Virus record (IMG/VR): IMGVR_UViG_3300044675_002599
Span: 1-64,000 of that record
Source: a virus
DNA: 64,000 bases
Direction: 5' to 3' (one strand)
Under the pieces are notes generated by a model. The model saw nothing but the letters and a program-made list of their open reading frames with translations, ran no database searches and was not told the origin of the DNA. The translations under genes and the position numbers were made by a program. Below are positions 1 through 64,000 of the stretch, in pieces (the stretch's first letter is position 1; each line of letters opens with the position of its first letter).

Positions 1-52
1 CAATGTATAGGATTGCCGATGCAATCACCCCATAGAGGAATCCTGCTATCAT
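1..52 (-). CDS. Small membrane protein, truncated at window edge
   Basis: Only the first 17 codons are visible, reading MIAGFLYGVIASAILYI, a hydrophobic stretch that would be one membrane segment. The ATG overlaps the stop codon of the SNase gene as ATGA, the tight coupling used throughout this phage, which supports it as a real start. Function is unknown. Confidence 0.5.
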   Translation of the reverse strand, partial: MIAGFLYGVIASAILYI

Positions 53-432
53 TCGGTCACCACTGCTGTAGCCTTAATGATTTTTCGTTTTGTTCCACCC
101 GTATAGGCGTATGTGCCTAGTGTGTTCATAATCTCAGTGTTTAATGCAGATGGAGATCTATCAGTCTTTATGTACACTAATCGTCGTCCGTATTTATCTG
201 ACTTTTGAAGTACCGTGATAATGAATTGTTCGGCTGTATTTTGCCTTGAAATAAACCATTCTTTTGCTACTTCTGTAGCTGCTTTACCTTCGGGAGTGTT
301 TTTCTCTGGTGTATCCACTCCAAAAAGACGGCAGCGCTGATCCACAAGCCAGATACCAAAGCCAAGATCAATATCACAGACAAAAGTATCACCATCAATA
401 AGTCTTTTAAATCTAATGTTATACTCATACAT
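49..432 (-). CDS. Staphylococcal-nuclease-like (SNase/TNase) endonuclease
   Basis: This 127-aa protein carries the SNase (thermonuclease) signature. A DGDT segment lies at residues 13-16 and RLFGVDTPE at 35-43, placing R35, D40 and E43 at the numbering of the staphylococcal enzyme; YGRR at 81-84 would supply the second catalytic arginine. The family cleaves DNA and RNA with Ca2+. There is no signal peptide, so it probably acts in the infected cell, for example in host DNA breakdown. It sits immediately downstream of the DUF5872-like gene (1-base overlap) and is coupled to a membrane-protein gene. Confidence 0.85.
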   Translation of the reverse strand: MYEYNIRFKRLIDGDTFVCDIDLGFGIWLVDQRCRLFGVDTPEKNTPEGKAATEVAKEWFISRQNTAEQFIITVLQKSDKYGRRLVYIKTDRSPSALNTEIMNTLGTYAYTGGTKRKIIKATAVVTE

Positions 433-818
433 TATCTGTGCCTCGCTGCTTTTTGTGCAACTGTACGTGGCTGCGCTACAAATTGTTTACCTGCTTTATT
501 ACCAGCGGCTTTAGCCCTATTAGTAGAAGCTACTTCGCTTTTAGTTAATGATCCCCACGCCTTATCTGGTAGATAGCGCTTCTTACCTTCGCTTGGTTTG
601 CCATCACTGGTACGCCACTTCTGTTCAGTCCATTTAGACAGACTGTTGTCAGCCTTCTTAGGTCCTACGTATGAACCACCAGAAGCCTTGTATTGTTGTG
701 TTGCAAGTTGTGCTTTACGCGCTGACCATTCGCCGGGATCTCCGCCTTTTGTACCAGCTTTTACACTAGCAACAACACGCTTCCATTTAGTCGGATCTTT
801 TTTAATTGCGCTTGTCAT
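432..818 (-). CDS. DUF5872-like small basic phage protein
   Basis: This 128-aa, Lys/Arg-rich protein contains KDPTKWKRVVASVKAG, GEWSARKAQLA and a KRYLPDKAW segment, which I recognise from memory as the DUF5872-like family of unknown function in phages and large viruses. The frame is open to a TTG at 833, but that codon lies in the tail of the upstream terminator. I therefore choose the ATG at 818. A TATACT box ends 6 bases before this ATG, so the mRNA may be leaderless; I see no Shine-Dalgarno sequence. Confidence 0.7.
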   Translation of the reverse strand: MTSAIKKDPTKWKRVVASVKAGTKGGDPGEWSARKAQLATQQYKASGGSYVGPKKADNSLSKWTEQKWRTSDGKPSEGKKRYLPDKAWGSLTKSEVASTNRAKAAGNKAGKQFVAQPRTVAQKAARHR

Positions 819-824
819 GAACAC

Positions 825-830
825 AGTATA
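825..830 (-). promoter_or_regulatory. -10 box TATACT, possible leaderless promoter
   Basis: TATACT on the minus strand is followed by six bases (GTGTTC) and then the ATG at 818, so the predicted transcription start coincides with the A of the start codon. It begins a few bases after the T-tract of the terminator at 836-859. There is no convincing -35 box. Confidence 0.5.
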
Positions 831-835
831 CAAAC

Positions 836-859
836 AAAAACCACCGCAAATGGGTGGTT
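836..859 (-). terminator. Intrinsic terminator
   Basis: Read on the minus strand, AACCACC pairs with GGTGGTT around a 7-base loop and runs into TTTTTGTTTG. It would end transcripts arriving from the metallophosphoesterase gene or from the -10 box at 914-919. Confidence 0.75.
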
Positions 860-908
860 CTTGCCTAATCCAGTACAGGGCTTTCTCTAATAAATTCCCT
901 TTCGGGTA
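837..908 (-). ncRNA. Candidate small structured RNA between a -10 box and a terminator
   Basis: A TATAAT box at 914-919 and the terminator at 836-859 bracket about 70 bases with no gene except an 8-codon frame. The RNA would contain a CCC-GAAA-GGG tetraloop hairpin, and AGTAC near its start can pair with GTACT about 30 bases later. Inference only; expression is unknown. Confidence 0.3.
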
Positions 909-913
909 CTCAT

Positions 914-919
914 ATTATA
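914..919 (-). promoter_or_regulatory. -10 box TATAAT
   Basis: A consensus TATAAT read on the minus strand in the gap after the metallophosphoesterase stop codon. No -35 or TGN extension is seen, so this is weaker than the extended boxes at 1850 and 3258. Confidence 0.3.
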
Positions 920-922
920 AGT

Positions 923-1819
923 TCAAATTTCTAGAGTATCCACTACAACGACACCAGCTCCATGCCCTCTAGTAGCATGAGGCTTGCTAACTGAAAGGTT
1001 TAACATAAGGCCACCTTTAGGCAGTGAAGGGCTATCCCATAACGCTGCGTATGAATCTTTTCTGCCATGCTTGATCAAATCAGCACTGGTTGTTCCTTTA
1101 TATGTATCAAAGTAAGATCCAGTCCTAAGAGTAAGCACATCACGTGTTTGCACACGGTTCTCTAAATTGACAATGCTCTTATTAAACATAATCTTGTTAT
1201 CTCGCCCAGCCTGCCTGTGATGCGTGTGTCCACGCCATATAGCATCTGCGCCTTCGATCCACATAGCAGCCCGTGAGAAGGTGATGGCGCCCTTAGTTAC
1301 AGGTGCTGCACCACCAGCCCCATGATGATAGTGAATGACGTAGTGCCCTACACGAGCATGTTCTTTATATGGTCGCATCTGAATATGGATAAACCCGTGA
1401 TATCCACCGTATTGGATCTTGCCATCAGTGCCATTAAGTAATACAACAAGTTGTTTGACTGGTTCTATGTGGTGATATCTTGCGACGCTATCATCGTGGT
1501 TGCCATCACCAAGCATAATAATGTCATCTCTATAGGGCAGTAGTATTTCGTACGCCCATCTGATGCTTTCACCAAGCATGTCATCACCAGCGCTATACAT
1601 GCGTGGATGTAAATTATTAGCCCGGTATCTTTTACGATCACCGGGCATAATAGCGTCAAAAATATCACCGTTAACAAGTATCTTAGCTCCGCGTTTCTTA
1701 GCGGTTGCAAGTTCTTTTTCTATTAAAGCGTAATCAACATGTAGTCCACCGATATGAAGATCACTCATTAAGCATAACATTAACTCAGGTGTCTCAACGC
1801 AATAGTCAATAACTGTCAT
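923..1819 (-). CDS. Calcineurin-like metallophosphoesterase
   Basis: This 298-aa protein has the calcineurin-type phosphoesterase motifs in order: SDLHIGG, NGDIFD, GDGNHDD, a histidine-rich VIHYHHG segment, and GHTHH. These ligands normally hold two metal ions that hydrolyse phosphodiesters or phosphomonoesters; the substrate here is unknown. The frame is open further upstream to 1945, but those codons cross the promoter and terminator at 1850-1889. The ATG at 1819 has a GGAGGA ribosome-binding site six bases away, so I choose it. Confidence 0.85.
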   Translation of the reverse strand: MTVIDYCVETPELMLCLMSDLHIGGLHVDYALIEKELATAKKRGAKILVNGDIFDAIMPGDRKRYRANNLHPRMYSAGDDMLGESIRWAYEILLPYRDDIIMLGDGNHDDSVARYHHIEPVKQLVVLLNGTDGKIQYGGYHGFIHIQMRPYKEHARVGHYVIHYHHGAGGAAPVTKGAITFSRAAMWIEGADAIWRGHTHHRQAGRDNKIMFNKSIVNLENRVQTRDVLTLRTGSYFDTYKGTTSADLIKHGRKDSYAALWDSPSLPKGGLMLNLSVSKPHATRGHGAGVVVVDTLEI

Positions 1820-1849
1820 TTGTTGTCCTCCACTATCAACACTGATTTG

Positions 1850-1858
1850 AGTATAGCA
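1850..1858 (-). promoter_or_regulatory. Extended -10 promoter TGCTATACT
   Basis: TGCTATACT on the minus strand is an extended -10 element about 30 bases upstream of the metallophosphoesterase start. It follows directly on the T-tract of the terminator at 1861-1889. Confidence 0.6.
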
Positions 1859-1860
1859 AC

Positions 1861-1889
1861 AAAAAAGACCAGCGTGGCTGACTGGTCTT
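1861..1889 (-). terminator. Intrinsic terminator
   Basis: On the minus strand AAGACCAG pairs with CTGGTCTT across a 9-base loop, followed by a run of T. The plus strand also shows a stem with flanking T or A runs, but the U-tract favours leftward termination of the tRNA-Asn/dUTPase transcript. Confidence 0.75.
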
Positions 1890-1975
1890 AATTGTTTGCA
1901 GAGTCCAAATTTGTCGGGCAAGAAGGGAGGTTTCTGGCCTTTCAAAGCTCACCTCTCGGTGGCGAGAATATAATA

Positions 1976-2012
1976 CCACCCTCTGGCAGAAAGAGTAAGA
2001 ACCAGAGAGTGG
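1976..2012 (-). other. Strong 11-bp hairpin downstream of tRNA-Asn
   Basis: CCACTCTCTGG pairs with CCAGAGGGTGG (one G-U pair) around a 15-base loop; the following sequence is TATTATATTC. It may mark the tRNA 3' processing end or act as a weak terminator. Confidence 0.4.
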
Positions 2013-2045
2013 CGTTATCCCCAGTGCGTTTGCATACATGGGGGA

Positions 2046-2117
2046 CTCCTACTGCTGGGATCGAACCAGCGACCGTCCGGTTAACAGCCGGATGCTCTAC
2101 CGCTGAGCTAAGTAGGA
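2046..2117 (-). tRNA. tRNA-Asn (anticodon GUU)
   Basis: On the minus strand the acceptor arms TCCTACT and AGTAGGA pair fully. The D arm, the anticodon loop with GTT and the TTCGATC T loop are all in place, and the discriminator base is G. CCA is not encoded. It reads AAC and AAU and is embedded in the leftward dUTPase transcript. Confidence 0.93.
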
Positions 2118-2123
2118 TTGTGA

Positions 2124-2315
2124 CTATTTAGCCTTATCAGCTATAGCCTTTAGATGGTCCATATAGTGTTCTAATGCTCTTCTCACGAACCAGCTCCGAT
2201 TCCGTTTCCCGGCATAGTTCTCTATCATCGCTAACATTTCCGGTGTTAGCCGTAATACTAACATCGCTGGAAAGTTTAGTGGACGTATTGCCCGTTTCTT
2301 CTTCTCTAAGCTCAT
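2124..2315 (-). CDS. Ribbon-helix-helix-like small DNA-binding protein
   Basis: This 63-aa basic protein starts with a short strand-like segment (AMLVLRLTP) followed by two predicted helices (EMLAMIENYAG; RSWFVRRALEHYMDHL). That is the arrangement of Arc/CopG-type repressors, which bind DNA as dimers. Its ATG has an AAAGGA site seven bases upstream, inside the DUF3310 gene, which it overlaps in another frame for about 180 bases. It could regulate this operon, but nothing in the sequence shows its target. Confidence 0.6.
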   Translation of the reverse strand: MSLEKKKRAIRPLNFPAMLVLRLTPEMLAMIENYAGKRNRSWFVRRALEHYMDHLKAIADKAK

Positions 2316-2541
2316 GCATTAATCCTTTACATACATGCACTACAGTCTCAGCATACTTTGAGTTCTTGGTTAATGCGTATGCTAAAAACCATAGTGCCTT
2401 AAGTACGTCTTCGTTGTATGAGGAACCGTCCTTCTTACCAGCTCTAGCAATATAAGCCGTAGCGGTAAAAAGATACCTGTCAAGGTTCCAAGCGTCAGCT
2501 GCATGTACAGGTTGCAGATCACCCTGATTGTAATACGCCAT
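2137..2541 (-). CDS. DUF3310 family protein
   Basis: This 134-aa protein begins YYNQGDLQPVHAADAW and continues with FTATAYIARAGKK and VLKALWFLAYAL, the pattern of DUF3310, a small helical phage family sometimes labelled nucleotide kinase without proof. The family core ends near residue 75. The last 55-60 residues are low in recognisable features and overlap the ribbon-helix-helix gene in another frame, so the tail may be a by-product of the overlap. The start overlaps the dUTPase stop by one base. Confidence 0.7.
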   Translation of the reverse strand: MAYYNQGDLQPVHAADAWNLDRYLFTATAYIARAGKKDGSSYNEDVLKALWFLAYALTKNSKYAETVVHVCKGLMHELREEETGNTSTKLSSDVSITANTGNVSDDRELCRETESELVREKSIRTLYGPSKGYS

Positions 2542-2999
2542 TATAATCCCGTGGACCCTAGTCCTTTGTCACCCCGAACACTATCCCCATCATCAAACAA
2601 GTCGCCATCAACAGGCAATGCAAGGACAACAACAGGAACAGTATTAATAACAAGCTGCGCAATACGCATACCGGGCTGTACAAAAAATGGTTCATCACTT
2701 GAGTTCTGAAGTATCACAAAGATCTGTCCAGTGTAGTCACTGTCGATGGTACCGGGAGAGTTAAGCACCCATACGCCATACTTATGCGCTAGTCCAGAAC
2801 GGCTACGTACCTGAGCTTCCCAGCCTTGATCTAGGCGCACTCCATACCCAGTTGCAATAGTTGTACGCTTGCCGGGATCAATCCTCACAGCGCTCGATAT
2901 ATGGGCAAATAGGTCATATCCTGATGCACCATCAGTCGCCTTCTGCGGACGATACATATCAGGTGCATCTTTAAACCGTATTAGGTTAAACCAGTTCAC
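2541..2999 (-). CDS. dut: dUTP diphosphatase (trimeric dUTPase)
   Basis: All five dUTPase motifs are present: ASGYDL (25-30), RSRSGLA (65-71), GTIDSDYTGQI (83-93), GMRIAQL (110-116) and RGDKGLGSTG (142-151). The enzyme converts dUTP to dUMP and diphosphate, which keeps uracil out of phage DNA and feeds thymidylate synthase (ThyX at 62858). The 152-aa length is normal for the homotrimer. The start is a GTG that overlaps the previous stop as GTGA. Confidence 0.96.
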   Translation of the reverse strand: MNWFNLIRFKDAPDMYRPQKATDGASGYDLFAHISSAVRIDPGKRTTIATGYGVRLDQGWEAQVRSRSGLAHKYGVWVLNSPGTIDSDYTGQIFVILQNSSDEPFFVQPGMRIAQLVINTVPVVVLALPVDGDLFDDGDSVRGDKGLGSTGL

Positions 3000-3238
3000 T
3001 CGACAGGAGCCTTTTCCATTGCAAGCTCAGACAGTGCAGTCTGCTGGAAGTCAATGAGGAACCTAGATGGAACCTTATGGCCATCGTTACGTAATACATA
3101 TATCATTGTGGCCGCATCAGCAAGATTATTGCAGACATGCTTATTGCCACCAAGGGTAATCTCATACTTACCACCAACCAACATCTTCACTTCAATGTCG
3201 CTATCTTTACCAGTCTTGATCAAGTACATATCTTCCAT
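2996..3238 (-). CDS. Unrecognised 80-aa protein, first gene of the leftward operon
   Basis: The protein starts MEDMYLIKTGKDSDIEVKM and has mixed strand/helix character with no motif I recognise. AAAGG lies right before the ATG at 3238, which is close for a ribosome site; the ATG three codons later (3229) is better spaced and may be the real start. The promoter at 3258-3266 would drive it together with dut, DUF3310, the ribbon-helix-helix gene and tRNA-Asn. Confidence 0.65.
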   Translation of the reverse strand: MEDMYLIKTGKDSDIEVKMLVGGKYEITLGGNKHVCNNLADAATMIYVLRNDGHKVPSRFLIDFQQTALSELAMEKAPVE

Positions 3239-3257
3239 CCTTTATTGGGTGTAATAC

Positions 3258-3266
3258 ATTATAGCA
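3258..3266 (-). promoter_or_regulatory. Extended -10 promoter TGCTATAAT
   Basis: A perfect extended -10 on the minus strand, about 20 bases before the 80-aa gene. It matches the TGCTATACT element at 1850 and the TGATATACT element at 13361, which suggests one host-type sigma factor. No matching -35 is seen. Confidence 0.65.
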
Positions 3267-3500
3267 CAGAACATTAAAGAGGGGAGGCTCATTTTGATGG
3301 GGTGGTAGTGTTTCTCCGGCGGGAGAAGATATATAGAGCAGAGATGATCTGTAGCTTTCTGAGTCCCATATAGGTTGACTGGGATAGGGTAGGGGGTTGC
3401 CATGCCACCCGGTGTACCCGCCCCCCACCCCCAGCACAACTAAGTTGAATTTGGTTTCTGGGTTATTATAGGTGTAGGCTCGAACCGGTGGTTCGGGTAT

Positions 3501-3553
3501 GCGGTACGGGGACATGATGCAGGGTAATACTTTGCAATATGTCCCCGTATCGC
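3501..3553. repeat. 15-bp inverted repeat, 23-base spacer
   Basis: The arms GCGGTACGGGGACAT (3501-3515) and ATGTCCCCGTATCGC (3539-3553) match at 14 of 15 positions, and the odd pair would still be G-U in RNA. The site sits about 50 bases upstream of the first rightward gene. It could be an operator, a 5' leader hairpin or an origin element. Confidence 0.7.
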
Positions 3554-3560
3554 TTTACTA

Positions 3561-3588
3561 CAAAAACAAAAACAAAAACAAAACAAAA
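3561..3588 (+). repeat. CAAAAA simple repeat tract
   Basis: Three CAAAAA units followed by two CAAAA units lie directly before the GGGTGG-containing leader of the gene at 3604. The transcript would carry an unstructured A/C leader next to the inverted repeat. Confidence 0.8.
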
Positions 3589-3603
3589 GGGTGGTATTAG
3601 ACA

Positions 3604-4029
3604 ATGTCTACAATGTTTATTGATGCAGTCAAGCGCGAAGGTTTCGCGGGTAGTGTAGCGGGTTCGTTCGATGGTATCGCGGGTGTATTGGATACCTGCG
3701 GTATAGAATCGCGGGTTATTACGTCCGCGTTCAATACCCTACTAGATGTAGCGGTAGTGTTCGATATGTCTGAAACGGACGCGAACGGCGAACGTTTGGC
3801 GAAGGTTGCGGAGGCGTTCGTCGCCTTCGTTTCCCCGGTGGTACAAGATGCTACGAATCGTCGTACCCGTGCTGAGTTTGAAGCACACTTTGAAGTTATC
3901 GCCGCGCTGAAGACTGTCAAGTCTACGGTGGTGGTGTTGACGGATGAGCAAAAAGCCGCTCGAAAGCGTTTCAACGCTACAGCGACTCGTGTAAAGAGCG
4001 AGAAGGCCTTCTCACCCTACACCGGGTGA
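3604..4029 (+). CDS. Unrecognised 141-aa protein, first rightward gene
   Basis: This Ala/Val-rich, probably all-helical protein has no motif I recognise; its C-terminal third is basic (KAARKRF, TRVKSEKAF). It is richer in G+C and codons such as GCG than its neighbours. It is a single-gene transcription unit: a long leader upstream and a strong terminator right after. First position in the rightward block suggests immediate-early expression. Confidence 0.7.
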   Translation: MSTMFIDAVKREGFAGSVAGSFDGIAGVLDTCGIESRVITSAFNTLLDVAVVFDMSETDANGERLAKVAEAFVAFVSPVVQDATNRRTRAEFEAHFEVIAALKTVKSTVVVLTDEQKAARKRFNATATRVKSEKAFSPYTG

Positions 4030-4037
4030 GTTGGTCG

Positions 4038-4069
4038 CTACCCAGTACACAATACTGGGTAGTTTTTTT
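4038..4069 (+). terminator. Intrinsic terminator
   Basis: CTACCCAGTA and TACTGGGTAG form a perfect 10-bp stem with a CACAA loop, followed by seven T. The last T is also the first base of a TATAAT box. Confidence 0.9.
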
Positions 4070-4074
4070 ATAAT
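4069..4074 (+). promoter_or_regulatory. -10 box TATAAT fused to terminator tail
   Basis: TATAAT begins inside the T-run of the preceding terminator. It would restart transcription for the 199-aa gene at 4138 with a leader carrying the hairpin at 4085-4111. Confidence 0.45.
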
Positions 4075-4084
4075 CACTTACTTT

Positions 4085-4121
4085 CTCCCTAGTGCGTTCA
4101 GTACTAGGGAGTATTTGTTTG
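4085..4121 (+). terminator. Hairpin with T-rich tail, possible attenuator
   Basis: CTCCCTAGT pairs with ACTAGGGAG across a 9-base loop, followed by TATTTGTTTG. The tail is less pure than in the terminator at 4038, so it could be an attenuator in the leader of the next gene. Confidence 0.5.
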
Positions 4122-4137
4122 TATGGAGGTTAGGACA

Positions 4138-4737
4138 ATGGGATTGAACACACGTTCAATAGGTAATGCGTTACGCTTACAGCATGAGCTGGACGAGCAT
4201 CGCGACGACATTATTGCGCACATACAGAGAGTAATGCTCTCTAGTGCAGTCTTGTACTCACCGGCTGCGAAAGCAATCATGAGCGATAGCCAAGAGATGT
4301 TTGATGCATCCTTTGAAGGTATCAGTGCTACAGAGTGTGAGCCTATCTATTACTGGATGGTTGCGCTTGGCGCTATGATTATGGAGCGTCCAGACCACGC
4401 TCTCTCCCTAGTGCATGTTGATGAGATTTCAGGCAACATCATGCGTACATTCCAGTACCTTGAGACCAATGTAGCCAAGCGTGATGCTAATGACTACAAA
4501 TACTCCCTAGAGCACAGGGACGGTCACTGGTGTTTGATGGCTGCCGCGACAGCTGAAGTACTAGGCCATACATTCCCTACCACGGTAGAGATTGGCTTCT
4601 TGCACTTTAGTCGCCAGCACGTGACTAATCTCGAAATCGAGATGTACGAACGTGTTGCTCGTGTGTTCATCACACAACACTGGGATGCACGTAAGTCTGA
4701 AGAGGTCCGCAATGGCCTCGACTACTCCAACGACTAA
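4138..4737 (+). CDS. Unrecognised 199-aa protein
   Basis: A probably helical protein with no motif I recognise; it contains several His/Glu-rich segments (QHELDEHRDD, HFSRQHVTN). The frame also opens at an ATG at 4123, but a GGAGG at 4125-4129 sits nine bases before the ATG at 4138, so I choose the latter. The gene stands between two hairpin-rich gaps and may be transcribed alone. Confidence 0.7.
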   Translation: MGLNTRSIGNALRLQHELDEHRDDIIAHIQRVMLSSAVLYSPAAKAIMSDSQEMFDASFEGISATECEPIYYWMVALGAMIMERPDHALSLVHVDEISGNIMRTFQYLETNVAKRDANDYKYSLEHRDGHWCLMAAATAEVLGHTFPTTVEIGFLHFSRQHVTNLEIEMYERVARVFITQHWDARKSEEVRNGLDYSND

Positions 4738-4793
4738 TAATGGTGAGGGTGGTGGCAACATCACCCTCCCGTGGTTCGATTCCACGGTTAGTT
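4732..4793 (+). ncRNA. tRNA-like structure (T arm plus acceptor-like stem)
   Basis: The segment CGTGG-TTCGATT-CCACG at 4770-4786 is a textbook tRNA T arm. GTTAGTT after it can pair with GACTAAT at 4732-4738 (two G-U pairs) like an acceptor stem. Between them lies one 10-bp hairpin closed by GCAA (4745-4768) instead of D and anticodon arms. It could be a decayed tRNA, a tRNA mimic or coincidence; the first bases overlap the stop codons of the preceding gene. Confidence 0.35.
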
Positions 4794-4854
4794 ATCTCCC
4801 TAGTGGGGAACAACAGGTGAGCGACCTTCATACGCATACACAAGGATAACAACA

Positions 4855-5055
4855 ATGTTCAAATTTCTTAAGCTCCGCAACCTCACTGCATTCGAGTGCA
4901 CACTCATCAAAGCGTGGTTCTGTGCATGTATCTTCATCATTGGCGCATGCTTTACAATGCTCGGACAGAATATGCGTATCATGGAACTTGAATCACACAT
5001 CGCGTCAATGCAAGACGAAGACGCTAACGCGGACGCTATCGCGCAAGTCAACTAA
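4855..5055 (+). CDS. Small single-pass membrane protein
   Basis: This 66-aa protein has a basic N-terminus (KFLKLRN), one hydrophobic helix at about residues 20-37 (AWFCACIFIIGACFTML) and an acidic C-terminal tail (MQDEDANADAIAQ). AAGGAT lies eight bases before the ATG. It could be a host-takeover membrane protein; I do not recognise the family. Confidence 0.7.
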   Translation: MFKFLKLRNLTAFECTLIKAWFCACIFIIGACFTMLGQNMRIMELESHIASMQDEDANADAIAQVN

Positions 5056-5066
5056 TCAATACACAG

Positions 5067-5100
5067 GCCATCACCTCCGGGTGGTGGCTTTTCTTTTTTT
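5067..5100 (+). terminator. Intrinsic terminator
   Basis: GCCATCACC pairs with GGTGGTGGC (one G-U) around a TCCG loop, followed by TTTTCTTTTTTT. It ends the membrane-protein transcript. Confidence 0.9.
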
Positions 5101-5124
5101 GCGTGTCTGGAGGCACATTAACAA

Positions 5125-5346
5125 ATGCGTAATTCATTCGAACTTAAAATGGATGTTAATACTGCACGTGATGCAGAACACCAACTACACAAAATGTACG
5201 GCGATCTACGCCACCCTATGGTTATTGCTGCGACCTCTCGCAAGCGTGACCTCATCCGCCAAATGGATGACGCAATCATGCGTGAAATGATGGACGGTAA
5301 ACGCAAAGACGTAGAAGCTTTCTACGGTATGAGGAAAAAGAAATGA
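5125..5346 (+). CDS. Unrecognised 73-aa charged helical protein
   Basis: Rich in Lys/Arg, Asp and Met, with a likely continuous helix (MDVNTARDAEHQLHKMYG onward) and a basic C-terminus ending MRKKK. GGAGG at 5110 precedes the ATG. It is the first of four genes joined by four-base ATGA overlaps (5125-6291). Confidence 0.7.
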   Translation: MRNSFELKMDVNTARDAEHQLHKMYGDLRHPMVIAATSRKRDLIRQMDDAIMREMMDGKRKDVEAFYGMRKKK

Positions 5347-5576
5347 CAAGAGAACAAGCAATCATGGCTGTGCGCGTATACGCAGCATGGCAATACGACA
5401 CTGACATCAACGTGTGGTCGGTAACATCACGCGAAAAATATATTGAGCGTTACCTTGATAGCGTCAAAGACCTGCCAGATACATTCCTTATCAGCATTGG
5501 GCAAACCGCACTGGACGCTATGCAAAACCCCGTCGGTGATCTCGTCAAACAACTTAGGACACTGCAAGCACTATGA
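5343..5576 (+). CDS. Unrecognised 77-aa protein
   Basis: Starts MTREQAIMAVRVYAAW; two or three predicted helices, no motif recognised. ATGA overlaps join it to both neighbours, so translation is probably coupled. Confidence 0.7.
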   Translation: MTREQAIMAVRVYAAWQYDTDINVWSVTSREKYIERYLDSVKDLPDTFLISIGQTALDAMQNPVGDLVKQLRTLQAL

Positions 5577-5959
5577 TAATCCCCTCCGATTTCTGCACCC
5601 TTGATGTAGAACCAAAAGTCTACACAATAAGCCAACAACCTCATCTCAAAACAACCCCGATAGCATACGCCCTCTTCACTGAGGGCGGACACTACGATGA
5701 AGAGAACGACGAATACGAAGAAGGCACATATGTAGTACATATGGACCATCACAACATTGCACACGTGATCATGTGCAAAGACTTCTTTGTGGCACAAAGC
5801 GTACTCAAAGAATATATGGATGCAACACAGAACACCGCATACATAAGTGGATGCCCGTTGGAATCTGTCAATGATGGACACAACATCCGCTATTACGAAT
5901 CATCAACCGTAATCGTAGATATGACACTCGCCGAATACCTAGTAAGGATAAAGAAATGA
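5573..5959 (+). CDS. Unrecognised 128-aa acidic protein
   Basis: An acidic protein with a DEENDEYEEG stretch near residue 45 and a His cluster (HMDHHNIAHV). The acidic patch is the sort of surface seen in DNA mimics or host-factor binders, but that is only a guess. Coupled by ATGA overlaps on both sides. Confidence 0.65.
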   Translation: MIIPSDFCTLDVEPKVYTISQQPHLKTTPIAYALFTEGGHYDEENDEYEEGTYVVHMDHHNIAHVIMCKDFFVAQSVLKEYMDATQNTAYISGCPLESVNDGHNIRYYESSTVIVDMTLAEYLVRIKK

Positions 5960-6291
5960 AAGTAACAATCGACACCAAGAACTATACGGAAGCACAGCTC
6001 CGTACACTCGTACGCCAAGGCATCATCGACAAGAGTGTTCTCCGCAAGGAAACACTCGACCCCATTGCGATGGAAGCAATGCAGTTCATGCACGTCCACT
6101 ACACCAACGATCAGATCTCTGCAATGGCCGGTGTCAAATCCGCAACATGGGTCTGGAACATGGCACAAGGCAACATTGTCAAGATGTACAAACTCGTCAT
6201 TGACAACATGAACATCACACCAAGTGAACTGCTGATTATCCAGTCAGCTGCACACGTGATGACACGCATATCACAACGTAGCATCAAGTAA
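5956..6291 (+). CDS. Putative helix-turn-helix protein (111 aa)
   Basis: Residues 50-75 (YTNDQISAMAGVKSATWVWNM) resemble a helix-turn-helix, with a polar first helix, a Gly at the turn and a second amphipathic helix. The rest is helical and basic. Last gene of the coupled group 5125-6291, just before a hairpin-rich gap. Confidence 0.5.
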   Translation: MKVTIDTKNYTEAQLRTLVRQGIIDKSVLRKETLDPIAMEAMQFMHVHYTNDQISAMAGVKSATWVWNMAQGNIVKMYKLVIDNMNITPSELLIIQSAAHVMTRISQRSIK

Positions 6292-6293
6292 GG

Positions 6294-6360
6294 GGGAGGG
6301 TCTAAAAATTAGTACCCTCCCAAAAATAGTAACCGGGAGGGTCTAAATTTAGTAACCCTC
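6294..6360 (+). repeat. Pair of GGGAGGGT hairpins in direct repeat
   Basis: The first unit has GGGAGGGT (6294-6301) pairing with ACCCTCCC (6314-6321), with an inner CTAA/TTAG. The second unit (6335-6360) repeats the left arm, carries the palindrome CTAAATTTAG and closes with ACCCTC. No T-run follows either on the plus strand, so these are not ordinary terminators; protein binding or mRNA 3' protection is possible. Confidence 0.7.
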
Positions 6361-6392
6361 ATTACATTGAATGATAATTAATTTAACTATAT

Positions 6393-6408
6393 ATTGTCCA
6401 TGGACAAT
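6393..6408. promoter_or_regulatory. 16-bp perfect palindrome, operator candidate
   Basis: ATTGTCCATGGACAAT is a perfect palindrome placed just after an AT-rich stretch with a TATATT -10-like box and 17 bases before the ATG at 6425. The geometry suits a dimeric repressor that blocks transcription start. Confidence 0.5.
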
Positions 6409-6424
6409 GGGAGCTAGGTAATAC

Positions 6425-6739
6425 ATGGAGCTGAGAGTAGGACAGAACGTACGCAACGTACGACGCCCAGATGTCATAGGAATAATCACATCATTGGAAG
6501 CGCCCAACAATCAATGGGCAAGACCACAAGACCGTAGAGTCATGGTCAGATACCCACGAGTAACCATCATGTCCAATGGTAAATGGAAAGGTGGCATCCT
6601 TGATGAACTGCCAATAGACCTTCTCCCTACAGGAGAACCTATTCATCCTGCCTTTGACTCATATAAACGTAGCGGAGATCAAGGCACCGGTGAAGTTAGA
6701 ATGCTCGCACACAAAAGAACAAGAAGGAAAAATAAATGA
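6425..6739 (+). CDS. Unrecognised 104-aa basic protein with SH3-like N-terminus
   Basis: The N-terminus (VGQNVRNVRRPDVIGIIT) resembles a KOW/SH3-like beta-barrel opening, followed by Arg-rich strands and a very basic tail (HKRTRRKNK). It could bind nucleic acid. GGGAG lies 11 bases before the start. Its stop overlaps the next small gene by four bases. Confidence 0.6.
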   Translation: MELRVGQNVRNVRRPDVIGIITSLEAPNNQWARPQDRRVMVRYPRVTIMSNGKWKGGILDELPIDLLPTGEPIHPAFDSYKRSGDQGTGEVRMLAHKRTRRKNK

Positions 6740-6849
6740 TAATCATCGGATGTTTCTGCATCGTAATACTATCCATCCTATTTCTATTAGGATGGTTTTT
6801 TAATTCAATCGAAATCGCACAAGGCAAAATAGATGACAACAAAGAATAA
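6736..6849 (+). CDS. 37-aa single-pass membrane protein
   Basis: A short ORF that starts MIIIGCFCIVILSILFLLGW and ends in a charged tail (QGKIDDNKE). Its ATG overlaps the previous stop as ATGA, and its end overlaps the following gene by 17 bases, the same coupling as its neighbours. Confidence 0.6.
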   Translation: MIIIGCFCIVILSILFLLGWFFNSIEIAQGKIDDNKE

Positions 6850-7237
6850 ACAAATCATCAGTGCCCATGAGTTGGCACGTAACGTAATCAAGGCCTACGA
6901 GATAGCTGACGCCCTCATCACGGGCGTTGAGTTCCATAACTCAGAGAATGGTAGGTCAAAGCATCGATCGACTATCAATGGCGTACTTGAAGTCAGATTA
7001 CATATGCATTATGAACGCATGACTTCTGCTGTGTACACAATCTACATTCAGATACATGACAACAAGTGGACTTTAACCACAAGCGGTTATCTCAATGATG
7101 TCAATGTCGAGTATTCAAGTACTGATACTGACATGACATACAACTACCTTGATCTTAAAGAATGGGTTAATGACTTTGTTGCCACCGTCTATCAACTCAA
7201 AGTTGCAGAAGTACACGGCATCGTAGTCATCCCATAG
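6833..7237 (+). CDS. Unrecognised 134-aa protein
   Basis: Helical first third (HELARNVIKAYEIADALI), then alternating strand-like segments (VYTIYIQIHDNKWTLTTSGYL). No catalytic motif seen. It is followed by the first pseudoknot copy. Confidence 0.65.
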   Translation: MTTKNKQIISAHELARNVIKAYEIADALITGVEFHNSENGRSKHRSTINGVLEVRLHMHYERMTSAVYTIYIQIHDNKWTLTTSGYLNDVNVEYSSTDTDMTYNYLDLKEWVNDFVATVYQLKVAEVHGIVVIP

Positions 7238-7243
7238 TTAGAC

Positions 7244-7271
7244 GTGAGGGATGCGTCTCACCAACAACGCA
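7244..7271 (+). promoter_or_regulatory. H-type RNA pseudoknot, copy 1
   Basis: Stem 1 pairs GTGAG with CTCAC. Stem 2 pairs TGCGT, which lies in the loop of stem 1, with ACGCA downstream. Linkers are GGA and CAACA. The element ends 15 bases before the ATG at 7287, where only a weak purine tract stands in for a Shine-Dalgarno. Confidence 0.65.
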
Positions 7272-7286
7272 TGAAAGAGAAACACA

Positions 7287-7505
7287 ATGACTGACGAACA
7301 AAAGAAACATCGTTACTATAACTGGGTTCGTGAACAAAGATGTCTTAGCCTTATGCTTGGCACAACGTGGGAAGAGCCAGTTAAAGAAGATGGTACCGAT
7401 GAAGATGACATCAATATCTTATGGGATTTTTATGTCAATACCATCAAACGTCAATTGGATGAAATTGTAGCTAAACTTACAGAGTTAGAAAGAAAAACAC
7501 AATGA
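7287..7505 (+). CDS. Unrecognised 72-aa acidic protein behind pseudoknot 1
   Basis: Helical, with an acidic middle (KEDGTDEDDIN) and a coiled-coil-like C-terminus (LDEIVAKLTELERKT). First gene after pseudoknot copy 1, which may control its translation. It overlaps the next gene by four bases. Confidence 0.65.
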   Translation: MTDEQKKHRYYNWVREQRCLSLMLGTTWEEPVKEDGTDEDDINILWDFYVNTIKRQLDEIVAKLTELERKTQ

Positions 7506-7834
7506 CAGATCTTACACATTACAGGACTATCATCCTGCGATTCGCTTACTTACATATCCACCCCGGTGGTGGTCTTGCCGCGATGATTATGCTTAAACCC
7601 GGCTTTGAAGACAAACTCGATCACATAGCACAAGCTAATCTGTGTGAGTTGCTCAAGTTTGCAAATGGTCATGTACCACATGACACACGCAATGCACAAG
7701 GATTCAATGACTGGCTTGGCGAGGAGCCAAACATGTTTGAGAAAGAGTCATTCAATAAGTGGATGTCGGCAATCACACCGATGCCACGACCTACACCAGC
7801 AGGATGGGAGGAAGTAGATACTACAAATGGCTAG
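7502..7834 (+). CDS. Unrecognised 110-aa protein
   Basis: Contains HIHPGGGLAAMIMLKPG followed by helical segments; no family recognised. It is coupled by a four-base overlap upstream and an eight-base overlap downstream. Confidence 0.65.
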   Translation: MTDLTHYRTIILRFAYLHIHPGGGLAAMIMLKPGFEDKLDHIAQANLCELLKFANGHVPHDTRNAQGFNDWLGEEPNMFEKESFNKWMSAITPMPRPTPAGWEEVDTTNG

Positions 7835-8075
7835 GTATACCTACCACAATCAACAGCATAACTTTCAAGGCCAAGCAATTGGCCTCCCTGATGTTTATAC
7901 AAATGCATCGGCTGCACAAAAAATTGCTGGACTTCATGTTTACTGTGATCCAACAATTATGCATATACGGATCTCGCGATGCTTAGAGCATACATATGAG
8001 TTTAAGCCATACGCGATCGTTTATATGAACATAGTGACTGATAAACCAATTACCAGTAGAAGGAAAGTGTTTTAA
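7827..8075 (+). CDS. Unrecognised 82-aa protein
   Basis: Starts MARYTYHNQQHNFQG and ends in a basic ITSRRKVF. No motif recognised. It directly abuts the next start (TAA then ATG). Confidence 0.6.
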   Translation: MARYTYHNQQHNFQGQAIGLPDVYTNASAAQKIAGLHVYCDPTIMHIRISRCLEHTYEFKPYAIVYMNIVTDKPITSRRKVF

Positions 8076-8330
8076 ATGAGATTTAAATACGAAGTACTTT
8101 ACGGAAGCTTAGTTATTGAAGCGCTCCTTAAAGAGAAATTGATTACAAAGGATCATTACGATCACATGTGGGAAATCTTTGTTGATCGAGGTAATGAATT
8201 GACATATACATTGATTGACTTAGCTGATGTTTTAATTAATCTTGAGCAAGTTGATTGCGAAATGATTGTTAATTACATGACTGCTAACCATAACTTAATC
8301 GAGTTTTACACAACTAAGCTCGCTATCTAA
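8076..8330 (+). CDS. Unrecognised 84-aa protein
   Basis: Probably all-helical (VIEALLKEKLITKDHYDHMW; LIDLADVLINLEQVD). No motif recognised. Followed by pseudoknot copy 2. Confidence 0.65.
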   Translation: MRFKYEVLYGSLVIEALLKEKLITKDHYDHMWEIFVDRGNELTYTLIDLADVLINLEQVDCEMIVNYMTANHNLIEFYTTKLAI

Positions 8331-8337
8331 TGTTTGT

Positions 8338-8365
8338 GTGAGGGGTGCGTCTCACTAACAACGCA
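8338..8365 (+). promoter_or_regulatory. H-type RNA pseudoknot, copy 2
   Basis: Same element as copy 1: GTGAG/CTCAC and TGCGT/ACGCA, linkers GGG and TAACA. Both stems are fully preserved and only linker bases differ from copy 1. It ends 17 bases before the ATG at 8383, again with only AGAAAAGAAA as possible ribosome site. Confidence 0.65.
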
Positions 8366-8382
8366 TAGAAAAGAAACACATT

Positions 8383-8874
8383 ATGTCTATCGAATTGTAC
8401 ACAAAGTATTTCCGCGAAACTCTTCTCGCTGTTCCTGCAAAAGTAGCAGACGGTACATTGCTTTCGTATGCTGGATACCACACCACATCACATACAGATA
8501 CCGTTGAACTCAACGGGCATTACATATCAATGGAGTACAAGCTGCGTATGGACGTAGCTAATGGTGAAGAGAAGACTCTTCATCCTATTCCTCTTGTTCA
8601 AATTGAACTAACTATGACATTGCGTCCTGACAAGGATAGCCGTGAAACATCGTCATTTATGAGCAAGGTCATCAAGGTTCAGCTTAACAGCGAGACTCTT
8701 GAAGAGCAGATTGATGAGGCGATTCAGACACTGGAGCGCATCATTATAGATGTAAAGTTGCCAACTATAGCTTTTGACTTCTGGAAGTATGTTGCAACTG
8801 CAATGCCAGACTTTGAGAAGCAGGTGTCTAAAGCGGTTGTGACTAACCACACTCGTCTATCCTATAAGGACTAG
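8383..8874 (+). CDS. Unrecognised 163-aa protein behind pseudoknot 2
   Basis: Mixed alpha/beta protein with a long strand-rich middle and a helical segment (EEQIDEAIQTLERII). No motif recognised. Its only upstream signal is the pseudoknot. Confidence 0.65.
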   Translation: MSIELYTKYFRETLLAVPAKVADGTLLSYAGYHTTSHTDTVELNGHYISMEYKLRMDVANGEEKTLHPIPLVQIELTMTLRPDKDSRETSSFMSKVIKVQLNSETLEEQIDEAIQTLERIIIDVKLPTIAFDFWKYVATAMPDFEKQVSKAVVTNHTRLSYKD

Positions 8875-8880
8875 TTAGAT

Positions 8881-8908
8881 GTGAGGGGTGCGTCTCACTA
8901 ACAACGCA
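8881..8908 (+). promoter_or_regulatory. H-type RNA pseudoknot, copy 3
   Basis: GTGAG/CTCAC and TGCGT/ACGCA with linkers GGG and TAACA, identical to copy 2. The flank TAGTTAGAYGTGAG, including the upstream gene's stop codon, is shared with copy 1. It ends 26 bases before the ATG at 8935. Confidence 0.65.
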
Positions 8909-8934
8909 CAACTACACAATAAATAGGCAACACA

Positions 8935-9198
8935 ATGAAATACACAGAACCAGCGTTTCGTAAACTCGTAGATGAGCTGCTCACAAAGACTATTGGATTT
9001 GATAGCACTGATCTACCTGACTTTAGTCTTTGGGAATACTTTGACCTTGACTATGATTACACACCACAAGAAATATCTAAAGCAGTACAAGAAGCAAGCA
9101 TTGATCTACTTGTTGAGGCTGATGGGCCAAGCGATTTATTGATTGAGATAGTACAAGACTTGATGAAACAAGAAGCAAACACACTTAGAGGAATTTAA
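8935..9198 (+). CDS. Unrecognised 87-aa acidic protein behind pseudoknot 3
   Basis: Strongly acidic (LWEYFDLDYDYTPQEI) and mostly helical. No motif recognised. First gene of a run that continues with minimal gaps to about 11801. Confidence 0.65.
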   Translation: MKYTEPAFRKLVDELLTKTIGFDSTDLPDFSLWEYFDLDYDYTPQEISKAVQEASIDLLVEADGPSDLLIEIVQDLMKQEANTLRGI

Positions 9199-9200
9199 TT

Positions 9201-9446
9201 ATGGAACGAGTTATCTGTTTGGTAAGCGTAGAGATGTTTAATGCACCCGGCATGTTACGCTGGGCACGTCACTTTTACCGCATGAGTAACTGCTCCAAGA
9301 AAGACAAGAAGTATTTCTTGGGTGTCATGGAAGCATGGGTAACAGACAAGGCAACTGCTAAGTACTGCCTCGAATGCCCTGATGATGTCATTCAATGGGA
9401 TGACACAGCACAGACAGCAACAATAACAATAAAGGTAACAAAATGA
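9201..9446 (+). CDS. Unrecognised 81-aa protein
   Basis: Contains a basic segment RHFYRMSNCSKKDKKYF and a strand-rich end. Starts two bases after the previous stop; four-base overlap with the next gene. Confidence 0.65.
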   Translation: MERVICLVSVEMFNAPGMLRWARHFYRMSNCSKKDKKYFLGVMEAWVTDKATAKYCLECPDDVIQWDDTAQTATITIKVTK

Positions 9447-9760
9447 GTTTTGAATTTAGACCTATCAAGTACACATTCTGGAATACGTTCGGGGATAACA
9501 CCCCGAACGATTTCGTTTGTATGTATATCGAACCGCATTATGGTGAGCCATGCCTTATCAAAATTAGGCGCAGACTTGCTACAGAAATCGGATGTAAGAG
9601 ACTACGTCAAGGTGTAGAGTGGCACGTCAACGATACTGACTGCTCTATGTGGAGTCAACGTCATGCAGTCATAGGTTACGCTGAAGTGCTTGCACCTATA
9701 ACTGTTGAGTCTAAGAAACAAGCTCTAGCAGTGTGTGAATTTATGGAGTTAAAACAATAA
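9443..9760 (+). CDS. Unrecognised 105-aa protein
   Basis: Mixed strand/helix with a basic core (KIRRRLATEIGCKRLR). No motif recognised. The coding start contains a CGTTCGGGG/CCCCGAACG inverted repeat at 9487-9509 that could fold in the mRNA. Confidence 0.65.
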   Translation: MSFEFRPIKYTFWNTFGDNTPNDFVCMYIEPHYGEPCLIKIRRRLATEIGCKRLRQGVEWHVNDTDCSMWSQRHAVIGYAEVLAPITVESKKQALAVCEFMELKQ

Positions 9761-10008
9761 TGAAAGCTGTCGAAGGTGCTGGATTAATCATTGCAAGCCC
9801 AGTGTTAATGGGATGTGGGTGTTGTTTAGTACCTGTTATTGCATTTATCGTAATGACAATATTCTCTACTGTTGCAATCGGTACAAGTGGATTAATAGGT
9901 GTACTAATTCACAACAAACAAACTGTACTAATAACTCTTTCAATAGGGTTAATCATTACTGGTGGAGTGATTTTATTTAAATATTTTGGAGAAAAACCTA
10001 ATGAGTGA
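9760..10008 (+). CDS. Membrane protein with two to three helices
   Basis: 82 aa with hydrophobic segments at about 8-20, 24-50 and 55-73 (VLITLSIGLIITGGVILF) and a short charged tail. It contains a CGCC cysteine cluster. Possibly a holin-like or host-membrane modifier, but it lies far from the lysis genes. One-base overlap with the previous gene. Confidence 0.65.
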   Translation: MKAVEGAGLIIASPVLMGCGCCLVPVIAFIVMTIFSTVAIGTSGLIGVLIHNKQTVLITLSIGLIITGGVILFKYFGEKPNE

Positions 10009-10399
10009 GAACATACTTCTGCAAGCATGGGAAGAAATAATGAGCGATGCACAAGAAGCTGAAGAGTGCATTGTTTCCATGTATAGCATTGAGCCGTATT
10101 ATGGTGGCCCAGAGGAAGGAGGTTGGTGGGGCAACCTGTACATACTCAGAGAATATGTACGATGTAGTAATCGTGAAGCAGCAGAGAGTCTACGAACAAA
10201 ACTGCAAGAGAGATGTTCACAGTTAAATTATGAAGCAAAAATAGCAGACGGAGAACATTGCTTGCGTCAGATAGAAAGGGCTGACGCACGGGGTGAAGAC
10301 ATTGATGACTATGGTTATGATGGACCAAGTTCATACAACGTAATCATCGAGAAGTTTCCCGGCGAGAATCAAGTAACAGAAAGATCACATTACGAATAA
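10001..10399 (+). CDS. Unrecognised 132-aa acidic protein
   Basis: The frame is open to a TTG at 9986, but the ATG at 10001 has GGAG nine bases upstream and overlaps the preceding stop, so I choose it. The protein is acidic with a helical middle (SNREAAESLRTKLQERCSQL) and an EDIDDYGYDG segment. Function unknown. Confidence 0.65.
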   Translation: MSENILLQAWEEIMSDAQEAEECIVSMYSIEPYYGGPEEGGWWGNLYILREYVRCSNREAAESLRTKLQERCSQLNYEAKIADGEHCLRQIERADARGEDIDDYGYDGPSSYNVIIEKFPGENQVTERSHYE

Positions 10400-10908
10400 T
10401 GCCACTCAAGAAACTGACGCCTGAACAAACAGAATCAATACGTCATCAAGCAAACAATGGTGTAAGTGTAGTTGCACTTGCTACTAAATACAAAGTGTCT
10501 GAACAACACATATACAGAATTAAAAGTAATCAACGACGAGACAGAAAGACAAAACAAATGAGTACATACAACGGCTGGACTAATTACGCGACATGGTTGT
10601 TTTATCTGCATCACCAAGAAAATGTAGAGCACTGGTATTACGATGAGCCAGCAAGCACACGCAAAGATCTTGATGAAACACATCTTCAAAATTATTTTGA
10701 GGAAATGTACGGCGAACTGATGCATGATGTTGCAAATACTTACATCACTGACGTTTTCAATAATGAGCTACGTGATGTGAATTGGAAGGAGGTAATGAAG
10801 ACATTACGAGCAGAAGATGAGACATATGATGCCAATTGGACAGAAGAAGGCGCAATAACAAACTACTTAGACCACATAGCAGAAAACAAAGATAAAGAAA
10901 GAAACTAA
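10399..10908 (+). CDS. HTH domain fused to a DUF7249-like domain
   Basis: Residues 5-50 form a resolvase-type helix-turn-helix (LTPEQTESIRHQANNG, then VSVVALATKYKVSEQHIYRI). From residue 54 the protein has the MSTYNGWTNYATW opening of the phage DUF7249-like family (from memory). The second half could also be made alone from the internal ATG at residue 54, though that ATG lacks a good ribosome site. Probably a DNA-binding regulator. Confidence 0.6.
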   Translation: MPLKKLTPEQTESIRHQANNGVSVVALATKYKVSEQHIYRIKSNQRRDRKTKQMSTYNGWTNYATWLFYLHHQENVEHWYYDEPASTRKDLDETHLQNYFEEMYGELMHDVANTYITDVFNNELRDVNWKEVMKTLRAEDETYDANWTEEGAITNYLDHIAENKDKERN

Positions 10909-11801
10909 TGACAGCACAACAATATCTCGCTAAGTTCGGGCTGGATGCAAATCCAGCCCTTTTCACCAATGTACACAATGGCAAACACATGAAGCCCAAG
11001 TACAACTCATACTGTATCTACGATGGCGTTAGCCAACTAGACAGACGGTCTCGCATCATATGTGTCATGTCTAACTGCCAGACCAATAATGAGGACTGGA
11101 ACATCAAGACTGGTGACATGATTCAGTCATACATCATCATGCGTGATGTACATCCACAAGTTGCAATCGACCAGCTACTCGATGGTTGTATCTGTGGTAA
11201 CTGCACACACCGCAAGCGACGCAAGCGCCACACACGTACAGCCAAGGTCAAGGATGTACGTACTTGCTACGTCAACATCGGCAAGGGTACAGCAGCTGTC
11301 TGGGAGTCATTTCAAAAGGGCAACATACCTATTGTGTCTAGCACTGTTGCCGCTACTATTCAGGTAGTTGCTGGCAAGAAACTACGCATGGGTACATACG
11401 GTGACCCAGTTGCTGTACCATTCCCAATCTGGGGTGACATGCTACGCTATGAGCTTGGTCATACTGGCTATACACATCAATGGCGTATGCCAATAGCCAA
11501 GCCGTTCCGTGGTGTACTTCAAGCATCATGTGACTCATACATTGATCGATGGGAAGCCAAACAGGCTGGCTGGGGTACGTTTCTAGTTCGTCCACACGAT
11601 GGATATATTGACAAGCGCCACACTGCTTATGCCCGTGGCGCCAAACAATGCCCAAGCGATCCATTCATTAACGAGATGCGAGTAATGCGGAATATGCTGA
11701 AAATGCATACTACATGCGATACTTGTCCTGCATCTCTACGCTGTGATGGCGATAGCGATATCGTCATCCGTGCCCACGGTTCAGCTGCGCTGTGGGTTTA
11801 A
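10908..11801 (+). CDS. Conserved phage Cys-rich protein (DUF7227-like)
   Basis: This 297-aa protein has CGNC near residue 95 in a very basic stretch (CTHRKRRKRHTR), then RTCYVNIGKGTAAVWESFQKG, a GTYGDPVAVP segment and a C-terminal CDTCPASLRC. I recognise this order from a widespread phage family of unknown function; the DUF number is from memory. The paired CxxC motifs suggest bound zinc or an iron-sulphur cluster. It is the best-conserved gene in the small-ORF block. Confidence 0.65.
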   Translation: MTAQQYLAKFGLDANPALFTNVHNGKHMKPKYNSYCIYDGVSQLDRRSRIICVMSNCQTNNEDWNIKTGDMIQSYIIMRDVHPQVAIDQLLDGCICGNCTHRKRRKRHTRTAKVKDVRTCYVNIGKGTAAVWESFQKGNIPIVSSTVAATIQVVAGKKLRMGTYGDPVAVPFPIWGDMLRYELGHTGYTHQWRMPIAKPFRGVLQASCDSYIDRWEAKQAGWGTFLVRPHDGYIDKRHTAYARGAKQCPSDPFINEMRVMRNMLKMHTTCDTCPASLRCDGDSDIVIRAHGSAALWV

Positions 11802-11822
11802 TTAAACACAAGGTAAATAAAC

Positions 11823-12236
11823 ATGTTTTATTCAATATGCGAAGAAGACGAATGGTCATCTGATCACTGGGATGGACAAGGTCACTATACAAAGGATGGA
11901 GAGTGTCACTCGCCAGCTAACGGTGTGTACTTTGCTTACAATGTTGCTCAACGTATCTTTGCTGACATAAGAGTCAGATATACAGACGAAGGCGTTAAGC
12001 AATTCATTCAGGAAGAATGCGACAGATGCAAATGCCGCGTTGATTCCGATGAAATCGATGTGTTTTGCAAAGCTATACAAGACGCATACGATGCTGAGAC
12101 AGTAGAAGAATTCAACGAGTCACTATGGGATTTTGTTCACGACAGTGACTTTAGTGAGTGGAATGACATATTTAGTGGGCATGATCTTGCTTATGCATGC
12201 AAACTTACAGAACCAGAAGGATGGGTAACACATTGA
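11823..12236 (+). CDS. Unrecognised 137-aa acidic protein
   Basis: Strongly acidic (CEEDEWSSDHWDGQG) with a CDRCKC cluster near residue 68 and a helical C-terminal half. Preceded by AAGGT. Overlaps the next gene by 16 bases. Confidence 0.65.
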   Translation: MFYSICEEDEWSSDHWDGQGHYTKDGECHSPANGVYFAYNVAQRIFADIRVRYTDEGVKQFIQEECDRCKCRVDSDEIDVFCKAIQDAYDAETVEEFNESLWDFVHDSDFSEWNDIFSGHDLAYACKLTEPEGWVTH

Positions 12237-12526
12237 CAGTAGAAGAAATTGATCAAGATCAAGAGAATTTTGAGAACGAGTTGCGATGGCTGCGGGAGAA
12301 ATACCCGCAGTTTTACATTGAAGTATGGGGGCCATATGACTTTGCATTGCAACTTAATAATGGTGGATATCCGACTGGAGACGAACTTGCACAGGCTGCA
12401 GCAGAAAACTGGGATAAATGGGTAGGTGTAGTCGAGGTATTACACGACACATTTGATGCCCACGTTGGCACAAATTGGGATCGACTTACACAAGCAATAA
12501 AGGAGATAGAACGAGATGCAAAATGA
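12221..12526 (+). CDS. Unrecognised 101-aa protein
   Basis: The frame opens at 12197, but AGAAGG lies directly before the ATG at 12221, which I prefer. Acidic and helical, with QDQENFENELRWLREKYPQF suggesting a coiled coil. Confidence 0.6.
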   Translation: MGNTLTVEEIDQDQENFENELRWLREKYPQFYIEVWGPYDFALQLNNGGYPTGDELAQAAAENWDKWVGVVEVLHDTFDAHVGTNWDRLTQAIKEIERDAK

Positions 12527-12845
12527 TTACACACCTGAACACATGAAGTTTACTATTCAATCCATCAACACGGAGTGGTGGTACGAGATGATGATGGACA
12601 TGATCCAATACAACGATTGGGTCAAGAATGTACGCACCGTTGAACATACAGATACAAACTGGGTAATAGAGATCATTGATGATGAGTGTGAAACACATCT
12701 CATATCAGATCTGAATCTGTTGGAACATCTACGCAAGAGCTGGTCAATTGGCGACCGGACGTTTGTAGAGCCACAAAATATTGATTACGACATCATTGAC
12801 TGCATAGTGCAAGAACTATGCTTTGGTGAGTTAGTTTACGGATAA
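12516..12845 (+). CDS. Unrecognised 109-aa protein
   Basis: Met/Trp-rich N-terminal half (WWYEMMMDMIQYNDWV) and an acidic C-terminal half. No motif recognised; overlaps the previous gene by 11 bases. Confidence 0.65.
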   Translation: MQNDYTPEHMKFTIQSINTEWWYEMMMDMIQYNDWVKNVRTVEHTDTNWVIEIIDDECETHLISDLNLLEHLRKSWSIGDRTFVEPQNIDYDIIDCIVQELCFGELVYG

Positions 12846-12856
12846 GGAGTAACACA

Positions 12857-13363
12857 ATGCCTAATTGGTGCGTTAACACATTTATTGTTTCTGGTGACAA
12901 CATCGACGATGTAACAAAATGGCAAACAGAAAACACAACTGTAGATAAACATGGTCTTTACCAAGTAGATTTCAATGGGTCAGTACCCATGCCAGATGAA
13001 GAAGATGGCAACAACTGGTACACATGGTCTTTATCTAACTGGGGGACTAAATGGAATGCATGCTATGGCTGCATACTAGAAAGCATTGGTAACGACAACG
13101 AGTTACGATATTCGTTCGACACAGCATGGAGTCCACCACGTGAGTGGTTCATTACTATGAGTGCAAAGTATCCCAAGCTTAACTTTGCAATGCACTACTC
13201 AGAACCCGGCATGTGCTTTGCTGGCACTATGTCCAGACAAGACGGTTACTTTGACGAAGTGCAACGAGTAAATGAAGAGTTGACTGATGAAGACAAAGAA
13301 GCAATGGGTTACACACCATGCGAGTGTTGCAAGGGTTGGGAAGAAGAATGCATGTGTGACTGA
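12857..13363 (+). CDS. YubB/DUF1281-like ferredoxin-fold protein
   Basis: The start MPNWCVNTFIVSG, the central LSNWGTKWNACYG and the FDTAWSPPREWF segment match the YubB ferredoxin-like domain family (DUF1281/Api92-like) of phages and plasmids, function unknown. The 168-aa length fits. The C-terminus adds a Cys cluster (CECCKGWEEECMCD) that might bind metal. AAGGAG precedes the start. Confidence 0.8.
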   Translation: MPNWCVNTFIVSGDNIDDVTKWQTENTTVDKHGLYQVDFNGSVPMPDEEDGNNWYTWSLSNWGTKWNACYGCILESIGNDNELRYSFDTAWSPPREWFITMSAKYPKLNFAMHYSEPGMCFAGTMSRQDGYFDEVQRVNEELTDEDKEAMGYTPCECCKGWEEECMCD

Positions 13364-13369
13364 TATACT
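13361..13369 (+). promoter_or_regulatory. Extended -10 promoter TGATATACT
   Basis: An extended -10 element overlapping the stop codon of the YubB-like gene and 35 bases upstream of the next start. It would drive 13404 onward, including the replication genes. Confidence 0.55.
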
Positions 13370-13403
13370 AATGTATTACAAATCAATATCTTGAAAGGAA
13401 ATT

Positions 13404-13823
13404 ATGTTAGAAGAATTAGTTTCGTTAATGAATGAGATGCAGTCAGATGCCGACCCACAACTCAAAGAGGGGTGGAAACAAATAGAACCATTAATATCAC
13501 CAAGTGGAATCATTACACTCACGTGGCCTAAATGGAAATTAAAAATCACATCATTTAAAATGCCGAACACACAAGAAGGGAAGACAAATCATTTTGAAAA
13601 TTTAAAAACAATGGACGAACTATATGTAAGCAAAGTTGAAGCAGATAAACCATCGCTTCTTTGGAGAACACCACAATCAGAAACAAAATACAACTGGTCG
13701 GAATATGAAAAACCGTACGTTGTAGACGTTGTTGATTGGTTCCTCAAAGGTGACTGGACTCCGCCATGGAAGTGCGGTCACTGTATGGCTAGGCACAAGA
13801 CCTCTAGTCCTCCTAAGTTCTAA
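13404..13823 (+). CDS. Unrecognised 139-aa protein with C-terminal CxxC
   Basis: Helical N-terminus, strand-rich middle and a C-terminal WKCGHCMARHKT that looks like half of a zinc site. GAAAGGAAA lies before the ATG. First gene behind the promoter at 13361. Confidence 0.65.
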   Translation: MLEELVSLMNEMQSDADPQLKEGWKQIEPLISPSGIITLTWPKWKLKITSFKMPNTQEGKTNHFENLKTMDELYVSKVEADKPSLLWRTPQSETKYNWSEYEKPYVVDVVDWFLKGDWTPPWKCGHCMARHKTSSPPKF

Positions 13824-14377
13824 TGCCAACAAGAAGACGGAGTGCTTATCACCCTGTTTGCTACTACGTGGACTCTCCTTTAGGGAGGGTCCATATTAGC
13901 AATCAGTTCACTGCAAAGATTATCTATCAACTATGGTGTCAATACTCTTGTGATTATAATCTCGATGGTGTAGTTACAGTTCATGCATTGATGTCACCTA
14001 ATGGGTGGTCAACATGGAGTCGTAAACACGTTATTGATTTACTAAATGGTGGATGGAAAGCAAGGCTTCTATGTAAGTCGATCATAACTAATTCAGAACG
14101 TAAGGAGGTATTGTTTAACTCATCAGTAAAAATATCAACTGATGAATATGAATGGTTTTCAATACATAAATGGAACGACATGACCAATGTCGTAAATCAT
14201 CAACTTACATTGACGTTGATGTATCCACAGGTATTGCAACACATATTAAGATCACCAACTCCATTATCCGCTCGCATGGCATTAGAGATAGATAAGCTCT
14301 CTGTCTTCCCAGATGGAACATCATCAACTAAATATGTAAAACAAGTTTGGGAATACATACATGGAAGAAGATCCTGA
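13823..14377 (+). CDS. Unrecognised 184-aa basic protein
   Basis: Basic N-terminus (MPTRRRSAYHP), aromatic-rich middle and a helical C-terminus. A winged-helix-like segment may lie around residues 45-75 (VTVHALMSPNGWSTWSRKHVIDLL), but this is weak. One-base overlap with the previous gene. Confidence 0.6.
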   Translation: MPTRRRSAYHPVCYYVDSPLGRVHISNQFTAKIIYQLWCQYSCDYNLDGVVTVHALMSPNGWSTWSRKHVIDLLNGGWKARLLCKSIITNSERKEVLFNSSVKISTDEYEWFSIHKWNDMTNVVNHQLTLTLMYPQVLQHILRSPTPLSARMALEIDKLSVFPDGTSSTKYVKQVWEYIHGRRS

Positions 14378-14471
14378 TTTCATAAGTGCCATACAAGGTG
14401 GCATGGGTTGTTTATTTATCATCTTATTAGTAGCAAGCTATTTCTACTATGCGTATATCATTAGAATATGA
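14361..14471 (+). CDS. 36-aa single-pass membrane protein
   Basis: Starts MEEDPDFISAIQGG, then a hydrophobic helix (MGCLFIILLVASYFYYAYII). It overlaps the previous gene by 17 bases and the VRR-NUC start as ATGA. Acidic outer end and location suggest it is real; function unknown. Confidence 0.6.
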   Translation: MEEDPDFISAIQGGMGCLFIILLVASYFYYAYIIRI

Positions 14472-14836
14472 GAAGGAAAAACGACGAAGCAGTATTTCAA
14501 AGTCAAGTCTGCATGATGTTACGAGCATGTGGATACACAATTATTGAGGTAGGTAAATCAAGAGGCAAAACAAGATGTCGTTCATGTGGCACATTTCAAT
14601 ACGCTACTGGATGGCAAGGTAATACCGTTGGCGCACCTGATTTATACGTACATTGTAAAGACTGGCCAATACCAATCGGTGTTGGCCTTGAATTAAAAAC
14701 AGAGAAAGGGTCTGTAAGAGAAGCACAACAATTAATAGCAAATGAAAACATGACAGTCATCTGTAGGAATGTAGATGACGTAATAAACGCAATGAGAAAA
14801 GTCGAACTAAAGTTTGAAAGAGAATGTAAATTATGA
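14468..14836 (+). CDS. VRR-NUC domain nuclease
   Basis: Matches the VRR-NUC branch of PD-(D/E)xK nucleases. An N-terminal acidic residue (E7) is followed by GAPDLYV with D58, then GLELKTEKG with E75-x-K77, then REAQQ with Q87. A CRSC pair at 37-40 is an insertion that may bind metal. In phages such small VRR-NUC enzymes act on branched or flap DNA in recombination and replication, which suits the neighbouring genes. Confidence 0.85.
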   Translation: MRRKNDEAVFQSQVCMMLRACGYTIIEVGKSRGKTRCRSCGTFQYATGWQGNTVGAPDLYVHCKDWPIPIGVGLELKTEKGSVREAQQLIANENMTVICRNVDDVINAMRKVELKFERECKL

Positions 14837-15483
14837 ATTATGATGTGTTTCCATTTAGTGAAACCAATCATGGATGCGACGTAACGTATGATCCATTTCA
14901 CTATGTATATGTTGCAGAGAAAGATGGAGCAATAGCCCATGTAAACAAAGAAGGCTGGTCATTAGTTTGTTGTTGGACTTCTGTTTGGGATGCAGAAAAA
15001 GATGTCGAGAAGAACTTTGATAATCCTAAAGATTACGACATTAAACCTATCTCAATTCATATCTTGGCGCACGTATCACCAGCGATTATTCTTGATGGTG
15101 AACCTATCCTAATTAAATCAACTAACATAGTCAACACAAAAGCATCTGTACTTACTTGTCCTGATGTTATGTATCCTGATGCCGCAATGCTATGGCATAT
15201 TGCTGTAGACAAAGAAGCTAAGTCTCCAATAACTGATAAGAATGGTAATCCATTTGCAGATTTAGACCCATTTGAATTGATGACTTCAATTTATAAACAC
15301 GTAGGTGAGGAATGCATTGATAAGTTAGCTGTTGGCGATTACGTTATTGTTGCATATACATTGTTAGTTCTATCTAAGATGGCAACAAGCTACAACGTAA
15401 ATGGAAAAGTATATAGTCCAAGTGTTTCATTACTACTAAGTAAGCATGGACGGAAAGCAAACAAAGAACACGATAATGTTTAA
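14833..15483 (+). CDS. Unrecognised 216-aa protein
   Basis: Acidic alpha/beta protein without a recognised motif. It sits between the VRR-NUC nuclease and the putative annealing protein, coupled to both by overlaps, so a role in recombination or replication is likely by position only. Confidence 0.6.
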   Translation: MNYDVFPFSETNHGCDVTYDPFHYVYVAEKDGAIAHVNKEGWSLVCCWTSVWDAEKDVEKNFDNPKDYDIKPISIHILAHVSPAIILDGEPILIKSTNIVNTKASVLTCPDVMYPDAAMLWHIAVDKEAKSPITDKNGNPFADLDPFELMTSIYKHVGEECIDKLAVGDYVIVAYTLLVLSKMATSYNVNGKVYSPSVSLLLSKHGRKANKEHDNV

Positions 15484-16057
15484 TCCTAGAGATCACTTCA
15501 TCAACTTAAAAGGCAAGCAGTACTTGCCTGTTGCTCCACGTATTGCGTGGTTCCGTGAGGAACATCCAGACTGGACAATCATGACGTATGCAGTACCCGA
15601 TCTTTCGGGTGCTGACTACACTACATTTGCTGCAGAAATCTTAGATGACACTGGAAGGCTTATTGCTAAAGCTCATAAGACAGAGCATGAGAAGCACTTT
15701 GCTGATTACCGCGAGAAGGCAGAAACGGGCGCCATTGGGCGAGCACTAGCCTTGTGTGGGTATGGCACATTGTTTGCTCAGGAGTTGGAAGAACCTATTA
15801 CACCAGCGGGTGAGATGCGTATTGTTGATGCACCTCAACTTGGCAAAGTAAAACTTACGCCGGGTAAACAATTTGCATTTGAATGTAAGCGCATATGGGG
15901 ACTAGGTATTACGTCATCCGATATGAAGCGCGTGTTCTTTAAATTGGCAGGACATAATGACACTAGCGATGAAAATCTCAAGTTAGTGAATGAAGTATTG
16001 CTTGGATTCAACACACCGGAAGAAGCAGAGTCGGTGTTTTTGACAGAGGAGGAATAA
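15446..16057 (+). CDS. Putative single-strand annealing protein
   Basis: Conserved signature: NPRDHFINLKGKQYLPV, WFREEHPDW and EKAETGAIGRALALCGYGT. I know this pattern from a broad phage family that is often hypothetical but has been linked to Rad52/Sak-like annealing proteins; that link is from memory. The C-terminal half is helical. An ATG at 15476 (MFNPRDHF) fits the family start better than 15446. It precedes a Gam/Gp157-like gene, which fits a recombination pair. Confidence 0.6.
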   Translation: MDGKQTKNTIMFNPRDHFINLKGKQYLPVAPRIAWFREEHPDWTIMTYAVPDLSGADYTTFAAEILDDTGRLIAKAHKTEHEKHFADYREKAETGAIGRALALCGYGTLFAQELEEPITPAGEMRIVDAPQLGKVKLTPGKQFAFECKRIWGLGITSSDMKRVFFKLAGHNDTSDENLKLVNEVLLGFNTPEEAESVFLTEEE

Positions 16058-16639
16058 ATGGATACAACTAAATTTTTAGATCTGACTAAGTTTGACATTA
16101 TCGGAGACAGCATTTACGAGATTGAGACCGGCGAATATGCCGGTCCAGTTGACGGCTGGTTAGGTGAGGAACTTAAAACAGAAGATGACGTTCTTTTAGC
16201 TTTACAGCGTTTACTAAAATACGAGACTGAATTAAAGGCAGAACAACTGGCTATGCAATCAGTAGTGGAGCGTTACAAGTCCATGGTTAAGGACAAGGAA
16301 CGCAAAGTGTTGTGGTTACAGGCACGTTATGGCGTACAGATTGCAGACTTTGCCAAGCAGCAACTAACTGGTAAATCTAAAACATGGAAGTGCCCATGGG
16401 GTCAAGTAGCATTTCGCACATCAGCTCCTGCGTTTTCTATACTTAATGAAGAGAAAGCAGCACAGGTCATCCCGTTGTCGCTTGACGCCATAAAGGTTGA
16501 GCATAAAGTATACAAAAGCAAGATACCAAAAGAAGTACAACTCACACTGGTTGAAGAGTATCCAGAGTTGTTTAGTATGACAGAGGCTTCTGAAAACTTC
16601 AGTATCAAAACATTGACAGCAACTGAGGTAGAAGAGTAA
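16058..16639 (+). CDS. Gam/Gp157-like protein
   Basis: Residues 45-110 form a long charged helix pair (YETELKAEQLAMQSVVERYK), followed by KTWKCPWGQVAFRTSAP and a Val-Pro-Lys-rich C-terminus. This is the layout of the phage Mu Gam/Siphovirus Gp157 group, which binds DNA ends and blocks exonucleases. It begins directly after the putative annealing gene, and a strong terminator follows. Confidence 0.7.
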   Translation: MDTTKFLDLTKFDIIGDSIYEIETGEYAGPVDGWLGEELKTEDDVLLALQRLLKYETELKAEQLAMQSVVERYKSMVKDKERKVLWLQARYGVQIADFAKQQLTGKSKTWKCPWGQVAFRTSAPAFSILNEEKAAQVIPLSLDAIKVEHKVYKSKIPKEVQLTLVEEYPELFSMTEASENFSIKTLTATEVEE

Positions 16640-16692
16640 GATTGATTGCTCCGTAACTATATTCAAACGGAGTCAACAACAACCAAACATAG

Positions 16693-16723
16693 AAGGCCAC
16701 GAGTTAATACCTCGTGGCCTTTT
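16693..16723 (+). terminator. Intrinsic terminator
   Basis: AAGGCCACGAG and CTCGTGGCCTT form an 11-bp perfect stem around TTAATAC, with a short T tail. It separates the recombination genes from the replication-initiation genes. Confidence 0.85.
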
Positions 16724-16742
16724 GTGGCATAGAAAGAATTAT

Positions 16743-17291
16743 ATGAACGAAGAGATTGTACGGATTGGAAACTTACCTAGTTCGATTTTAGTTTCAGATG
16801 TAGGTATTACATTCCTTAAAGATTTAGAATTTGATGATTGGTACAAGTTAATGCAAACACTGCAAAGACTTGAGACTGCATTTCAATTTGGCATTGGTGA
16901 CGCATTAAATTATGGGCAAACACAATATGGTGAGAAGTATTCTCAAGCAATGGATGCCACTGGATACGCATACCAGTCATTAGCCAACTGGGCATGGGTA
17001 AGTGGATCAATACCTCATCACAATCGCGTATCAGGACTTAGCTGGTCACACCACCGTGTAGTTGCTAAGCTTCCTGTTGATCAACAAAAAGAAATATTAC
17101 TATCTGCTTACTCACAACAAATGTCTGCCAGTGATATAGTTGCAGTCCTGACTGGTGATGTAGAACCACAGAAAAGAGTGACTGTTAAAGTCCCCGACGG
17201 AATGACAGCCGATGAGGCAAGCGAGATATTAACTAAGTCAGCATCAAATAAAAAAGAAGACGTATGTGCGTCATGCCCATATAGGAAATAA
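16743..17291 (+). CDS. Conserved phage protein of unknown function (182 aa)
   Basis: The frame runs back to a TTG at 16722 inside the terminator, so I take the ATG at 16743. GDALNYGQTQYGEKY, ATGYAYQSLANWAWV and LSWSHHRVVAKLP form a pattern I have seen in actinobacterial phages and plasmids, where it remains uncharacterised. The C-terminal CASCPYR may bind metal. It directly precedes the replication initiator. Confidence 0.6.
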   Translation: MNEEIVRIGNLPSSILVSDVGITFLKDLEFDDWYKLMQTLQRLETAFQFGIGDALNYGQTQYGEKYSQAMDATGYAYQSLANWAWVSGSIPHHNRVSGLSWSHHRVVAKLPVDQQKEILLSAYSQQMSASDIVAVLTGDVEPQKRVTVKVPDGMTADEASEILTKSASNKKEDVCASCPYRK

Positions 17292-17293
17292 CA

Positions 17294-18007
17294 ATGATAA
17301 CAGTGTTCAACGGAAAGTCATTTGGCTTATCCGGTGAAAAAGCATCTGGGTTTGTACAGATAGATAGATTACTTGTAGACCATATAACTAACTTTACTCC
17401 ATCAGGGTTTGTCGTTTTTATGGTTATCGTAATGCATGTAGACAATGATGGTTATTGTTGGCCTAGCATCAAGAGACTTACTGAATGCACCGGGCTTTCA
17501 GAAGCAACTGTTAGAAATGCATTGCATTATCTGACTGGGATGAAGATTAACGATAAACGATTATTGGAAGTCAATTCTAGAACTTCTTCCAATGGGAGAA
17601 CAACAAGTAATGGCTATAAGTTATTTCCAGATTCAATTGATCATGATCCTGAAACAAAGGTTAGTTCAGTCAAGCAAGAGAAGAAGGAACTCGTAAAGGA
17701 AGATGATCCAGCGTTCTTGTTATACAAAGCATTTAAACTTGCGCGGTGGGGGATAGTGTCTGAGTCAGCAATTACCGACAAGGAATGGAAAGATGTTCGG
17801 TTAATAATCTGGCAGATGCACAAGGCTGGTGTAACAGAAGACAGCGTCATTGAGCGCGTGAACACACTCAAGGGTAAGTGGACAAACCAAGAGATGATCA
17901 CGGTTCGCTCTTTGTGGAAGCATTGGGAAACACACGCGGCATCAACGTATGGTAAGCCTAAGACAGGCGTAAAGATAGAGGACTGGTTCAATGACAGCAA
18001 CGGATAA
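17294..18007 (+). CDS. Winged-helix replication initiator-like protein
   Basis: Residues 40-100 form a helix-turn-helix (DGYCWPSIKRLTECTGLSEA, then TVRNALHYL) with a wing, like HTH_36-type phage replication proteins. The C-terminal third (TDKEWKDVRLIIWQMHKAG) is helical and may be the DnaD-like or loader-contact part. It is followed by a loader candidate and DnaB, so it probably recognises the origin. Confidence 0.7.
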   Translation: MITVFNGKSFGLSGEKASGFVQIDRLLVDHITNFTPSGFVVFMVIVMHVDNDGYCWPSIKRLTECTGLSEATVRNALHYLTGMKINDKRLLEVNSRTSSNGRTTSNGYKLFPDSIDHDPETKVSSVKQEKKELVKEDDPAFLLYKAFKLARWGIVSESAITDKEWKDVRLIIWQMHKAGVTEDSVIERVNTLKGKWTNQEMITVRSLWKHWETHAASTYGKPKTGVKIEDWFNDSNG

Positions 18008-18428
18008 ATTACTGGCGATTCTTTCGCAACTACCTAGTTCTATTACATGGAACGATACAAGTGAGACTGTATACAGAGTAGCAATCAATGGTCTCAACGA
18101 TGAAGACATTAAAGGTGGAGCACTACGGCTTCTTACACGTAGTAAGTTTCGTCCTACTCCATCAGAAGTGTTGCTCAGCGTGGCCATTGAGAAGTTTGGT
18201 GATGCTCAACCACATATTGTTACGTATGACATCGGTGAGGGGTTGAGGTTAGGGGTACCTGCTGACAAGCTGCATCCTACAGTTAGACTCGTTCTAAGAA
18301 AGACTGGAGGCTATCAAGCATGGAGAGTAGAACCACCTATCAAAGGGCAATCGCTACAAGAAGTAATTAATGAAGTACACATCGTTAGGCTAACGGAATA
18401 CATGAATGAGCAAAGAACAAAATCTTAG
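17991..18428 (+). CDS. Putative helicase loader
   Basis: 145-aa helical protein with a FRPTPSEVL segment near residue 53. Position between an initiator-like gene and the DnaB-like helicase, plus size, suggests a loader of the G39P/DnaI-like small class; sequence alone does not prove this. It overlaps both neighbours by 17 and 23 bases. Confidence 0.5.
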   Translation: MTATDKLLAILSQLPSSITWNDTSETVYRVAINGLNDEDIKGGALRLLTRSKFRPTPSEVLLSVAIEKFGDAQPHIVTYDIGEGLRLGVPADKLHPTVRLVLRKTGGYQAWRVEPPIKGQSLQEVINEVHIVRLTEYMNEQRTKS

Positions 18429-19791
18429 AAGCATTGGCTTCAACATTGAAATACCTTCAGATGTTATGAGTGAGCAATCACTTATAGCATCTGTTCTTCT
18501 TGGTGGAAAGAAGTTATTCAAGAGTCTTTCGCACATCAACAAAGGTATGTTCTACAGGGTCTCACACAGCCTCATATGGGATGCATATGTTGCAATCGAT
18601 GCAGCTGGTCAAGACATTGATATCGTCACGGTAAATGAAGAACTAACAAAGCATAATGCGCTAGAGGCTTGTGGTGGACTTGGCTACATCATGCAGTGTG
18701 CGGAGTTACTACCAAGTACATCTAACTACGAGAGTTATGTCAAGTTAGTAGTCGAGTATCATCGACGGAGAGAAATAATATTCTCATCAGAGTTAGCAAG
18801 CAAGAAGGCCTCGCTTGGAGATGATGATGTTGATTCGATCATCGCTGATTTAAATAAATCTGTTTCGTATACCAATTCCGGAAACACATCTGAAGATTTA
18901 TCTAAATTAATGTGGGACACAACAACTGAAGCATTAGAAAGAGACGTTGACAAAACAGACTTTTCTGTACATTCTGGTTACAATGAAATAGATTTGATTA
19001 CAGGAGGCTGGCGGAACGGAGAATTGATTATTTTAGGTGGTCGTCCATCTATGGGTAAATCAAGTTTGGGGTTGCAGTATGCATGGAACGCAGCACGATT
19101 CATGCGGACGCTAGAACAAAAGACAGGAGTACTAATCATCAGCGCGGAAATGTCAAAGGACATGGTAACTGCACGTATGCTCTCAATCTACAGTGAAGTG
19201 GATAGTCAAGTTATACAGACAAAGAAACTGAATAACTATCAGAAGGATAAGCTACAAGGTGTAGCTCAGGAGGCTAGGACACTTCATGTTAGGATTATCG
19301 CAGATAAGACTGTCACCCTTGGAGGAATCAGAGATGCCATCAGGGACGCACAAAAATCTTTTCATGTTGGCTTGGTGGTTGTTGATTACTTACAGATGAT
19401 TGCCATGCCAGCGTCATATAAGTCAGAGAATCGCACACGTGATATTGGCGTGATCAGTCGAGGGCTAAAAGATATTGCCCGTGAATACAAGTGTCCCGTC
19501 ATTGCACTATCGAGCCTGTCTAGGGCAGTAGAGCAGCGACAGGACAAGCGCCCGATGATGTCAGATCTAAGGGAGTCAGGAGATATTGAATCAGATGCGG
19601 ACGTCATACAGTTTATTTACAGGGCTGGTTATTATGAGCAAAAGCAATCTGGTGATGAAGAACAAGAGGCTGACAAAGCAGAGGTTATAACAGCCAAAAA
19701 TAGAAATGGAAAGACAGGGGTCTCATTGCTACAGTTTGAACCCCGGTACGCAAAGTTTACAGAGTTTCAATCAGGTGGATTTTTTCTTTAG
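18406..19791 (+). CDS. DnaB-like replicative helicase
   Basis: 461 aa, the usual DnaB length. The N-terminal domain (to about 155) is followed by the RecA-type core with Walker A GGRPSMGKSS at 211-220, a ISAEMSKDM segment at 245-253, Walker B VVVDYLQM at 324-331, and the arginine-finger region SLSRAVEQRQDKRP. It should unwind DNA as a hexamer at the fork. No primase is seen, so host DnaG is probably used. Confidence 0.95.
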   Translation: MSKEQNLRSIGFNIEIPSDVMSEQSLIASVLLGGKKLFKSLSHINKGMFYRVSHSLIWDAYVAIDAAGQDIDIVTVNEELTKHNALEACGGLGYIMQCAELLPSTSNYESYVKLVVEYHRRREIIFSSELASKKASLGDDDVDSIIADLNKSVSYTNSGNTSEDLSKLMWDTTTEALERDVDKTDFSVHSGYNEIDLITGGWRNGELIILGGRPSMGKSSLGLQYAWNAARFMRTLEQKTGVLIISAEMSKDMVTARMLSIYSEVDSQVIQTKKLNNYQKDKLQGVAQEARTLHVRIIADKTVTLGGIRDAIRDAQKSFHVGLVVVDYLQMIAMPASYKSENRTRDIGVISRGLKDIAREYKCPVIALSSLSRAVEQRQDKRPMMSDLRESGDIESDADVIQFIYRAGYYEQKQSGDEEQEADKAEVITAKNRNGKTGVSLLQFEPRYAKFTEFQSGGFFL

Positions 19792-20547
19792 ATAAACTTT
19801 CTTCTGATCGCTGTTTACCACGCAGTCATATCCTAAACTCCGTGAGATATCTCTTACACCACAGTAGGACTTATTCTCACGGAGTACACACTGAATACCA
19901 AGCGGTGACCCATTTAGTTCAGGTCCATCATTCCAAGTTAAAGAACTATCATCTCCTAGAACAAGCTTAACCATTTCACGCACTGGAGCGTATGTTTTGC
20001 CATGTTCGTTTACGGCAATGATATGTTTATCCCCAAGAACAATCTTCCAATCTTGTTCCTGCACAATGAGGTGCCACGGATTGATAAAGTAAATATTCTT
20101 GGCATTCCTGCCAGCACGTACATTTTGACGTTCGGCAACCATATATCCATTACGACTTCCGTCGTTGTTACTATTCCCCTCAACTGAAACAAGCAATCCC
20201 GATTCTGAATACTTTGTTACGATACCAATGTGATACGCATCGTCGCCATTCACCAGTAACACTAAGTCTCCCGGACTACCTTGCTGAGACAAACAGTTGT
20301 TCTTCCTAGCCAATGACAACCAGACATCGCAGTCTGCGCTGAAACATAATGGCCAAACATCCCCACTTTTATCTTCCCATTCCATCGCAACACCACTAAC
20401 AAAAGACGCACACCAAAAACTACCTAACGGTGCGTGTACATTTGTATTCCATCTATCAATGAGTACTCCCCTGTTGCTTCCCACTGGCTGTTCAGATACG
20501 CCGATGTATTTTTCAGCTATGGAAATAAATAATTCCTTATTACTCAT
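19771..20547 (-). CDS. Endolysin: CHAP domain plus copper-amine-oxidase-N-like repeat
   Basis: The N-terminal half is a CHAP peptidase: SFWCASFVSG with catalytic C46, DAYHIGIVT with H106 and a following VEGNSN. The last 90 residues (from about 170) resemble the copper amine oxidase N-terminal-like domain found in cell-wall proteins (RENKSYCGVRDISRSLGY) and probably bind the envelope. A perfect AGGAGGT lies eight bases before the ATG at 20547; a GTG three codons earlier is less likely. Last gene of the late operon; its end overlaps the helicase stop on the other strand. Confidence 0.85.
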   Translation of the reverse strand: MSNKELFISIAEKYIGVSEQPVGSNRGVLIDRWNTNVHAPLGSFWCASFVSGVAMEWEDKSGDVWPLCFSADCDVWLSLARKNNCLSQQGSPGDLVLLVNGDDAYHIGIVTKYSESGLLVSVEGNSNNDGSRNGYMVAERQNVRAGRNAKNIYFINPWHLIVQEQDWKIVLGDKHIIAVNEHGKTYAPVREMVKLVLGDDSSLTWNDGPELNGSPLGIQCVLRENKSYCGVRDISRSLGYDCVVNSDQKKVYLKKKST

Positions 20548-23500
20548 ACGAACCACCTCCTCTGCTTCTTCGTCTTAGTGCTCTCTCTTCCATTTTTTCA
20601 AGCAATTCATCTGCTTGGCGCCGTGTCTCTTCGCCAGCATCTTCTTCTGATTCACCAAGTAGCGGTGGCATAGGCACCTTTTTCTGTATATTCTTAGCTA
20701 CTGATTCTGCATATGCCTTTTTATCAATCTTAGACATGGCAGCCGTAGTTCGCGATGGATATCCATACATAACACTAATGGGGTTATCGGGAGCGCTATC
20801 AGGAATTCCTTGCAATAAAGACTTAACACCAAATCGGTTAACAACGTCAGCTGCATTTGGATATTGTTGTTGTTCCTTGATTCCGTAGAACAACCCATCA
20901 ATTCTCTTATTTTTAATAATGTCTTTTACTGCAAAATTGCTATACCGTGAATTGACTCCTAATATTTTTAAATACAAAGACCACTTCATGGCATCAGATA
21001 ATTCAGTATCTCCCTTGCCCTTAGTGTCAGCGTCGTAAAGAGCAATGTCGTTAAGCAGTGATTGATACTGCACGTTAGTCATTGTGAGTGCTAACTCAGA
21101 AGCGTGTTCACCTAACGTTGTTCTATAAGCAGCATCCATTAAAGTAGTCGGACCAAATGGTACTTTGATGCGACCTTCTCTCAAGACGTCATATCCTTTA
21201 CTCTGCTGCATTGCTGCAGATTTCAAGTATGTCTTACCTGTAGCTGCTGTCTTAACTGTAGATACAAGCGATGTCAATCTAGACCAAAACAAAGCCTTGG
21301 CTACTTCGTCAAAGTAAATTTTCAATGCATCTTGCGTATTACTTGCGTTAGCAGTCCGTTGAAATGGTGCAACTAAAGATCTATTAAAGAATGTAGATGA
21401 CTGAGGTAAATCATACGCAATGCTATTAAATAATCTAACACCACCATATTCTTTAGTAAACGGAATCATGCCAGTCCATACGCCCGGCGCTGGCTTTACA
21501 TTTGCAAACTTACTATGATTCCATCCAAAAATAGTTGCAAAATCATACCAGTCTGTTGGAGAGTCAGCCTTGTTTAAAAATCGCCTGTTATCAATATACT
21601 GACTCATCATGTTAGATATAAGTCCAAGCAATGTAGTTTGCATTGCCATGCTCCCTACCACTTTAGCAGTTTGCACCCATGCATCAGGACCCATAGAGAA
21701 GAATCGTTTCTCTGCTTGATTATCAACCCATCCGTCACCAATTCCTAATGGGTCAGAGTATTTATTAACTCCCATGATTAACTTGTTTGCGGTAGCCTTG
21801 AGTCCCATGCTTATAAATGCAGGTAATAAACTTTGCATCGCTTGTGACTTATGCCATTGAGGTGCACTCATTGCAGTTCTGCCAAAGTCCAATATCCCCT
21901 TGACTACTGGCTTTAATGCTGGGTCAGATCCAGATGGCGCACCAGTCATTGCATTAATATGCGTAGACATATCTTGTTTCATCTTCATCTTCTTGTATGG
22001 ACTTAACAGAATGTTGCTATCTACCTTGGCTGCATATTCTAACCAAGTTTTAATACGCAGGATGTCAGTTGATAATGAGTTACCTCTTTCAATAGGATTA
22101 GCTAATGGAAGTAACTTAGTTAAAACTCCAGATCCAAATGTTTCAGAGGTAGTGTTTTGAATAGCATAATCATAAATATCTGTACCATTTAACATCGCTA
22201 ATTCAGTAGCCTGTGAATACCATTCGCCGTAATCGGTAACCAATCCAGTCTGAGTAAGGTCATCGATAGTGTAGGCTCTACCACTTCCCGGATTACCAAA
22301 TCCAAAGACTTCAGTCTTAGGGCCAAATGGAAGTATTCCTAGCCTAATGTTATTTCCCGGCGTTCCATATCTGCTAAATAATCCTTGAACAACATTGTGA
22401 TATGCCTTATCCCCAAAGGCTCCAAGCTTGCGGTGCCCAGCAATAGCTCCTATTAATTTACCGGCAAACCCTTTACCTGTTGTAGCCGTAGAACCAAATG
22501 GTAAGTTTGGAGCCATCGCTGCAATGCCATAGAACTGCATCAAAGCATTCTTTGGATTCATAGATGTAAGTGCATAGTTCTGAATAAACGTACGGCCAAA
22601 GTCATAGTTTAAGACCATAGCCTTTGCAATACTGGTCAGCTCAACCCATACAGAAGAAAGGGCACTTGACACGGCCTTCCCTCGCTTAGTTTTAAACCAA
22701 GGAGTTTTAGTCATTTGACCCGGAGCAAGTTTAGTAACACTTGATGTCGGCGTTGGCCCACTTGGGCTAGGACTAATAGAGCTACTAAACAATGCAGCCG
22801 ATGTTTCTTCGTAAATCCTTGATGGAATAGATACGTATAACGTATCACCCTTAACTTGAACAGAAGAAACTGTCCCTGATAACGAGTCGTCGTTATGGAT
22901 GACAAGATTCTTTGGCTCAGAAGGTACAGTTCCAACTTCACGTAGGAATCTAGTTACTTGTAATTCGTTATACGCTCTAACCGCTATTGGATCATCAGCA
23001 AGATGTTCAGGTATATCAAATCCCGGATACATTGCCTTCTTATAGTTGTCTGGCATAATCTCTTCAACGTCAATTGAATCGTTGCCAGCAGACATCCAAG
23101 TGCTATTCTCATTAGATTTAACTACCGCAGTATTGACTTCTTTGTAAACACTTCCATTTTCAGCTTCAAAGAATGCTTCACGAATAGTGGTTAACGATTT
23201 TGATTTTTCCATCCAGTCCTGTAAATCACTTGCATCTTCAATACCACGCATTATTTCTTGAGATGTCAAGAGTTTTGCAATGTGTACTTGCATTGGAACA
23301 AGCTTCTTATTACCCACAGAATCGCGTTGCTTAGAATCCAAGATGTCATTCTTGAATACAGTATCAATTAACAATCGTGGGTTCTGGCTGGCAATGTCCT
23401 GATTATTTGACCCGTCCTCATTTACCGACTTGTATGGATTTGATAATTCCGTAGCCGTAAATGAAATACCAGACTCAGTTGTAATGCCCATCTTCTCGCC

Positions 23501-26500
23501 AAACTTTGTGTCACCCATCGACTGTGTACGCCTAACGGCTGCTACTTGATAGAATCTAAGGCCAGATGTTTGGTCTGCTAATTCATTGTTGGCAATCAAG
23601 TCTGTAATAGACATTGGCCTAGCAATCACAATAGATTTGTTTGTAGATAATTCACTACGCTCAGAACCTGACAATATACTCAACATTTGATCTTGAGTTA
23701 TATCTTGAACGACTTCACCATTAGCTTTTTTGCGTGGTGTGTCACGAGCTTCAGTGCTATACAACGGCATTCTGTCTGCTAGATAATCTCTGTCTACCCA
23801 CGTGCCTGTGAACGGATCACGTGACACTGAAACTACTGAGTTATCGTTTAAGGACACACGGAATGATGCGCCTGATTCATTCTGGATGATCACATTATTC
23901 TTTTGTGAAAATGAATCACCTATCAATTTAAAGTTCTGCCAGTTATATAACGCGCGGCCAACTTCTCTTGATTGAAGATCACTTAGCAACGCCACGGCTT
24001 GTACTTCTGTAAATGCACGAGCGCGTACATTTAAATCTTCAGACTGCAGCCTTTGCAAGAAGTCTTTTTGTTGGGATGGTTTAGAATACACATGCTTGAA
24101 CAGTAAGTTCATCACGTGTCCAGCAGCCACACTAGTAGCGCCTTGATCCAAACGGTTGTTTGACGTGATATCCAACCCGCGATTTATGTTTAATATCGTG
24201 TCGTTGTAAACTTGGTCAAATTCGTTACTTTGATCAATAAGTCTTTCACCACCAACGTCAGCAACGTTTCCGTCATTTATGTGCAACAACCCGCTACTAA
24301 ACATTGTGCTAAGAGGTGACAAGATATTTATAGATTCACCATCAACATCAATGTCAAAGTATGACGCAGCGTCCTGTGTGATTGAATCGGTTGCCAAGAT
24401 ATCACTGATTGACTCAAGTGACATGCCTTTGTTTTCACCCGTAGGATCAAAGTTATTCATCACATCATAGATGCGCTTGAACACTTGCTTGGCATATAGA
24501 AGGCTAGCTCCTTCATTACCTGCATCAGGAGATGTTTCAATTAATGTTTGATGAAACGCTCGTAATGCACGAGCTTCACGCGAATCTTTACCAACTAATA
24601 CAACTGGTGCATCTGATGAAAGTCTACGTACTGAATTTAAAGCGTTCTCGTTATGTCGATATAAACCTGCATTAGAAATAAATCCAGATACATCCACAAG
24701 AGCGTCGTTAATGCGACCAATAAATGCTTCACCGTCTTCTGTCAAATAACCAATGTCTGTGAAATAATCATTATTTTGCTTCATGATATTCCACATAGTG
24801 TTTTTAAATACACGGCTACCTGCAGAAATGCGAGCACCATAATCAATGCCGGATGCATTAACAACACGCTGTTGTTCACTGCCCATGTATGCGCCAAGTC
24901 TTGTTGCTAAATCAAGTTGTGGGTCTAGAGAATAGTTACGTGCATACTTATTACTTACACCTAACGACAACTGTTGTTCAAGCGCCTGTTGATCCCTAAA
25001 TCGCAAATTACCTCTTAAGTTATATTGGGCTAAGCTAAACTTTCTATTCATGTTGTAAATCAAGTTAGAGAATTTAGCGTCATAACCGCCAGTGTTACCC
25101 ATCATTTTAGCTTGCATGGATTGATTGGCTAATGCTGTTTGACCAAGAACAAACTTGCCGTTAACCTTTCGTTGCTTCCATGTAAATCCATCTGATGTAG
25201 GTTCTTTGTAGTGAATAACCATTGGTGATTCAGCTACGTATGCATAATCTTCTGTTACAGCAGTTTGATAATTTGCACCACGTTGATCAGCCGTTTCAGA
25301 TCCAGCAGTCTGATAAGCACGTGGAGTAAACCAGTTATCACCTTCAATAGAAGACTTAACCCACCAGTAGTACTTATTCCTATTGACTGGATCTTGAGTT
25401 CTAAATGCAGCGACAAAACCAGCAGCCTCAACATCGGCCAAGTTTTCGAAACGAGTCTTTACAATCATCCCAACAACTTGTCCATTGAATGTGTTCGTTG
25501 CGGCGTTAGTACCCGGATCTCTACTGGCTGATGAGGCACTTGCTTGTGGTGCTATAAATCCTTCTAACTTACCTGAACTAATATCTGCAAGAATGGCTGC
25601 TCCCTGTGCATCATCTACAGGTAAGAACGTATCTCTTTTGTACGTTCCAGATGTGTATTCAACAGGATAACCATAACCCATATGCGCAGGATTAGCAGTT
25701 GAATTGAATGCTGGGTCAACCATTCCTCCAGCAAGACTATCTGGACCAAAATACAATCCACCAACTTGACGCGCCATCTGTGGAGTAACGCTAAACCTAA
25801 TGAAGTCGTTTCTTCTCATGCTAATAAATGGACGAGTAGTACGTTCTTTGTTGTAAGCCTTTTTACTACCAACCTTTGGTGCTGGTGTTGTTGTTGTGTA
25901 TGAGATAACAGGCAGGTCACTAATCCAGACTGTTCTTGGTGCTCCATTAATACTTACAAAGTCAGTTGGATTACTCTTCATAATCTGTCGAGCAAAAGCA
26001 TTTAATGGACCAGAGACCTGTTCCATAACAGACATCATGTCGTAATCAATAGACGCAGCATCATTGTCTGAAATAACAAAGTCATTGCGCAGCGCAAAGT
26101 TTAATATTCCAGTAACACCCATTTCATGACCAGCGGTATGCCATCTGTCAGAATAGTTAATTAGTCTAGGATCAGTCTTCCATGCATCTTGCAGCGTTGT
26201 AAAGGTGTTGTTTTCAACTGCTTTCTTTACTGCTTGAATCTGTGCCCTCATTACTGCGTATGGATTATCATCTAAAGTGAACACAGACTTATTCAACGGA
26301 TCGATGATTGTCCCAGACATATTGTCAGGAAACAAAGTCTCCATAAACTTAGTTTGAAGGACAGGATCTAGACTGTCAATCAACACGTGACTAACCTCAT
26401 GGGCTAATGTAAACGCACTGCGGTATCCGTTTGACGAACCTTTTCCAATAGCCACTAAATTCATAAGGGCTTCGTCTCTACGAATTTTTGTCATATATCC

Positions 26501-29500
26501 ATAAAGTGTTTGACCATCAGGTGTTACGTCACCTATTTTAGTACCAGCTGTTTTAAGCCAAGCCCAATCAGTAAAGTGAGTCTGCGCAATATTCTGGTAA
26601 AAGTCCTTCTTGTGTCGTGCTGTTTGGTAAACCATAGTGAATCGGACTTGTTTATCAGTAAGTACTCCATCGGACTTCAACTTGTTGAGTGCCTCTCCAA
26701 CAGACATCCTCTTTGCCATTGAGCGGAACTCATTAACAATCGTGTCACTACCAGTAACTCGGCTAATAATGTCAGCGTAAGATGCAACAGTTCCTTCTGA
26801 TGCATATGTCAATTCCCTATTAATAGTCCGTGTCGCATGACCATAAGCAAACATGTCATACATGTCTGCTAACCCAGCTGCTAACGACCTAGCTGCGTCG
26901 ACATCTTTTTGTAACCTAATTGCTTTTTGTGAATCACCTTGTATAGATCCTGAAGCACGTTCTGCATAAAGCGCCTCGATTTTATTCAAGACTCTAATGT
27001 CTTCTTCGCGTAATCCTGATTTGTCTATATTGGAATAAGAGTCCCGCATGAATGCAGCTACCTTAACGTCTACGGCATTCATATCCACAGGAACTACGTA
27101 CAAGGATGAGGAACCATATCGCGACGCGACCGAACCAGTTGTTGTCATTAGTGCTGGTCTATTGTCTACGGCGCTTTTGAATTCGACTGAATCACTTCTT
27201 GACTTATCGCCAAGTACTGCATGCGCTATACCAATTCGGTATGCATGATTCTCACTGGGTTTCGTTAAATCAATATCAGTATGACCAGCACGAGGGATTA
27301 ATAAATTAACAGCATCAGATGGCTTAAAGTTAATCCTGCTACCCTCAGTTACAAAATAGTTAATAACATCTGCAACATTTCGGATTTCAGAACTCCTGAA
27401 CATGTCGTTTAAAAACTTACGCGATACAGCAACACGTTCTTGGCGAGGCATAGTAGCAGGTAAGTACTGAACGATCTTAGGTATCCAGTTATTTAAAATA
27501 GTTCCTTTGACTGCATCGGTAACATCAATCTTTGATGGATCTGCATCCATCTTCATCATATTTAAAACGTCTAATCCATTGATCGCGCTTTTAATTTCCG
27601 ATCTATGTGACCCAACCTCGGTTCCACCAAGTGTTTCAATGTATTCAGATCCACGCCCACTGAACGAATTGCGTAAAATGCCTTCGAATATTTCTTGTAC
27701 GCCAGCTCTGTTGTGACCAACAAATGTTTTTACTAATACAGTTCCAGAGCCAAGATTGTTCTCAGATTGCAGATTAGTAGATTCATCCATGTTGAATGCA
27801 TCCTGTATAAGCAAAGGCGCATCCGACACAAATGCTTTTAGATCTTCTTCAATTTCAACTGGCTTTATTTGTACAACATCTTCGTCTGTTACATCGATAT
27901 TACGTATAGGGGATTCAGAGTTATCCGCTTCAATACCACCTAGTTGTGACGCAACATCCGGTCTTAACTCTTTTGAGTCAGCAGATAATCCTTGCAATGT
28001 AATTCTGCCTGATGCATCTACATTGACTGGTTCAGTTAAAAACTCAGCAGTCTCCGCTACTCTTGCCCTTGCAGCAGCATTAGACCCTTCCATGGTCGCG
28101 GCAGTTGTTGCCATTTGCACGGAAATAGATTTCCATTGAGTCTTAAATTCAGAATTAGTTCTGTATAAATCAGTTACACCAGTGGACAGAATGTTTTGCA
28201 AATAATTAAACACTTGTTCATCGACATCGTAAATGGATTTAAACATTCCACCTAAATCAAATGCGGATGCTTCTCTCAATAAAGCATTTACATCTTTACT
28301 AAAAACACCCAGTAGTCCGGATTCCTCTTGAGCTTCGTCGAGTGCTTCACTTTCAAATGCACCAGATTCAAATAATGCCTTTATGTCTTCCAATTTAGAG
28401 ACTAATGCCAAATTGTTTTCTTGTCTAGCCTTTGCAATTTGCTCGTCAATATTTTCAATGTGTTCTTCAGTATCAGCTAATGTGTCTTGTAACCGCACTG
28501 TACGTCTTGTAAATTCATTTGTATTTAAGGTTGTGCCTGAATCATCAATCAACCCTAACCCTTGTGTTGGCACAGACGCTACGGTTCTGCCTTTTACGGT
28601 TTCTCGTGCAAGCTTTCCGGATTCAGTATAAAAAGACTTAGCTTCTCCATAAGAATTAACAGCACTGTTAATTAACACCTCCAGCCTGTTTATGAATTTT
28701 TTAACTAATGCCAATTCACCGATGTCAGTTGTTGTTCCGTCATCAGGTGTTAGATCATTTAATGCGTCGTTAATTTTTTCAAGTGTTTTAACTAAACCCA
28801 TACGCTGATTAGCAAAATCATTGAAGACCTCACTGCGTATTCTGGAAATTTCCGCACCAGCACTTTTTAATTGCTCGTCTTTACCAATAGCGTCTTTATC
28901 CATTGCCTTTGCTTGTGCATAAGCTAATTTAGCTGCAACCATATCAGGCCTTGATGACAGGTACTCTAAGAATGCTGTTTTCTGTCCAGCGACATCCTTC
29001 GTTACCTGCTTAATGGCTTGATGGATTGCCTCGACATTCGTGTTGCGCATACCTGCCATTAACTCATCAGCCGGAATACCCATTGCGTCTGCAAGTAATT
29101 GCATCGATCGTGTCGTTACATGATCGTCAATTTCTTTCTCAATAGACTTTGTTTCACCAGTTGTTTCTGTAATAGAAGTTGTCTTACCAGTGGCATCTGT
29201 TGTTGCTTCGTAATTAATTTTTTGAGCAGGATTTAATTCATCAACTTGCTGTAACAAGTCTTTGATCGAGTCAATGTATTTTCCCTTTGTTTCAGCGTCA
29301 ACATCAGAGCTGTTAATTGTTTGAATAACCATCTGCCGATTTGCCTCGGAAGAAGAAATCATATTTAAAAATGCCAATGTGTTTGTGCCATCTGGAGTTC
29401 CATCTTCCCCATAAGACATAAATGTTCCATCTTTTAATTTAGCGTTAGTCTCTGTCCTGATGATATTAACTTGCAAGTCTTTAGCAATATATCCAGCCGC

Positions 29501-32500
29501 TTTTCTTGCAAACTCAATTGATGCTTCTGGGTTAAGTGAATTGAGTCTAACAGTAGCACGTTGATCTGCAGTAGATGCCTGATAGTAAAAGAACTCTAGT
29601 CCAAGAGCGTGAAGTTCTTCAAGGGCCTTCTCACCAAATGCATTGACATATTCCTTTGCATCCTTCTTTGCTTTGTTGTAACTAGTTTCATTTTTCCAAA
29701 AGTCAACTAATGAATCTGGAAGATTACTATCCTTAACCGCGACACGAATTGCTTCATCACGTGCAGAGTAAATAGCTCTGCCTAAACTAACTTGGGCCTC
29801 AACTTTTAAACCAGCAATAGAATCAATATGCCATTGTGTAGACATATGGTAAAAGGCTTGTCCTGAAATAGAACGCATAAGCTTAGATAGACTAATTACC
29901 TTTGCCATATTTAAGTCGGCAAGTTCGCCTTCATTAAGTCGCAGTGCTTTGGCTGCAGCTCTATATAAAGCAGCATCTGTCTTAGATTGAGAAGGTCTTC
30001 CAAGAAGCAAATTAATTTGATGTGCCATCTGAAATACACGTGGCCTAGCAGTACGGCTGTATGCATTTGGGACACGAGCATTAGCAGAAGCAAAAGCGTC
30101 CGACATAATCCCAAGCGAATCTAAATGTTGATGTATTTGATTAAGCGTTACTTCAAACCCATCACCTGCGAACATCTTTGCTACGCGAGTAATTGCACCG
30201 TAGTTCACATCACTATTAGGCCGTGTGACATTATCAAGCGCATTGTAAATAGCGCCCATTGTGTCGATGATGCCGTGTTGTAATGAGAAAGAAACTAGAG
30301 CTTCTTGTATTTGAGTAATTGGGGCAGTGCCATTAAGAAGGACATCAAGCAAGACGTCGTTAATATCATCAGGTGTTGCAGCTTTAATTCTTTCCCATGC
30401 TTTTTGTGTGTCGCGCCATCTTGTATATGCTGCTGCATTTTCTTCATCCGTAAGTGTTCTAACTAATGGTCGTAATTCAGGTGTGCCTTCACTTGGTGTA
30501 AAGCCAGTAGCTCTTTGATCTAATTTGTAATCATCACGAGCAGCATTTAAAACCACATCGTTTGCACTAAGAGTGTATGAAGCACCTTCTGGATCATCGA
30601 GAGACTTAACAGTAACCATTCCGTCACGTGCATCCACGACCAATGCTTCTTTTTCAGGATTAATATTGTCGCCAATGCGAGCGTAAACCATATCACCAAC
30701 ACGGGCCTTGGTGTCATAGACTAACTCACCGTTAGCAACTCGACCAATAAATCCAGTCTCGGCTGACGTGTCTGCAAGGTAGTCACTAACAACTTGTGCA
30801 ATAGCCAATTCTTTTGCATCATCGCTCATTTCAGAACGAGATATTTCTCCAAGTTTGGTTATCTGCTCTGCGTTTAAAACAACCTTTGTTGTTGTGCCTA
30901 AGTGGTCCATAGGCATTTCAATAGACTTGCTGTCTCCATTTACAATAGCATCAACCTGTTCAACCATAGATAGCTTAGATGCGTATGCTCCAGATAATAA
31001 ATCCTGTTCAGAAATAGGTTCGTATACGGTTTGGTCTGCGCCTCTAGAAATACCTTGTGTAATCACAGAGCCATCTGGAAGTTGATAAATGCCAGTTGGG
31101 TTTAATAGATTCTCAATACTAATTAATCGACCAACAGTTTTGATCTGCTCTCCAGTTGTTTGATCCTTGCCAAGATTAATTTCGGTTGGAAATGTATCCT
31201 TGTCTCCGGATATTGGATAACTTCGATCAGTAAGTTCTGTATCAGGGCTAATCCCAAGTTGCTCAATAGACTGTCTGACTGAATCTTTTATATCGTTATT
31301 GCCACGAGGCATATCAGCAACTAGCTCTTTGTAAGACATTGTCCGCACAATATCTTCTCCATTAACCCTAGTCTTAACTGTTACTCCACCCCGGTTAGTT
31401 ACACCGGTGACAACGGATATACCCATTGGTGATCTATATGACATCGCCCCTTGTGATAAATCAAGTTCATCTTTAACAAACTTTATAAGATTGTCGGTGC
31501 GGCCAATGCCCCGTAATCTAGAAACATCTTTTGCATCAATAATTTGCACGTCTGCAAAATCAGAAAGTTCTGTTTTGATTACATCTGTAAATGTCTTGTT
31601 GTAAACCAAATACTCTTGCTTGCCGCCTTCACCTGCGTTTAACTTAACGCCGTAAAAGTTTTTAGACTGTACTGCATTGCTTTCAAGGTCAGTCGGCTCA
31701 GTTGCATCGCGAGCTTCTGGAATATCTGCACCCATAGAAACACGCATTTGTGGTTCTATCTCTTTAGCCAGAGCAGCAATTTGCCGCTTCTTCCCAACCG
31801 CAGTAGTAGGATAAAGTGACTCATTGATTGGCAGCATCATCAACTTGCTTGTTGGTTCTACTGGAGTTGCATCGCCTTTTGCTCGCACCAATTGCAATGC
31901 AGCATCGACAGTTTCTTGATTGGCATTTCGGCCAGACATCATTTCAGCAAAAATAGCAGATGGGCTATTCCATGCAGTGCCCGGTGTTTGTCTGTCAGCC
32001 ACAAATTGTTCTGCAGCTAACTTACGCAAATAACTGACAACACGCTTCAAATCATCAGTGTTTCCATCTTGTCCACCAAAAGATGACTTAAACCTATCAT
32101 TTGCTAACTTGATAAATGTGTCGCCATTCTCAACAATATTACGCGCTTCTAATTGAGAATAAGCTTTTGCGTTACTACCTGCGTAAATATCTTTGCCGCG
32201 AAACTCGGATCTAAATAAGTTACTCAACTTACCAGACGGACGCATTGCACCAAACGCCATGGCTAGCGACCGGATGTAATCACCTTCAGATGGTGCTTGA
32301 ACATCCTTGTTAAACTTAGATGAGATGGCTTGCGCGACAGGTTGTATTAAGTTCGTAACGCCAAATGTAAGATCCGGTATAACCTCATTAGACAGTTGCA
32401 TGTATTCAGCAGCAGTCTTACTTCCAAGATCACGTAATGGACTAGTACCACCAGCCTTGACAGTCTTATTAGCTTCTTTAACCATCTTGTATAGTTGTCT

Positions 32501-33859
32501 GGCGTCTTTATACACACGTCCTGTTTGACCACTAAACAATGCTAGGCTCATGCCGGTTTGACTCCATGCTAATGATGGATCATTTGCCATAATGGCAGCT
32601 CTAGCCGCTTTTTCTTCTTCAGGCTGTAACGACTCTAGGTATGTATTAATTGGATCGCCAGCAATGCCGAGTGCTCGTCCTGCTGTTGTATTAGGTCCAG
32701 CAATAGTGCTTGCCGCACCAAGGGCTGTAGGCGTCAACATACCGGCAGTACGCGCAACGTTTAATGCTCCTGCGGTTCTTGCAAAGGGAGTGGCTAATTT
32801 CATAGCCAGCTGCCCATAGGCTTGCATTACAGGAATAGATCCAGCTAATGATACTGATTGAGCAGCCATCTGCTCACCATAGTGACGTCCTACTTGATAA
32901 GTTTTATCATTAACGTCACCAAACTTTTTCATGTAGGCTTCTTCGTAGTCTTGGTCTTTGACTCCGAACATTCTGTTGCCAATTTGTGGTGCAAGCATTG
33001 TAAATTGCTGTGCGCCTTGTTCTGCTCCAGCACCTAAACCAAGTAAGTAATTTGGCTCAGATTCCGCACTTATGTCTTCCCATGGTTTGTATTCACCGCG
33101 AGCACGTTTTTCCTCTATTTTAGCAATGCGTTGTTGTTCTTTTGCGTAAGCGTCAGCCATTGGTGAGTACTCTTCTTCTTCACCTGCACCGACACCACGA
33201 CTATCACGTAACCTAAACGAGGATGCTAATCCACTAAGGGTTCCTGCAGTAGCAGCAAATGTACCGCCAATTGTATTGAGAGCAGTATCATCACCACGTG
33301 CTCGTTGCTTTGCTATACCACCTGCTAAATTTGTTTTCTCATCGGCAGATTCAGCCTCAATGTCAGAGACGGAAGCGTCATTTCTAAATTGACCTCCCAT
33401 CATTAACTTACTCGCAGGTACTTTCTGCTCAGTACCGGGGTCAGTAACTTCTATGTTTGAAAGGTTTTGCGTAAGAGATTTATACTTAGATGTTAGTTCA
33501 TCGTATTCTGACGGCTTAATAAAACCTGACCGATAAGCATAGTTGATGTTGTTTAAAGTTTCTTTGCCTACGACTTCAGGGTTGTTTTCGTTTAACTTCT
33601 TTTTAAGTGGCTCGACAAATTCACTGCGTACTCTACGCGCCTTTGCGTTTTCTTCTGCAATTTGATTGTCGATGTCTTTAACGGCAACAGTGTAACTTGG
33701 TCCAGACAAAGACCTAGACCGCATTGCGTCGGTAAGTTTCTTTCTCTTACGTAATAACTCATCACGTTTTGACCCAACCGCTTTGCTTGCGGGTTGCTCA
33801 ACTTTAACGTTTTCGTATCTATTAGTACGTGGGTTATAACGTAAGATTGATCCTTGCAT
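20540..33859 (-). CDS. Giant 4439-aa virion-associated polyvalent protein with metalloprotease motif
   Basis: One uninterrupted frame of 4439 codons. Its place after the 249-aa and 648-aa genes copies the gp14-gp15-gp16 order of T7, so it is probably an ejected internal virion protein. A zinc-peptidase motif (FTLAHEVSHVL) lies at residues 2482-2493, with a GHEMG near 2575 as a possible further ligand. A segment near 2238-2255 (MTTTGSVASRYG) weakly resembles an ADP-ribosyltransferase. Residues about 335-400 are Ala/Gly-rich and hydrophobic, and the last 700 residues look like polyvalent-protein-associated helical domains. The end overlaps the endolysin start by eight bases. Confidence 0.85.
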   Translation of the reverse strand: MQGSILRYNPRTNRYENVKVEQPASKAVGSKRDELLRKRKKLTDAMRSRSLSGPSYTVAVKDIDNQIAEENAKARRVRSEFVEPLKKKLNENNPEVVGKETLNNINYAYRSGFIKPSEYDELTSKYKSLTQNLSNIEVTDPGTEQKVPASKLMMGGQFRNDASVSDIEAESADEKTNLAGGIAKQRARGDDTALNTIGGTFAATAGTLSGLASSFRLRDSRGVGAGEEEEYSPMADAYAKEQQRIAKIEEKRARGEYKPWEDISAESEPNYLLGLGAGAEQGAQQFTMLAPQIGNRMFGVKDQDYEEAYMKKFGDVNDKTYQVGRHYGEQMAAQSVSLAGSIPVMQAYGQLAMKLATPFARTAGALNVARTAGMLTPTALGAASTIAGPNTTAGRALGIAGDPINTYLESLQPEEEKAARAAIMANDPSLAWSQTGMSLALFSGQTGRVYKDARQLYKMVKEANKTVKAGGTSPLRDLGSKTAAEYMQLSNEVIPDLTFGVTNLIQPVAQAISSKFNKDVQAPSEGDYIRSLAMAFGAMRPSGKLSNLFRSEFRGKDIYAGSNAKAYSQLEARNIVENGDTFIKLANDRFKSSFGGQDGNTDDLKRVVSYLRKLAAEQFVADRQTPGTAWNSPSAIFAEMMSGRNANQETVDAALQLVRAKGDATPVEPTSKLMMLPINESLYPTTAVGKKRQIAALAKEIEPQMRVSMGADIPEARDATEPTDLESNAVQSKNFYGVKLNAGEGGKQEYLVYNKTFTDVIKTELSDFADVQIIDAKDVSRLRGIGRTDNLIKFVKDELDLSQGAMSYRSPMGISVVTGVTNRGGVTVKTRVNGEDIVRTMSYKELVADMPRGNNDIKDSVRQSIEQLGISPDTELTDRSYPISGDKDTFPTEINLGKDQTTGEQIKTVGRLISIENLLNPTGIYQLPDGSVITQGISRGADQTVYEPISEQDLLSGAYASKLSMVEQVDAIVNGDSKSIEMPMDHLGTTTKVVLNAEQITKLGEISRSEMSDDAKELAIAQVVSDYLADTSAETGFIGRVANGELVYDTKARVGDMVYARIGDNINPEKEALVVDARDGMVTVKSLDDPEGASYTLSANDVVLNAARDDYKLDQRATGFTPSEGTPELRPLVRTLTDEENAAAYTRWRDTQKAWERIKAATPDDINDVLLDVLLNGTAPITQIQEALVSFSLQHGIIDTMGAIYNALDNVTRPNSDVNYGAITRVAKMFAGDGFEVTLNQIHQHLDSLGIMSDAFASANARVPNAYSRTARPRVFQMAHQINLLLGRPSQSKTDAALYRAAAKALRLNEGELADLNMAKVISLSKLMRSISGQAFYHMSTQWHIDSIAGLKVEAQVSLGRAIYSARDEAIRVAVKDSNLPDSLVDFWKNETSYNKAKKDAKEYVNAFGEKALEELHALGLEFFYYQASTADQRATVRLNSLNPEASIEFARKAAGYIAKDLQVNIIRTETNAKLKDGTFMSYGEDGTPDGTNTLAFLNMISSSEANRQMVIQTINSSDVDAETKGKYIDSIKDLLQQVDELNPAQKINYEATTDATGKTTSITETTGETKSIEKEIDDHVTTRSMQLLADAMGIPADELMAGMRNTNVEAIHQAIKQVTKDVAGQKTAFLEYLSSRPDMVAAKLAYAQAKAMDKDAIGKDEQLKSAGAEISRIRSEVFNDFANQRMGLVKTLEKINDALNDLTPDDGTTTDIGELALVKKFINRLEVLINSAVNSYGEAKSFYTESGKLARETVKGRTVASVPTQGLGLIDDSGTTLNTNEFTRRTVRLQDTLADTEEHIENIDEQIAKARQENNLALVSKLEDIKALFESGAFESEALDEAQEESGLLGVFSKDVNALLREASAFDLGGMFKSIYDVDEQVFNYLQNILSTGVTDLYRTNSEFKTQWKSISVQMATTAATMEGSNAAARARVAETAEFLTEPVNVDASGRITLQGLSADSKELRPDVASQLGGIEADNSESPIRNIDVTDEDVVQIKPVEIEEDLKAFVSDAPLLIQDAFNMDESTNLQSENNLGSGTVLVKTFVGHNRAGVQEIFEGILRNSFSGRGSEYIETLGGTEVGSHRSEIKSAINGLDVLNMMKMDADPSKIDVTDAVKGTILNNWIPKIVQYLPATMPRQERVAVSRKFLNDMFRSSEIRNVADVINYFVTEGSRINFKPSDAVNLLIPRAGHTDIDLTKPSENHAYRIGIAHAVLGDKSRSDSVEFKSAVDNRPALMTTTGSVASRYGSSSLYVVPVDMNAVDVKVAAFMRDSYSNIDKSGLREEDIRVLNKIEALYAERASGSIQGDSQKAIRLQKDVDAARSLAAGLADMYDMFAYGHATRTINRELTYASEGTVASYADIISRVTGSDTIVNEFRSMAKRMSVGEALNKLKSDGVLTDKQVRFTMVYQTARHKKDFYQNIAQTHFTDWAWLKTAGTKIGDVTPDGQTLYGYMTKIRRDEALMNLVAIGKGSSNGYRSAFTLAHEVSHVLIDSLDPVLQTKFMETLFPDNMSGTIIDPLNKSVFTLDDNPYAVMRAQIQAVKKAVENNTFTTLQDAWKTDPRLINYSDRWHTAGHEMGVTGILNFALRNDFVISDNDAASIDYDMMSVMEQVSGPLNAFARQIMKSNPTDFVSINGAPRTVWISDLPVISYTTTTPAPKVGSKKAYNKERTTRPFISMRRNDFIRFSVTPQMARQVGGLYFGPDSLAGGMVDPAFNSTANPAHMGYGYPVEYTSGTYKRDTFLPVDDAQGAAILADISSGKLEGFIAPQASASSASRDPGTNAATNTFNGQVVGMIVKTRFENLADVEAAGFVAAFRTQDPVNRNKYYWWVKSSIEGDNWFTPRAYQTAGSETADQRGANYQTAVTEDYAYVAESPMVIHYKEPTSDGFTWKQRKVNGKFVLGQTALANQSMQAKMMGNTGGYDAKFSNLIYNMNRKFSLAQYNLRGNLRFRDQQALEQQLSLGVSNKYARNYSLDPQLDLATRLGAYMGSEQQRVVNASGIDYGARISAGSRVFKNTMWNIMKQNNDYFTDIGYLTEDGEAFIGRINDALVDVSGFISNAGLYRHNENALNSVRRLSSDAPVVLVGKDSREARALRAFHQTLIETSPDAGNEGASLLYAKQVFKRIYDVMNNFDPTGENKGMSLESISDILATDSITQDAASYFDIDVDGESINILSPLSTMFSSGLLHINDGNVADVGGERLIDQSNEFDQVYNDTILNINRGLDITSNNRLDQGATSVAAGHVMNLLFKHVYSKPSQQKDFLQRLQSEDLNVRARAFTEVQAVALLSDLQSREVGRALYNWQNFKLIGDSFSQKNNVIIQNESGASFRVSLNDNSVVSVSRDPFTGTWVDRDYLADRMPLYSTEARDTPRKKANGEVVQDITQDQMLSILSGSERSELSTNKSIVIARPMSITDLIANNELADQTSGLRFYQVAAVRRTQSMGDTKFGEKMGITTESGISFTATELSNPYKSVNEDGSNNQDIASQNPRLLIDTVFKNDILDSKQRDSVGNKKLVPMQVHIAKLLTSQEIMRGIEDASDLQDWMEKSKSLTTIREAFFEAENGSVYKEVNTAVVKSNENSTWMSAGNDSIDVEEIMPDNYKKAMYPGFDIPEHLADDPIAVRAYNELQVTRFLREVGTVPSEPKNLVIHNDDSLSGTVSSVQVKGDTLYVSIPSRIYEETSAALFSSSISPSPSGPTPTSSVTKLAPGQMTKTPWFKTKRGKAVSSALSSVWVELTSIAKAMVLNYDFGRTFIQNYALTSMNPKNALMQFYGIAAMAPNLPFGSTATTGKGFAGKLIGAIAGHRKLGAFGDKAYHNVVQGLFSRYGTPGNNIRLGILPFGPKTEVFGFGNPGSGRAYTIDDLTQTGLVTDYGEWYSQATELAMLNGTDIYDYAIQNTTSETFGSGVLTKLLPLANPIERGNSLSTDILRIKTWLEYAAKVDSNILLSPYKKMKMKQDMSTHINAMTGAPSGSDPALKPVVKGILDFGRTAMSAPQWHKSQAMQSLLPAFISMGLKATANKLIMGVNKYSDPLGIGDGWVDNQAEKRFFSMGPDAWVQTAKVVGSMAMQTTLLGLISNMMSQYIDNRRFLNKADSPTDWYDFATIFGWNHSKFANVKPAPGVWTGMIPFTKEYGGVRLFNSIAYDLPQSSTFFNRSLVAPFQRTANASNTQDALKIYFDEVAKALFWSRLTSLVSTVKTAATGKTYLKSAAMQQSKGYDVLREGRIKVPFGPTTLMDAAYRTTLGEHASELALTMTNVQYQSLLNDIALYDADTKGKGDTELSDAMKWSLYLKILGVNSRYSNFAVKDIIKNKRIDGLFYGIKEQQQYPNAADVVNRFGVKSLLQGIPDSAPDNPISVMYGYPSRTTAAMSKIDKKAYAESVAKNIQKKVPMPPLLGESEEDAGEETRRQADELLEKMEERALRRRSRGGGSYE

Positions 33860-33869
33860 ATAAATCTAC

Positions 33870-35816
33870 CTATTCTACTTTCACTGCTATAGAGTCAAGC
33901 ACCTTTTTTAACGTTTCAGGTGCTTTTTGATAGAATCCAGAAGCCTTCAATTTTTTGCCTGCAGATATTGTAATTTCATTCATGCCTTTTTGCATGGCTT
34001 GGAATGACGCCACGGTTCCTTTTAATTTAAAGTTATCTTTTTCAGCACGTGCTTTATCGACAGCTCCTGCGTAAACTCGAAATCCACGCGCTAAATCTGT
34101 AGTAGTTATACCACTAGGTAGTTTCCCATCTATGATTCCAACTCCTTGTAAAATAGCTGCTTCTGTATCAGGAGTTGCAGTTTCTAATTTACTTGCCCAT
34201 GTTTCATATTGCGCTTGACGTTTCATTGCAGATGCTCTTGCAATAGTAATGGAATCCGTAGCCACTTTAAGGACTTCATTATCTGCTTCACTATTAGTCA
34301 CAACTGATCTAGCAGCTCTATCTAATTCGCCTTGCTTTTTGTCAAATTCACGTTTAATATCAGCGCGAACACCTTCCATAAGTGCTTCAGCACCTTTTAA
34401 AGAATCACTTGCTGTAGTTGCTGCACGTTTACGACTATCTTCAGATGCGTTAAATAAATCTGGTGCACGATTATAAATAGACTTTATGACATTAGATGCT
34501 GTTGTAGTGTCATCAAGTAATGTTGCTAAGCGATTTGCACCAGATTGATCAAATAACTGTATGCTTGGCTCATCTAATCCAAGTGCAATCTGTGCCTCAT
34601 ACGGAGACACTTTATTTGTTGTAGCAAAGTCTTTAATAGCGTTAATGATCATTGGCAACGCAAGACGTGTAGCCTTTATTGGATTAAATTGTATTTTGGC
34701 AGGTATTAATTCTCCCACCTTCGTAACTGTTCCATCTGGACGGGTATACGCACCACCCTGTGGATCATATTTAGCTGGCGTGTAATCATATGCTCCAATT
34801 TCATAATCATTAACGCCTCTGTCTTTCATTAACGTCCGTAATGCTTTTCGATCTTCGGCAGTCAATGATGTGTCTTTTGCAATACTATAAGGTTTACCAG
34901 CCAAGATGTCCGCAGTACTTACTGATTGAATTTTTACAGGTTCCTGCTTGGGTTGTGTATTTACATCAATAACTGGTGGTGTATTTGGTGGTGGTGGTGG
35001 AGGTGTTGCCTGTTGAGTAGTAGTATTACCACCCATTCCACTTACGCCCATCCCATTGACAGGAGCGACACCCATACCCTGAGTCACTCCAGTAGTAGGA
35101 GCAGTGCCCATGCCGGTATTCATGCCAGCAGTAGGAGCAGGTGATGCACCCTGAGTTGGAGGTGCAGCTTGCATATCCATCCAGTTATAAATGTCAGCAT
35201 TATCCATGCCTACATTTTGGCCTTGGCCAACAGGTGCGCCTTGTTGCTGTCCAGTAGACTTTAAACCACCTAAAGCCATTAAGTCCGGGGCTTCCCACTT
35301 TGAATCACTAAAGATGTCTCCAAGATTCAACGATTGAGCATGTTCACCAAATAGTTTTTTTGCTTCTGCGTTGCTTCTCGTAATGTCCTCAATCTGTCCT
35401 CTAATTATTGCTTCTGCTCCGGGCGACAAATTACGGTCAGTCAGTTTAGCAATCAATGGTTTAAGTTGTTCTTTTTGCTTGCCCTCAAAATCCATCCATT
35501 GAGTTTTTAATTGAAGTCTTTCTTTTGGTAATTTAGCCTTTAAATCAAAAAGACTTTGCGCACGAGTAAGATCCCTGATCGGAGCGTTAGCATTAAACTC
35601 CTGAAGCTCCCGATTGTACTGATCAATACCACGTTGGTCAGCATCAACACTACGCTTATATGTTGCATCCGCACGTCTACCTTCAGACATACGTTGCTCT
35701 GATTGCAGTTTCTCTTGACTAAATTGTTGTTGCTGTTGTTGACGCTGACCCTTGCCTTGTTGAAGAGTATCAAGAAAAGACAATAGTCCTGTTACACCAC
35801 CGGAGTTGATTTTCAT
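33870..35816 (-). CDS. Internal virion protein (gp15-position)
   Basis: 648 aa. Gln-rich coiled coil at about residues 20-60, a long helical section, a Gly-Met-Pro-rich flexible stretch at about 205-285 (with a PPPPPP run), then a helical C-terminal half. Position between the gp14-like and giant genes suggests an ejected core protein. A lytic or enzymatic motif is not visible. Confidence 0.65.
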   Translation of the reverse strand: MKINSGGVTGLLSFLDTLQQGKGQRQQQQQQFSQEKLQSEQRMSEGRRADATYKRSVDADQRGIDQYNRELQEFNANAPIRDLTRAQSLFDLKAKLPKERLQLKTQWMDFEGKQKEQLKPLIAKLTDRNLSPGAEAIIRGQIEDITRSNAEAKKLFGEHAQSLNLGDIFSDSKWEAPDLMALGGLKSTGQQQGAPVGQGQNVGMDNADIYNWMDMQAAPPTQGASPAPTAGMNTGMGTAPTTGVTQGMGVAPVNGMGVSGMGGNTTTQQATPPPPPPNTPPVIDVNTQPKQEPVKIQSVSTADILAGKPYSIAKDTSLTAEDRKALRTLMKDRGVNDYEIGAYDYTPAKYDPQGGAYTRPDGTVTKVGELIPAKIQFNPIKATRLALPMIINAIKDFATTNKVSPYEAQIALGLDEPSIQLFDQSGANRLATLLDDTTTASNVIKSIYNRAPDLFNASEDSRKRAATTASDSLKGAEALMEGVRADIKREFDKKQGELDRAARSVVTNSEADNEVLKVATDSITIARASAMKRQAQYETWASKLETATPDTEAAILQGVGIIDGKLPSGITTTDLARGFRVYAGAVDKARAEKDNFKLKGTVASFQAMQKGMNEITISAGKKLKASGFYQKAPETLKKVLDSIAVKVE

Positions 35817-35818
35817 TG

Positions 35819-36568
35819 TTACGCTCTTCTTCTGTAGTAATCTGCTTCAGCTTGACGTACAGCATTTTGCGACTTAAAGTCTCTATCGGCATTCATTTGG
35901 TTCAAGTATTGGCCACCAAGATTACCAAACATGCCAGAGATTTGGTCTCTCTTGTTCTGTAATGCTGCGTCTCTTTCCATAGCCGCTTGACCTTCTGCTT
36001 GATATTGACCAGTAAGATTATTAATACCTGATGTTGTATCACCAAAGAATCCACGCGCAGCATTAGATGCCGACTGATAACCTTGATCGGCTAAACCAAG
36101 TGCTCTATTTCTACGATCATCGGCTCCCATAGCATATTGCACTGCACCTTGAGACATAGCCTGACTAATAGGGTTATTGTAGAAGTTGTCTTGCATCATA
36201 TTGCCAGTAATTCCGCCACCCATATTAAGTGCGTTACCTTGAGCATTGTAGCGACCCTGAGCTTGTGCGGCGTTTGCAGTAATGTTACCCATCTGGGCAC
36301 CAGCGCTTCTAAGCATATTGTTAGTTGCGTCAGGATTCATAGCCCCTTCAATTGCATTCTGTCTAAGTCGTTCAGTTTGATCTTGTGCTTTATTGGCTAA
36401 CTTGTTATTTTTAAAATAGTTTTCTTGAGCCATGTTAGTAAGCTGTTGATTAGCGCCACGCTGCCTGCTAATATCTGCTTGATATGGATTACGCACTTTT
36501 CCAAATGCGCCACCCGCCATGTTTCCTAAAAACTGTGATGCTAGACCAATGCCTAATTGTGGTGGCAT
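35819..36568 (-). CDS. Internal virion protein (gp14-position)
   Basis: 249 aa, rich in Gln, Asn, Gly and Ala with long helices (NKLANKAQDQTERLRQNA) and a basic tail ending YYRRRA. Such composition is typical of small podovirus ejection proteins that form the first channel part. Three-base gap to the next gene. Confidence 0.65.
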   Translation of the reverse strand: MPPQLGIGLASQFLGNMAGGAFGKVRNPYQADISRQRGANQQLTNMAQENYFKNNKLANKAQDQTERLRQNAIEGAMNPDATNNMLRSAGAQMGNITANAAQAQGRYNAQGNALNMGGGITGNMMQDNFYNNPISQAMSQGAVQYAMGADDRRNRALGLADQGYQSASNAARGFFGDTTSGINNLTGQYQAEGQAAMERDAALQNKRDQISGMFGNLGGQYLNQMNADRDFKSQNAVRQAEADYYRRRA

Positions 36569-36580
36569 AATGCGTTCCTC

Positions 36581-37024
36581 CTACTGTAGTACAAACCAAA
36601 TACCAGTTCCTGTAGTTGATGTCTGTGCGACAACTGTGATTGTCTCATACTGTGCTACTGGCCATGCTTTAGCTGCTGGCTTAACAACAACATCTCCTGA
36701 CAATGCGGCAAGTGAAACTTGATTTGCAGTACTGTCAATCTTTATTATATGGATAAATTGTCCCTTAGCATAGTATGCCGATGGCAAAGTAATAACTACA
36801 GCTGCGGTAGCTGCATCTGTTTGAATAATTAATTGACCAGTATCAGCCTGTCCAGATGCAGTCATAGTCATTGGGGTAAAGTTCGCAGGTGTATATGGCT
36901 GTGAAAAATTACCAGCTGTCTGTATATTTTGAGTTACAACTTTACTCTTACCGGGTCCAATGGATCTGTTATTTGCCGATGATGACAGGCTATCAGGTGT
37001 GATTACAGGACCTATTATTGGCAT
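36581..37024 (-). CDS. Virion protein, probable tail component
   Basis: 147 aa, strand-rich and Thr/Ala-rich, with a disordered N-terminus and a segment (QFIHIIKIDSTANQVSLAAL) like a small beta-sandwich. It lies between the nozzle-like and gp14-like genes. No specific family recognised. Confidence 0.6.
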   Translation of the reverse strand: MPIIGPVITPDSLSSSANNRSIGPGKSKVVTQNIQTAGNFSQPYTPANFTPMTMTASGQADTGQLIIQTDAATAAVVITLPSAYYAKGQFIHIIKIDSTANQVSLAALSGDVVVKPAAKAWPVAQYETITVVAQTSTTGTGIWFVLQ

Positions 37025-40000
37025 TAACTTCTCCTAACTGCGCTTTCAGTCGATTGCAAAGATGCAGCATGAATTTCTAATCGTGACTGGACAGACCCTG
37101 TTAATTCTAGTTGTAACCAAGATCCACGTAAGTCAACAGGTAATTGTCTAAGCGCAATAGCCTTATCTTCATTTACTGCAGTTGTATAGCTTTTACTATA
37201 TCCAGTTGCATTTCTATTTGACGTTACTTTCCACGTAATAGTAGTTGATACTGGACTGAAATAATGTATGTTGCATTGATGTGGTCTATTGATTCCATAG
37301 TAAGCTACTCCCTCAGCATATGTCTGACCATATTGTCGAGTCAGTAATTTCCATGCAATGTTACTATTTGCGCCGCTGTATGTAGGTCGGTCAGCAAATC
37401 CTTCTAATCTAAATACCTGTCCATTACTCCCACCGATATACATATCTGCAACATCATTAGTTGACGTACAACTTACCGCAGACGTAGCAAATGTTTGCAC
37501 TGAGGAGAAGATAGGTAAATTCCATTTAACCCATCCTGTAGTCCGTGAATCCCAAACATAGCACACTGAATTTGATGTTGCGGTAGTTGCACCAGCAACA
37601 GGAGAGAATGCATACAGTCTGCGTTCATGTGTCAGTAATATGATTCCGGAGTATGCAGCCGCGCTGATATATGAAGCAGATCCAGTAGGGCCATAATCAG
37701 ATGATCTTGGATTAAGAACACCTTCAAGTGGAAGGCTGACAGGCTCAATGGTTGTACCTGCCATCGTACTAATTCCAGAACTTGTTACATACAGAGGTTT
37801 ACCTATTACAGATGCAATGCCTTTTGGTGCAAGTAAACCAGCACCCGGTTCTCTCACAAACTGCTGTGCTTGAAAAGATGTTGGATCAAAACCCATAATT
37901 GGCACAATGCTGTTTTCTCTAAATGCAATAAGAACAGCTGACGTGTCTCCACCAGCAGCAACAACTCCATCTCCAGCATATGACAACAGGTTGACTATTT
38001 TCTCTTTGTCATCCTGTGAGCCAATAGTCATTAACGCGCCTTTAATGGCTAAAAACGGATCTTGTACATTTGGAATATTAGTAGTGTATACACCGTATTC
38101 GTTATCTTTATTTAATGGCCAAGAAGCGTAAAGCGCATTGTCTTTACTAACAAACAAGCGTTGCTTGTGAGATGCGATTGAGCTTAATCCAGTTGGAAGT
38201 TGATCATTGCCTGAATGATAGAAATCTCCTTGCCTACCAATGTTTGTGCTGTATAGAATATCTGTATCTTTTACATCATCATAAATAGTGTATGTGCCTA
38301 CGTTGCCAGCCCATGTGACATCAAATGTAAGCCCATCCGCAGCAACAAGCGCTGGAGACGCTGCGGCATAATCAAATACCTGCGCAGCTTGTCCAGTATA
38401 ACTTCCTGCAGTTCCTAGATTAATTGGAATCATTCCTATTAACCGAGGCATGCCATCAGTAAAAATAGTGTCACACCGTCTATAAATTAAAAGATAATCA
38501 TAGTTGTAATCTGTTGTACTATTCCGCAATCCCGTTTCAGTAAACGTAATACGACCACGGCTATACGCTACAGATGATTCAATTTGCTGGCTAAAATCTG
38601 ATGACGTTGTTTCAATGCCTTCACCCGGAGGAGCTGATATCGCATAAGCTGATGTTGCTCTCCATGCTGCAGGAGCTGCTTTCCATCGAGTAAATATGTA
38701 CTTGTATTGATTATCAGGAAGTAACCCTCCTTGCCTAACAACATCGCCAAGTCCAATCAATACAGAACTATTTGATACGTCCTCAATATCCTCATCAAAA
38801 CGTAAATATAACGCAGTCACAGCATCTCTGACTGTGGCAGGAATAGGAAATAATTGAAACTCTAGGAACCGACTCTGCGCATTATATATGGCTTGCCCTG
38901 TCCAGTTAATTGCTCCAGATGACTCCTGTACGCCTAAACTAATCGGTAATCCGTTCGTTCGTATATTAGGATGCAATTCTGCGCGTATGCCAAGTGCCCT
39001 GTCAGATGACATATCAAATGCCGCACCCAATGATAATTTAATAAGCCTATTTTGTACATATCCGCCATACATACCGGTGATGTTACTGTTAACTTGAACT
39101 GCACTTACTGTAGCAAGTCCTAAATCTGTTGTAACAGCATTATCGTTTGCGCTTGATAAAAGGCTATACATGTAAACGCCATCAATCAATATTCCGGGAT
39201 CATCAAATCTTTCCCAACCACCGTTAGATAACGAAACCTGTAATGAAACTAATGTAGATTCAAACTCCCTAAAATCAACGACATACTCAAATAAAATCCA
39301 GTCAGCTGTAGTTTGTTTTGGTGCTGCATCTGCAACTGCGCTAAAAACTGCTCCATTAATAAGGTTCCCTAATCCCGGAACAGATCCGCTATATCCTTTA
39401 ACTATGACATTAATATATTGCCCATTAAAAGGTTTAGCGTCATCGTAATTCATTAAGTAAAAAGAAAGTTTAAATAGTCCATTTACTTTAGCTGTACTAC
39501 CATTTTGTGTGTATGTTGGAAGACCTGTAATATCTTGAACAATATAGTCCTGTGGTTGGTCAATATGAACTAAACGTCCACTGGTTCTACCATCAGCCCC
39601 TTTAGATACAGTGCCTTTTTTGCCTGTCCAAGGAATAGGTTTTAAGAGAACGTCATTACCGCTGCCGGTTCCAATAGACGGCTGACCAGCGGTAACATTC
39701 CAGTTTGCACATGTTGATGTTCCAAATGTAGCAAATATTGGATTAAGTACTCTATTGTCAGATGGAGTAGAAGACGCAAACGTAGCGTTAGCAGCAGAGT
39801 CAGCATATGTCCCAGACGTGTATTGTTTTAGATTTTTTGTAATACCAACAGCATTTGGTTTTGTTGATGTTGGGCCAGCAACAACTGGCATAGATGCGCC
39901 TATTGTTCCATTGGTTCTAAACAAACTAAATGTAGAACCAGATCCACCCACACCATATATGTAACGACCATATTGAGTCATCCGTACATCTTTCCCCAGT

Positions 40001-40353
40001 GAGGGGAAAACAAATGACGCGCCAGTAGTTTGATCTGTAATTTCTGTTTCTACTGCAGGTGTTGCCGATGGATCGGTTGTAAATAACTTGCCATTTTTAG
40101 CATAAACTAATTTACTTACTCCACTTGTGCCTTTCAATGACGTCAATTCATATACTGGATTAGCGTTGAACGTGTTGCAAATGCCTTTAAATCCATTGCG
40201 AACAACAAGTGAATTGCCATCAACCATCATGTTTTCTATGTTTTGCGCGTAACCATCTTTCAACTTATTTGGCTGTGTTCTGGTGTCCATGCCTATAAAG
40301 TTAATGTCACCAAGTACGTATGACTGCTGATTGTTTACTGCTCGTATAGCCAT
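37024..40353 (-). CDS. Tail nozzle / stabilisation-like protein
   Basis: 1109 aa. The N-terminus (GDINFIGMDTRTQPNKLKDG, then YAQNIENMMV and a V-RNGFK segment) is the pattern of phage nozzle or stabilisation proteins that read TRxxPxxLxxGxxxxxxN. The rest is strand-rich with many Gly-Ser turns, consistent with beta-propeller and beta-sandwich domains. It would form the distal tail tube. The ATG at 40353 overlaps the previous stop as TAATG and has AAGGGG upstream. Confidence 0.75.
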   Translation of the reverse strand: MAIRAVNNQQSYVLGDINFIGMDTRTQPNKLKDGYAQNIENMMVDGNSLVVRNGFKGICNTFNANPVYELTSLKGTSGVSKLVYAKNGKLFTTDPSATPAVETEITDQTTGASFVFPSLGKDVRMTQYGRYIYGVGGSGSTFSLFRTNGTIGASMPVVAGPTSTKPNAVGITKNLKQYTSGTYADSAANATFASSTPSDNRVLNPIFATFGTSTCANWNVTAGQPSIGTGSGNDVLLKPIPWTGKKGTVSKGADGRTSGRLVHIDQPQDYIVQDITGLPTYTQNGSTAKVNGLFKLSFYLMNYDDAKPFNGQYINVIVKGYSGSVPGLGNLINGAVFSAVADAAPKQTTADWILFEYVVDFREFESTLVSLQVSLSNGGWERFDDPGILIDGVYMYSLLSSANDNAVTTDLGLATVSAVQVNSNITGMYGGYVQNRLIKLSLGAAFDMSSDRALGIRAELHPNIRTNGLPISLGVQESSGAINWTGQAIYNAQSRFLEFQLFPIPATVRDAVTALYLRFDEDIEDVSNSSVLIGLGDVVRQGGLLPDNQYKYIFTRWKAAPAAWRATSAYAISAPPGEGIETTSSDFSQQIESSVAYSRGRITFTETGLRNSTTDYNYDYLLIYRRCDTIFTDGMPRLIGMIPINLGTAGSYTGQAAQVFDYAAASPALVAADGLTFDVTWAGNVGTYTIYDDVKDTDILYSTNIGRQGDFYHSGNDQLPTGLSSIASHKQRLFVSKDNALYASWPLNKDNEYGVYTTNIPNVQDPFLAIKGALMTIGSQDDKEKIVNLLSYAGDGVVAAGGDTSAVLIAFRENSIVPIMGFDPTSFQAQQFVREPGAGLLAPKGIASVIGKPLYVTSSGISTMAGTTIEPVSLPLEGVLNPRSSDYGPTGSASYISAAAYSGIILLTHERRLYAFSPVAGATTATSNSVCYVWDSRTTGWVKWNLPIFSSVQTFATSAVSCTSTNDVADMYIGGSNGQVFRLEGFADRPTYSGANSNIAWKLLTRQYGQTYAEGVAYYGINRPHQCNIHYFSPVSTTITWKVTSNRNATGYSKSYTTAVNEDKAIALRQLPVDLRGSWLQLELTGSVQSRLEIHAASLQSTESAVRRS

Positions 40354-41135
40354 TACAAACACCCCTTACGAGTAAACTGTTTACTCAGTGTCCCGTCCCT
40401 AGTCATCGTACAAGTAGTAGAATCATCACGATAATATCCACGACTACCTATTAATTTACTAATTGCATACATTCTAAATATTGGCAAAGTATATGGTAAA
40501 TCAGCTGGTTGTCCGTTTGATGTTATGCAATTTATACTATTGCCACGATGATATTCACTACTCGATATTACTTCTGCAAGATCATACAATCTAAATACTG
40601 GCAAAGTAAACGGTAAATCCGCCTGACTATCTGAACACTGAACTTGATTAGTCAGCCAACTAGAAGATAATGTTGGCGGAATACGCCAAGGCGGGCATTC
40701 ACATAAATCAGCATATATAGCATTTGATGTAAAAGATGCACTTGCAGTTATGCTGACTGAAGATGGAGGTATAGGTCCACCAGTCACGATACCTGAAGCT
40801 GCTGATGTTGCAAATGCACTTAATGTTGAAGAAGATATGTATGTTAGAACAGAACTTACACTTGCTTTTGCAAGAATAGATCCACTCACATTGTAATTGA
40901 TAACAGATGATGTTGTTGCAAATGCAGACTGCGTACTAGTTGCTGTTCTTGTAACGTTAGTCGTTACTGTTGCTTTTGCTGTTTGCGCACTGCTAACTGA
41001 TATTGTAGGCGTTGAAGATAGAGTAGCAAAAGCACTAAGGCTTGCTGATTTGTCACCACCGGGAGGAGGTGGTGCTGCAAGTCTTGCGGCTATAAATATC
41101 GCTGTTATATAACCAGCGCCAAGTGGTAGTGCCAT
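40353..41135 (-). CDS. Repeat-containing tail or fibre protein
   Basis: 260 aa. The N-terminal half is Ser/Thr/Ala-rich with SAFAT at residues 34, 70 and 106, an exact 36-residue period. The C-terminal half has two units of about 39 residues (172-203 and 211-242) with ADLPFTLPVFRLY and ADLPYTLPIFRMY, each ending near a Cys. A hydrophobic start (LPLGAGYITAIFIAARL) may anchor it. Probably a virion surface protein. Confidence 0.65.
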   Translation of the reverse strand: MALPLGAGYITAIFIAARLAAPPPPGGDKSASLSAFATLSSTPTISVSSAQTAKATVTTNVTRTATSTQSAFATTSSVINYNVSGSILAKASVSSVLTYISSSTLSAFATSAASGIVTGGPIPPSSVSITASASFTSNAIYADLCECPPWRIPPTLSSSWLTNQVQCSDSQADLPFTLPVFRLYDLAEVISSSEYHRGNSINCITSNGQPADLPYTLPIFRMYAISKLIGSRGYYRDDSTTCTMTRDGTLSKQFTRKGCL

Positions 41136-41617
41136 TAGTCTAGGGTAATACTAATGCCTGTATTATTTGGAAACGTGATTGTTTGACCAGCTCCAAGAGT
41201 CACTGACCCACCTGTAATATCACCGTAAAATAAAATAGATGCATCTGTGCTGGCTGTGGCGCTAATTGCTTGAGCATTGCAAACAGCGATACCTGCAATA
41301 GTAATTGCTCCGGTGGCAGTAAAAGAAACAACTGGGATATTAGTCAATGGTCCGGGAGTTGCTGTGCTTGCTGCAGTATTTGCTCCGCCAACTCCAAAAA
41401 CCTGTGCTGGAGTTGCACCAATAGCAATTCTATTTGTTGTGTAACCACCAGTGCCTGATGCGATTTCAGCCAAAGCAGCATCGGATGTTACGTTTGACAT
41501 TAATGCTAAGTACAATTGACCTGCAGCTCCACCACTTGCTGCAAATGTTGTTCCGCGCAATAAATGATTAATGAGATTTGCTTCAGTTGCATTTGTAAAC
41601 GCTGTTGTTGTTGCCAT
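41135..41617 (-). CDS. Phage tail fibre-like protein (160 aa)
   Basis: Starts with TNATEANLINHLLRG and has QLYLALMSNVTSDAALAEIA followed by Gly-rich strands, a pattern shared by small fibre-tip proteins of many phages. Beta-rich throughout. Between the repeat protein and the separate fibre C-terminal domain. Confidence 0.7.
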   Translation of the reverse strand: MATTTAFTNATEANLINHLLRGTTFAASGGAAGQLYLALMSNVTSDAALAEIASGTGGYTTNRIAIGATPAQVFGVGGANTAASTATPGPLTNIPVVSFTATGAITIAGIAVCNAQAISATASTDASILFYGDITGGSVTLGAGQTITFPNNTGISITLD

Positions 41618-41619
41618 GA

Positions 41620-42513
41620 CTATGTTCCTACCTTCACAATTGGATCTGCAGTAATGCTAGTTGTAATTGGCTGTGACCAAATTATTGTAGTATCAGCTTC
41701 ATTGTACACATTAACTTGTGTGCCACCTGACGCATCTACCTTGTTGCGTAAAATGCGCAACGCATTACGAACTGTCCGCCCACTGGATGTAGTAGATACT
41801 TCATTTCCAGAACTATCAAGATTACGTTTAAGTATAGCATCGGCTATTTCTTCAACCGCGTCAGTAGCTAGCGCATTTGCATTAATAGCACCTGCCGCAA
41901 AATCAGCAGCAATGATAACGCCCGGTTGCATTTCATGTATATCAGCTGCAATATGATTTGAACCTGTTATAAATGTTTCATTAGATGGCGATGTTGATTT
42001 TGCTCTAATCGTTCTTGCACCAAAGGTGTTTGCTGTTGTGTAAGAAGCAAGCAACGCATTCCATACTTCACTGGCAATAACGCCATCAGTAATAGATGCC
42101 GCAGTAATAGCATTAGTTGCAATACTGGCTACAGCAACAGAACCCGTCAAGTCACGAGTTGCATATGACCACACATCCGCAGCCGTAATACCCGTTGAAG
42201 CAGTAGGGTCATACGCAACAACTTGCGCCATAAGAACAACAGGCCGAATACTAGTGTCGACTACGGTTACTGTTAGAATACCCAAATCACTTAGGAATGA
42301 AGATGCCATCTCGTAGTACCAGTGACCATTTTCAATATGCACAAGTGTTGCAGGTGTAAAAGGTTGAGTAGAAAAAGCAACTCCGTTTTTATACAGACGG
42401 ACTGTTGGCCCTGTAAGAGTATTAACTGGAGTATATCCATCTGCGGGATTTGCAAGAAACATATATATGCGTCGATAAGTAGCAGTTGTTTCATTCTGTT
42501 TAAACTGTTGCAT
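41620..42513 (-). CDS. Stand-alone fibre C-terminal domain protein (297 aa)
   Basis: The N-terminal 90 residues look like a strand-rich tail domain, and the end (GRTVRNALRILRNKVDASGG, then VYNEADT) matches the C-terminus of the fused fibre at 43855 (ERTVRSALRSLRNKVAVASG, then VYKENDA). So this appears to be the same domain as the fused C-terminal part of that protein, here as a separate gene. One-base overlap with the beta-helix gene. Confidence 0.7.
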   Translation of the reverse strand: MQQFKQNETTATYRRIYMFLANPADGYTPVNTLTGPTVRLYKNGVAFSTQPFTPATLVHIENGHWYYEMASSFLSDLGILTVTVVDTSIRPVVLMAQVVAYDPTASTGITAADVWSYATRDLTGSVAVASIATNAITAASITDGVIASEVWNALLASYTTANTFGARTIRAKSTSPSNETFITGSNHIAADIHEMQPGVIIAADFAAGAINANALATDAVEEIADAILKRNLDSSGNEVSTTSSGRTVRNALRILRNKVDASGGTQVNVYNEADTTIIWSQPITTSITADPIVKVGT

Positions 42514-43637
42514 TAGTTGATCCCCGCATTAATTGTATATCGTGGAGCAGTAGCCGCTCCACTACCAGCACTTACTGGATTGTTCTCTGCCACACCTACA
42601 GATGGAGGACTAGGACGTGCATACGAATAAATGTCATTAACAGGCGCACCAGTAGCAGTACCATCGCCATTCACAATCCCAGTTAGATACGGCTGTACAA
42701 ACAAATGCCTAGATGAACCCGTTAAGAATCCAGCACCGAGATCGATACCAAATGTTCCTACTGTAATTGTGTTTGCACCTGTTACTGAAAATCCAACACG
42801 AGGGACACTGAAACACGTCAATCTATTGTAGTCCTCCGAAATTTGGTCAGTTACGTTTGCTGACATAGCCGTTGTAACTCCCATAATTAAGCAGTTTCGT
42901 ACAGTTACAGAGCCGACCGCATATAGAGCAGTGTTGACAAGTATTCCAGTTGCGCCACCAAATGTAGTACAGTTAGTAATAGTAATTCCGCTTAATATCC
43001 CAGTAGTTCCTGATGACAGCAAAAAGATACAAGATGACGTACTAGCCATAATAAAGCAGTTTGTAATCGTAATACCTACATTGATTGCACCACTAGAGGC
43101 AACAGGAGCTATCTGTAACACGTTAGCCCTGCCAATTAAAATGCAGTTCTTGACAACGCTGTTTGATGTAGTACCACTAGGAATATCAAATCGGCAAGCA
43201 CCACTACTTCCAGTAGTAGTCATGTGACACTTATCGAAAGTTATGTTTGTACTCGAACCTTGTACACGAACCGCATAACCCGTGGAACTTTCAACACGTA
43301 TATTTTTAAAGGACAAGTACGTCTTGCCTGACATACTTAATGTGTCACTAGTAGAACCAGCGGTGTCATCGTTAGTTAGAAATGCAGTAAGTCGAACTTC
43401 ACCAGCAGTACCAAAAATAACACCATCTGTATCACCAATAATATTAGTAGTTGCTGGTGATGTAGTAAAGCCAACTGTGACAATCTCACGATAGACACCA
43501 GCAGCTATATAGATAGTGTCACCAGAGGCTACACCAGACGTTGCACCAAGAGCATAATTAATCGTTTGCCAAGCTGCACCTTGAGATGTACCAGCAGATG
43601 CATTACTACCAGTTGTTTTAACGTAGTACGTTGCCAT
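42513..43637 (-). CDS. Right-handed beta-helix tail protein, cassette 2
   Basis: 374 aa. The opening MATYYVKTTGSNASAGTSQG and the recurring ITNCFIM, ITNCTTFG, VRNCLIMG coils are those of a parallel beta-helix. Such domains make receptor-binding tailspikes, sometimes with glycan-hydrolase sites; no catalytic residues can be named here. Second copy of a duplicated fibre cassette, lacking the fused C-terminal domain. Confidence 0.75.
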   Translation of the reverse strand: MATYYVKTTGSNASAGTSQGAAWQTINYALGATSGVASGDTIYIAAGVYREIVTVGFTTSPATTNIIGDTDGVIFGTAGEVRLTAFLTNDDTAGSTSDTLSMSGKTYLSFKNIRVESSTGYAVRVQGSSTNITFDKCHMTTTGSSGACRFDIPSGTTSNSVVKNCILIGRANVLQIAPVASSGAINVGITITNCFIMASTSSCIFLLSSGTTGILSGITITNCTTFGGATGILVNTALYAVGSVTVRNCLIMGVTTAMSANVTDQISEDYNRLTCFSVPRVGFSVTGANTITVGTFGIDLGAGFLTGSSRHLFVQPYLTGIVNGDGTATGAPVNDIYSYARPSPPSVGVAENNPVSAGSGAATAPRYTINAGIN

Positions 43638-43858
43638 TAATCAGTACCAGCAATCTGAACAGCCATCACCGACATAAAGATGCCTACATACTCAAGTTGA
43701 AACTCTTCACTCTGGTTATTCCACCAGTCATTGACAGATGTTCCATCTATACCAAAAGTACTAATCACATTGCCAGCATCGTCCGTAATGTCGGCTTTGA
43801 TATTCCAGTCAGGAATCGGTTGAGTGACTCTAGTTATAACCACGTTATTTAGATTCAT
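43637..43858 (-). CDS. Small fibre-associated protein, cassette 2 copy
   Basis: 73 aa. Paralogue of the 75-aa protein at 45447: I count 38 identical residues out of 73, including TFGIDGTSVNDWW versus TFGVDGTSVNVWW. Each copy lies immediately upstream of a beta-helix protein and overlaps its neighbour, which suggests an assembly or linking role. Confidence 0.75.
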   Translation of the reverse strand: MNLNNVVITRVTQPIPDWNIKADITDDAGNVISTFGIDGTSVNDWWNNQSEEFQLEYVGIFMSVMAVQIAGTD

Positions 43859-45447
43859 GAAGGGTCTACCGTAACGTCAGAAGTATTAGACAACGATCCA
43901 GTCCATGCCGTGTCTGCATCGTTCTCCTTGTATACGGTCATTGTGCCACTTGCTACAGCTACTTTATTACGCAAGGATCGCAATGCAGAACGGACAGTAC
44001 GCTCGTTCAACGTACCAGCGTTAGCACCGTTGCCGAGGTCTGCGCTTAGGATGTCGCTGGCGACAGATAGCAGCTTGATAGTCATCACCGCTCCGTTAGT
44101 ACCTGCAGCACCCTTTACAACAACTGTAACATCATCAGCACCTAGGGCTACCGCAGCATCAGGAAGATCTAAACGGTAAACACCCGGCATCGTAGAAGCG
44201 TCAACTTCTTTAAATCCGCCAGACACCCAGATGTCAGTCATATACGTTAGATTGACAAGAGTTATTGGTACGCGGTTACTGCGTGTACGATTGAATGTAG
44301 CCGTCAACCCAGAGGTGGATGCTGTAAGACCTGTTACACCAAGGTACAACTCAATGCTTTGTCCTGTACTGCCGGGGACGATTGTGATTGCACCAGAGTT
44401 GCGCTCTGTAGGATTATATTGACCTGCAATAACGGTAGGGCGATAAGTTATTGCGCCAACATCAGGAGTTACGCCATACCAAGTTGTGCCATAGATATCA
44501 GTTGGGAGTGAAGCAATTGTGTTGCCCGTACCAATATTTTGACTGTCTTGTAAACTTCCCAAAAACATACCAGACGTAATATTATTTATGGAAGCGTAGC
44601 CTAAATCAATTCCAACTGTTCCAGTTGTAACATTGCCACCACCATCTGTCAATGTCCAAGCATTAGTTATATTTGTTGTGTTTCCTATATATCGGTTGTT
44701 TGCATGAGTAGAAACACCCCCATTAAACAATCCAGTAGACATATGTATAAATAATGAGTTGTATAAACTTACACCAGAACCAGTATTTGGAACGTACACT
44801 CCAGTTCCACCGGCAATAAATGTGCAATTACTAACAATGTGTCCATTTCCGCCTAGATATATACCTTCTGCACGCGTAGCAATATATATATTATTTTTAT
44901 GTGTGGAGGGGGGAGAGTAAACAGCAGAACGAAAACCAAAAAATACACATCTCGTAGTAACTGAATTACTATTGTTAATATTTATGTCGTTCACATTGTT
45001 TGCTGTTGATTTATTACTATTAATAAACGCACAGTTTGTAAACTTTATATCGGAACCAGTTATATTAATAACTGGAGTTACTGAATCTCCTGCAGCATCA
45101 AAGTATATGTTTTTAAAATGTATAAAATTTTTCGTGCCAGTAATTAAAAAGACAATATTTCTGGCTTGATTGTAGGGTTGTGCAAATTGACTTAGTTTTA
45201 CATACCCTGACGGAATTCCACTAAACTGAGCCGCTGTCGGATCTCCTACTATTTGCACCTCAGAAGTAACAGTACCTCCAAGAGTAACAGCTTCGTTGTA
45301 GTGACCCGGTGCAATATAAACTATGTCTCCACTTGTAGCACCAGTTGCGCCAAGTACTTTTTGAAATGTCTTCCACGCTAAATTCGTTGCTGAACCTAAG
45401 CCAGTGTTAGCATCATTTCCGTCAGATCTTACATAATAAGTAGGCAT
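43855..45447 (-). CDS. Right-handed beta-helix tail protein with fused C-terminal domain, cassette 1
   Basis: 530 aa. N-terminal MPTYYVRSDGNDANTGLGSA and a beta-helix with coils such as IKFTNCAFINSN and IVSNCTFIAGG run to about 340. Then come a strand-rich domain and a C-terminal helix-strand element shared with the 297-aa protein. It is a probable tailspike. Overlaps the small protein upstream by one base and the one downstream by four. Confidence 0.75.
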   Translation of the reverse strand: MPTYYVRSDGNDANTGLGSATNLAWKTFQKVLGATGATSGDIVYIAPGHYNEAVTLGGTVTSEVQIVGDPTAAQFSGIPSGYVKLSQFAQPYNQARNIVFLITGTKNFIHFKNIYFDAAGDSVTPVINITGSDIKFTNCAFINSNKSTANNVNDININNSNSVTTRCVFFGFRSAVYSPPSTHKNNIYIATRAEGIYLGGNGHIVSNCTFIAGGTGVYVPNTGSGVSLYNSLFIHMSTGLFNGGVSTHANNRYIGNTTNITNAWTLTDGGGNVTTGTVGIDLGYASINNITSGMFLGSLQDSQNIGTGNTIASLPTDIYGTTWYGVTPDVGAITYRPTVIAGQYNPTERNSGAITIVPGSTGQSIELYLGVTGLTASTSGLTATFNRTRSNRVPITLVNLTYMTDIWVSGGFKEVDASTMPGVYRLDLPDAAVALGADDVTVVVKGAAGTNGAVMTIKLLSVASDILSADLGNGANAGTLNERTVRSALRSLRNKVAVASGTMTVYKENDADTAWTGSLSNTSDVTVDPS

Positions 45448-45674
45448 TATTCTGCTGTTCCTGCTGCAATTTGCTGAGCCATAACCAACGCAAATTGATA
45501 AACAGTACTTTGTTGAAACTGTTCATCTTGTTGAACCCACCAGACATTGACGGAAGTTCCATCTACACCAAAAGTGCCTAATAAAGTACCGTCGTCATCT
45601 TCAATGTCACCAAAAATCAGCCAGTCAGTAGACGGAGCTGGGACTTTTTCAATTTTAAAATTCTGGAGGTTCAC
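45447..45674 (-). CDS. Small fibre-associated protein, cassette 1 copy
   Basis: 75 aa, beta-rich then helical, acidic (FGDIEDDDG). Paralogue of the 73-aa protein at 43637. It is coupled by four bases to the 60-aa gene upstream and one base to the tailspike downstream. Confidence 0.75.
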   Translation of the reverse strand: MNLQNFKIEKVPAPSTDWLIFGDIEDDDGTLLGTFGVDGTSVNVWWVQQDEQFQQSTVYQFALVMAQQIAAGTAE

Positions 45675-45853
45675 TTCTTCACCTTCCTGTTTGCAATGGC
45701 AACCAACGTAAGATCACGTAGCATCTCAAGATCTGATGTACTCATAAAGTCTAGGTTGTCAGCAATCTGACGCAATACCAAAGCTTCACCAAAAGGCACT
45801 TTCACTTCAGGGACGTTAGCGATCTTCTTTACAAATTTGCTTAGCCAAGACAT
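45671..45853 (-). CDS. Unrecognised 60-aa protein
   Basis: The frame also opens at a GTG at 45862, but AGGTGA is spaced for the ATG at 45853. Helical and basic at both ends; middle contains EALVLRQIADNLDFM. It follows the holin-like gene. Confidence 0.6.
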   Translation of the reverse strand: MSWLSKFVKKIANVPEVKVPFGEALVLRQIADNLDFMSTSDLEMLRDLTLVAIANRKVKK

Positions 45854-45854
45854 G

Positions 45855-46133
45855 TTATTCACCTAACTTCTTTACAATTTTTTCAGCCATTGCATTTACC
45901 AATTGAACTGATCGTAGTCCTAGTGTTCCAACAGCAAATGCGACACCTACTACCTGTTCAGGCGTTGTCCATTGGAATTGTTTAGCAATAAGTGGTGTGA
46001 GATAAACAGCAGATATCGTGCCGACAACTACACCGGCTAGACCATGCCAAAAGTTTTTCACTTTGGTTTTGTCCCACCAGTCAGTGCCAGCAACTGCACC
46101 AATGGCTCCTGCAATCAGCTGATCTCTATCCAT
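45855..46133 (-). CDS. Putative holin
   Basis: 92 aa with three hydrophobic stretches at about 6-16, 30-52 and 63-81 (VVGVAFAVGTLGLRSVQLV) and a charged end EKIVKKLGE. Size, three passes and the neighbouring membrane protein fit a holin. A GTG at 46154 would add seven residues; GAGGGAC favours the ATG at 46133. Confidence 0.55.
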   Translation of the reverse strand: MDRDQLIAGAIGAVAGTDWWDKTKVKNFWHGLAGVVVGTISAVYLTPLIAKQFQWTTPEQVVGVAFAVGTLGLRSVQLVNAMAEKIVKKLGE

Positions 46134-46422
46134 TGAAGTCCCTCGTCGTTTCACTGATCTTGGTAACCTCCGGTAATCGTGTCGAAAACACAGGCAAGCT
46201 ACTGTCTTGTCTCATAAAGAATGCAATCAACGCAGTAACCATTGCAGGTATACCAGCACGTAGGCCTTCAATGCCAGATAAAAATAGAGCGCGAGTCACC
46301 GTACCAAATGTTGCATTATCGGCAATATGCTGTGCCTTCCAAGAGGCGTCAAATTCAGGAGCAGCACTTGCCATAAATGCAGCTAATATGATTAAGACTA
46401 ATCTGCCGTAAGCTATTTTCAT
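46126..46422 (-). CDS. Small membrane protein near the holin gene
   Basis: 98 aa. N-terminal hydrophobic helix (RLVLIILAAFMASAA) that may be a signal or anchor, and a second one (GIPAMVTALIAFFM). Could be a second lysis protein or an antiholin. ATG overlaps the adaptor stop; end overlaps the holin start by eight bases. Confidence 0.6.
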   Translation of the reverse strand: MKIAYGRLVLIILAAFMASAAPEFDASWKAQHIADNATFGTVTRALFLSGIEGLRAGIPAMVTALIAFFMRQDSSLPVFSTRLPEVTKISETTRDFNG

Positions 46423-47117
46423 TTACTTGCCGATGCAACCGGAGGAATACTAAAGAGACCATTGGGACCTTTTAGTGACATATCCATTCTAGTCCATAAT
46501 TGCATTCGTACTTGATCGTACCAATCTTTCCAGAATGCTCGACCAACTAATGCTGGGTCATCATAGTTTTTCAATGCAATTTTCTGTGCAGCATAAGCAG
46601 GAAGTGCTTGCAGTAATAAATCATCGCTTACAAAAGAATAAGTACCGGATCCTTCAAGGATAGGAGTCTCTAATCCTGAACCAGCAATTGTAAATGATGT
46701 AGATGTAGTAGGTGCGGAATACAAACCTATAGCTGTAGTGCCAATTTTATACCAGTAAGATGGAGTTCCAGTTGCGGATAAATAGCCTGAATCATATGAC
46801 CGCAGTTCATTTTCACCACAGTGAATCAAAGGTGCGGTGGCAGCTGATAATTTAATGTCGATTGGACTTACAAGCAACCCTTGTGCGTGTGAATATATTC
46901 TGCCAGTATGACCAGTAACATTAACGCTTACAGGAAAGTAAACACACGTCCTGCACATATCTGCTGCTGCTTCATTTAAATACAGCAGTATTGCATCATC
47001 TGTATCTGAAGTAGCAGCACCACCAACGCCAGTTGCAACTTCACCAACTACAGTGTCATTTACTTCGTTCAAAAGCCTAAGCGTTTCTAGTCGCAGTGTA
47101 GTAAAGCCAACAGCCAT
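46419..47117 (-). CDS. Second adaptor/connector-like protein
   Basis: 232 aa. N-terminal helix pair (TTLRLETLRLLNEVNDTV, YLNEAAADMCRTCVYF) with strand-rich middle and helical end, the same overall plan as the preceding 215-aa protein. Probably a second ring between portal and nozzle or part of the tail tube. Confidence 0.6.
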   Translation of the reverse strand: MAVGFTTLRLETLRLLNEVNDTVVGEVATGVGGAATSDTDDAILLYLNEAAADMCRTCVYFPVSVNVTGHTGRIYSHAQGLLVSPIDIKLSAATAPLIHCGENELRSYDSGYLSATGTPSYWYKIGTTAIGLYSAPTTSTSFTIAGSGLETPILEGSGTYSFVSDDLLLQALPAYAAQKIALKNYDDPALVGRAFWKDWYDQVRMQLWTRMDMSLKGPNGLFSIPPVASASK

Positions 47118-47764
47118 TACCGTGCCCTCCGCATATATACTGATGCAAAATTCTCCACCATAGAGAGACGATCTAGATATTCAGCTTTAAATACTTGCAT
47201 TCCATTCATGTCTAACATTTGCATTGCTCTTGCTTGCAATACTCCGTATACAAGGCAGTCATGTGCTACTTCTGGTAAAGGGCAAGTAGTAGTATCAGTA
47301 TTAGGTAACGCAGTCCCAGCAGAATCATATTCCCAGATGTCTCCGGGTTGAGCATAGCCTTCAATTAACAGACCATTAGGGACAGTGACGTTGGTTGCAG
47401 GGTAAACACTAATTGAATTCATACCACGTGCAACAACGATGTCTGGACGTTGAGCGCTGGGTTCATTTAACCAGCGAGTAATATACTGGTTGTCAAAATT
47501 GAATAAGCGAGTATCTTCATACTCGTCAGTTGTGTTTTTAATTTTAATTAACTTGATTTTATAAATGTCTGGAGCGCAGTAGTCATTAACATTTAAAGTT
47601 AAATCTAAAAACCGACGACCAACCAGACAGTCCGTTTGACGAGCTATCTGATTGGCCGTTTCAATAATTAAATAGTCTAGGCCAAATGGATCACGGTCAG
47701 CTTCAGTGCCAAAGTAGTTTCTACCTAGCATTTTAACGTTACGTTTAATTTGACCTAGATTCAT
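47117..47764 (-). CDS. Head-tail adaptor-like protein
   Basis: 215 aa. N-terminal helices (ETANQIARQTDCLVG), a strand-rich centre and a C-terminal helix (AHDCLVYGVLQARAMQML) that is typical of podovirus adaptor proteins binding below the portal. Overlaps the second adaptor-like gene by one base. Confidence 0.65.
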   Translation of the reverse strand: MNLGQIKRNVKMLGRNYFGTEADRDPFGLDYLIIETANQIARQTDCLVGRRFLDLTLNVNDYCAPDIYKIKLIKIKNTTDEYEDTRLFNFDNQYITRWLNEPSAQRPDIVVARGMNSISVYPATNVTVPNGLLIEGYAQPGDIWEYDSAGTALPNTDTTTCPLPEVAHDCLVYGVLQARAMQMLDMNGMQVFKAEYLDRLSMVENFASVYMRRAR

Positions 47765-47766
47765 AA

Positions 47767-48309
47767 TTAGATTACACCTTCTCGGCTATTTTGAACATGC
47801 ATCCTAGTAACGGTAAACGTTGCCGATGAGCGAATTGCAGAGAATGTAATTTTTAGTTTTAAGAACTTAGCATATGATTGCAAGTTTAAAACGGCCATTT
47901 CATCTCCTGCTGCGGCTGCAGCTGTGTGCACAAATGTTGACAATAGCGTACCAGTCGCCGGTGTAAATCCACTTGTGTCAGAACCGTGAAGTTCAATAGT
48001 GATCGTATCGGCTGCTGTAAGTCCAGTATAATTTGCAGCAAATAGTACATACAAAGGTCGAATAACTTGACCTCGAACGTAATCTGCAGCCGTTACTGAT
48101 CCATCAGCATTGGCATCCATAACTGAACCAGTAACACCATTTGTAACTAGTCCGCCATAATTTAATTCAGCGGAAATAGCAATGGCCGCAGTTGCTGTAC
48201 TAGTGAAGTTCATTGCAACAACACCACCTGCAGATGCAGTTGGAATATTAAGTTGGTTTGTTCCACCGCCAACAGCTGGATACGAGAATGTAAGTTTAGC
48301 GTCTCTCAT
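47767..48309 (-). CDS. Head decoration-like protein with EF-hand/dockerin-like loop
   Basis: 180 aa, beta-rich, Thr/Ala-rich, directly after the capsid gene, where decoration proteins usually lie. Residues 65-76 read DANADGSVTAAD: Asp, Asn, Asp at positions 1, 3, 5, Gly at 6 and Asp at 12, the calcium loop of dockerin-type EF-hands. The AAGGAG site is clear. Confidence 0.65.
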   Translation of the reverse strand: MRDAKLTFSYPAVGGGTNQLNIPTASAGGVVAMNFTSTATAAIAISAELNYGGLVTNGVTGSVMDANADGSVTAADYVRGQVIRPLYVLFAANYTGLTAADTITIELHGSDTSGFTPATGTLLSTFVHTAAAAAGDEMAVLNLQSYAKFLKLKITFSAIRSSATFTVTRMHVQNSREGVI

Positions 48310-48321
48310 TGTAATTTCTCC

Positions 48322-49332
48322 TTAGTTAGTAGCCAAACGTAATCTACCAATAGACCGCGTATTAGGCATCCAGAGTCCCATACCCCAGTCAAACAGGATG
48401 TTGTGCATGATTCCATTTTCAGGAGACTTGCCAAGATACTCTGGCTTAAATGGACCAGACTGCCAACCCTGTACATATCCAGTTCCGTAACGAACAGCAT
48501 AAATATCTTGAGCGTTTGTAATGGAAGTAATGACTGGAGTTGTCCCGTTGATCTTACGTCCTACTGTACGAATAGTAGCACCCTTGTACTTATCGACTGT
48601 ACGGTCAAACGCGTCAACATCTGTTGCAAAACCAGTACCAGCTCCAAGCGCACGGATTAAAAATTCAATACGACGTTTGGTTTCTTCATTCATGTATAAG
48701 ACAACGCCATCGCCATCAGGCGTATTCATGTTGTCAAACAATTCCTGAATAGCAGAGATTACTCCGTTGGCCTTTGGCATGTCATACGTAGTAGTGTTTA
48801 AAGTTGCTACAGTATTGGCAGGAGCCAGCAAACAGTCAGATGGAATATCGTAATCAGCAGCATGCTCAAGACGGTACTTTAATCCGGGGAAACAGTCTGG
48901 CGAGTTGCCAGAAGCTGCGGAAGTTGGGTCGTTATTAATGAACTTGTCATTAAAGTCGTACGCAAAGCCTTCCATAAAAATCTTGACCTGAGCTTCTACC
49001 GGATCAACAATTGTGTTCTGCTGATCAAGCAATCGCTTGTCAATAGTAATCTTGTTGCGGATGAGGTACATCTGCTCTTCGTAAGACTTTGGCTTGCCCT
49101 TGACTGCATTAGGCTCAGAGTTGATAGCGGACCACGTTGGAGTAGGAATTGTTCCTGCTTCATTCGTGTAGCGCACACCCTTCTGGCTTAACTGCGGAGA
49201 AGTGTAAAACGGAATATCCTTGATCGCGTTCCAAGTCTGGTGCAAAGACTTAGTGATTTCCTTAACGAGTGGATCGTTAGAGAGAATCGCTTGATCGGCA
49301 AGTGTAAGGGCACCTGTGAAATCGATAGCCAT
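48322..49332 (-). CDS. Major capsid protein (HK97-fold likely)
   Basis: 336 aa, following scaffold and portal. N-arm region, then a long helix-rich section (EEQMYLIRNKITIDKRLLDQ) and a strand-rich C-terminal half ending in NILFDWGMGLWMPNTRS. Length and context fit an HK97-like capsid protein without a fused scaffold. AAAGGA precedes the start. Confidence 0.85.
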   Translation of the reverse strand: MAIDFTGALTLADQAILSNDPLVKEITKSLHQTWNAIKDIPFYTSPQLSQKGVRYTNEAGTIPTPTWSAINSEPNAVKGKPKSYEEQMYLIRNKITIDKRLLDQQNTIVDPVEAQVKIFMEGFAYDFNDKFINNDPTSAASGNSPDCFPGLKYRLEHAADYDIPSDCLLAPANTVATLNTTTYDMPKANGVISAIQELFDNMNTPDGDGVVLYMNEETKRRIEFLIRALGAGTGFATDVDAFDRTVDKYKGATIRTVGRKINGTTPVITSITNAQDIYAVRYGTGYVQGWQSGPFKPEYLGKSPENGIMHNILFDWGMGLWMPNTRSIGRLRLATN

Positions 49333-49347
49333 AGTAATTGTCCTTTA

Positions 49348-50214
49348 TTAATTACCAATTCCAAGCAATCTACTTAAACCACTTAAAGATGGTCTCCGAG
49401 ATTGAGATGGTTGTTGAACGACGGGTTGTGCAGAATAGCCGGTGTCAATAGGAGTAGGAGCTGATCGCCTCTGGTCAAGCATGCTTACCAATTCAGGTAC
49501 TAATGATTCCACGAGTCCAGCTACTTGTTGATGCACGGCTTGTGCTGCATCTACTGGCGAAACACCAGATTGAATTAACTTATCAACCACGTCTTCAGCT
49601 CTACGTGCATAAGGGAATGATTCAAATGCAGCTGCGCGTTGCTGTGTGAGCATGTAGTTATTCATCTCACCCATCACGCGGTCATACCGCATAGAACTAA
49701 TTTCCGCTTCTGCTCTAGCTTCAGCAATAGACGGGTCTACATAAGCAGTCTCAACTTGATCCTGCCACTTATTGCGAATATTTTGCTCTGTTTGAGCTAG
49801 TTCCTGTTCCTGACGCGCCTTTTGAAGGTCCGCTGCCGACTGGAAACCATTCGCTTCAAACTGCTTAATAACATCAGCCCACTTATTATAAGAGTCCTGT
49901 GCTTTACGCAGTTCCTTTGCTTCATCGTTTACTTCTCTGAAGCGTTCATAAGGCACGTTTCCCGGCTGTTGATTATTACCAACAGTATCGAGTAACTTCT
50001 GCCTTACCTTTGATTCAATATCTTCGCCTGAAAATAAATCATCATATGTTTCATTACTAGAGTTTTGATCTGAATCCGTGTAACTGTTTAACGCCCCATT
50101 GTCACTTGCATCGGAAGGGGCGACCTCCCGAATAGAATCCATCAATGCTCCAGCCATACCGCCCGTTGCCACTGCTGGTGAGTCAGTGGTTCGTGTCACC
50201 ATCTCTTCGGACAT
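49348..50214 (-). CDS. Scaffolding protein
   Basis: 288 aa, very acidic N-terminus, central coiled coil (ADLQKARQEQELAQTEQNIR), and a basic C-terminus (SQSRRPSLSGLSRLLGIGN) of the sort that binds capsid in P22-like scaffolds. Position between portal and capsid supports it. Probably not kept in the mature virion. Confidence 0.75.
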   Translation of the reverse strand: MSEEMVTRTTDSPAVATGGMAGALMDSIREVAPSDASDNGALNSYTDSDQNSSNETYDDLFSGEDIESKVRQKLLDTVGNNQQPGNVPYERFREVNDEAKELRKAQDSYNKWADVIKQFEANGFQSAADLQKARQEQELAQTEQNIRNKWQDQVETAYVDPSIAEARAEAEISSMRYDRVMGEMNNYMLTQQRAAAFESFPYARRAEDVVDKLIQSGVSPVDAAQAVHQQVAGLVESLVPELVSMLDQRRSAPTPIDTGYSAQPVVQQPSQSRRPSLSGLSRLLGIGN

Positions 50215-52428
50215 TTATATATTACCCTCTATTCCTTTTTCAACGCCAGCCTGTGTAGGTTCTGGTTGCATGGCTTGCATCAATCGTTGCTTGCCAAGAT
50301 CTGCCATAGCGAAATCTTCATTCGCCTGAGCTTCAAGTCCAGCCTTAGTTGTAGCCAGAGTAATGTCTGCCTGTAACTTAGCTTGGATTTCAGCAGTTTT
50401 CTTTCCAATTTCAATCTGAGCCTTTATCTGCTCGACTTCAGGATTAAACTCTTCTTTTGGTTGCTGCTGTGCTGCAGCCTGTTGCTGTGCCATCATCATT
50501 TGCTGTTCTTGCATTTGTTGTTGCTTCACAGCTTGCTTCTCTAAATGCTCATAGATCTTGCTTGCGTTAGGCATGCTAGTAAGCTCGACAAATAGTCTGT
50601 TTGTTTCAGGATCCATTGGATCTCCAAGGACACCCATCTGTCTGAGTGCAGCAAGTTTCTGTAGCTTCTGATCAGGGCTATCTTCCATAGATGATCCGGG
50701 CACGTAAACAATACGGTGCTTTCCACCAGCTCTCAATGCATCAAAACGCATGATGCCTTGTCTGATTTGATCAAGTGGAAGCATGTTGCCCTGCATGTTT
50801 CCAACAAATGGCAAGATGCCAAATTGCTCAACAAGAGATACTTCCCATTCTTTAATCTTTGCAGATGACGTTTCAATATCTGCGCGAACATATGAGTGCT
50901 GCGTGTTATCGGATCGCTGTAATAACCTAACGGATTCAGCCGGTGTTCCAGCACTAGCCTGACCCTGCGAAACATCATGTAACCCAGCGACATCCATCAT
51001 GTCACGCTCAATAAATTGCAGGAAAGGAAATAGGTCTGAGCCAACACCCGGTGCTCTTTGTATAGTAGGTGGATGACTACCTCTCTTGTAGTTGATACGT
51101 CTATAGATTCTATTCTTGTCGTCAATCTCATCTGACATGTTGTCGTAAGCGTCAGCTCCAACACCACTTAAGTTTTCAACAAGCACATAGTCCTTCTGGC
51201 CTTCAAACTGTTCGAGCAGTCTGGAGTACACACGGTTATACGTAGACTGTAGACTGGTTAATTCAAACCCAAGACTACATCCATATGGAGTACCCGCACG
51301 GGGTTGCCATCGCAGTGGAATAAATGGAAAAGAATCACGTTTTTCATATGGCCAAATACCGGCATACAACAACGCACTATTTGTGCTAACGATATATCGC
51401 CCTTTTGGATAGAGCTTTGATGGTTTTTCCCAGTACTCATAAACAATAGCCGCCATCTTCTTTGCGTCATAATCATTTGTTACAGCAGAAGACTTCGGTG
51501 TGTATCCACGGCCAATCCCACCAGCACCTGACAGATATGCATCTACAAATCCTGCATTCTGACCAACGCCAGCATCAGGCTGTACTGCCTTACCTGCTTC
51601 ACCATACGAATCTACAAACCAAGATAACGGCTTGACCATTGCATGGATAAGCCAGCGGACATCATCGTCACGCTTTGCAGATGGATCAAGAAACACATCA
51701 AATGCTGGAAGGATTTGTTCTACGACATCACCAACATTCATCTTGGTATGACCAACTACTTCAGTGCCAGTAGGGTCCATTTGAGGAACAATCTGCTCTC
51801 TGTTGCTGTCCCAGAAAATCTTTAAGTAAGATGTTCCACAAACACAAGCCCATCTAACACGTTCTTTTGTTTGCGTCTCTCTATCAAACTTTCTGTTGTA
51901 ATGGCTAATTAAGTAGTTAGCTTCATCTGATGCTGCTCTATCAACAGGATTGTCACTCACTGGCACAGACGATGAATCAGGAGCGCACTGTGTAAGTTTT
52001 CCAACAACACCGTCAATAAGAGGACGCATCTTATTGACAGTCATATATCTATTAGGCTCTTTGTCATTTTGAAGAGATACTAGATTCCTTGATTGACTTT
52101 CAATTCGAAACCATTGCCGTCCCTCAAAAAAAGCAGTAGCCATTGCCCATTCAAGTTCCATCTCTTGTCTATTGCGATATGACAAATCAAATTGCGTTTT
52201 GACAAACGTAATTAACTTCTTGGCTTGATCTGCTTGTTCTTTTGGTTCTACTTTCCAATCTTTGGTTTCAACATCAATATTTAGATTGTCTTTGTTATCT
52301 TTAGTAATGTTTCCAGTATCAAAACTGCCAACAGTTCCAGTAGCTTCTTTCCTTTGAAACATGGACATCTTTTGTTGTTTAGTATTCAATAACGAATTAC
52401 GAACCATTGATTGAAGTTGATCTTCCAT
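50215..52428 (-). CDS. Portal protein
   Basis: 737 aa. N-terminal helical part (RNRQEMELEWAMATAFFEG), then the clip/wing core with NRYMTVNKMRPLIDGVVGKL, and a C-terminal Gln-rich coiled coil (QQMQEQQMMMAQQQ onward) that may form the barrel. The length and order resemble P22-type portals. AGGAG lies six bases before the ATG. Confidence 0.85.
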   Translation of the reverse strand: MEDQLQSMVRNSLLNTKQQKMSMFQRKEATGTVGSFDTGNITKDNKDNLNIDVETKDWKVEPKEQADQAKKLITFVKTQFDLSYRNRQEMELEWAMATAFFEGRQWFRIESQSRNLVSLQNDKEPNRYMTVNKMRPLIDGVVGKLTQCAPDSSSVPVSDNPVDRAASDEANYLISHYNRKFDRETQTKERVRWACVCGTSYLKIFWDSNREQIVPQMDPTGTEVVGHTKMNVGDVVEQILPAFDVFLDPSAKRDDDVRWLIHAMVKPLSWFVDSYGEAGKAVQPDAGVGQNAGFVDAYLSGAGGIGRGYTPKSSAVTNDYDAKKMAAIVYEYWEKPSKLYPKGRYIVSTNSALLYAGIWPYEKRDSFPFIPLRWQPRAGTPYGCSLGFELTSLQSTYNRVYSRLLEQFEGQKDYVLVENLSGVGADAYDNMSDEIDDKNRIYRRINYKRGSHPPTIQRAPGVGSDLFPFLQFIERDMMDVAGLHDVSQGQASAGTPAESVRLLQRSDNTQHSYVRADIETSSAKIKEWEVSLVEQFGILPFVGNMQGNMLPLDQIRQGIMRFDALRAGGKHRIVYVPGSSMEDSPDQKLQKLAALRQMGVLGDPMDPETNRLFVELTSMPNASKIYEHLEKQAVKQQQMQEQQMMMAQQQAAAQQQPKEEFNPEVEQIKAQIEIGKKTAEIQAKLQADITLATTKAGLEAQANEDFAMADLGKQRLMQAMQPEPTQAGVEKGIEGNI

Positions 52429-52437
52429 TTTAGTCTC

Positions 52438-52587
52438 CTAAACCCATTTGCCAGATGCTTCAATCTTAGTTACTAAAATCTTTTCATCTTTAATATCATT
52501 CATGATAACGGCTAACTTGCCAATAAATGCAGTCATTACTAACTGAGTCAAACACATTACCAATAATACACATGCGGTTAAATCCAT
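52438..52587 (-). CDS. 49-aa single-pass membrane protein between TerL and portal
   Basis: A short ORF reading MDLTACVLLVMCLTQLVM with a further hydrophobic stretch, then a charged tail (NDIKDEKILVTKIEASGKW). The ATG overlaps the terminase stop by 10 bases; the stop is followed by the portal ribosome site. A position inside the packaging genes is unusual for a membrane protein. Confidence 0.6.
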   Translation of the reverse strand: MDLTACVLLVMCLTQLVMTAFIGKLAVIMNDIKDEKILVTKIEASGKWV

Positions 52588-54329
52588 TTTGTTTCTCCAT
52601 CTCGCTTATTTTTCATCCATGTGGGTACATACTTCTTTCCCACTCTGTCTGTCTCTTCCGTTTCTGGGCAGCGAACAGGATACTCACGCCACATAACACC
52701 GTAACGGAAACTATCAATAGCGTGGTCATTCTTTGTCCCATTGTCAATATCCTCTGGATCTCTTGGATTAGCCATTGTATTAGATAACTGCTTGATCAAG
52801 TTAGGGGCAGCTCCTCTTACAATCTGTAATTTTGGCCTTAAATTACCTTCAACATATTCACTAGCCGCAACCCATTCTTTAACTCTGCGCCATCCAGCTT
52901 TTCTATCTTTTACTGCACGTACCGCAGGTATGTTCATTTCCCACCAAACTTCAACTGGATATTCACCAATGCGTTCAGCTGCATTCATAGGAGGAAACGT
53001 GTTTGCCCAGTCGAATGCTACAGCTTCTAGCTTGGTGTTCCATTGACCACCTTCTTTAGTTTTGTCTTTCGGTGATGCATATCCACGCGTCTGCAGGAAC
53101 TGCAATACCTTCTTTGCTTGGTCTGAACTGACTAATCCAGCTTCATACACCTCACCGATGACATAAACATTTTCTCGTTCATCACTTGCGTACAAAATAA
53201 AACACGCTGGAGCACCAGTACCAAAGTCATGGCTACCCCATATTCTCCACCAAGGTTGCACTTCGATGTGATCAATCACATGCCAAGGCTTACCAGTAGA
53301 ATCATATTCCTTGAAGTCATTAAAGAATAATCCACCGACACCAACCTCGTGTTGACATTCACGCAAGAACGCTAGCAGGCCATACGTGTCGATCTCGGCT
53401 TGACATACCTCTACGGACTTGTGTGACCACGTAGGCGTACCTGAATCAATCTTGTAGCCTACACGTCCATCGTCACGTTCAAACGCCGTGTACTGCAAAT
53501 TTTCAATTGCTGGAACGATAGGGCTTTGAATCCTATCTTGCAACATATCTAACTCACCACTTAGCACATGGGACATAACACTGTTTGCATGAATTCTGTT
53601 CTGCACAAATACAATTGCGCAGTCAGTGCTTTTGGCTGGAAGAATTGTTTGAGTGATTGTTTTAATCTTTTTTTCAACACCATTGACAGAATCGTCAAGC
53701 GCATCGATGTCGTCAAGAATAATCATATCTGGGCGTAAGTGATCTAACTTTACGCCACGAGCACCAGTGTCAAGTCCAAAAGCAAGTACGTTAAATCCAT
53801 TTGCTGTACGTAATTTACTAGCATTCCATCCGCGTGAGAAACCATACTTGTTGATAGCTCTCTCGATGCCACATCGCTCCATTGCTGTAGCAATATCACT
53901 AACGTGTCTATCCGCTGCATCTTGCGTTGCACAAACGTATACGGCAAACCTTCGTGTAGCTTTAACTGCAAGTCTACTTACAATTAATTCCATGGTGGTT
54001 GATTTACCACCTCCACGAAACCAACACTCAATTAATGCTTTAGGGCTAGTGCCTTGCTGCAATGATTCAGCCCACTTCCATGCGCGATGATGGTGTTCTG
54101 CTAACTCACTACTAGCGGCATGTGGTGCGTAAGTCCTTAACCAAGATTCATACTCAAGCTCATGCCCTTGTAGCGGGGACGCTTTACCACTGTCAAAATC
54201 ACCATGTTCAACAGCCTCAGACAATTCCATTTTCATTGCTTCCAACAGCGCAATTTGCAACGGCTTATCTGGACGGACAAACTTTTTTAACGACCTTGGT
54301 GTTAATCGAGTATTTACACTACTCTTCAT
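52578..54329 (-). CDS. terL: Terminase large subunit
   Basis: 583 aa from the ATG at 54329 (GAGG nine bases upstream; a TTG at 54350 would add seven residues). The ATPase motor has FRGGGKST (Walker A, about 104-111) and MIILDDID (Walker B, about 202-209), followed by a coupling-type CAIVFVQNR. The nuclease half has WGSHDFGTGAPACFILY and a C-terminal acidic cluster. It cuts and pumps DNA into the capsid. Confidence 0.92.
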   Translation of the reverse strand: MKSSVNTRLTPRSLKKFVRPDKPLQIALLEAMKMELSEAVEHGDFDSGKASPLQGHELEYESWLRTYAPHAASSELAEHHHRAWKWAESLQQGTSPKALIECWFRGGGKSTTMELIVSRLAVKATRRFAVYVCATQDAADRHVSDIATAMERCGIERAINKYGFSRGWNASKLRTANGFNVLAFGLDTGARGVKLDHLRPDMIILDDIDALDDSVNGVEKKIKTITQTILPAKSTDCAIVFVQNRIHANSVMSHVLSGELDMLQDRIQSPIVPAIENLQYTAFERDDGRVGYKIDSGTPTWSHKSVEVCQAEIDTYGLLAFLRECQHEVGVGGLFFNDFKEYDSTGKPWHVIDHIEVQPWWRIWGSHDFGTGAPACFILYASDERENVYVIGEVYEAGLVSSDQAKKVLQFLQTRGYASPKDKTKEGGQWNTKLEAVAFDWANTFPPMNAAERIGEYPVEVWWEMNIPAVRAVKDRKAGWRRVKEWVAASEYVEGNLRPKLQIVRGAAPNLIKQLSNTMANPRDPEDIDNGTKNDHAIDSFRYGVMWREYPVRCPETEETDRVGKKYVPTWMKNKRDGETKWI

Positions 54330-55053
54330 TGTCAACAACCTCTGCGTCAATAATGTCAGGATCGTCTTGATACTGCTTTAATAGTTTTCCAATACCAGTA
54401 TTGATGTTTACCATTTCATCGTGATGTCTTACGTTAGCTTTTACAATGCCAATAACTTGCATAACTAAACTGTAAGCCTGATCTACTTCCAGTGTGTATG
54501 CTTTTGTGTGTAACATCTTCTGTTCAGCCTCTACAATGTCAGTACGTTTTTCAATTAACGCGATTACATCATTGCTTGCTTGATATAAATCAACTCCATT
54601 AGATATCTTGTCACCAAGATCTTTAAACAACTCTTCGAATGTTTCTTGATCCCCTGTGCGTTTAGCCCTAGCCATTTGATTAAACACTGCTTGAATATCT
54701 TGGTAGTGTTGATAATTCACGCCGTGGCTGGCTGATTCAGCTCGGATATCCATCAACGCAGTTAAATAGGCTGCGTCATCTTTAAGGCTAAATAGATCTG
54801 GGTCATCTCTAAGTTCGTCAATTCTAGTAAGCAAAGTAGGGGCGACCTTTGAAAATCGTCTTCTTTGTTTTGACCACAGACCCGTTTTAAAAGCAGGACT
54901 ATCCGGACCAATTAATGATGTCCCACCGTGATGCTTGCAATGGTCTCTGTCTTTCATTGCGACGTTCATGCATTTAGAACCGTCATGTTTTAATGAAGAA
55001 CAAAGTTTAATCTTTGCACCATTAGCAAACTCGCGAACATGATTATTGTCCAA
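54319..55053 (-). CDS. Putative terminase small subunit with zinc-binding N-terminus
   Basis: 244 aa upstream of terL. The N-terminus has C18, C28, C39 and H41/H42 in a CMNVAMKDRDHCKHHGG context, followed by FKTGLWSKQRRRF, a zinc-finger-like signature common in phage small terminases. A helical middle follows. The start is a TTG at 55053 because no ATG lies upstream in frame; the ribosome site is weak. An 11-base overlap with the preceding gene. Confidence 0.65.
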   Translation of the reverse strand: MDNNHVREFANGAKIKLCSSLKHDGSKCMNVAMKDRDHCKHHGGTSLIGPDSPAFKTGLWSKQRRRFSKVAPTLLTRIDELRDDPDLFSLKDDAAYLTALMDIRAESASHGVNYQHYQDIQAVFNQMARAKRTGDQETFEELFKDLGDKISNGVDLYQASNDVIALIEKRTDIVEAEQKMLHTKAYTLEVDQAYSLVMQVIGIVKANVRHHDEMVNINTGIGKLLKQYQDDPDIIDAEVVDNEE

Positions 55054-56134
55054 AGTGTTGTACTATTTTTCCTACCAAGTTACCAAGCATTGATGTTTTA
55101 CTAGCAACTGCATTTTGTCTAGCATTACTAGCTGCAGCTTTAACTGGCTGTAATACTTTATCATCATTAGTTTTGTATTTAGTTTGTAAGTCAGTCATAA
55201 ATTGTTGTTGCGCTGGCGTTTGACCACCTTGCAACAATTCCATGATGCGAGCAAGATCACCATATTGAGGATCAAGTTCACCTTTTCCACCACGTCTTGG
55301 CCTAGAGATAGGGTAGTTGCTTTCAAACTTTGACGCGCCACCCATAAAGTCAAACGCACTGTCAACTTTTTGTTTTGCTGCGCCACGTACATTAGTTCCA
55401 AATAAAGTGTCAAAGTCACCTAATGCTTTAGAGGTGCCATGGGCTAGTGAGGAACCTAATCCGTAGCGTTGTACTGCTTTATCAATCATAGGTTCAACAG
55501 TGTTTTGGAAAGCATAGTCCTTACTCATTTGAAGAGCGGGAGCCATATCGCTTCCAACTATTTTTGCTGTTTGTTTACGTGCAGTTGGTCCCATTAATTT
55601 ACTTGGGCCAAGGCCTCCCTTTAGACCAGTAAGTTTATTGCCAGCTAGATCAATACCGATATCAGTGCCAACGTTTAATCCATTTTTTAATGCAATTGCA
55701 AGTAATTGATTATATGTATAGTCTCGACCTTCTTCTCCAAAAAAATCATCTGTTGTGTCATCAGGAGTATCTTTACCTTCTTGATATCCATAACCCATGT
55801 CTTTAGGATTAAACGCTTGATATGTTTGATGTGCGTAATCTAACTGGGTTGGTAAATCCGCAATAAGTCTATTTCTTAGACGTGGATCTACCTTAGTACC
55901 AGCGGTTGCTACTTGACGAACTTTTGTTAATTTAGAAGGTTCACGTCTTTGCCTAACTGCTGCTGAACCACCAGTTTTTAATGCTTTTGCATCTTTTACT
56001 TTTGTGCCAATGCCAAATCCAGTATCAACAACTTGTTTACCTTGGTTGGCGAGCATTAAGTAACTTAGCAGATCTTCACCAACGTTTAATCCACGTTGCG
56101 CAGATGGCTTATTTTTTTGGTTTTGTTGTGGCAT
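55043..56134 (-). CDS. Unrecognised 363-aa protein before terminase
   Basis: Starts MPQQNQKNKPSAQRG, with a GGAGGATC ribosome site before the ATG at 56134. A basic, disordered N-terminus, a Gly/Asp-rich centre with DTPDDTTDDFFGEEG, and a helical C-terminal half. It shares the MPQ opening and basic start with the 300-aa protein at 61022. Possibly virion-packaged. Confidence 0.6.
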   Translation of the reverse strand: MPQQNQKNKPSAQRGLNVGEDLLSYLMLANQGKQVVDTGFGIGTKVKDAKALKTGGSAAVRQRREPSKLTKVRQVATAGTKVDPRLRNRLIADLPTQLDYAHQTYQAFNPKDMGYGYQEGKDTPDDTTDDFFGEEGRDYTYNQLLAIALKNGLNVGTDIGIDLAGNKLTGLKGGLGPSKLMGPTARKQTAKIVGSDMAPALQMSKDYAFQNTVEPMIDKAVQRYGLGSSLAHGTSKALGDFDTLFGTNVRGAAKQKVDSAFDFMGGASKFESNYPISRPRRGGKGELDPQYGDLARIMELLQGGQTPAQQQFMTDLQTKYKTNDDKVLQPVKAAASNARQNAVASKTSMLGNLVGKIVQHFGQ

Positions 56135-59100
56135 TTTTTGATCCTCCAAATACTCCACCTAATTTAGCTGCAAATCCTCTACCAAAACCTATTGCCTGAT
56201 TTGCTGCACTAAGCAATCCACGACCTCTTCTAGCAGTTCGTATTATTGTTCCTTGTGAAGTATCACTAGGCGGTCGCCTTTGTATAGGAGCAGTTGATTG
56301 CATTCCCTGTGGCCGTTGTTTTGGTGGTTGTGGAACCGGTGTAGTTCTTGCAGTATTTACTGGAGCACGTTGTGTTGTAGCAGCTTTACTTGCAGGTGAT
56401 TGTTTTGCACCGGCTCTTGCGCCAGCAAGTGTCCTGTCTTGACGTTCTTTAATTGCGTCAGCTTGATCTTGCGCAGCTTTTTCAGCAGCAAGTTTTTCGG
56501 CAGTGATTTTATCAGCAGCTTGCCGTTTTGCCTTAAATCCTCTATCAACAGTAACACCTTTAGCTTCTGCTAATTTTTCAAGTTGTGATACAGATTTTGC
56601 TTGTTTTAAAACAAATTCAATATCTTTTGCAATCGCAGGGGTTGGAGCAGTAAATGTCAACATTGCATCTTTAAGCAATGGACTTTCAAAAGAATATGTA
56701 CGTCGATTAGACGTCTGCTTAGTATCTGGCGCTGAACCTTCTGGAACTGATGCAGTTGTAACTGTAGTTGATTTTTGTCGTGGTGGTTTTTCTGCTGCAG
56801 CACGTCTTTGATCTGTACGTTTTTGTTCTGGCGTACGTCTATTTCTATCAACTGCAGCCTGTAACTCCCTAGCTTCTTGTAATGTTTTAAGTCCAGATTC
56901 TTCCAGATCAATAGGGTTACTTGCTGTACTTTCACGTTTAATTGCTGGCATATTTGCAGCAATAGATGGCTCTAGTTTTTTCCATTGACGTTCAAACGCA
57001 GTTAAGAATCTAGGGTCATTTAAACCAGTAACTGTTTTTGTTTCGGTGTCATAGCCAATACCTAAACTACTCCATGCCTTATCGTCTCCTCCAAGACTTT
57101 TAACAAGATCTGAATTTAAAGCAACAACCTTATTAAGCACATCTTGCGGAATATTACTTGCTTGTGCACGTAAAAACTTTTGATAATCTTCTGGGTTTCC
57201 AGTCGTCTGTGCAATTGCCCAACCAGTTGTGATTACTCTTTGTAGTTTAAAATATGCTTTCTTTTGATCAAGAACATATTGTGCTTTAGGATCTAGTTCC
57301 CCTAGTGTAGGAGGCTTCTTAATTCCACTGACAGCTTCTCTAGCCTCATCAGCTAGTTGCGCCTCTGACATCTTTGTTCTTGAGGGCTTTAAATAATCAG
57401 GAACATCTACAGTCATTGCTACGGGGTCAATTTTAATTCCCCGCTTTATCATTCCATTTAATTCATCACGTAATACAGCCTTTAGCTGTACGTCTTGATC
57501 AGAATCAATTATTGTAGTTTTTAATTGCTTTAAGGCTAGTTTTACTCTATCCTTTGAAACTGCATCTAAACTATCTACAAATGCGGCTGCGCGTTCTGCG
57601 TTGTCTGGATCAACGAGACTTTCAATTGTTTGACTAACTGACTCACCTGCTCGTTCACGAGCGATTCTAATGTCGTCACCGCGACCCTTGCCCGGTGATA
57701 TTAATATCTGACCATCTGAAACTACTTTAGTTGGCACAGAATCTGAATTGCGTTCCCAGAATGTTAACGAGGAACCACGTAACGTATCTGCATAACGATT
57801 TTTAATTTCATCAATACCAGTGCCAGAGTAATCTCCAGCCTGTATGTCCCTAGTTAATCTGTTGGCTGAGTCAATAAATTCAGCGCGAATGTGATCCGGT
57901 ATCTTACTTGCTTCAGAAGTAATAATTTCTTGTACACGTTTTGCGTTGTCTTCAGGTGATGCGTTTGGATCTGCATTTCTATCTACGGTTTGTGATACAC
58001 GTAGTAATGACCTAGTAGCATCTGCTACATCTTCAGATGCTTTTGTTGCAATGTCATTTCTACTGATTTTGGCTACTACTCGATCATCTATTCCACGAGA
58101 CTTACCACGTGTGCTTGTAGCATTGTAAGAACTAGATGCCCTCATATCTCCAGTTATTGTGCCTTGTGCATCAACTGCTTCTGCGAATGCAAGAAGCCGC
58201 TTTCCTTGATCTCTATTCATTCTGCCGAGAAAACCGGCAAACTGTATATCGGACATACCAGCAATAGAGTCTGGATCCGTAGTAGGACCCATTAAATTAG
58301 CAATATACTTTCGTCTACCTGCATAATCAGGTGCGCCTTCAGCAAGGGAGCTTACGATCAATGAATGCATTTGCCTAGCTTGTTGAGCAATGTATCCACC
58401 GGGGATTCCATATCTATCGCCAGATAGTCCAGCTGCAAGTAAAGAGCTAGTGCGTGTGCCAACGCCATACTGCTCACGTTGACTTTGTGGAATCGTGACA
58501 GTCATTGTCATAGGCTTACCAGTTTTTGGATCTGTAGCCTGTTCGAACTCAACCTCTAAATTGCCAACTGATTTTCGTTTTTGATAGACCGGAACAACAG
58601 CATTACCATTTTTATCAATGACCACGTCAACAGCTGGAGCTTCTTTAATAAATTCTCCGTAACTACTAACTGGATTAATCTTAACTGATGTCTGCGTTGC
58701 AGCAGAAACGGTACTTCGACCTACTTGCGAATTAGCTAAATCTACGCCACCAAAATAGTTTGGAGCGTTGATTCCTTTTTTGTTGACCCATGCATCAATA
58801 ATGTCAAAGCCTTGAGCAAGTCGCTGCTTTCCAGTTACTTGTTTTGGTCTTGTGAAATCAGCTTCATCACCTGCGCCAGCTCTTTCAAAAAATGGCGATG
58901 AGTTACGACCTGCGCCAGATGAATTACTTCGATCTAACATTTCAGACGTGTCATCTAATTTTTCAGTCAAGAATGTCTTAAATTCATTAAGGCTCTTGTA
59001 TTCAGGATCTTCTTTCCCAGTTGTTTTAAGCCTGTCATCAATTTTTGAAATGAGTCCGCGCATTGAGTTCATCGTGTTGTCATGGAGCTTATCTCCGTAA

Positions 59101-61016
59101 GCAACACCGTTTTCATCAACGGTTACACGCAGTAACTGATCAAGATCTTCCATTGCTACATCTGGATCAAAATTCTTTAATGCTAGATCTCGATCAAAGT
59201 CTCTTTTACCAAATACAGTAGTTGTCGTGTCGATACCGAATCCTCTACCAACACCTAGTAATATGTTTTCAGGATCAGGAGCATACGTTAATTCACGCTT
59301 CTTATCTTTTGTGAGAGCTGTTTGCATGTTGCTAATATTAGTTTCCATAGCAGCTCGTCTAGATGATGTATCGCCAACACCACGCGCAGCAACGTTTTCA
59401 GCAGTATCAATACCAAATTGATTTGGCGTAGATCCATAAACTTCAATATCAACACCCGGAAAATAGACTCGCTTTTGGACCTTATTCATAAATGGAGCAA
59501 GTTCTTTTGCGGCCTTGTCATCCTCATTATTGTCTAAATATATATTTGCCCTATCAGTAGCATCTGCAAATTCTTGCTCTCTGCCACGATAATCAAATGT
59601 AGTTAAATTAGCAAGTTCTCTATTAATGCCAAACATGTCTGCTATTTGTTTTGCTGCTGTGTCACTCGCGCCAGCCATACCTGCTAATCTCTTAGCATTT
59701 TCTTTATCAATGCCTTTACTTCCACGGAAAGCTGCTGTAATGCGACGGGTGATATATGTATTAAATGGATTGTCTCCTGCGATTTGAATCTTTTCACCAA
59801 CATCAGATTCTTTTTTAAATCCACCAAGCAATCGCTTTACTAACATTGCTTGCTTTTGTGCACCTACCCTAAGCCCCTTACCAGATTCAGGGCCTTCTCC
59901 AGTGTAAACACCCTTTGTTGCAAGGTCAGTTAATTTAGTGATTTCACCAGATAACCATTTACCAGCGATTACTCTGGCTGCTGTATTAAATGTACTTGTT
60001 AATTCTGTCTCAGTTAACACAGCTTTTTCAGAAGCATTAGAGAAGAACTTTTTGTAAATAGGTATATCTTTTAACGCACTGGCTAACACTCCGCCATTAT
60101 CTGGACGGCTTGTAGGAATACCAGCAGCATCAAGTTGTTGATGAGCTGATGTAAATACACCTACATCATCAATATCGCCATTAAGATAGGCAGACATACC
60201 AATAATGGATTGAACAGCAGAATCTTTTTGTCCTTGCTTTGCTTTTGGATCTCCAACAATTGCTCGTGCTCTTCGCACAGCATCACTAAAAATATCTTGT
60301 TGGTTTACTCTCTCCGTAACCCCAGCTAAAGGATCTGCGCCTTCTGCAAGCATCCCGCCTTCAGTACGTGGCTGTGGTCCAGATAAAGCGTCTTTAGCTA
60401 ACTTAGATGACTGCAATCCACCCGGTAAATCTGGTAAGTCTTTTAAGACAGATGCTGCGGTGCGACCTGTCTGTAAAAGCATCTTGAACTGCGAGGCAAG
60501 TTTTTTTGATCGTTGATTATCAACAAGTGTTGGGTCATTAATAACAGAAGATGGTTTATATTGAAGTTCAGGATAAGTCTTGCCTAATGCGTCCATCTTC
60601 TCCTTTTGTGGATTAGATGTTACTGGCGTATTTATATCTGCACTGCCTGAACCCGGTAATGATTCCATGCCTCTGCGTTCAATATCTTGAGCGAGCGCAG
60701 CATTGTCTGGATTTACTCGGTCAGCTTCCTTTGTTCCAACTGGACTTAAAATTTCAGCTAATTTTTGTCTAACAGTATCTGTGCTTGATTGATTAGCTGG
60801 CTTTGGTAATGTCGGTGCTCCACTAGGAGGCGCTGTTACTTTACGTTTAACTTGTACACCAGCAGGAGGCTGTTGAGGCGCTCCTACTGGTGCTGGCATG
60901 GGTGCGCCAACTGGGGCAGGTTGCCCTCCCATAGAACCCGGCATCGGAGGAGTTTCCACTGCCTTCTTTGCTGGGTCTTCATTATCTGGAATTAACAATG
61001 ATCTAAGGGAGGCCAT
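56109..61016 (-). CDS. 1635-aa large virion-like protein
   Basis: N-terminal Pro/Gly/Ala-rich linker (about residues 20-90) and C-terminal Lys/Ala/Pro-rich tail (from about 1440) bracket a helical and strand-mixed core. I see no enzyme motif. The protein lies upstream of the terminase genes, an unusual place for a huge virion protein. It ends in a Gly-rich basic stretch (GRGFAAKLGGVFGGSKNATT), overlapping the next gene. Confidence 0.6.
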   Translation of the reverse strand: MASLRSLLIPDNEDPAKKAVETPPMPGSMGGQPAPVGAPMPAPVGAPQQPPAGVQVKRKVTAPPSGAPTLPKPANQSSTDTVRQKLAEILSPVGTKEADRVNPDNAALAQDIERRGMESLPGSGSADINTPVTSNPQKEKMDALGKTYPELQYKPSSVINDPTLVDNQRSKKLASQFKMLLQTGRTAASVLKDLPDLPGGLQSSKLAKDALSGPQPRTEGGMLAEGADPLAGVTERVNQQDIFSDAVRRARAIVGDPKAKQGQKDSAVQSIIGMSAYLNGDIDDVGVFTSAHQQLDAAGIPTSRPDNGGVLASALKDIPIYKKFFSNASEKAVLTETELTSTFNTAARVIAGKWLSGEITKLTDLATKGVYTGEGPESGKGLRVGAQKQAMLVKRLLGGFKKESDVGEKIQIAGDNPFNTYITRRITAAFRGSKGIDKENAKRLAGMAGASDTAAKQIADMFGINRELANLTTFDYRGREQEFADATDRANIYLDNNEDDKAAKELAPFMNKVQKRVYFPGVDIEVYGSTPNQFGIDTAENVAARGVGDTSSRRAAMETNISNMQTALTKDKKRELTYAPDPENILLGVGRGFGIDTTTTVFGKRDFDRDLALKNFDPDVAMEDLDQLLRVTVDENGVAYGDKLHDNTMNSMRGLISKIDDRLKTTGKEDPEYKSLNEFKTFLTEKLDDTSEMLDRSNSSGAGRNSSPFFERAGAGDEADFTRPKQVTGKQRLAQGFDIIDAWVNKKGINAPNYFGGVDLANSQVGRSTVSAATQTSVKINPVSSYGEFIKEAPAVDVVIDKNGNAVVPVYQKRKSVGNLEVEFEQATDPKTGKPMTMTVTIPQSQREQYGVGTRTSSLLAAGLSGDRYGIPGGYIAQQARQMHSLIVSSLAEGAPDYAGRRKYIANLMGPTTDPDSIAGMSDIQFAGFLGRMNRDQGKRLLAFAEAVDAQGTITGDMRASSSYNATSTRGKSRGIDDRVVAKISRNDIATKASEDVADATRSLLRVSQTVDRNADPNASPEDNAKRVQEIITSEASKIPDHIRAEFIDSANRLTRDIQAGDYSGTGIDEIKNRYADTLRGSSLTFWERNSDSVPTKVVSDGQILISPGKGRGDDIRIARERAGESVSQTIESLVDPDNAERAAAFVDSLDAVSKDRVKLALKQLKTTIIDSDQDVQLKAVLRDELNGMIKRGIKIDPVAMTVDVPDYLKPSRTKMSEAQLADEAREAVSGIKKPPTLGELDPKAQYVLDQKKAYFKLQRVITTGWAIAQTTGNPEDYQKFLRAQASNIPQDVLNKVVALNSDLVKSLGGDDKAWSSLGIGYDTETKTVTGLNDPRFLTAFERQWKKLEPSIAANMPAIKRESTASNPIDLEESGLKTLQEARELQAAVDRNRRTPEQKRTDQRRAAAEKPPRQKSTTVTTASVPEGSAPDTKQTSNRRTYSFESPLLKDAMLTFTAPTPAIAKDIEFVLKQAKSVSQLEKLAEAKGVTVDRGFKAKRQAADKITAEKLAAEKAAQDQADAIKERQDRTLAGARAGAKQSPASKAATTQRAPVNTARTTPVPQPPKQRPQGMQSTAPIQRRPPSDTSQGTIIRTARRGRGLLSAANQAIGFGRGFAAKLGGVFGGSKNATTKPKK

Positions 61017-61021
61017 ATTAT

Positions 61022-61924
61022 TTACTTGCCTTTCATCATAATCTTACGCAGATTATTACTTGCATACATGTTGTCTCGCACACCGGGACGAGTATTTGAT
61101 GGCTGAGCAACATTTTGCCCAGATGATCTCATGCCAGATGGAGTAAACGTACGTCCATCGGCCTTGCCCTTATTATATGCCGCAACTTCATCGCCACGCT
61201 TGCTCATTCGGCCAGCCATGGCGCCAACAACGCCTGCTGCTGCAACGGCTGCTCCAGCTATACCGCGTCCACGACGAGAACCGCCACCAGCTCCGCTACC
61301 ACCGCCAGATCCACTACCACCACCGGATGGAGGACGTCTAGTGACTGCGCCAGAAGTAGATGGAGTTCTTGGTGGAGGTCCGCTTTTTTTAGTTTGCGTT
61401 CGACCACGAGTATCTTTTAAATCCATCGTAGCACCAGCTGGTTTTCGCTGATCCATACGTGCTCGCATCACATTTGCTTGATTTGCAAGACGTTGTGTAT
61501 TGTCTTGGCTTGCACGTCTATCAGCACCAGTTGTTGCTTGCCTTTTATTTGCTGCTAAATCTTTTGTCATTTGTGCACGATATTCTGCACTAACGACCGA
61601 GTTGGGTGTTTCTTTATTAACCCTTGCTGCATTTGCACGTGCAAGACCAACATATTCTGCACCTAGTCCGCCTTCAAACTGCATCCGGCGACTAGTGCTA
61701 GAAGATAAATTTGGTCCATTGCCCGGAGATTTAACTGTTTTTTCACCTGTTTGTTGACGAGTATAACTAAACTTGTCTTTCTTTGGTGGAGTATATTTAT
61801 CAGGTACGTAATCCTGCGTTTTAGCTGTAATCTCTGTCGGCCTTGGTTGCCGTGCTGCCATTGGCTTATTAGAGCCTTTAGGCGATGGTGCTGCTTTTTT
61901 ACCCTTGCTAGGATCCTGTGGCAT
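61022..61924 (-). CDS. Disordered basic protein with Gly-rich linker and hydrophobic helix
   Basis: 300 aa from the ATG at 61924 (GGAGGA upstream; 61939 is an alternative). It is Lys/Arg/Pro/Ser-rich with a GSGSGGGSGAGGGS linker and a following hydrophobic helix (GIAGAAVAAAGVVGAMAG). Such an architecture fits a DNA- or membrane-contacting packaged protein. Function unknown. Confidence 0.6.
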   Translation of the reverse strand: MPQDPSKGKKAAPSPKGSNKPMAARQPRPTEITAKTQDYVPDKYTPPKKDKFSYTRQQTGEKTVKSPGNGPNLSSSTSRRMQFEGGLGAEYVGLARANAARVNKETPNSVVSAEYRAQMTKDLAANKRQATTGADRRASQDNTQRLANQANVMRARMDQRKPAGATMDLKDTRGRTQTKKSGPPPRTPSTSGAVTRRPPSGGGSGSGGGSGAGGGSRRGRGIAGAAVAAAGVVGAMAGRMSKRGDEVAAYNKGKADGRTFTPSGMRSSGQNVAQPSNTRPGVRDNMYASNNLRKIMMKGK

Positions 61925-61996
61925 TTTACTGTCCTCCATTTATGGTCATTGACCAGTTTTATTTGCCGTTATTCTTATTGGCAAATAAGGCTTTGG

Positions 61997-62173
61997 CTAC
62001 TTACACCTACAAGGACTCATTCCACATGAGCATTTTTTACCCTTGCCGTATTCACCTTTTTCGTGCTTCATCATAGCTTTTGCGGGTAAGCCCTTTTTGC
62101 TATATTCCTTTGCTTCCATCTTCTGTGTAGACTTCTTCATGCCCATCATTTGGGCCATAGATGCTTTTCTCAT
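61997..62173 (-). CDS. 58-aa Cys-rich basic protein
   Basis: Reads MRKASMAQMMGMKKSTQKME and ends in KKCSCGMSPCRCK with four cysteines that may bind a metal. It is strongly basic. The ATG overlaps the stop of the DUF6321-like gene as ATGA, so translation is coupled. Confidence 0.6.
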   Translation of the reverse strand: MRKASMAQMMGMKKSTQKMEAKEYSKKGLPAKAMMKHEKGEYGKGKKCSCGMSPCRCK

Positions 62174-62421
62174 TTACAGTTCCACGCTCTCAAGGATTTA
62201 TTGATACGGCTACTTGGATCATTTGCAGTTTTAGCAGATGTTAACTTCTTTTTCATGCCACCCATACGGGCACAAAAAGAAGCCTTGCGACCAGCGTCAG
62301 ACTTCGTTGTCGGATTAGGAGCAGGTGGTTTAAGATTAGCTCCTGTTGTACGTTTGTAATGCGCACGTCCAGCAGCATTTAATCCGCCAGATGGATCTTG
62401 ATATCTTTTAGTAACACCCAT
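62170..62421 (-). CDS. DUF6321-like basic protein, first gene of the late operon
   Basis: 83 aa with DPSGGLNAAGRAHYKR, SDAGRKASFCARMGGM and NDPSSRINKSLRAWNC, which I know from memory as the DUF6321-like small basic phage family. It is similar in flavour to the DUF5872-like protein at 432. It lies directly behind the promoter at 62440, with AAGGTGA before the ATG. Confidence 0.7.
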   Translation of the reverse strand: MGVTKRYQDPSGGLNAAGRAHYKRTTGANLKPPAPNPTTKSDAGRKASFCARMGGMKKKLTSAKTANDPSSRINKSLRAWNCK

Positions 62422-62439
62422 TTTATTTCACCTTAAGTC

Positions 62440-62445
62440 ATTATA
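62440..62445 (-). promoter_or_regulatory. -10 box TATAAT of the late operon
   Basis: TATAAT on the minus strand three bases after the T-tract of the terminator at 62449-62471. It would drive the whole leftward structural block from 62421 to 19771. No clear -35. Confidence 0.55.
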
Positions 62446-62448
62446 CAT

Positions 62449-62471
62449 AAAAAAACCCGCTATATGCGGGT
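62449..62471 (-). terminator. Intrinsic terminator after ssb
   Basis: ACCCGC pairs with GCGGGT around ATATA, followed by seven T on the minus strand. It ends the tRNA-thyX-ssb transcript. Confidence 0.85.
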
Positions 62472-62478
62472 CTTCATT

Positions 62479-62865
62479 CTATGCAAAAGGATCATCAATG
62501 TCATCCATTTTTAGTGCACCTGCTGGCTTTGGATTAGGTGGAGCGCCATCAGATTCCTTACGTGAATCTAGTAGTTGCCAGTTATCAATCATGATTTTTA
62601 CTGACTGTTGCTTCACGCCTTCCTTGTTAGTGTATTGGTCAAGTTGAATCTTTCCAACAATACCAATGAGGCGACCCTTTTGTGCATATTCTGCAAGAGC
62701 GTCTGCCTGTTGACCAAATGCAGTACAGCTAAAGAAGTCTGTTTCCTTTTCTCTGCCCTTACGATCAACTGCAACACGAATGCTACAGATTGCTTTACCC
62801 ATCTGGGTCTGGCGTGTTTCTGGATCTGCCACAAGCCGACCAACAATAGTGCACTGATTAATCAT
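62479..62865 (-). CDS. ssb: Single-stranded DNA-binding protein
   Basis: 128 aa with an OB fold: INQCTIVGRLVADPETR, SIRVAVDRKGREKETDFF, TAFGQQADALAEYAQKG and KIQLDQY in order. The acidic C-terminal tip (DDIDDPFA) is the usual partner-binding tail. It would coat replication and recombination intermediates with the helicase and annealing protein. It overlaps thyX by eight bases. Confidence 0.95.
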   Translation of the reverse strand: MINQCTIVGRLVADPETRQTQMGKAICSIRVAVDRKGREKETDFFSCTAFGQQADALAEYAQKGRLIGIVGKIQLDQYTNKEGVKQQSVKIMIDNWQLLDSRKESDGAPPNPKPAGALKMDDIDDPFA

Positions 62866-63514
62866 TTAACTCTTTATCCTTATCAATCCAATACTCTTCA
62901 AAGGCTGCCGTAGTAACAGGCAACACTTTACGTAATACATTCCAACAATCCATGGCAACATCCCAATGCTCTGACTGCGTATGCGAGCTTAACCTCACTC
63001 GGCAGTAATGCATCCAGTCGCGCACAGTCCCCTTCATATACAGCCTTGTGCCAACGCACATAGGCAATACCATGCGAGCCGACTCTAGTGCTACACCGCT
63101 TTTTACTAGATCATCATAAGCACGTATAGCCACAAGAATAGGAGCAAGAGCCTTATTGTCCATTTCAAGTTGTGTTTCTTTATCCTCAAATAAAACGCTA
63201 CTTTGCCTATTAGTGCTTCCCTTTTTACGCATAGATGGAAGGTCTAATTCGATCTTACTAGGGTTTGCATATCTCTGGCTAAACTCTTGAAAATGAAAGC
63301 TTCTGTGTCGTAACATCTGTGCTGAAATAGCCCTAGATGTATAGATTTCCATCACCACATCAACCATTTCAAACACAGACCAATGGCCTTCTCTCATACA
63401 GTAGCGTAACAGTTTCTTGTATTCAGGATTATCTTCGTCATTAGATGATACACGTGCAAGGTGAATCATAAACTCTTCTGCATCTGGTTGGATATGTTTT
63501 AAGGTTGCTGCCAT
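62858..63514 (-). CDS. thyX: Flavin-dependent thymidylate synthase ThyX
   Basis: 218 aa. The ThyX signature appears as RHRSFHFQEFSQRY (69-82), close to the RHRxxSxNExSxR core. The C-terminal part has TRLYMKGTVRDWMHYCRVRL and a final SHTQSEHW helix that carries substrate-binding residues. The enzyme makes dTMP from dUMP using FAD, NADPH and methylene-tetrahydrofolate, and so works with the dUTPase at 2541. Confidence 0.93.
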   Translation of the reverse strand: MAATLKHIQPDAEEFMIHLARVSSNDEDNPEYKKLLRYCMREGHWSVFEMVDVVMEIYTSRAISAQMLRHRSFHFQEFSQRYANPSKIELDLPSMRKKGSTNRQSSVLFEDKETQLEMDNKALAPILVAIRAYDDLVKSGVALESARMVLPMCVGTRLYMKGTVRDWMHYCRVRLSSHTQSEHWDVAMDCWNVLRKVLPVTTAAFEEYWIDKDKELND

Positions 63515-63840
63515 TATTCAGAGATACCCATCTCTCTATTGATCCACATTTCCACATCATCAACAAAATGATCAATAAATAACGCAGCTATTTCTGACTG
63601 GTCGTGCATTAACACCTTACTAATGCGCATTGTTTTGCCATTAACGCCATCCATATTTAATTCAATGATATATCCGGCTTCACCAAGCTTAATATATGCA
63701 TTAAAACAAACCTTCTTATCGTTTACTGTAGGAGTAATAACATCCCAGTTACTATCTGCTCCGTTTTCCTTTGCAGTATCTACTAACTTAGTAATAAAAG
63801 ACACCATAAGTTTATGTAACGACGATTTCTTTACAACCAT
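63514..63840 (-). CDS. Unrecognised 108-aa protein
   Basis: Alpha/beta protein with no recognised motif: helical start (HKLMVSFITKLVDTAKE), strands in the middle, helical end. It precedes thyX with a one-base overlap and follows the tRNAs. Confidence 0.65.
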   Translation of the reverse strand: MVVKKSSLHKLMVSFITKLVDTAKENGADSNWDVITPTVNDKKVCFNAYIKLGEAGYIIELNMDGVNGKTMRISKVLMHDQSEIAALFIDHFVDDVEMWINREMGISE

Positions 63841-63860
63841 TTTATTCTCCTATAACCAAG

Positions 63861-63933
63861 TGTCTACGACAGGACTTGAACCTGTGGCCAATTGCTTAGA
63901 AGGCAATTGCTCTATCCGCTGAGCTACGCAGAC
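63861..63933 (-). tRNA. tRNA-Arg (anticodon UCU)
   Basis: The acceptor arms GTCTGCG and CGTAGAC pair with one G-U. The D loop, CTTCTAA anticodon loop and GGTTCAAGTCC T arm are all in place. It reads AGA and AGG. CCA is not encoded. Confidence 0.92.
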
Positions 63934-63936
63934 AGG

Positions 63937-64000
63937 TGCTCCAGACGGGACTCGAACCCGTACACCTTGCGGTAACAGATTTTAAGTCTGTCGTGTCTAC
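63937..64000 (-). tRNA. tRNA-Leu (anticodon UAA), 5' end outside window
   Basis: The visible 3' part has a TTAAA anticodon loop, a long variable arm and a GGGTTCGAGTCCC T arm, with acceptor CTGGAGC and discriminator A. The 5' acceptor and D arms lie beyond base 64000. It reads UUA and UUG. Confidence 0.85.

Follow-up and report, generated by a model that had tools for sequence, protein, structure and literature searches.

A probable two-slot receptor-recognition locus with exchangeable parts in an uncultured podovirus-like phage

An earlier note on the window, by which we mean the whole 64,000-nucleotide stretch of DNA that was analyzed, had described a duplicated tail-fiber cassette. Five open reading frames (ORFs) occupy the positions given there, all on the minus strand and with neighbors overlapping by 1-4 bases, and the proteins involved are indeed adhesin-like, with beta-helix folds resembling tailspikes. 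The two cassettes are called slot 1 and slot 2 here by gene order, not by virion position. The source phage is described as uncultured and aquatic, and its P22-like portal makes it look like a podovirus. The features of the locus are as follows.

45447..45674, minus strand: small1, the 75-aa partner protein of the slot-1 beta-helix (ORF; homology to small2)
44428..45447, minus strand: slot-1 adhesin body, a predicted right-handed beta-helix, residues 1-340 of the 530-aa protein (AlphaFold and VIA)
44068..44400, minus strand: fused Ig-like connector domain, type S4, residues 350-460 of the 530-aa protein (phmmer)
43858..44091, minus strand: slot-1-type C-terminal end (NERTVRSALRSLRNKV...), residues 453-530 of the 530-aa protein (sequence comparison with relatives)
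43637..43858, minus strand: small2, the 73-aa partner protein of the slot-2 beta-helix (ORF; homology to small1)
42513..43637, minus strand: slot-2 adhesin, a 374-aa beta-helix encoded as a separate gene (PF13229; homology to the 530-aa helix)
42516..42545, minus strand: C-terminal tag PRYTINAGIN of the 374-aa adhesin (tag class versus connector N-domain class; codon analysis)
42202..42513, minus strand: N-terminal Ig-like domain, the putative socket, type S3, of the 297-aa connector (AlphaFold and VIA)
41623..41874, minus strand: slot-2-type C-terminal end (GRTVRNALRILRNKV...), residues 214-297 of the 297-aa connector (comparison with relatives)
41135..41617, minus strand: 160-aa relative of the podophage GP4 fiber I protein gp80 (Pfam PF23140, 29.2 bits, above the curated cut-off of 27)

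All three parts of the two cassettes are homologous, and the single-pair E-values that follow are far beyond chance. The small proteins, for which 38 shared positions of 73 had been counted, are identical at 37 of 71 aligned positions (52%, E 4e-23). The matching ends that had been reported also align, with 31 of 80 positions identical (39%, E 8e-9) between residues 453-529 of the 530-aa protein and residues 214-291 of the 297-aa protein; the motifs quoted for them, ERTVRSALRSLRNKV and GRTVRNALRILRNKV respectively, fall inside these aligned ends. The beta-helices of the 530-aa and 374-aa proteins are likewise homologous (27% over 382 columns, E 7e-21), a relationship absent from the earlier note. 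The proposal that one C-terminal domain is present both fused and as its own gene holds for the last ~80 aa. The domains preceding these ends belong to different families: the fused middle domain of the 530-aa protein is related to the N-domains of separate type S4 connectors (phmmer, E 1e-15 to 1e-19), whereas the N-domain of the 297-aa connector is of type S3, and the profile-profile probability between the two is 33% over 40 columns.

Structure prediction had been suggested in the earlier note as a check on the beta-helices. The AlphaFold model of the 530-aa protein mostly has a pLDDT of about 90 over residues 1-340, and residues 1-336 match beta-helix lyases with VIA Z scores of up to 25 and the Kp32gp38, Pam1, and CBA120 tailspikes with Z scores of 19-20 (Z 19-25 overall). 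In Pfam, the 374-aa protein matches the beta-helix family PF13229 (E 3e-7), and the 530-aa protein does not match this family by sequence. The adhesins of the window are predicted beta-helices of the tailspike or lyase type. No N-terminal virion-anchor domain precedes either helix, since both begin within the first residues of their proteins (MPTYYV and MATYYV). Both adhesins, modeled as single chains, may be homotrimers that bind or cleave glycans, as tailspikes do. The suggestion of two receptor specificities is plausible.

The Ig-like N-domain of the 297-aa connector was modeled with a pLDDT of about 87. Its VIA matches include 4v96_AB, the viral genome injection device of TP901-1 (Z 7.1), together with 80alpha 6v8i_AN (Z 6.8) and NF5 9m8o_P (Z 6.7). 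These stand amid unrelated Ig folds with comparable scores. The AlphaFold model of the fused Ig-like domain of the 530-aa protein is poor. Because connector linkers and ends are low in AlphaFold confidence, no fold is claimed for either.

To place the locus, 125 distinct related proteins were collected from viral contigs and about a hundred relatives were compared. Their sequences follow a recurrent order, in one or two slots, of a small protein, an adhesin of about 370 aa with a beta-helix or another fold, and a connector. The small-protein family precedes 51 of 51 beta-helix adhesins of the relatives and none of 55 non-helix adhesins, and its members are probably assembly chaperones or caps. 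A scan of viral contigs with small2 alone recovered only two loci. Adhesin and connector genes overlap or abut, with most gaps falling between -8 and +6 bases.

Comparisons among these phages reveal that parts of the locus have moved independently. L057 has a cassette 2 that shares 96-99% identity with the one in the window (99% for the 374-aa adhesin), and identity of 93-99% extends over cassette 2 and the next two genes, yet the capsid protein is only 64% identical and cassette 1 differs. Cassettes thus move separately and horizontally, as the sequences of cassette 2 attest. Within slot 1, L158 and L159 share an Ig domain and end with the window at 90-100% identity, whereas their helices are about 20-70% identical; for L158, compared in the same slot, the helices are mostly 20-50% identical. 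Adhesins also occur in either slot: two pairs whose helix and Ig regions are mostly 80-100% identical occupy opposite slots, and their ends are 47-66% identical.

The ~80-aa ends of connectors and fused adhesins, by comparison, track slot rather than adhesin among the relatives. On a tree of these ends, slot labels change twice, versus 28 times when shuffled; the beta-helices track slot far less (9 changes versus 14.5 shuffled). The slot-2-type end of the relatives also tracks the gene that follows it (Mantel rho 0.56, p 0.001). Monophyly of the slot-1 ends was not rejected (p 0.48), nor did the test demonstrate it.

These observations bear on the proposed origin of the two cassettes by tandem duplication in this phage lineage, followed by the splitting of one copy or the fusion of the other. 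The homology of all three parts agrees with that proposal, and the cassettes are paralogous; the C-terminal part is joined to the adhesin in one of them and encoded by its own gene in the other. Tandem duplication may also have occurred in another lineage, the L083/L173/L176 type, where fused beta-helix cassettes fill both slots and the ends from one slot group with those from the other (98/96). However, since the ends cluster by slot among relatives, those of the window represent old lineages that are separate across many phages. The Ig domain of the 530-aa protein and the N-domain of the 297-aa connector also come from different families, and cassette 2 was exchanged horizontally by itself. 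These points leave unsupported a duplication within this phage with later splitting or fusion of one gene, and we regard it as very unlikely. The alignment and phylogeny with related phages that the earlier note had proposed thus bear out homology of the cassettes and place their ends in old, separate slot lineages.

How might adhesins of unrelated fold be joined to a shared set of connectors? Separate adhesins end in a conserved peptide of ~10 residues at their C terminus. In all 70 classifiable cassettes, the class of this tag corresponds to the class of the N-domain encoded by the next gene, regardless of adhesin fold. For the 36 cassettes left after dereplication, N-domain class can be predicted without error from the tag (p 2e-4 by permutation, the lowest value that the test allows), and this result also holds when permutation is confined within adhesin families. 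A class-free test agrees: among unrelated adhesin bodies, 415 pairs have homologous N-domains and 53% of these have similar tags, against 0 of the 935 pairs that lack such homology. Where the bodies are homologous but the N-domains unrelated (518 pairs), no pair has similar tags.

Because tag and connector adjoin, linkage contributes to this correlation. Tag conservation may also partly serve translation because tag codons overlap a Shine-Dalgarno-like stretch of the next gene. An alternative explanation is that the tag is kept solely for the ribosome-binding site of that gene, through linkage and translational coupling, with no role in docking. The overlapping or abutting genes fit this alternative, as do the GGAGG- or GGGG-like codons of the tags, including a GCGGGG stretch among the PRYTINAGIN codons 5' of the next start codon. 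The tag is conserved as protein, however, with differing codons at 49% of shared degenerate residues, and identity is 13% over the 30 residues that precede it. Moreover, VHPG, AANPL, and RYTIN, which lie upstream of the purine stretch, retain their residues despite codon variation, and one identical tag is found behind two unrelated adhesin folds. For these reasons a purely translational role appears unlikely.

From these sequence comparisons we infer a plug-and-socket arrangement, in which the C-terminal tag of an adhesin would dock on the connector and the connector end would anchor at a slot. In each cassette, the small partner would go with a particular fold of the adhesin. The adhesin itself measures about 370 aa, and the connector would run from an Ig-like N-domain through a flexible linker to its ~80-aa end. 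The short end peptide of a separate adhesin would dock on the N-domain of its connector; slot 1 of the window would need no tag because adhesin and connector form one polypeptide there. The C-terminal end would determine which of the two virion slots the assembly occupies, and part-by-part recombination would swap adhesins, including those of differing folds. We put at roughly even chances a docking code with at least five mutually exclusive pairs of C-terminal peptide and connector domain plus slot-addressed ends, through which unrelated folds could be plugged in at either of two virion positions. The broader interpretation, that this stretch is a two-slot receptor-recognition locus with exchangeable parts, is probable.

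Instead of anchoring to the virion, the ~80-aa end could serve in trimerization or as a folding chaperone. Conserved C-terminal domains on variable bodies are reminiscent of intramolecular chaperones (PMC10579305), but a folding domain need not differ by slot, and the ends track slot and, for slot 2, the following gene. We therefore assign this possibility a low probability.

The polarity of the connector must also be considered. The N-domain of BppU is located at the virion core, and if the connector N-domain were homologous to BppU, then the arrangement could be reversed, with the N-domain proximal to the virion and the conserved end pointing outward. The connector resembles BppU-type upper baseplate proteins of TP901-1 and 80alpha in having an Ig-like N-domain followed by a linker, and phage baseplate chains are among its top fold matches (VIA Z 6.8-7.1), although the similarity is no greater than that to unrelated Ig domains. 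Pfam yielded no match between the connector and the BppU family, and the phage here is podovirus-like. Reversal would make the end, the most conserved part, an exposed tip while adhesin bodies vary, and N-domain type follows the adhesin tag, not the slot. Reversed polarity is accordingly quite improbable, and a virion-proximal end is preferred.

For the plug-and-socket arrangement, the closest known counterparts are N-terminal docking peptides. In phages K1-5, SP6, and K1E, the T4gp10-like adapter gp37 acts with peptides of 7 and 11 residues, and second receptor-binding proteins of Klebsiella phages carry conserved peptides (PMC6872550). Shared with K1-5 and the Klebsiella phages are attachment to an adapter by a short conserved peptide (binding being predicted here), two adhesins per phage, and exchange of adhesin genes that breaks synteny. 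The peptides are N-terminal there and C-terminal here, the adapter is T4gp10-like rather than an Ig-like or uncharacterized domain, and the present locus has several tag-domain pairs plus a separate slot-specific end. No T4gp10-like domain was matched in Pfam, PDB sequences, or fold lists, from which distant folds can escape. Branched tailspike complexes of Ackermannviridae also carry several tailspikes exchanged by recombination, but they assemble via spike N-terminal domains (PMC11414711), where the present locus would use C-terminal parts and separate connectors. In Alteromonas phages, host-recognition modules of a fiber and a partner protein move together between distant phages; the chaperone gene there lies downstream from the fiber, whereas the small partner here lies upstream of the adhesin (PMC10579305). 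The likeness to GP4 fiber I is limited to family membership of the downstream 160-aa gene, and the cassettes have no PDB relative by sequence.

Other searches returned little. By sequence, the PDB offered nothing usable for the adhesin or the connector or for profiles of either, nor for the 160-aa protein or a 1112-aa protein, and no relative of the end motif; PHROGs gave no useful match for the cassette proteins. Weak Pfam matches under the cut-off (SUKH-4, HisKA_4TM, DUF4082, and fn3) were disregarded. Among annotated phages, the 297-aa and 374-aa proteins have no relatives, and the 530-aa protein matches two uncultured Manatee Spring phages in its Ig domain only. Profiles of the fused adhesin and the capsid protein found no relative in 84,980 bacterial and archaeal species genomes searched for a host.

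Most known modular receptor-binding proteins carry their anchor or docking peptide at the N terminus. If true, a C-terminal tag used across unrelated adhesin folds together with slot-specific ends would be another answer to the same assembly problem. The plug-and-socket reading makes predictions that bear directly on binding assays with purified parts. As simple markers, the tag and small partner protein allow adhesins of such uncultured phages to be found. A layout in parts may let the phage change adhesins easily, and the tag system, if true, would explain how adhesins change independently of the remaining genome in this phage group.

An earlier note had described a duplicated pair of tail-fibre cassettes at 41620-45674, and this pair was borne out. 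The virus record comprises 64,358 bases, most of which the window covers, and all five cassette ORFs are present in that interval on the minus strand. They overlap one another by 1-4 bases, as would be expected of genes on a single transcript. Cassette 1 (slot 1) encodes a 75-aa protein (small1) and a 530-aa protein in which a beta-helix is fused to an Ig-like domain and a C-terminal end. Cassette 2 (slot 2) encodes a 73-aa protein (small2), a 374-aa beta-helix and a separate 297-aa connector. Over 71 residues, small1 and small2 share 52% identity. Alignment of the two helices gives 27% identity in 382 columns (E 7e-21), and the 530-aa protein and the connector match at 39% in their final ~80 residues (E 8e-9). 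Thus, paralogy reaches all three parts. Together with the relatives described below, the sequence evidence makes it very probable that the region is a modular adhesin locus with two slots.

Other features of the genome are as follows.

2046-2117, minus strand, tRNA gene for Asn (gtt)
20540-33859, minus strand, single ORF of 4439 aa, ~one fifth of the genome, adjoining a 261-aa protein whose CHAP-domain match is weak and under the cut-off
40353-41135, minus strand, 260-aa protein rich in Ser/Ala repeats, behind the gp80-like gene
41135-41617, minus strand, gp80-like gene after cassette 2, 160-aa product (Pfam PF23140, GP4 fiber I gp80)
56109-61016, minus strand, 1635-aa protein with zero matches in Pfam or PHROGs
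63860-63933, minus strand, tRNA gene for Arg (tct)

The beads of GP4 fiber I are joined by an elongated rope protein. By analogy, the 260-aa protein, whose relatives range from about 90 to 700 aa, could be a candidate rope of this kind. By Pfam, the phage's capsid protein is of the GP7 type and its portal is P22-like; PHROGs adds a terminase and a DnaB-type helicase. Close relatives of the cassettes or capsid protein were found neither among annotated phages, where the capsid protein matches Streptomyces phages at 24-28%, nor among prokaryote genomes.

Viral contigs were scanned with the capsid protein, small1, small2 and two sets of C-terminal proteins, yielding 231 loci (L-numbers below) that contain 125 distinct C-terminal proteins. 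Between conserved upstream genes and the gp80-like gene, the common order is small protein (73-96 aa), adhesin (about 350-460 aa) and connector (about 220-650 aa), the last ending in the motif R(T)VRxALRxLRNK... Each locus carries one or two cassettes, some with adhesin and connector fused. The adhesins form two families, beta-helices and a non-helix family. A gene of the small1/small2 type precedes 51/51 beta-helix adhesins and 0/55 others, and another small family (n=26) is restricted to non-helix adhesins; the type of small protein therefore follows the adhesin fold. In L122, L135 and L148, and in slot 2 of L123, two consecutive adhesins with GGFSG-like and then FSQIEG-like C-termini precede a single connector, which possibly carries both.

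AlphaFold models are poor for linkers and ends. Residues 1-340 of the 530-aa protein are confidently predicted as a beta-helix, to which tailspikes align at Z 19-20 and lyases at Z up to 25. For the 297-aa protein, an Ig-like N-domain was modelled with confidence; its top matches include phage baseplate chains (TP901-1, 80alpha, NF5) at Z about 7, in the range of unrelated Ig folds.

The earlier note had also regarded the cassettes as the fused and the split version of a duplicate, a reading that held only in part. Residues 350-460, the fused domain, find their relatives in the N-domains of S4-type connectors that are genes of their own (E 1e-15 to 1e-19), whereas the N-domain of the 297-aa connector is of a different type, S3, so the cassettes are not one gene in two forms. 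Profile comparison of the two domains gave 33% probability over 40 columns, and a third N-domain group has little or no similarity to either. The fused state requires at least two changes on the slot-1 tree. At L180:7499-9258, a slot-1 helix closely related to the separate slot-2 helix of L160 meets its connector out of frame, at a junction without ~210 bases present in L160. This might be a natural intermediate on a route to fusion, or possibly an assembly error.

When adhesin ends were read alongside the next gene, recurrent C-terminal peptides (tags, the last ~10 residues of separate adhesins) were seen with particular connectors.

AANPLAGYVR, followed by M-KY-GDF connectors
GGPVIGGRLIN, followed by MIPYIGDF connectors
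(Y)TINAGIN, followed by MQ-FKQNETT connectors (the window's own pair)
VHPGMSGGIRG, followed by Ig-like connectors
SIPASFSQLEG or SASFTMFNG, followed by FQIK-type connectors

Tag and N-domain classes agree in all 70 classifiable cassettes, with L222 (connector start probably miscalled) and L180 (out-of-frame junction) left out. In a dereplicated set (n=36), tag fully predicts N-domain class (permutation p 2e-4, the floor), likewise within adhesin families. Because these classes were named after the data had been seen, a class-free pairwise test was added. It included 1386 cassette pairs whose adhesin bodies are unrelated: the tags resemble each other in 53% of the 415 with homologous N-domains and in 0/935 without; they are alike in 0/518 pairs with homologous bodies but unrelated N-domains. 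The tag is conserved at the protein level: different codons are used at 49% of degenerate residues common to tags, and identity falls to 13% in the 30 residues that precede it. Some tag codons form a purine-rich stretch ahead of the next start codon, and translation may therefore contribute to this conservation.

As judged from trees and alignments, the C-terminal ends track the slot, whereas the adhesins do not. When a tree is built from the final 82 residues, 2 label changes account for the slot-1 proteins, versus 28 with shuffled labels; monophyly of slot-1 ends is compatible with the data (p 0.48), a value that does not establish it. Slot order is much weaker on the helix tree (9 changes versus 14.5). 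Helix and Ig domain are mostly 78-98% identical between L042 slot 1 and L180 slot 2, and identity reaches 85-100% across about 480 columns for slot 1 of L167 against slot 2 of L176, but the ends of these opposite-slot pairs are just 47-66% identical. Conversely, the window and L158, whose capsid proteins are 93% identical, share 90-100% identity in Ig domain and end versus mostly 20-50% in the helices. Slot-2 end type correlates with the gene that follows (Mantel rho 0.56, p 0.001), and gene adjacency may contribute to this correlation. A 74-96-aa MAAGFRSPFF-type protein replaces the gp80-like gene after the connector in slot 2 of L033, L042, L165, L170, L177 and L185, and in L044, L064, L065, L075, L076 and L221; the end type switches along with it (GRLVKEALYALRNKS and others).

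Cassette 2 itself has been exchanged horizontally, as a comparison with L057 shows. Its three proteins and the 160-aa and 260-aa proteins are 93-99% identical between the window and L057, versus 64% for the capsid protein, 56% for a 215-aa protein and 34% for the first part of a 1112-aa protein. Cassette 1 of L057 differs from that of the window, with small1 51% identical and the helix also divergent.

The nearest known arrangement is the system of adapter and N-terminal peptide in K1-5/SP6-like and Klebsiella phages (PMC6872550). Here, in contrast, the peptide is C-terminal, there are several tag-domain pairs, and the ends are slot-specific. Searches of an open-access library turned up no account of such a system, which does not prove its absence. 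On balance, we slightly favor a plug-and-socket proposal in which the C-terminal tag would dock the adhesin on the connector N-domain and the end would anchor the connector at its slot.
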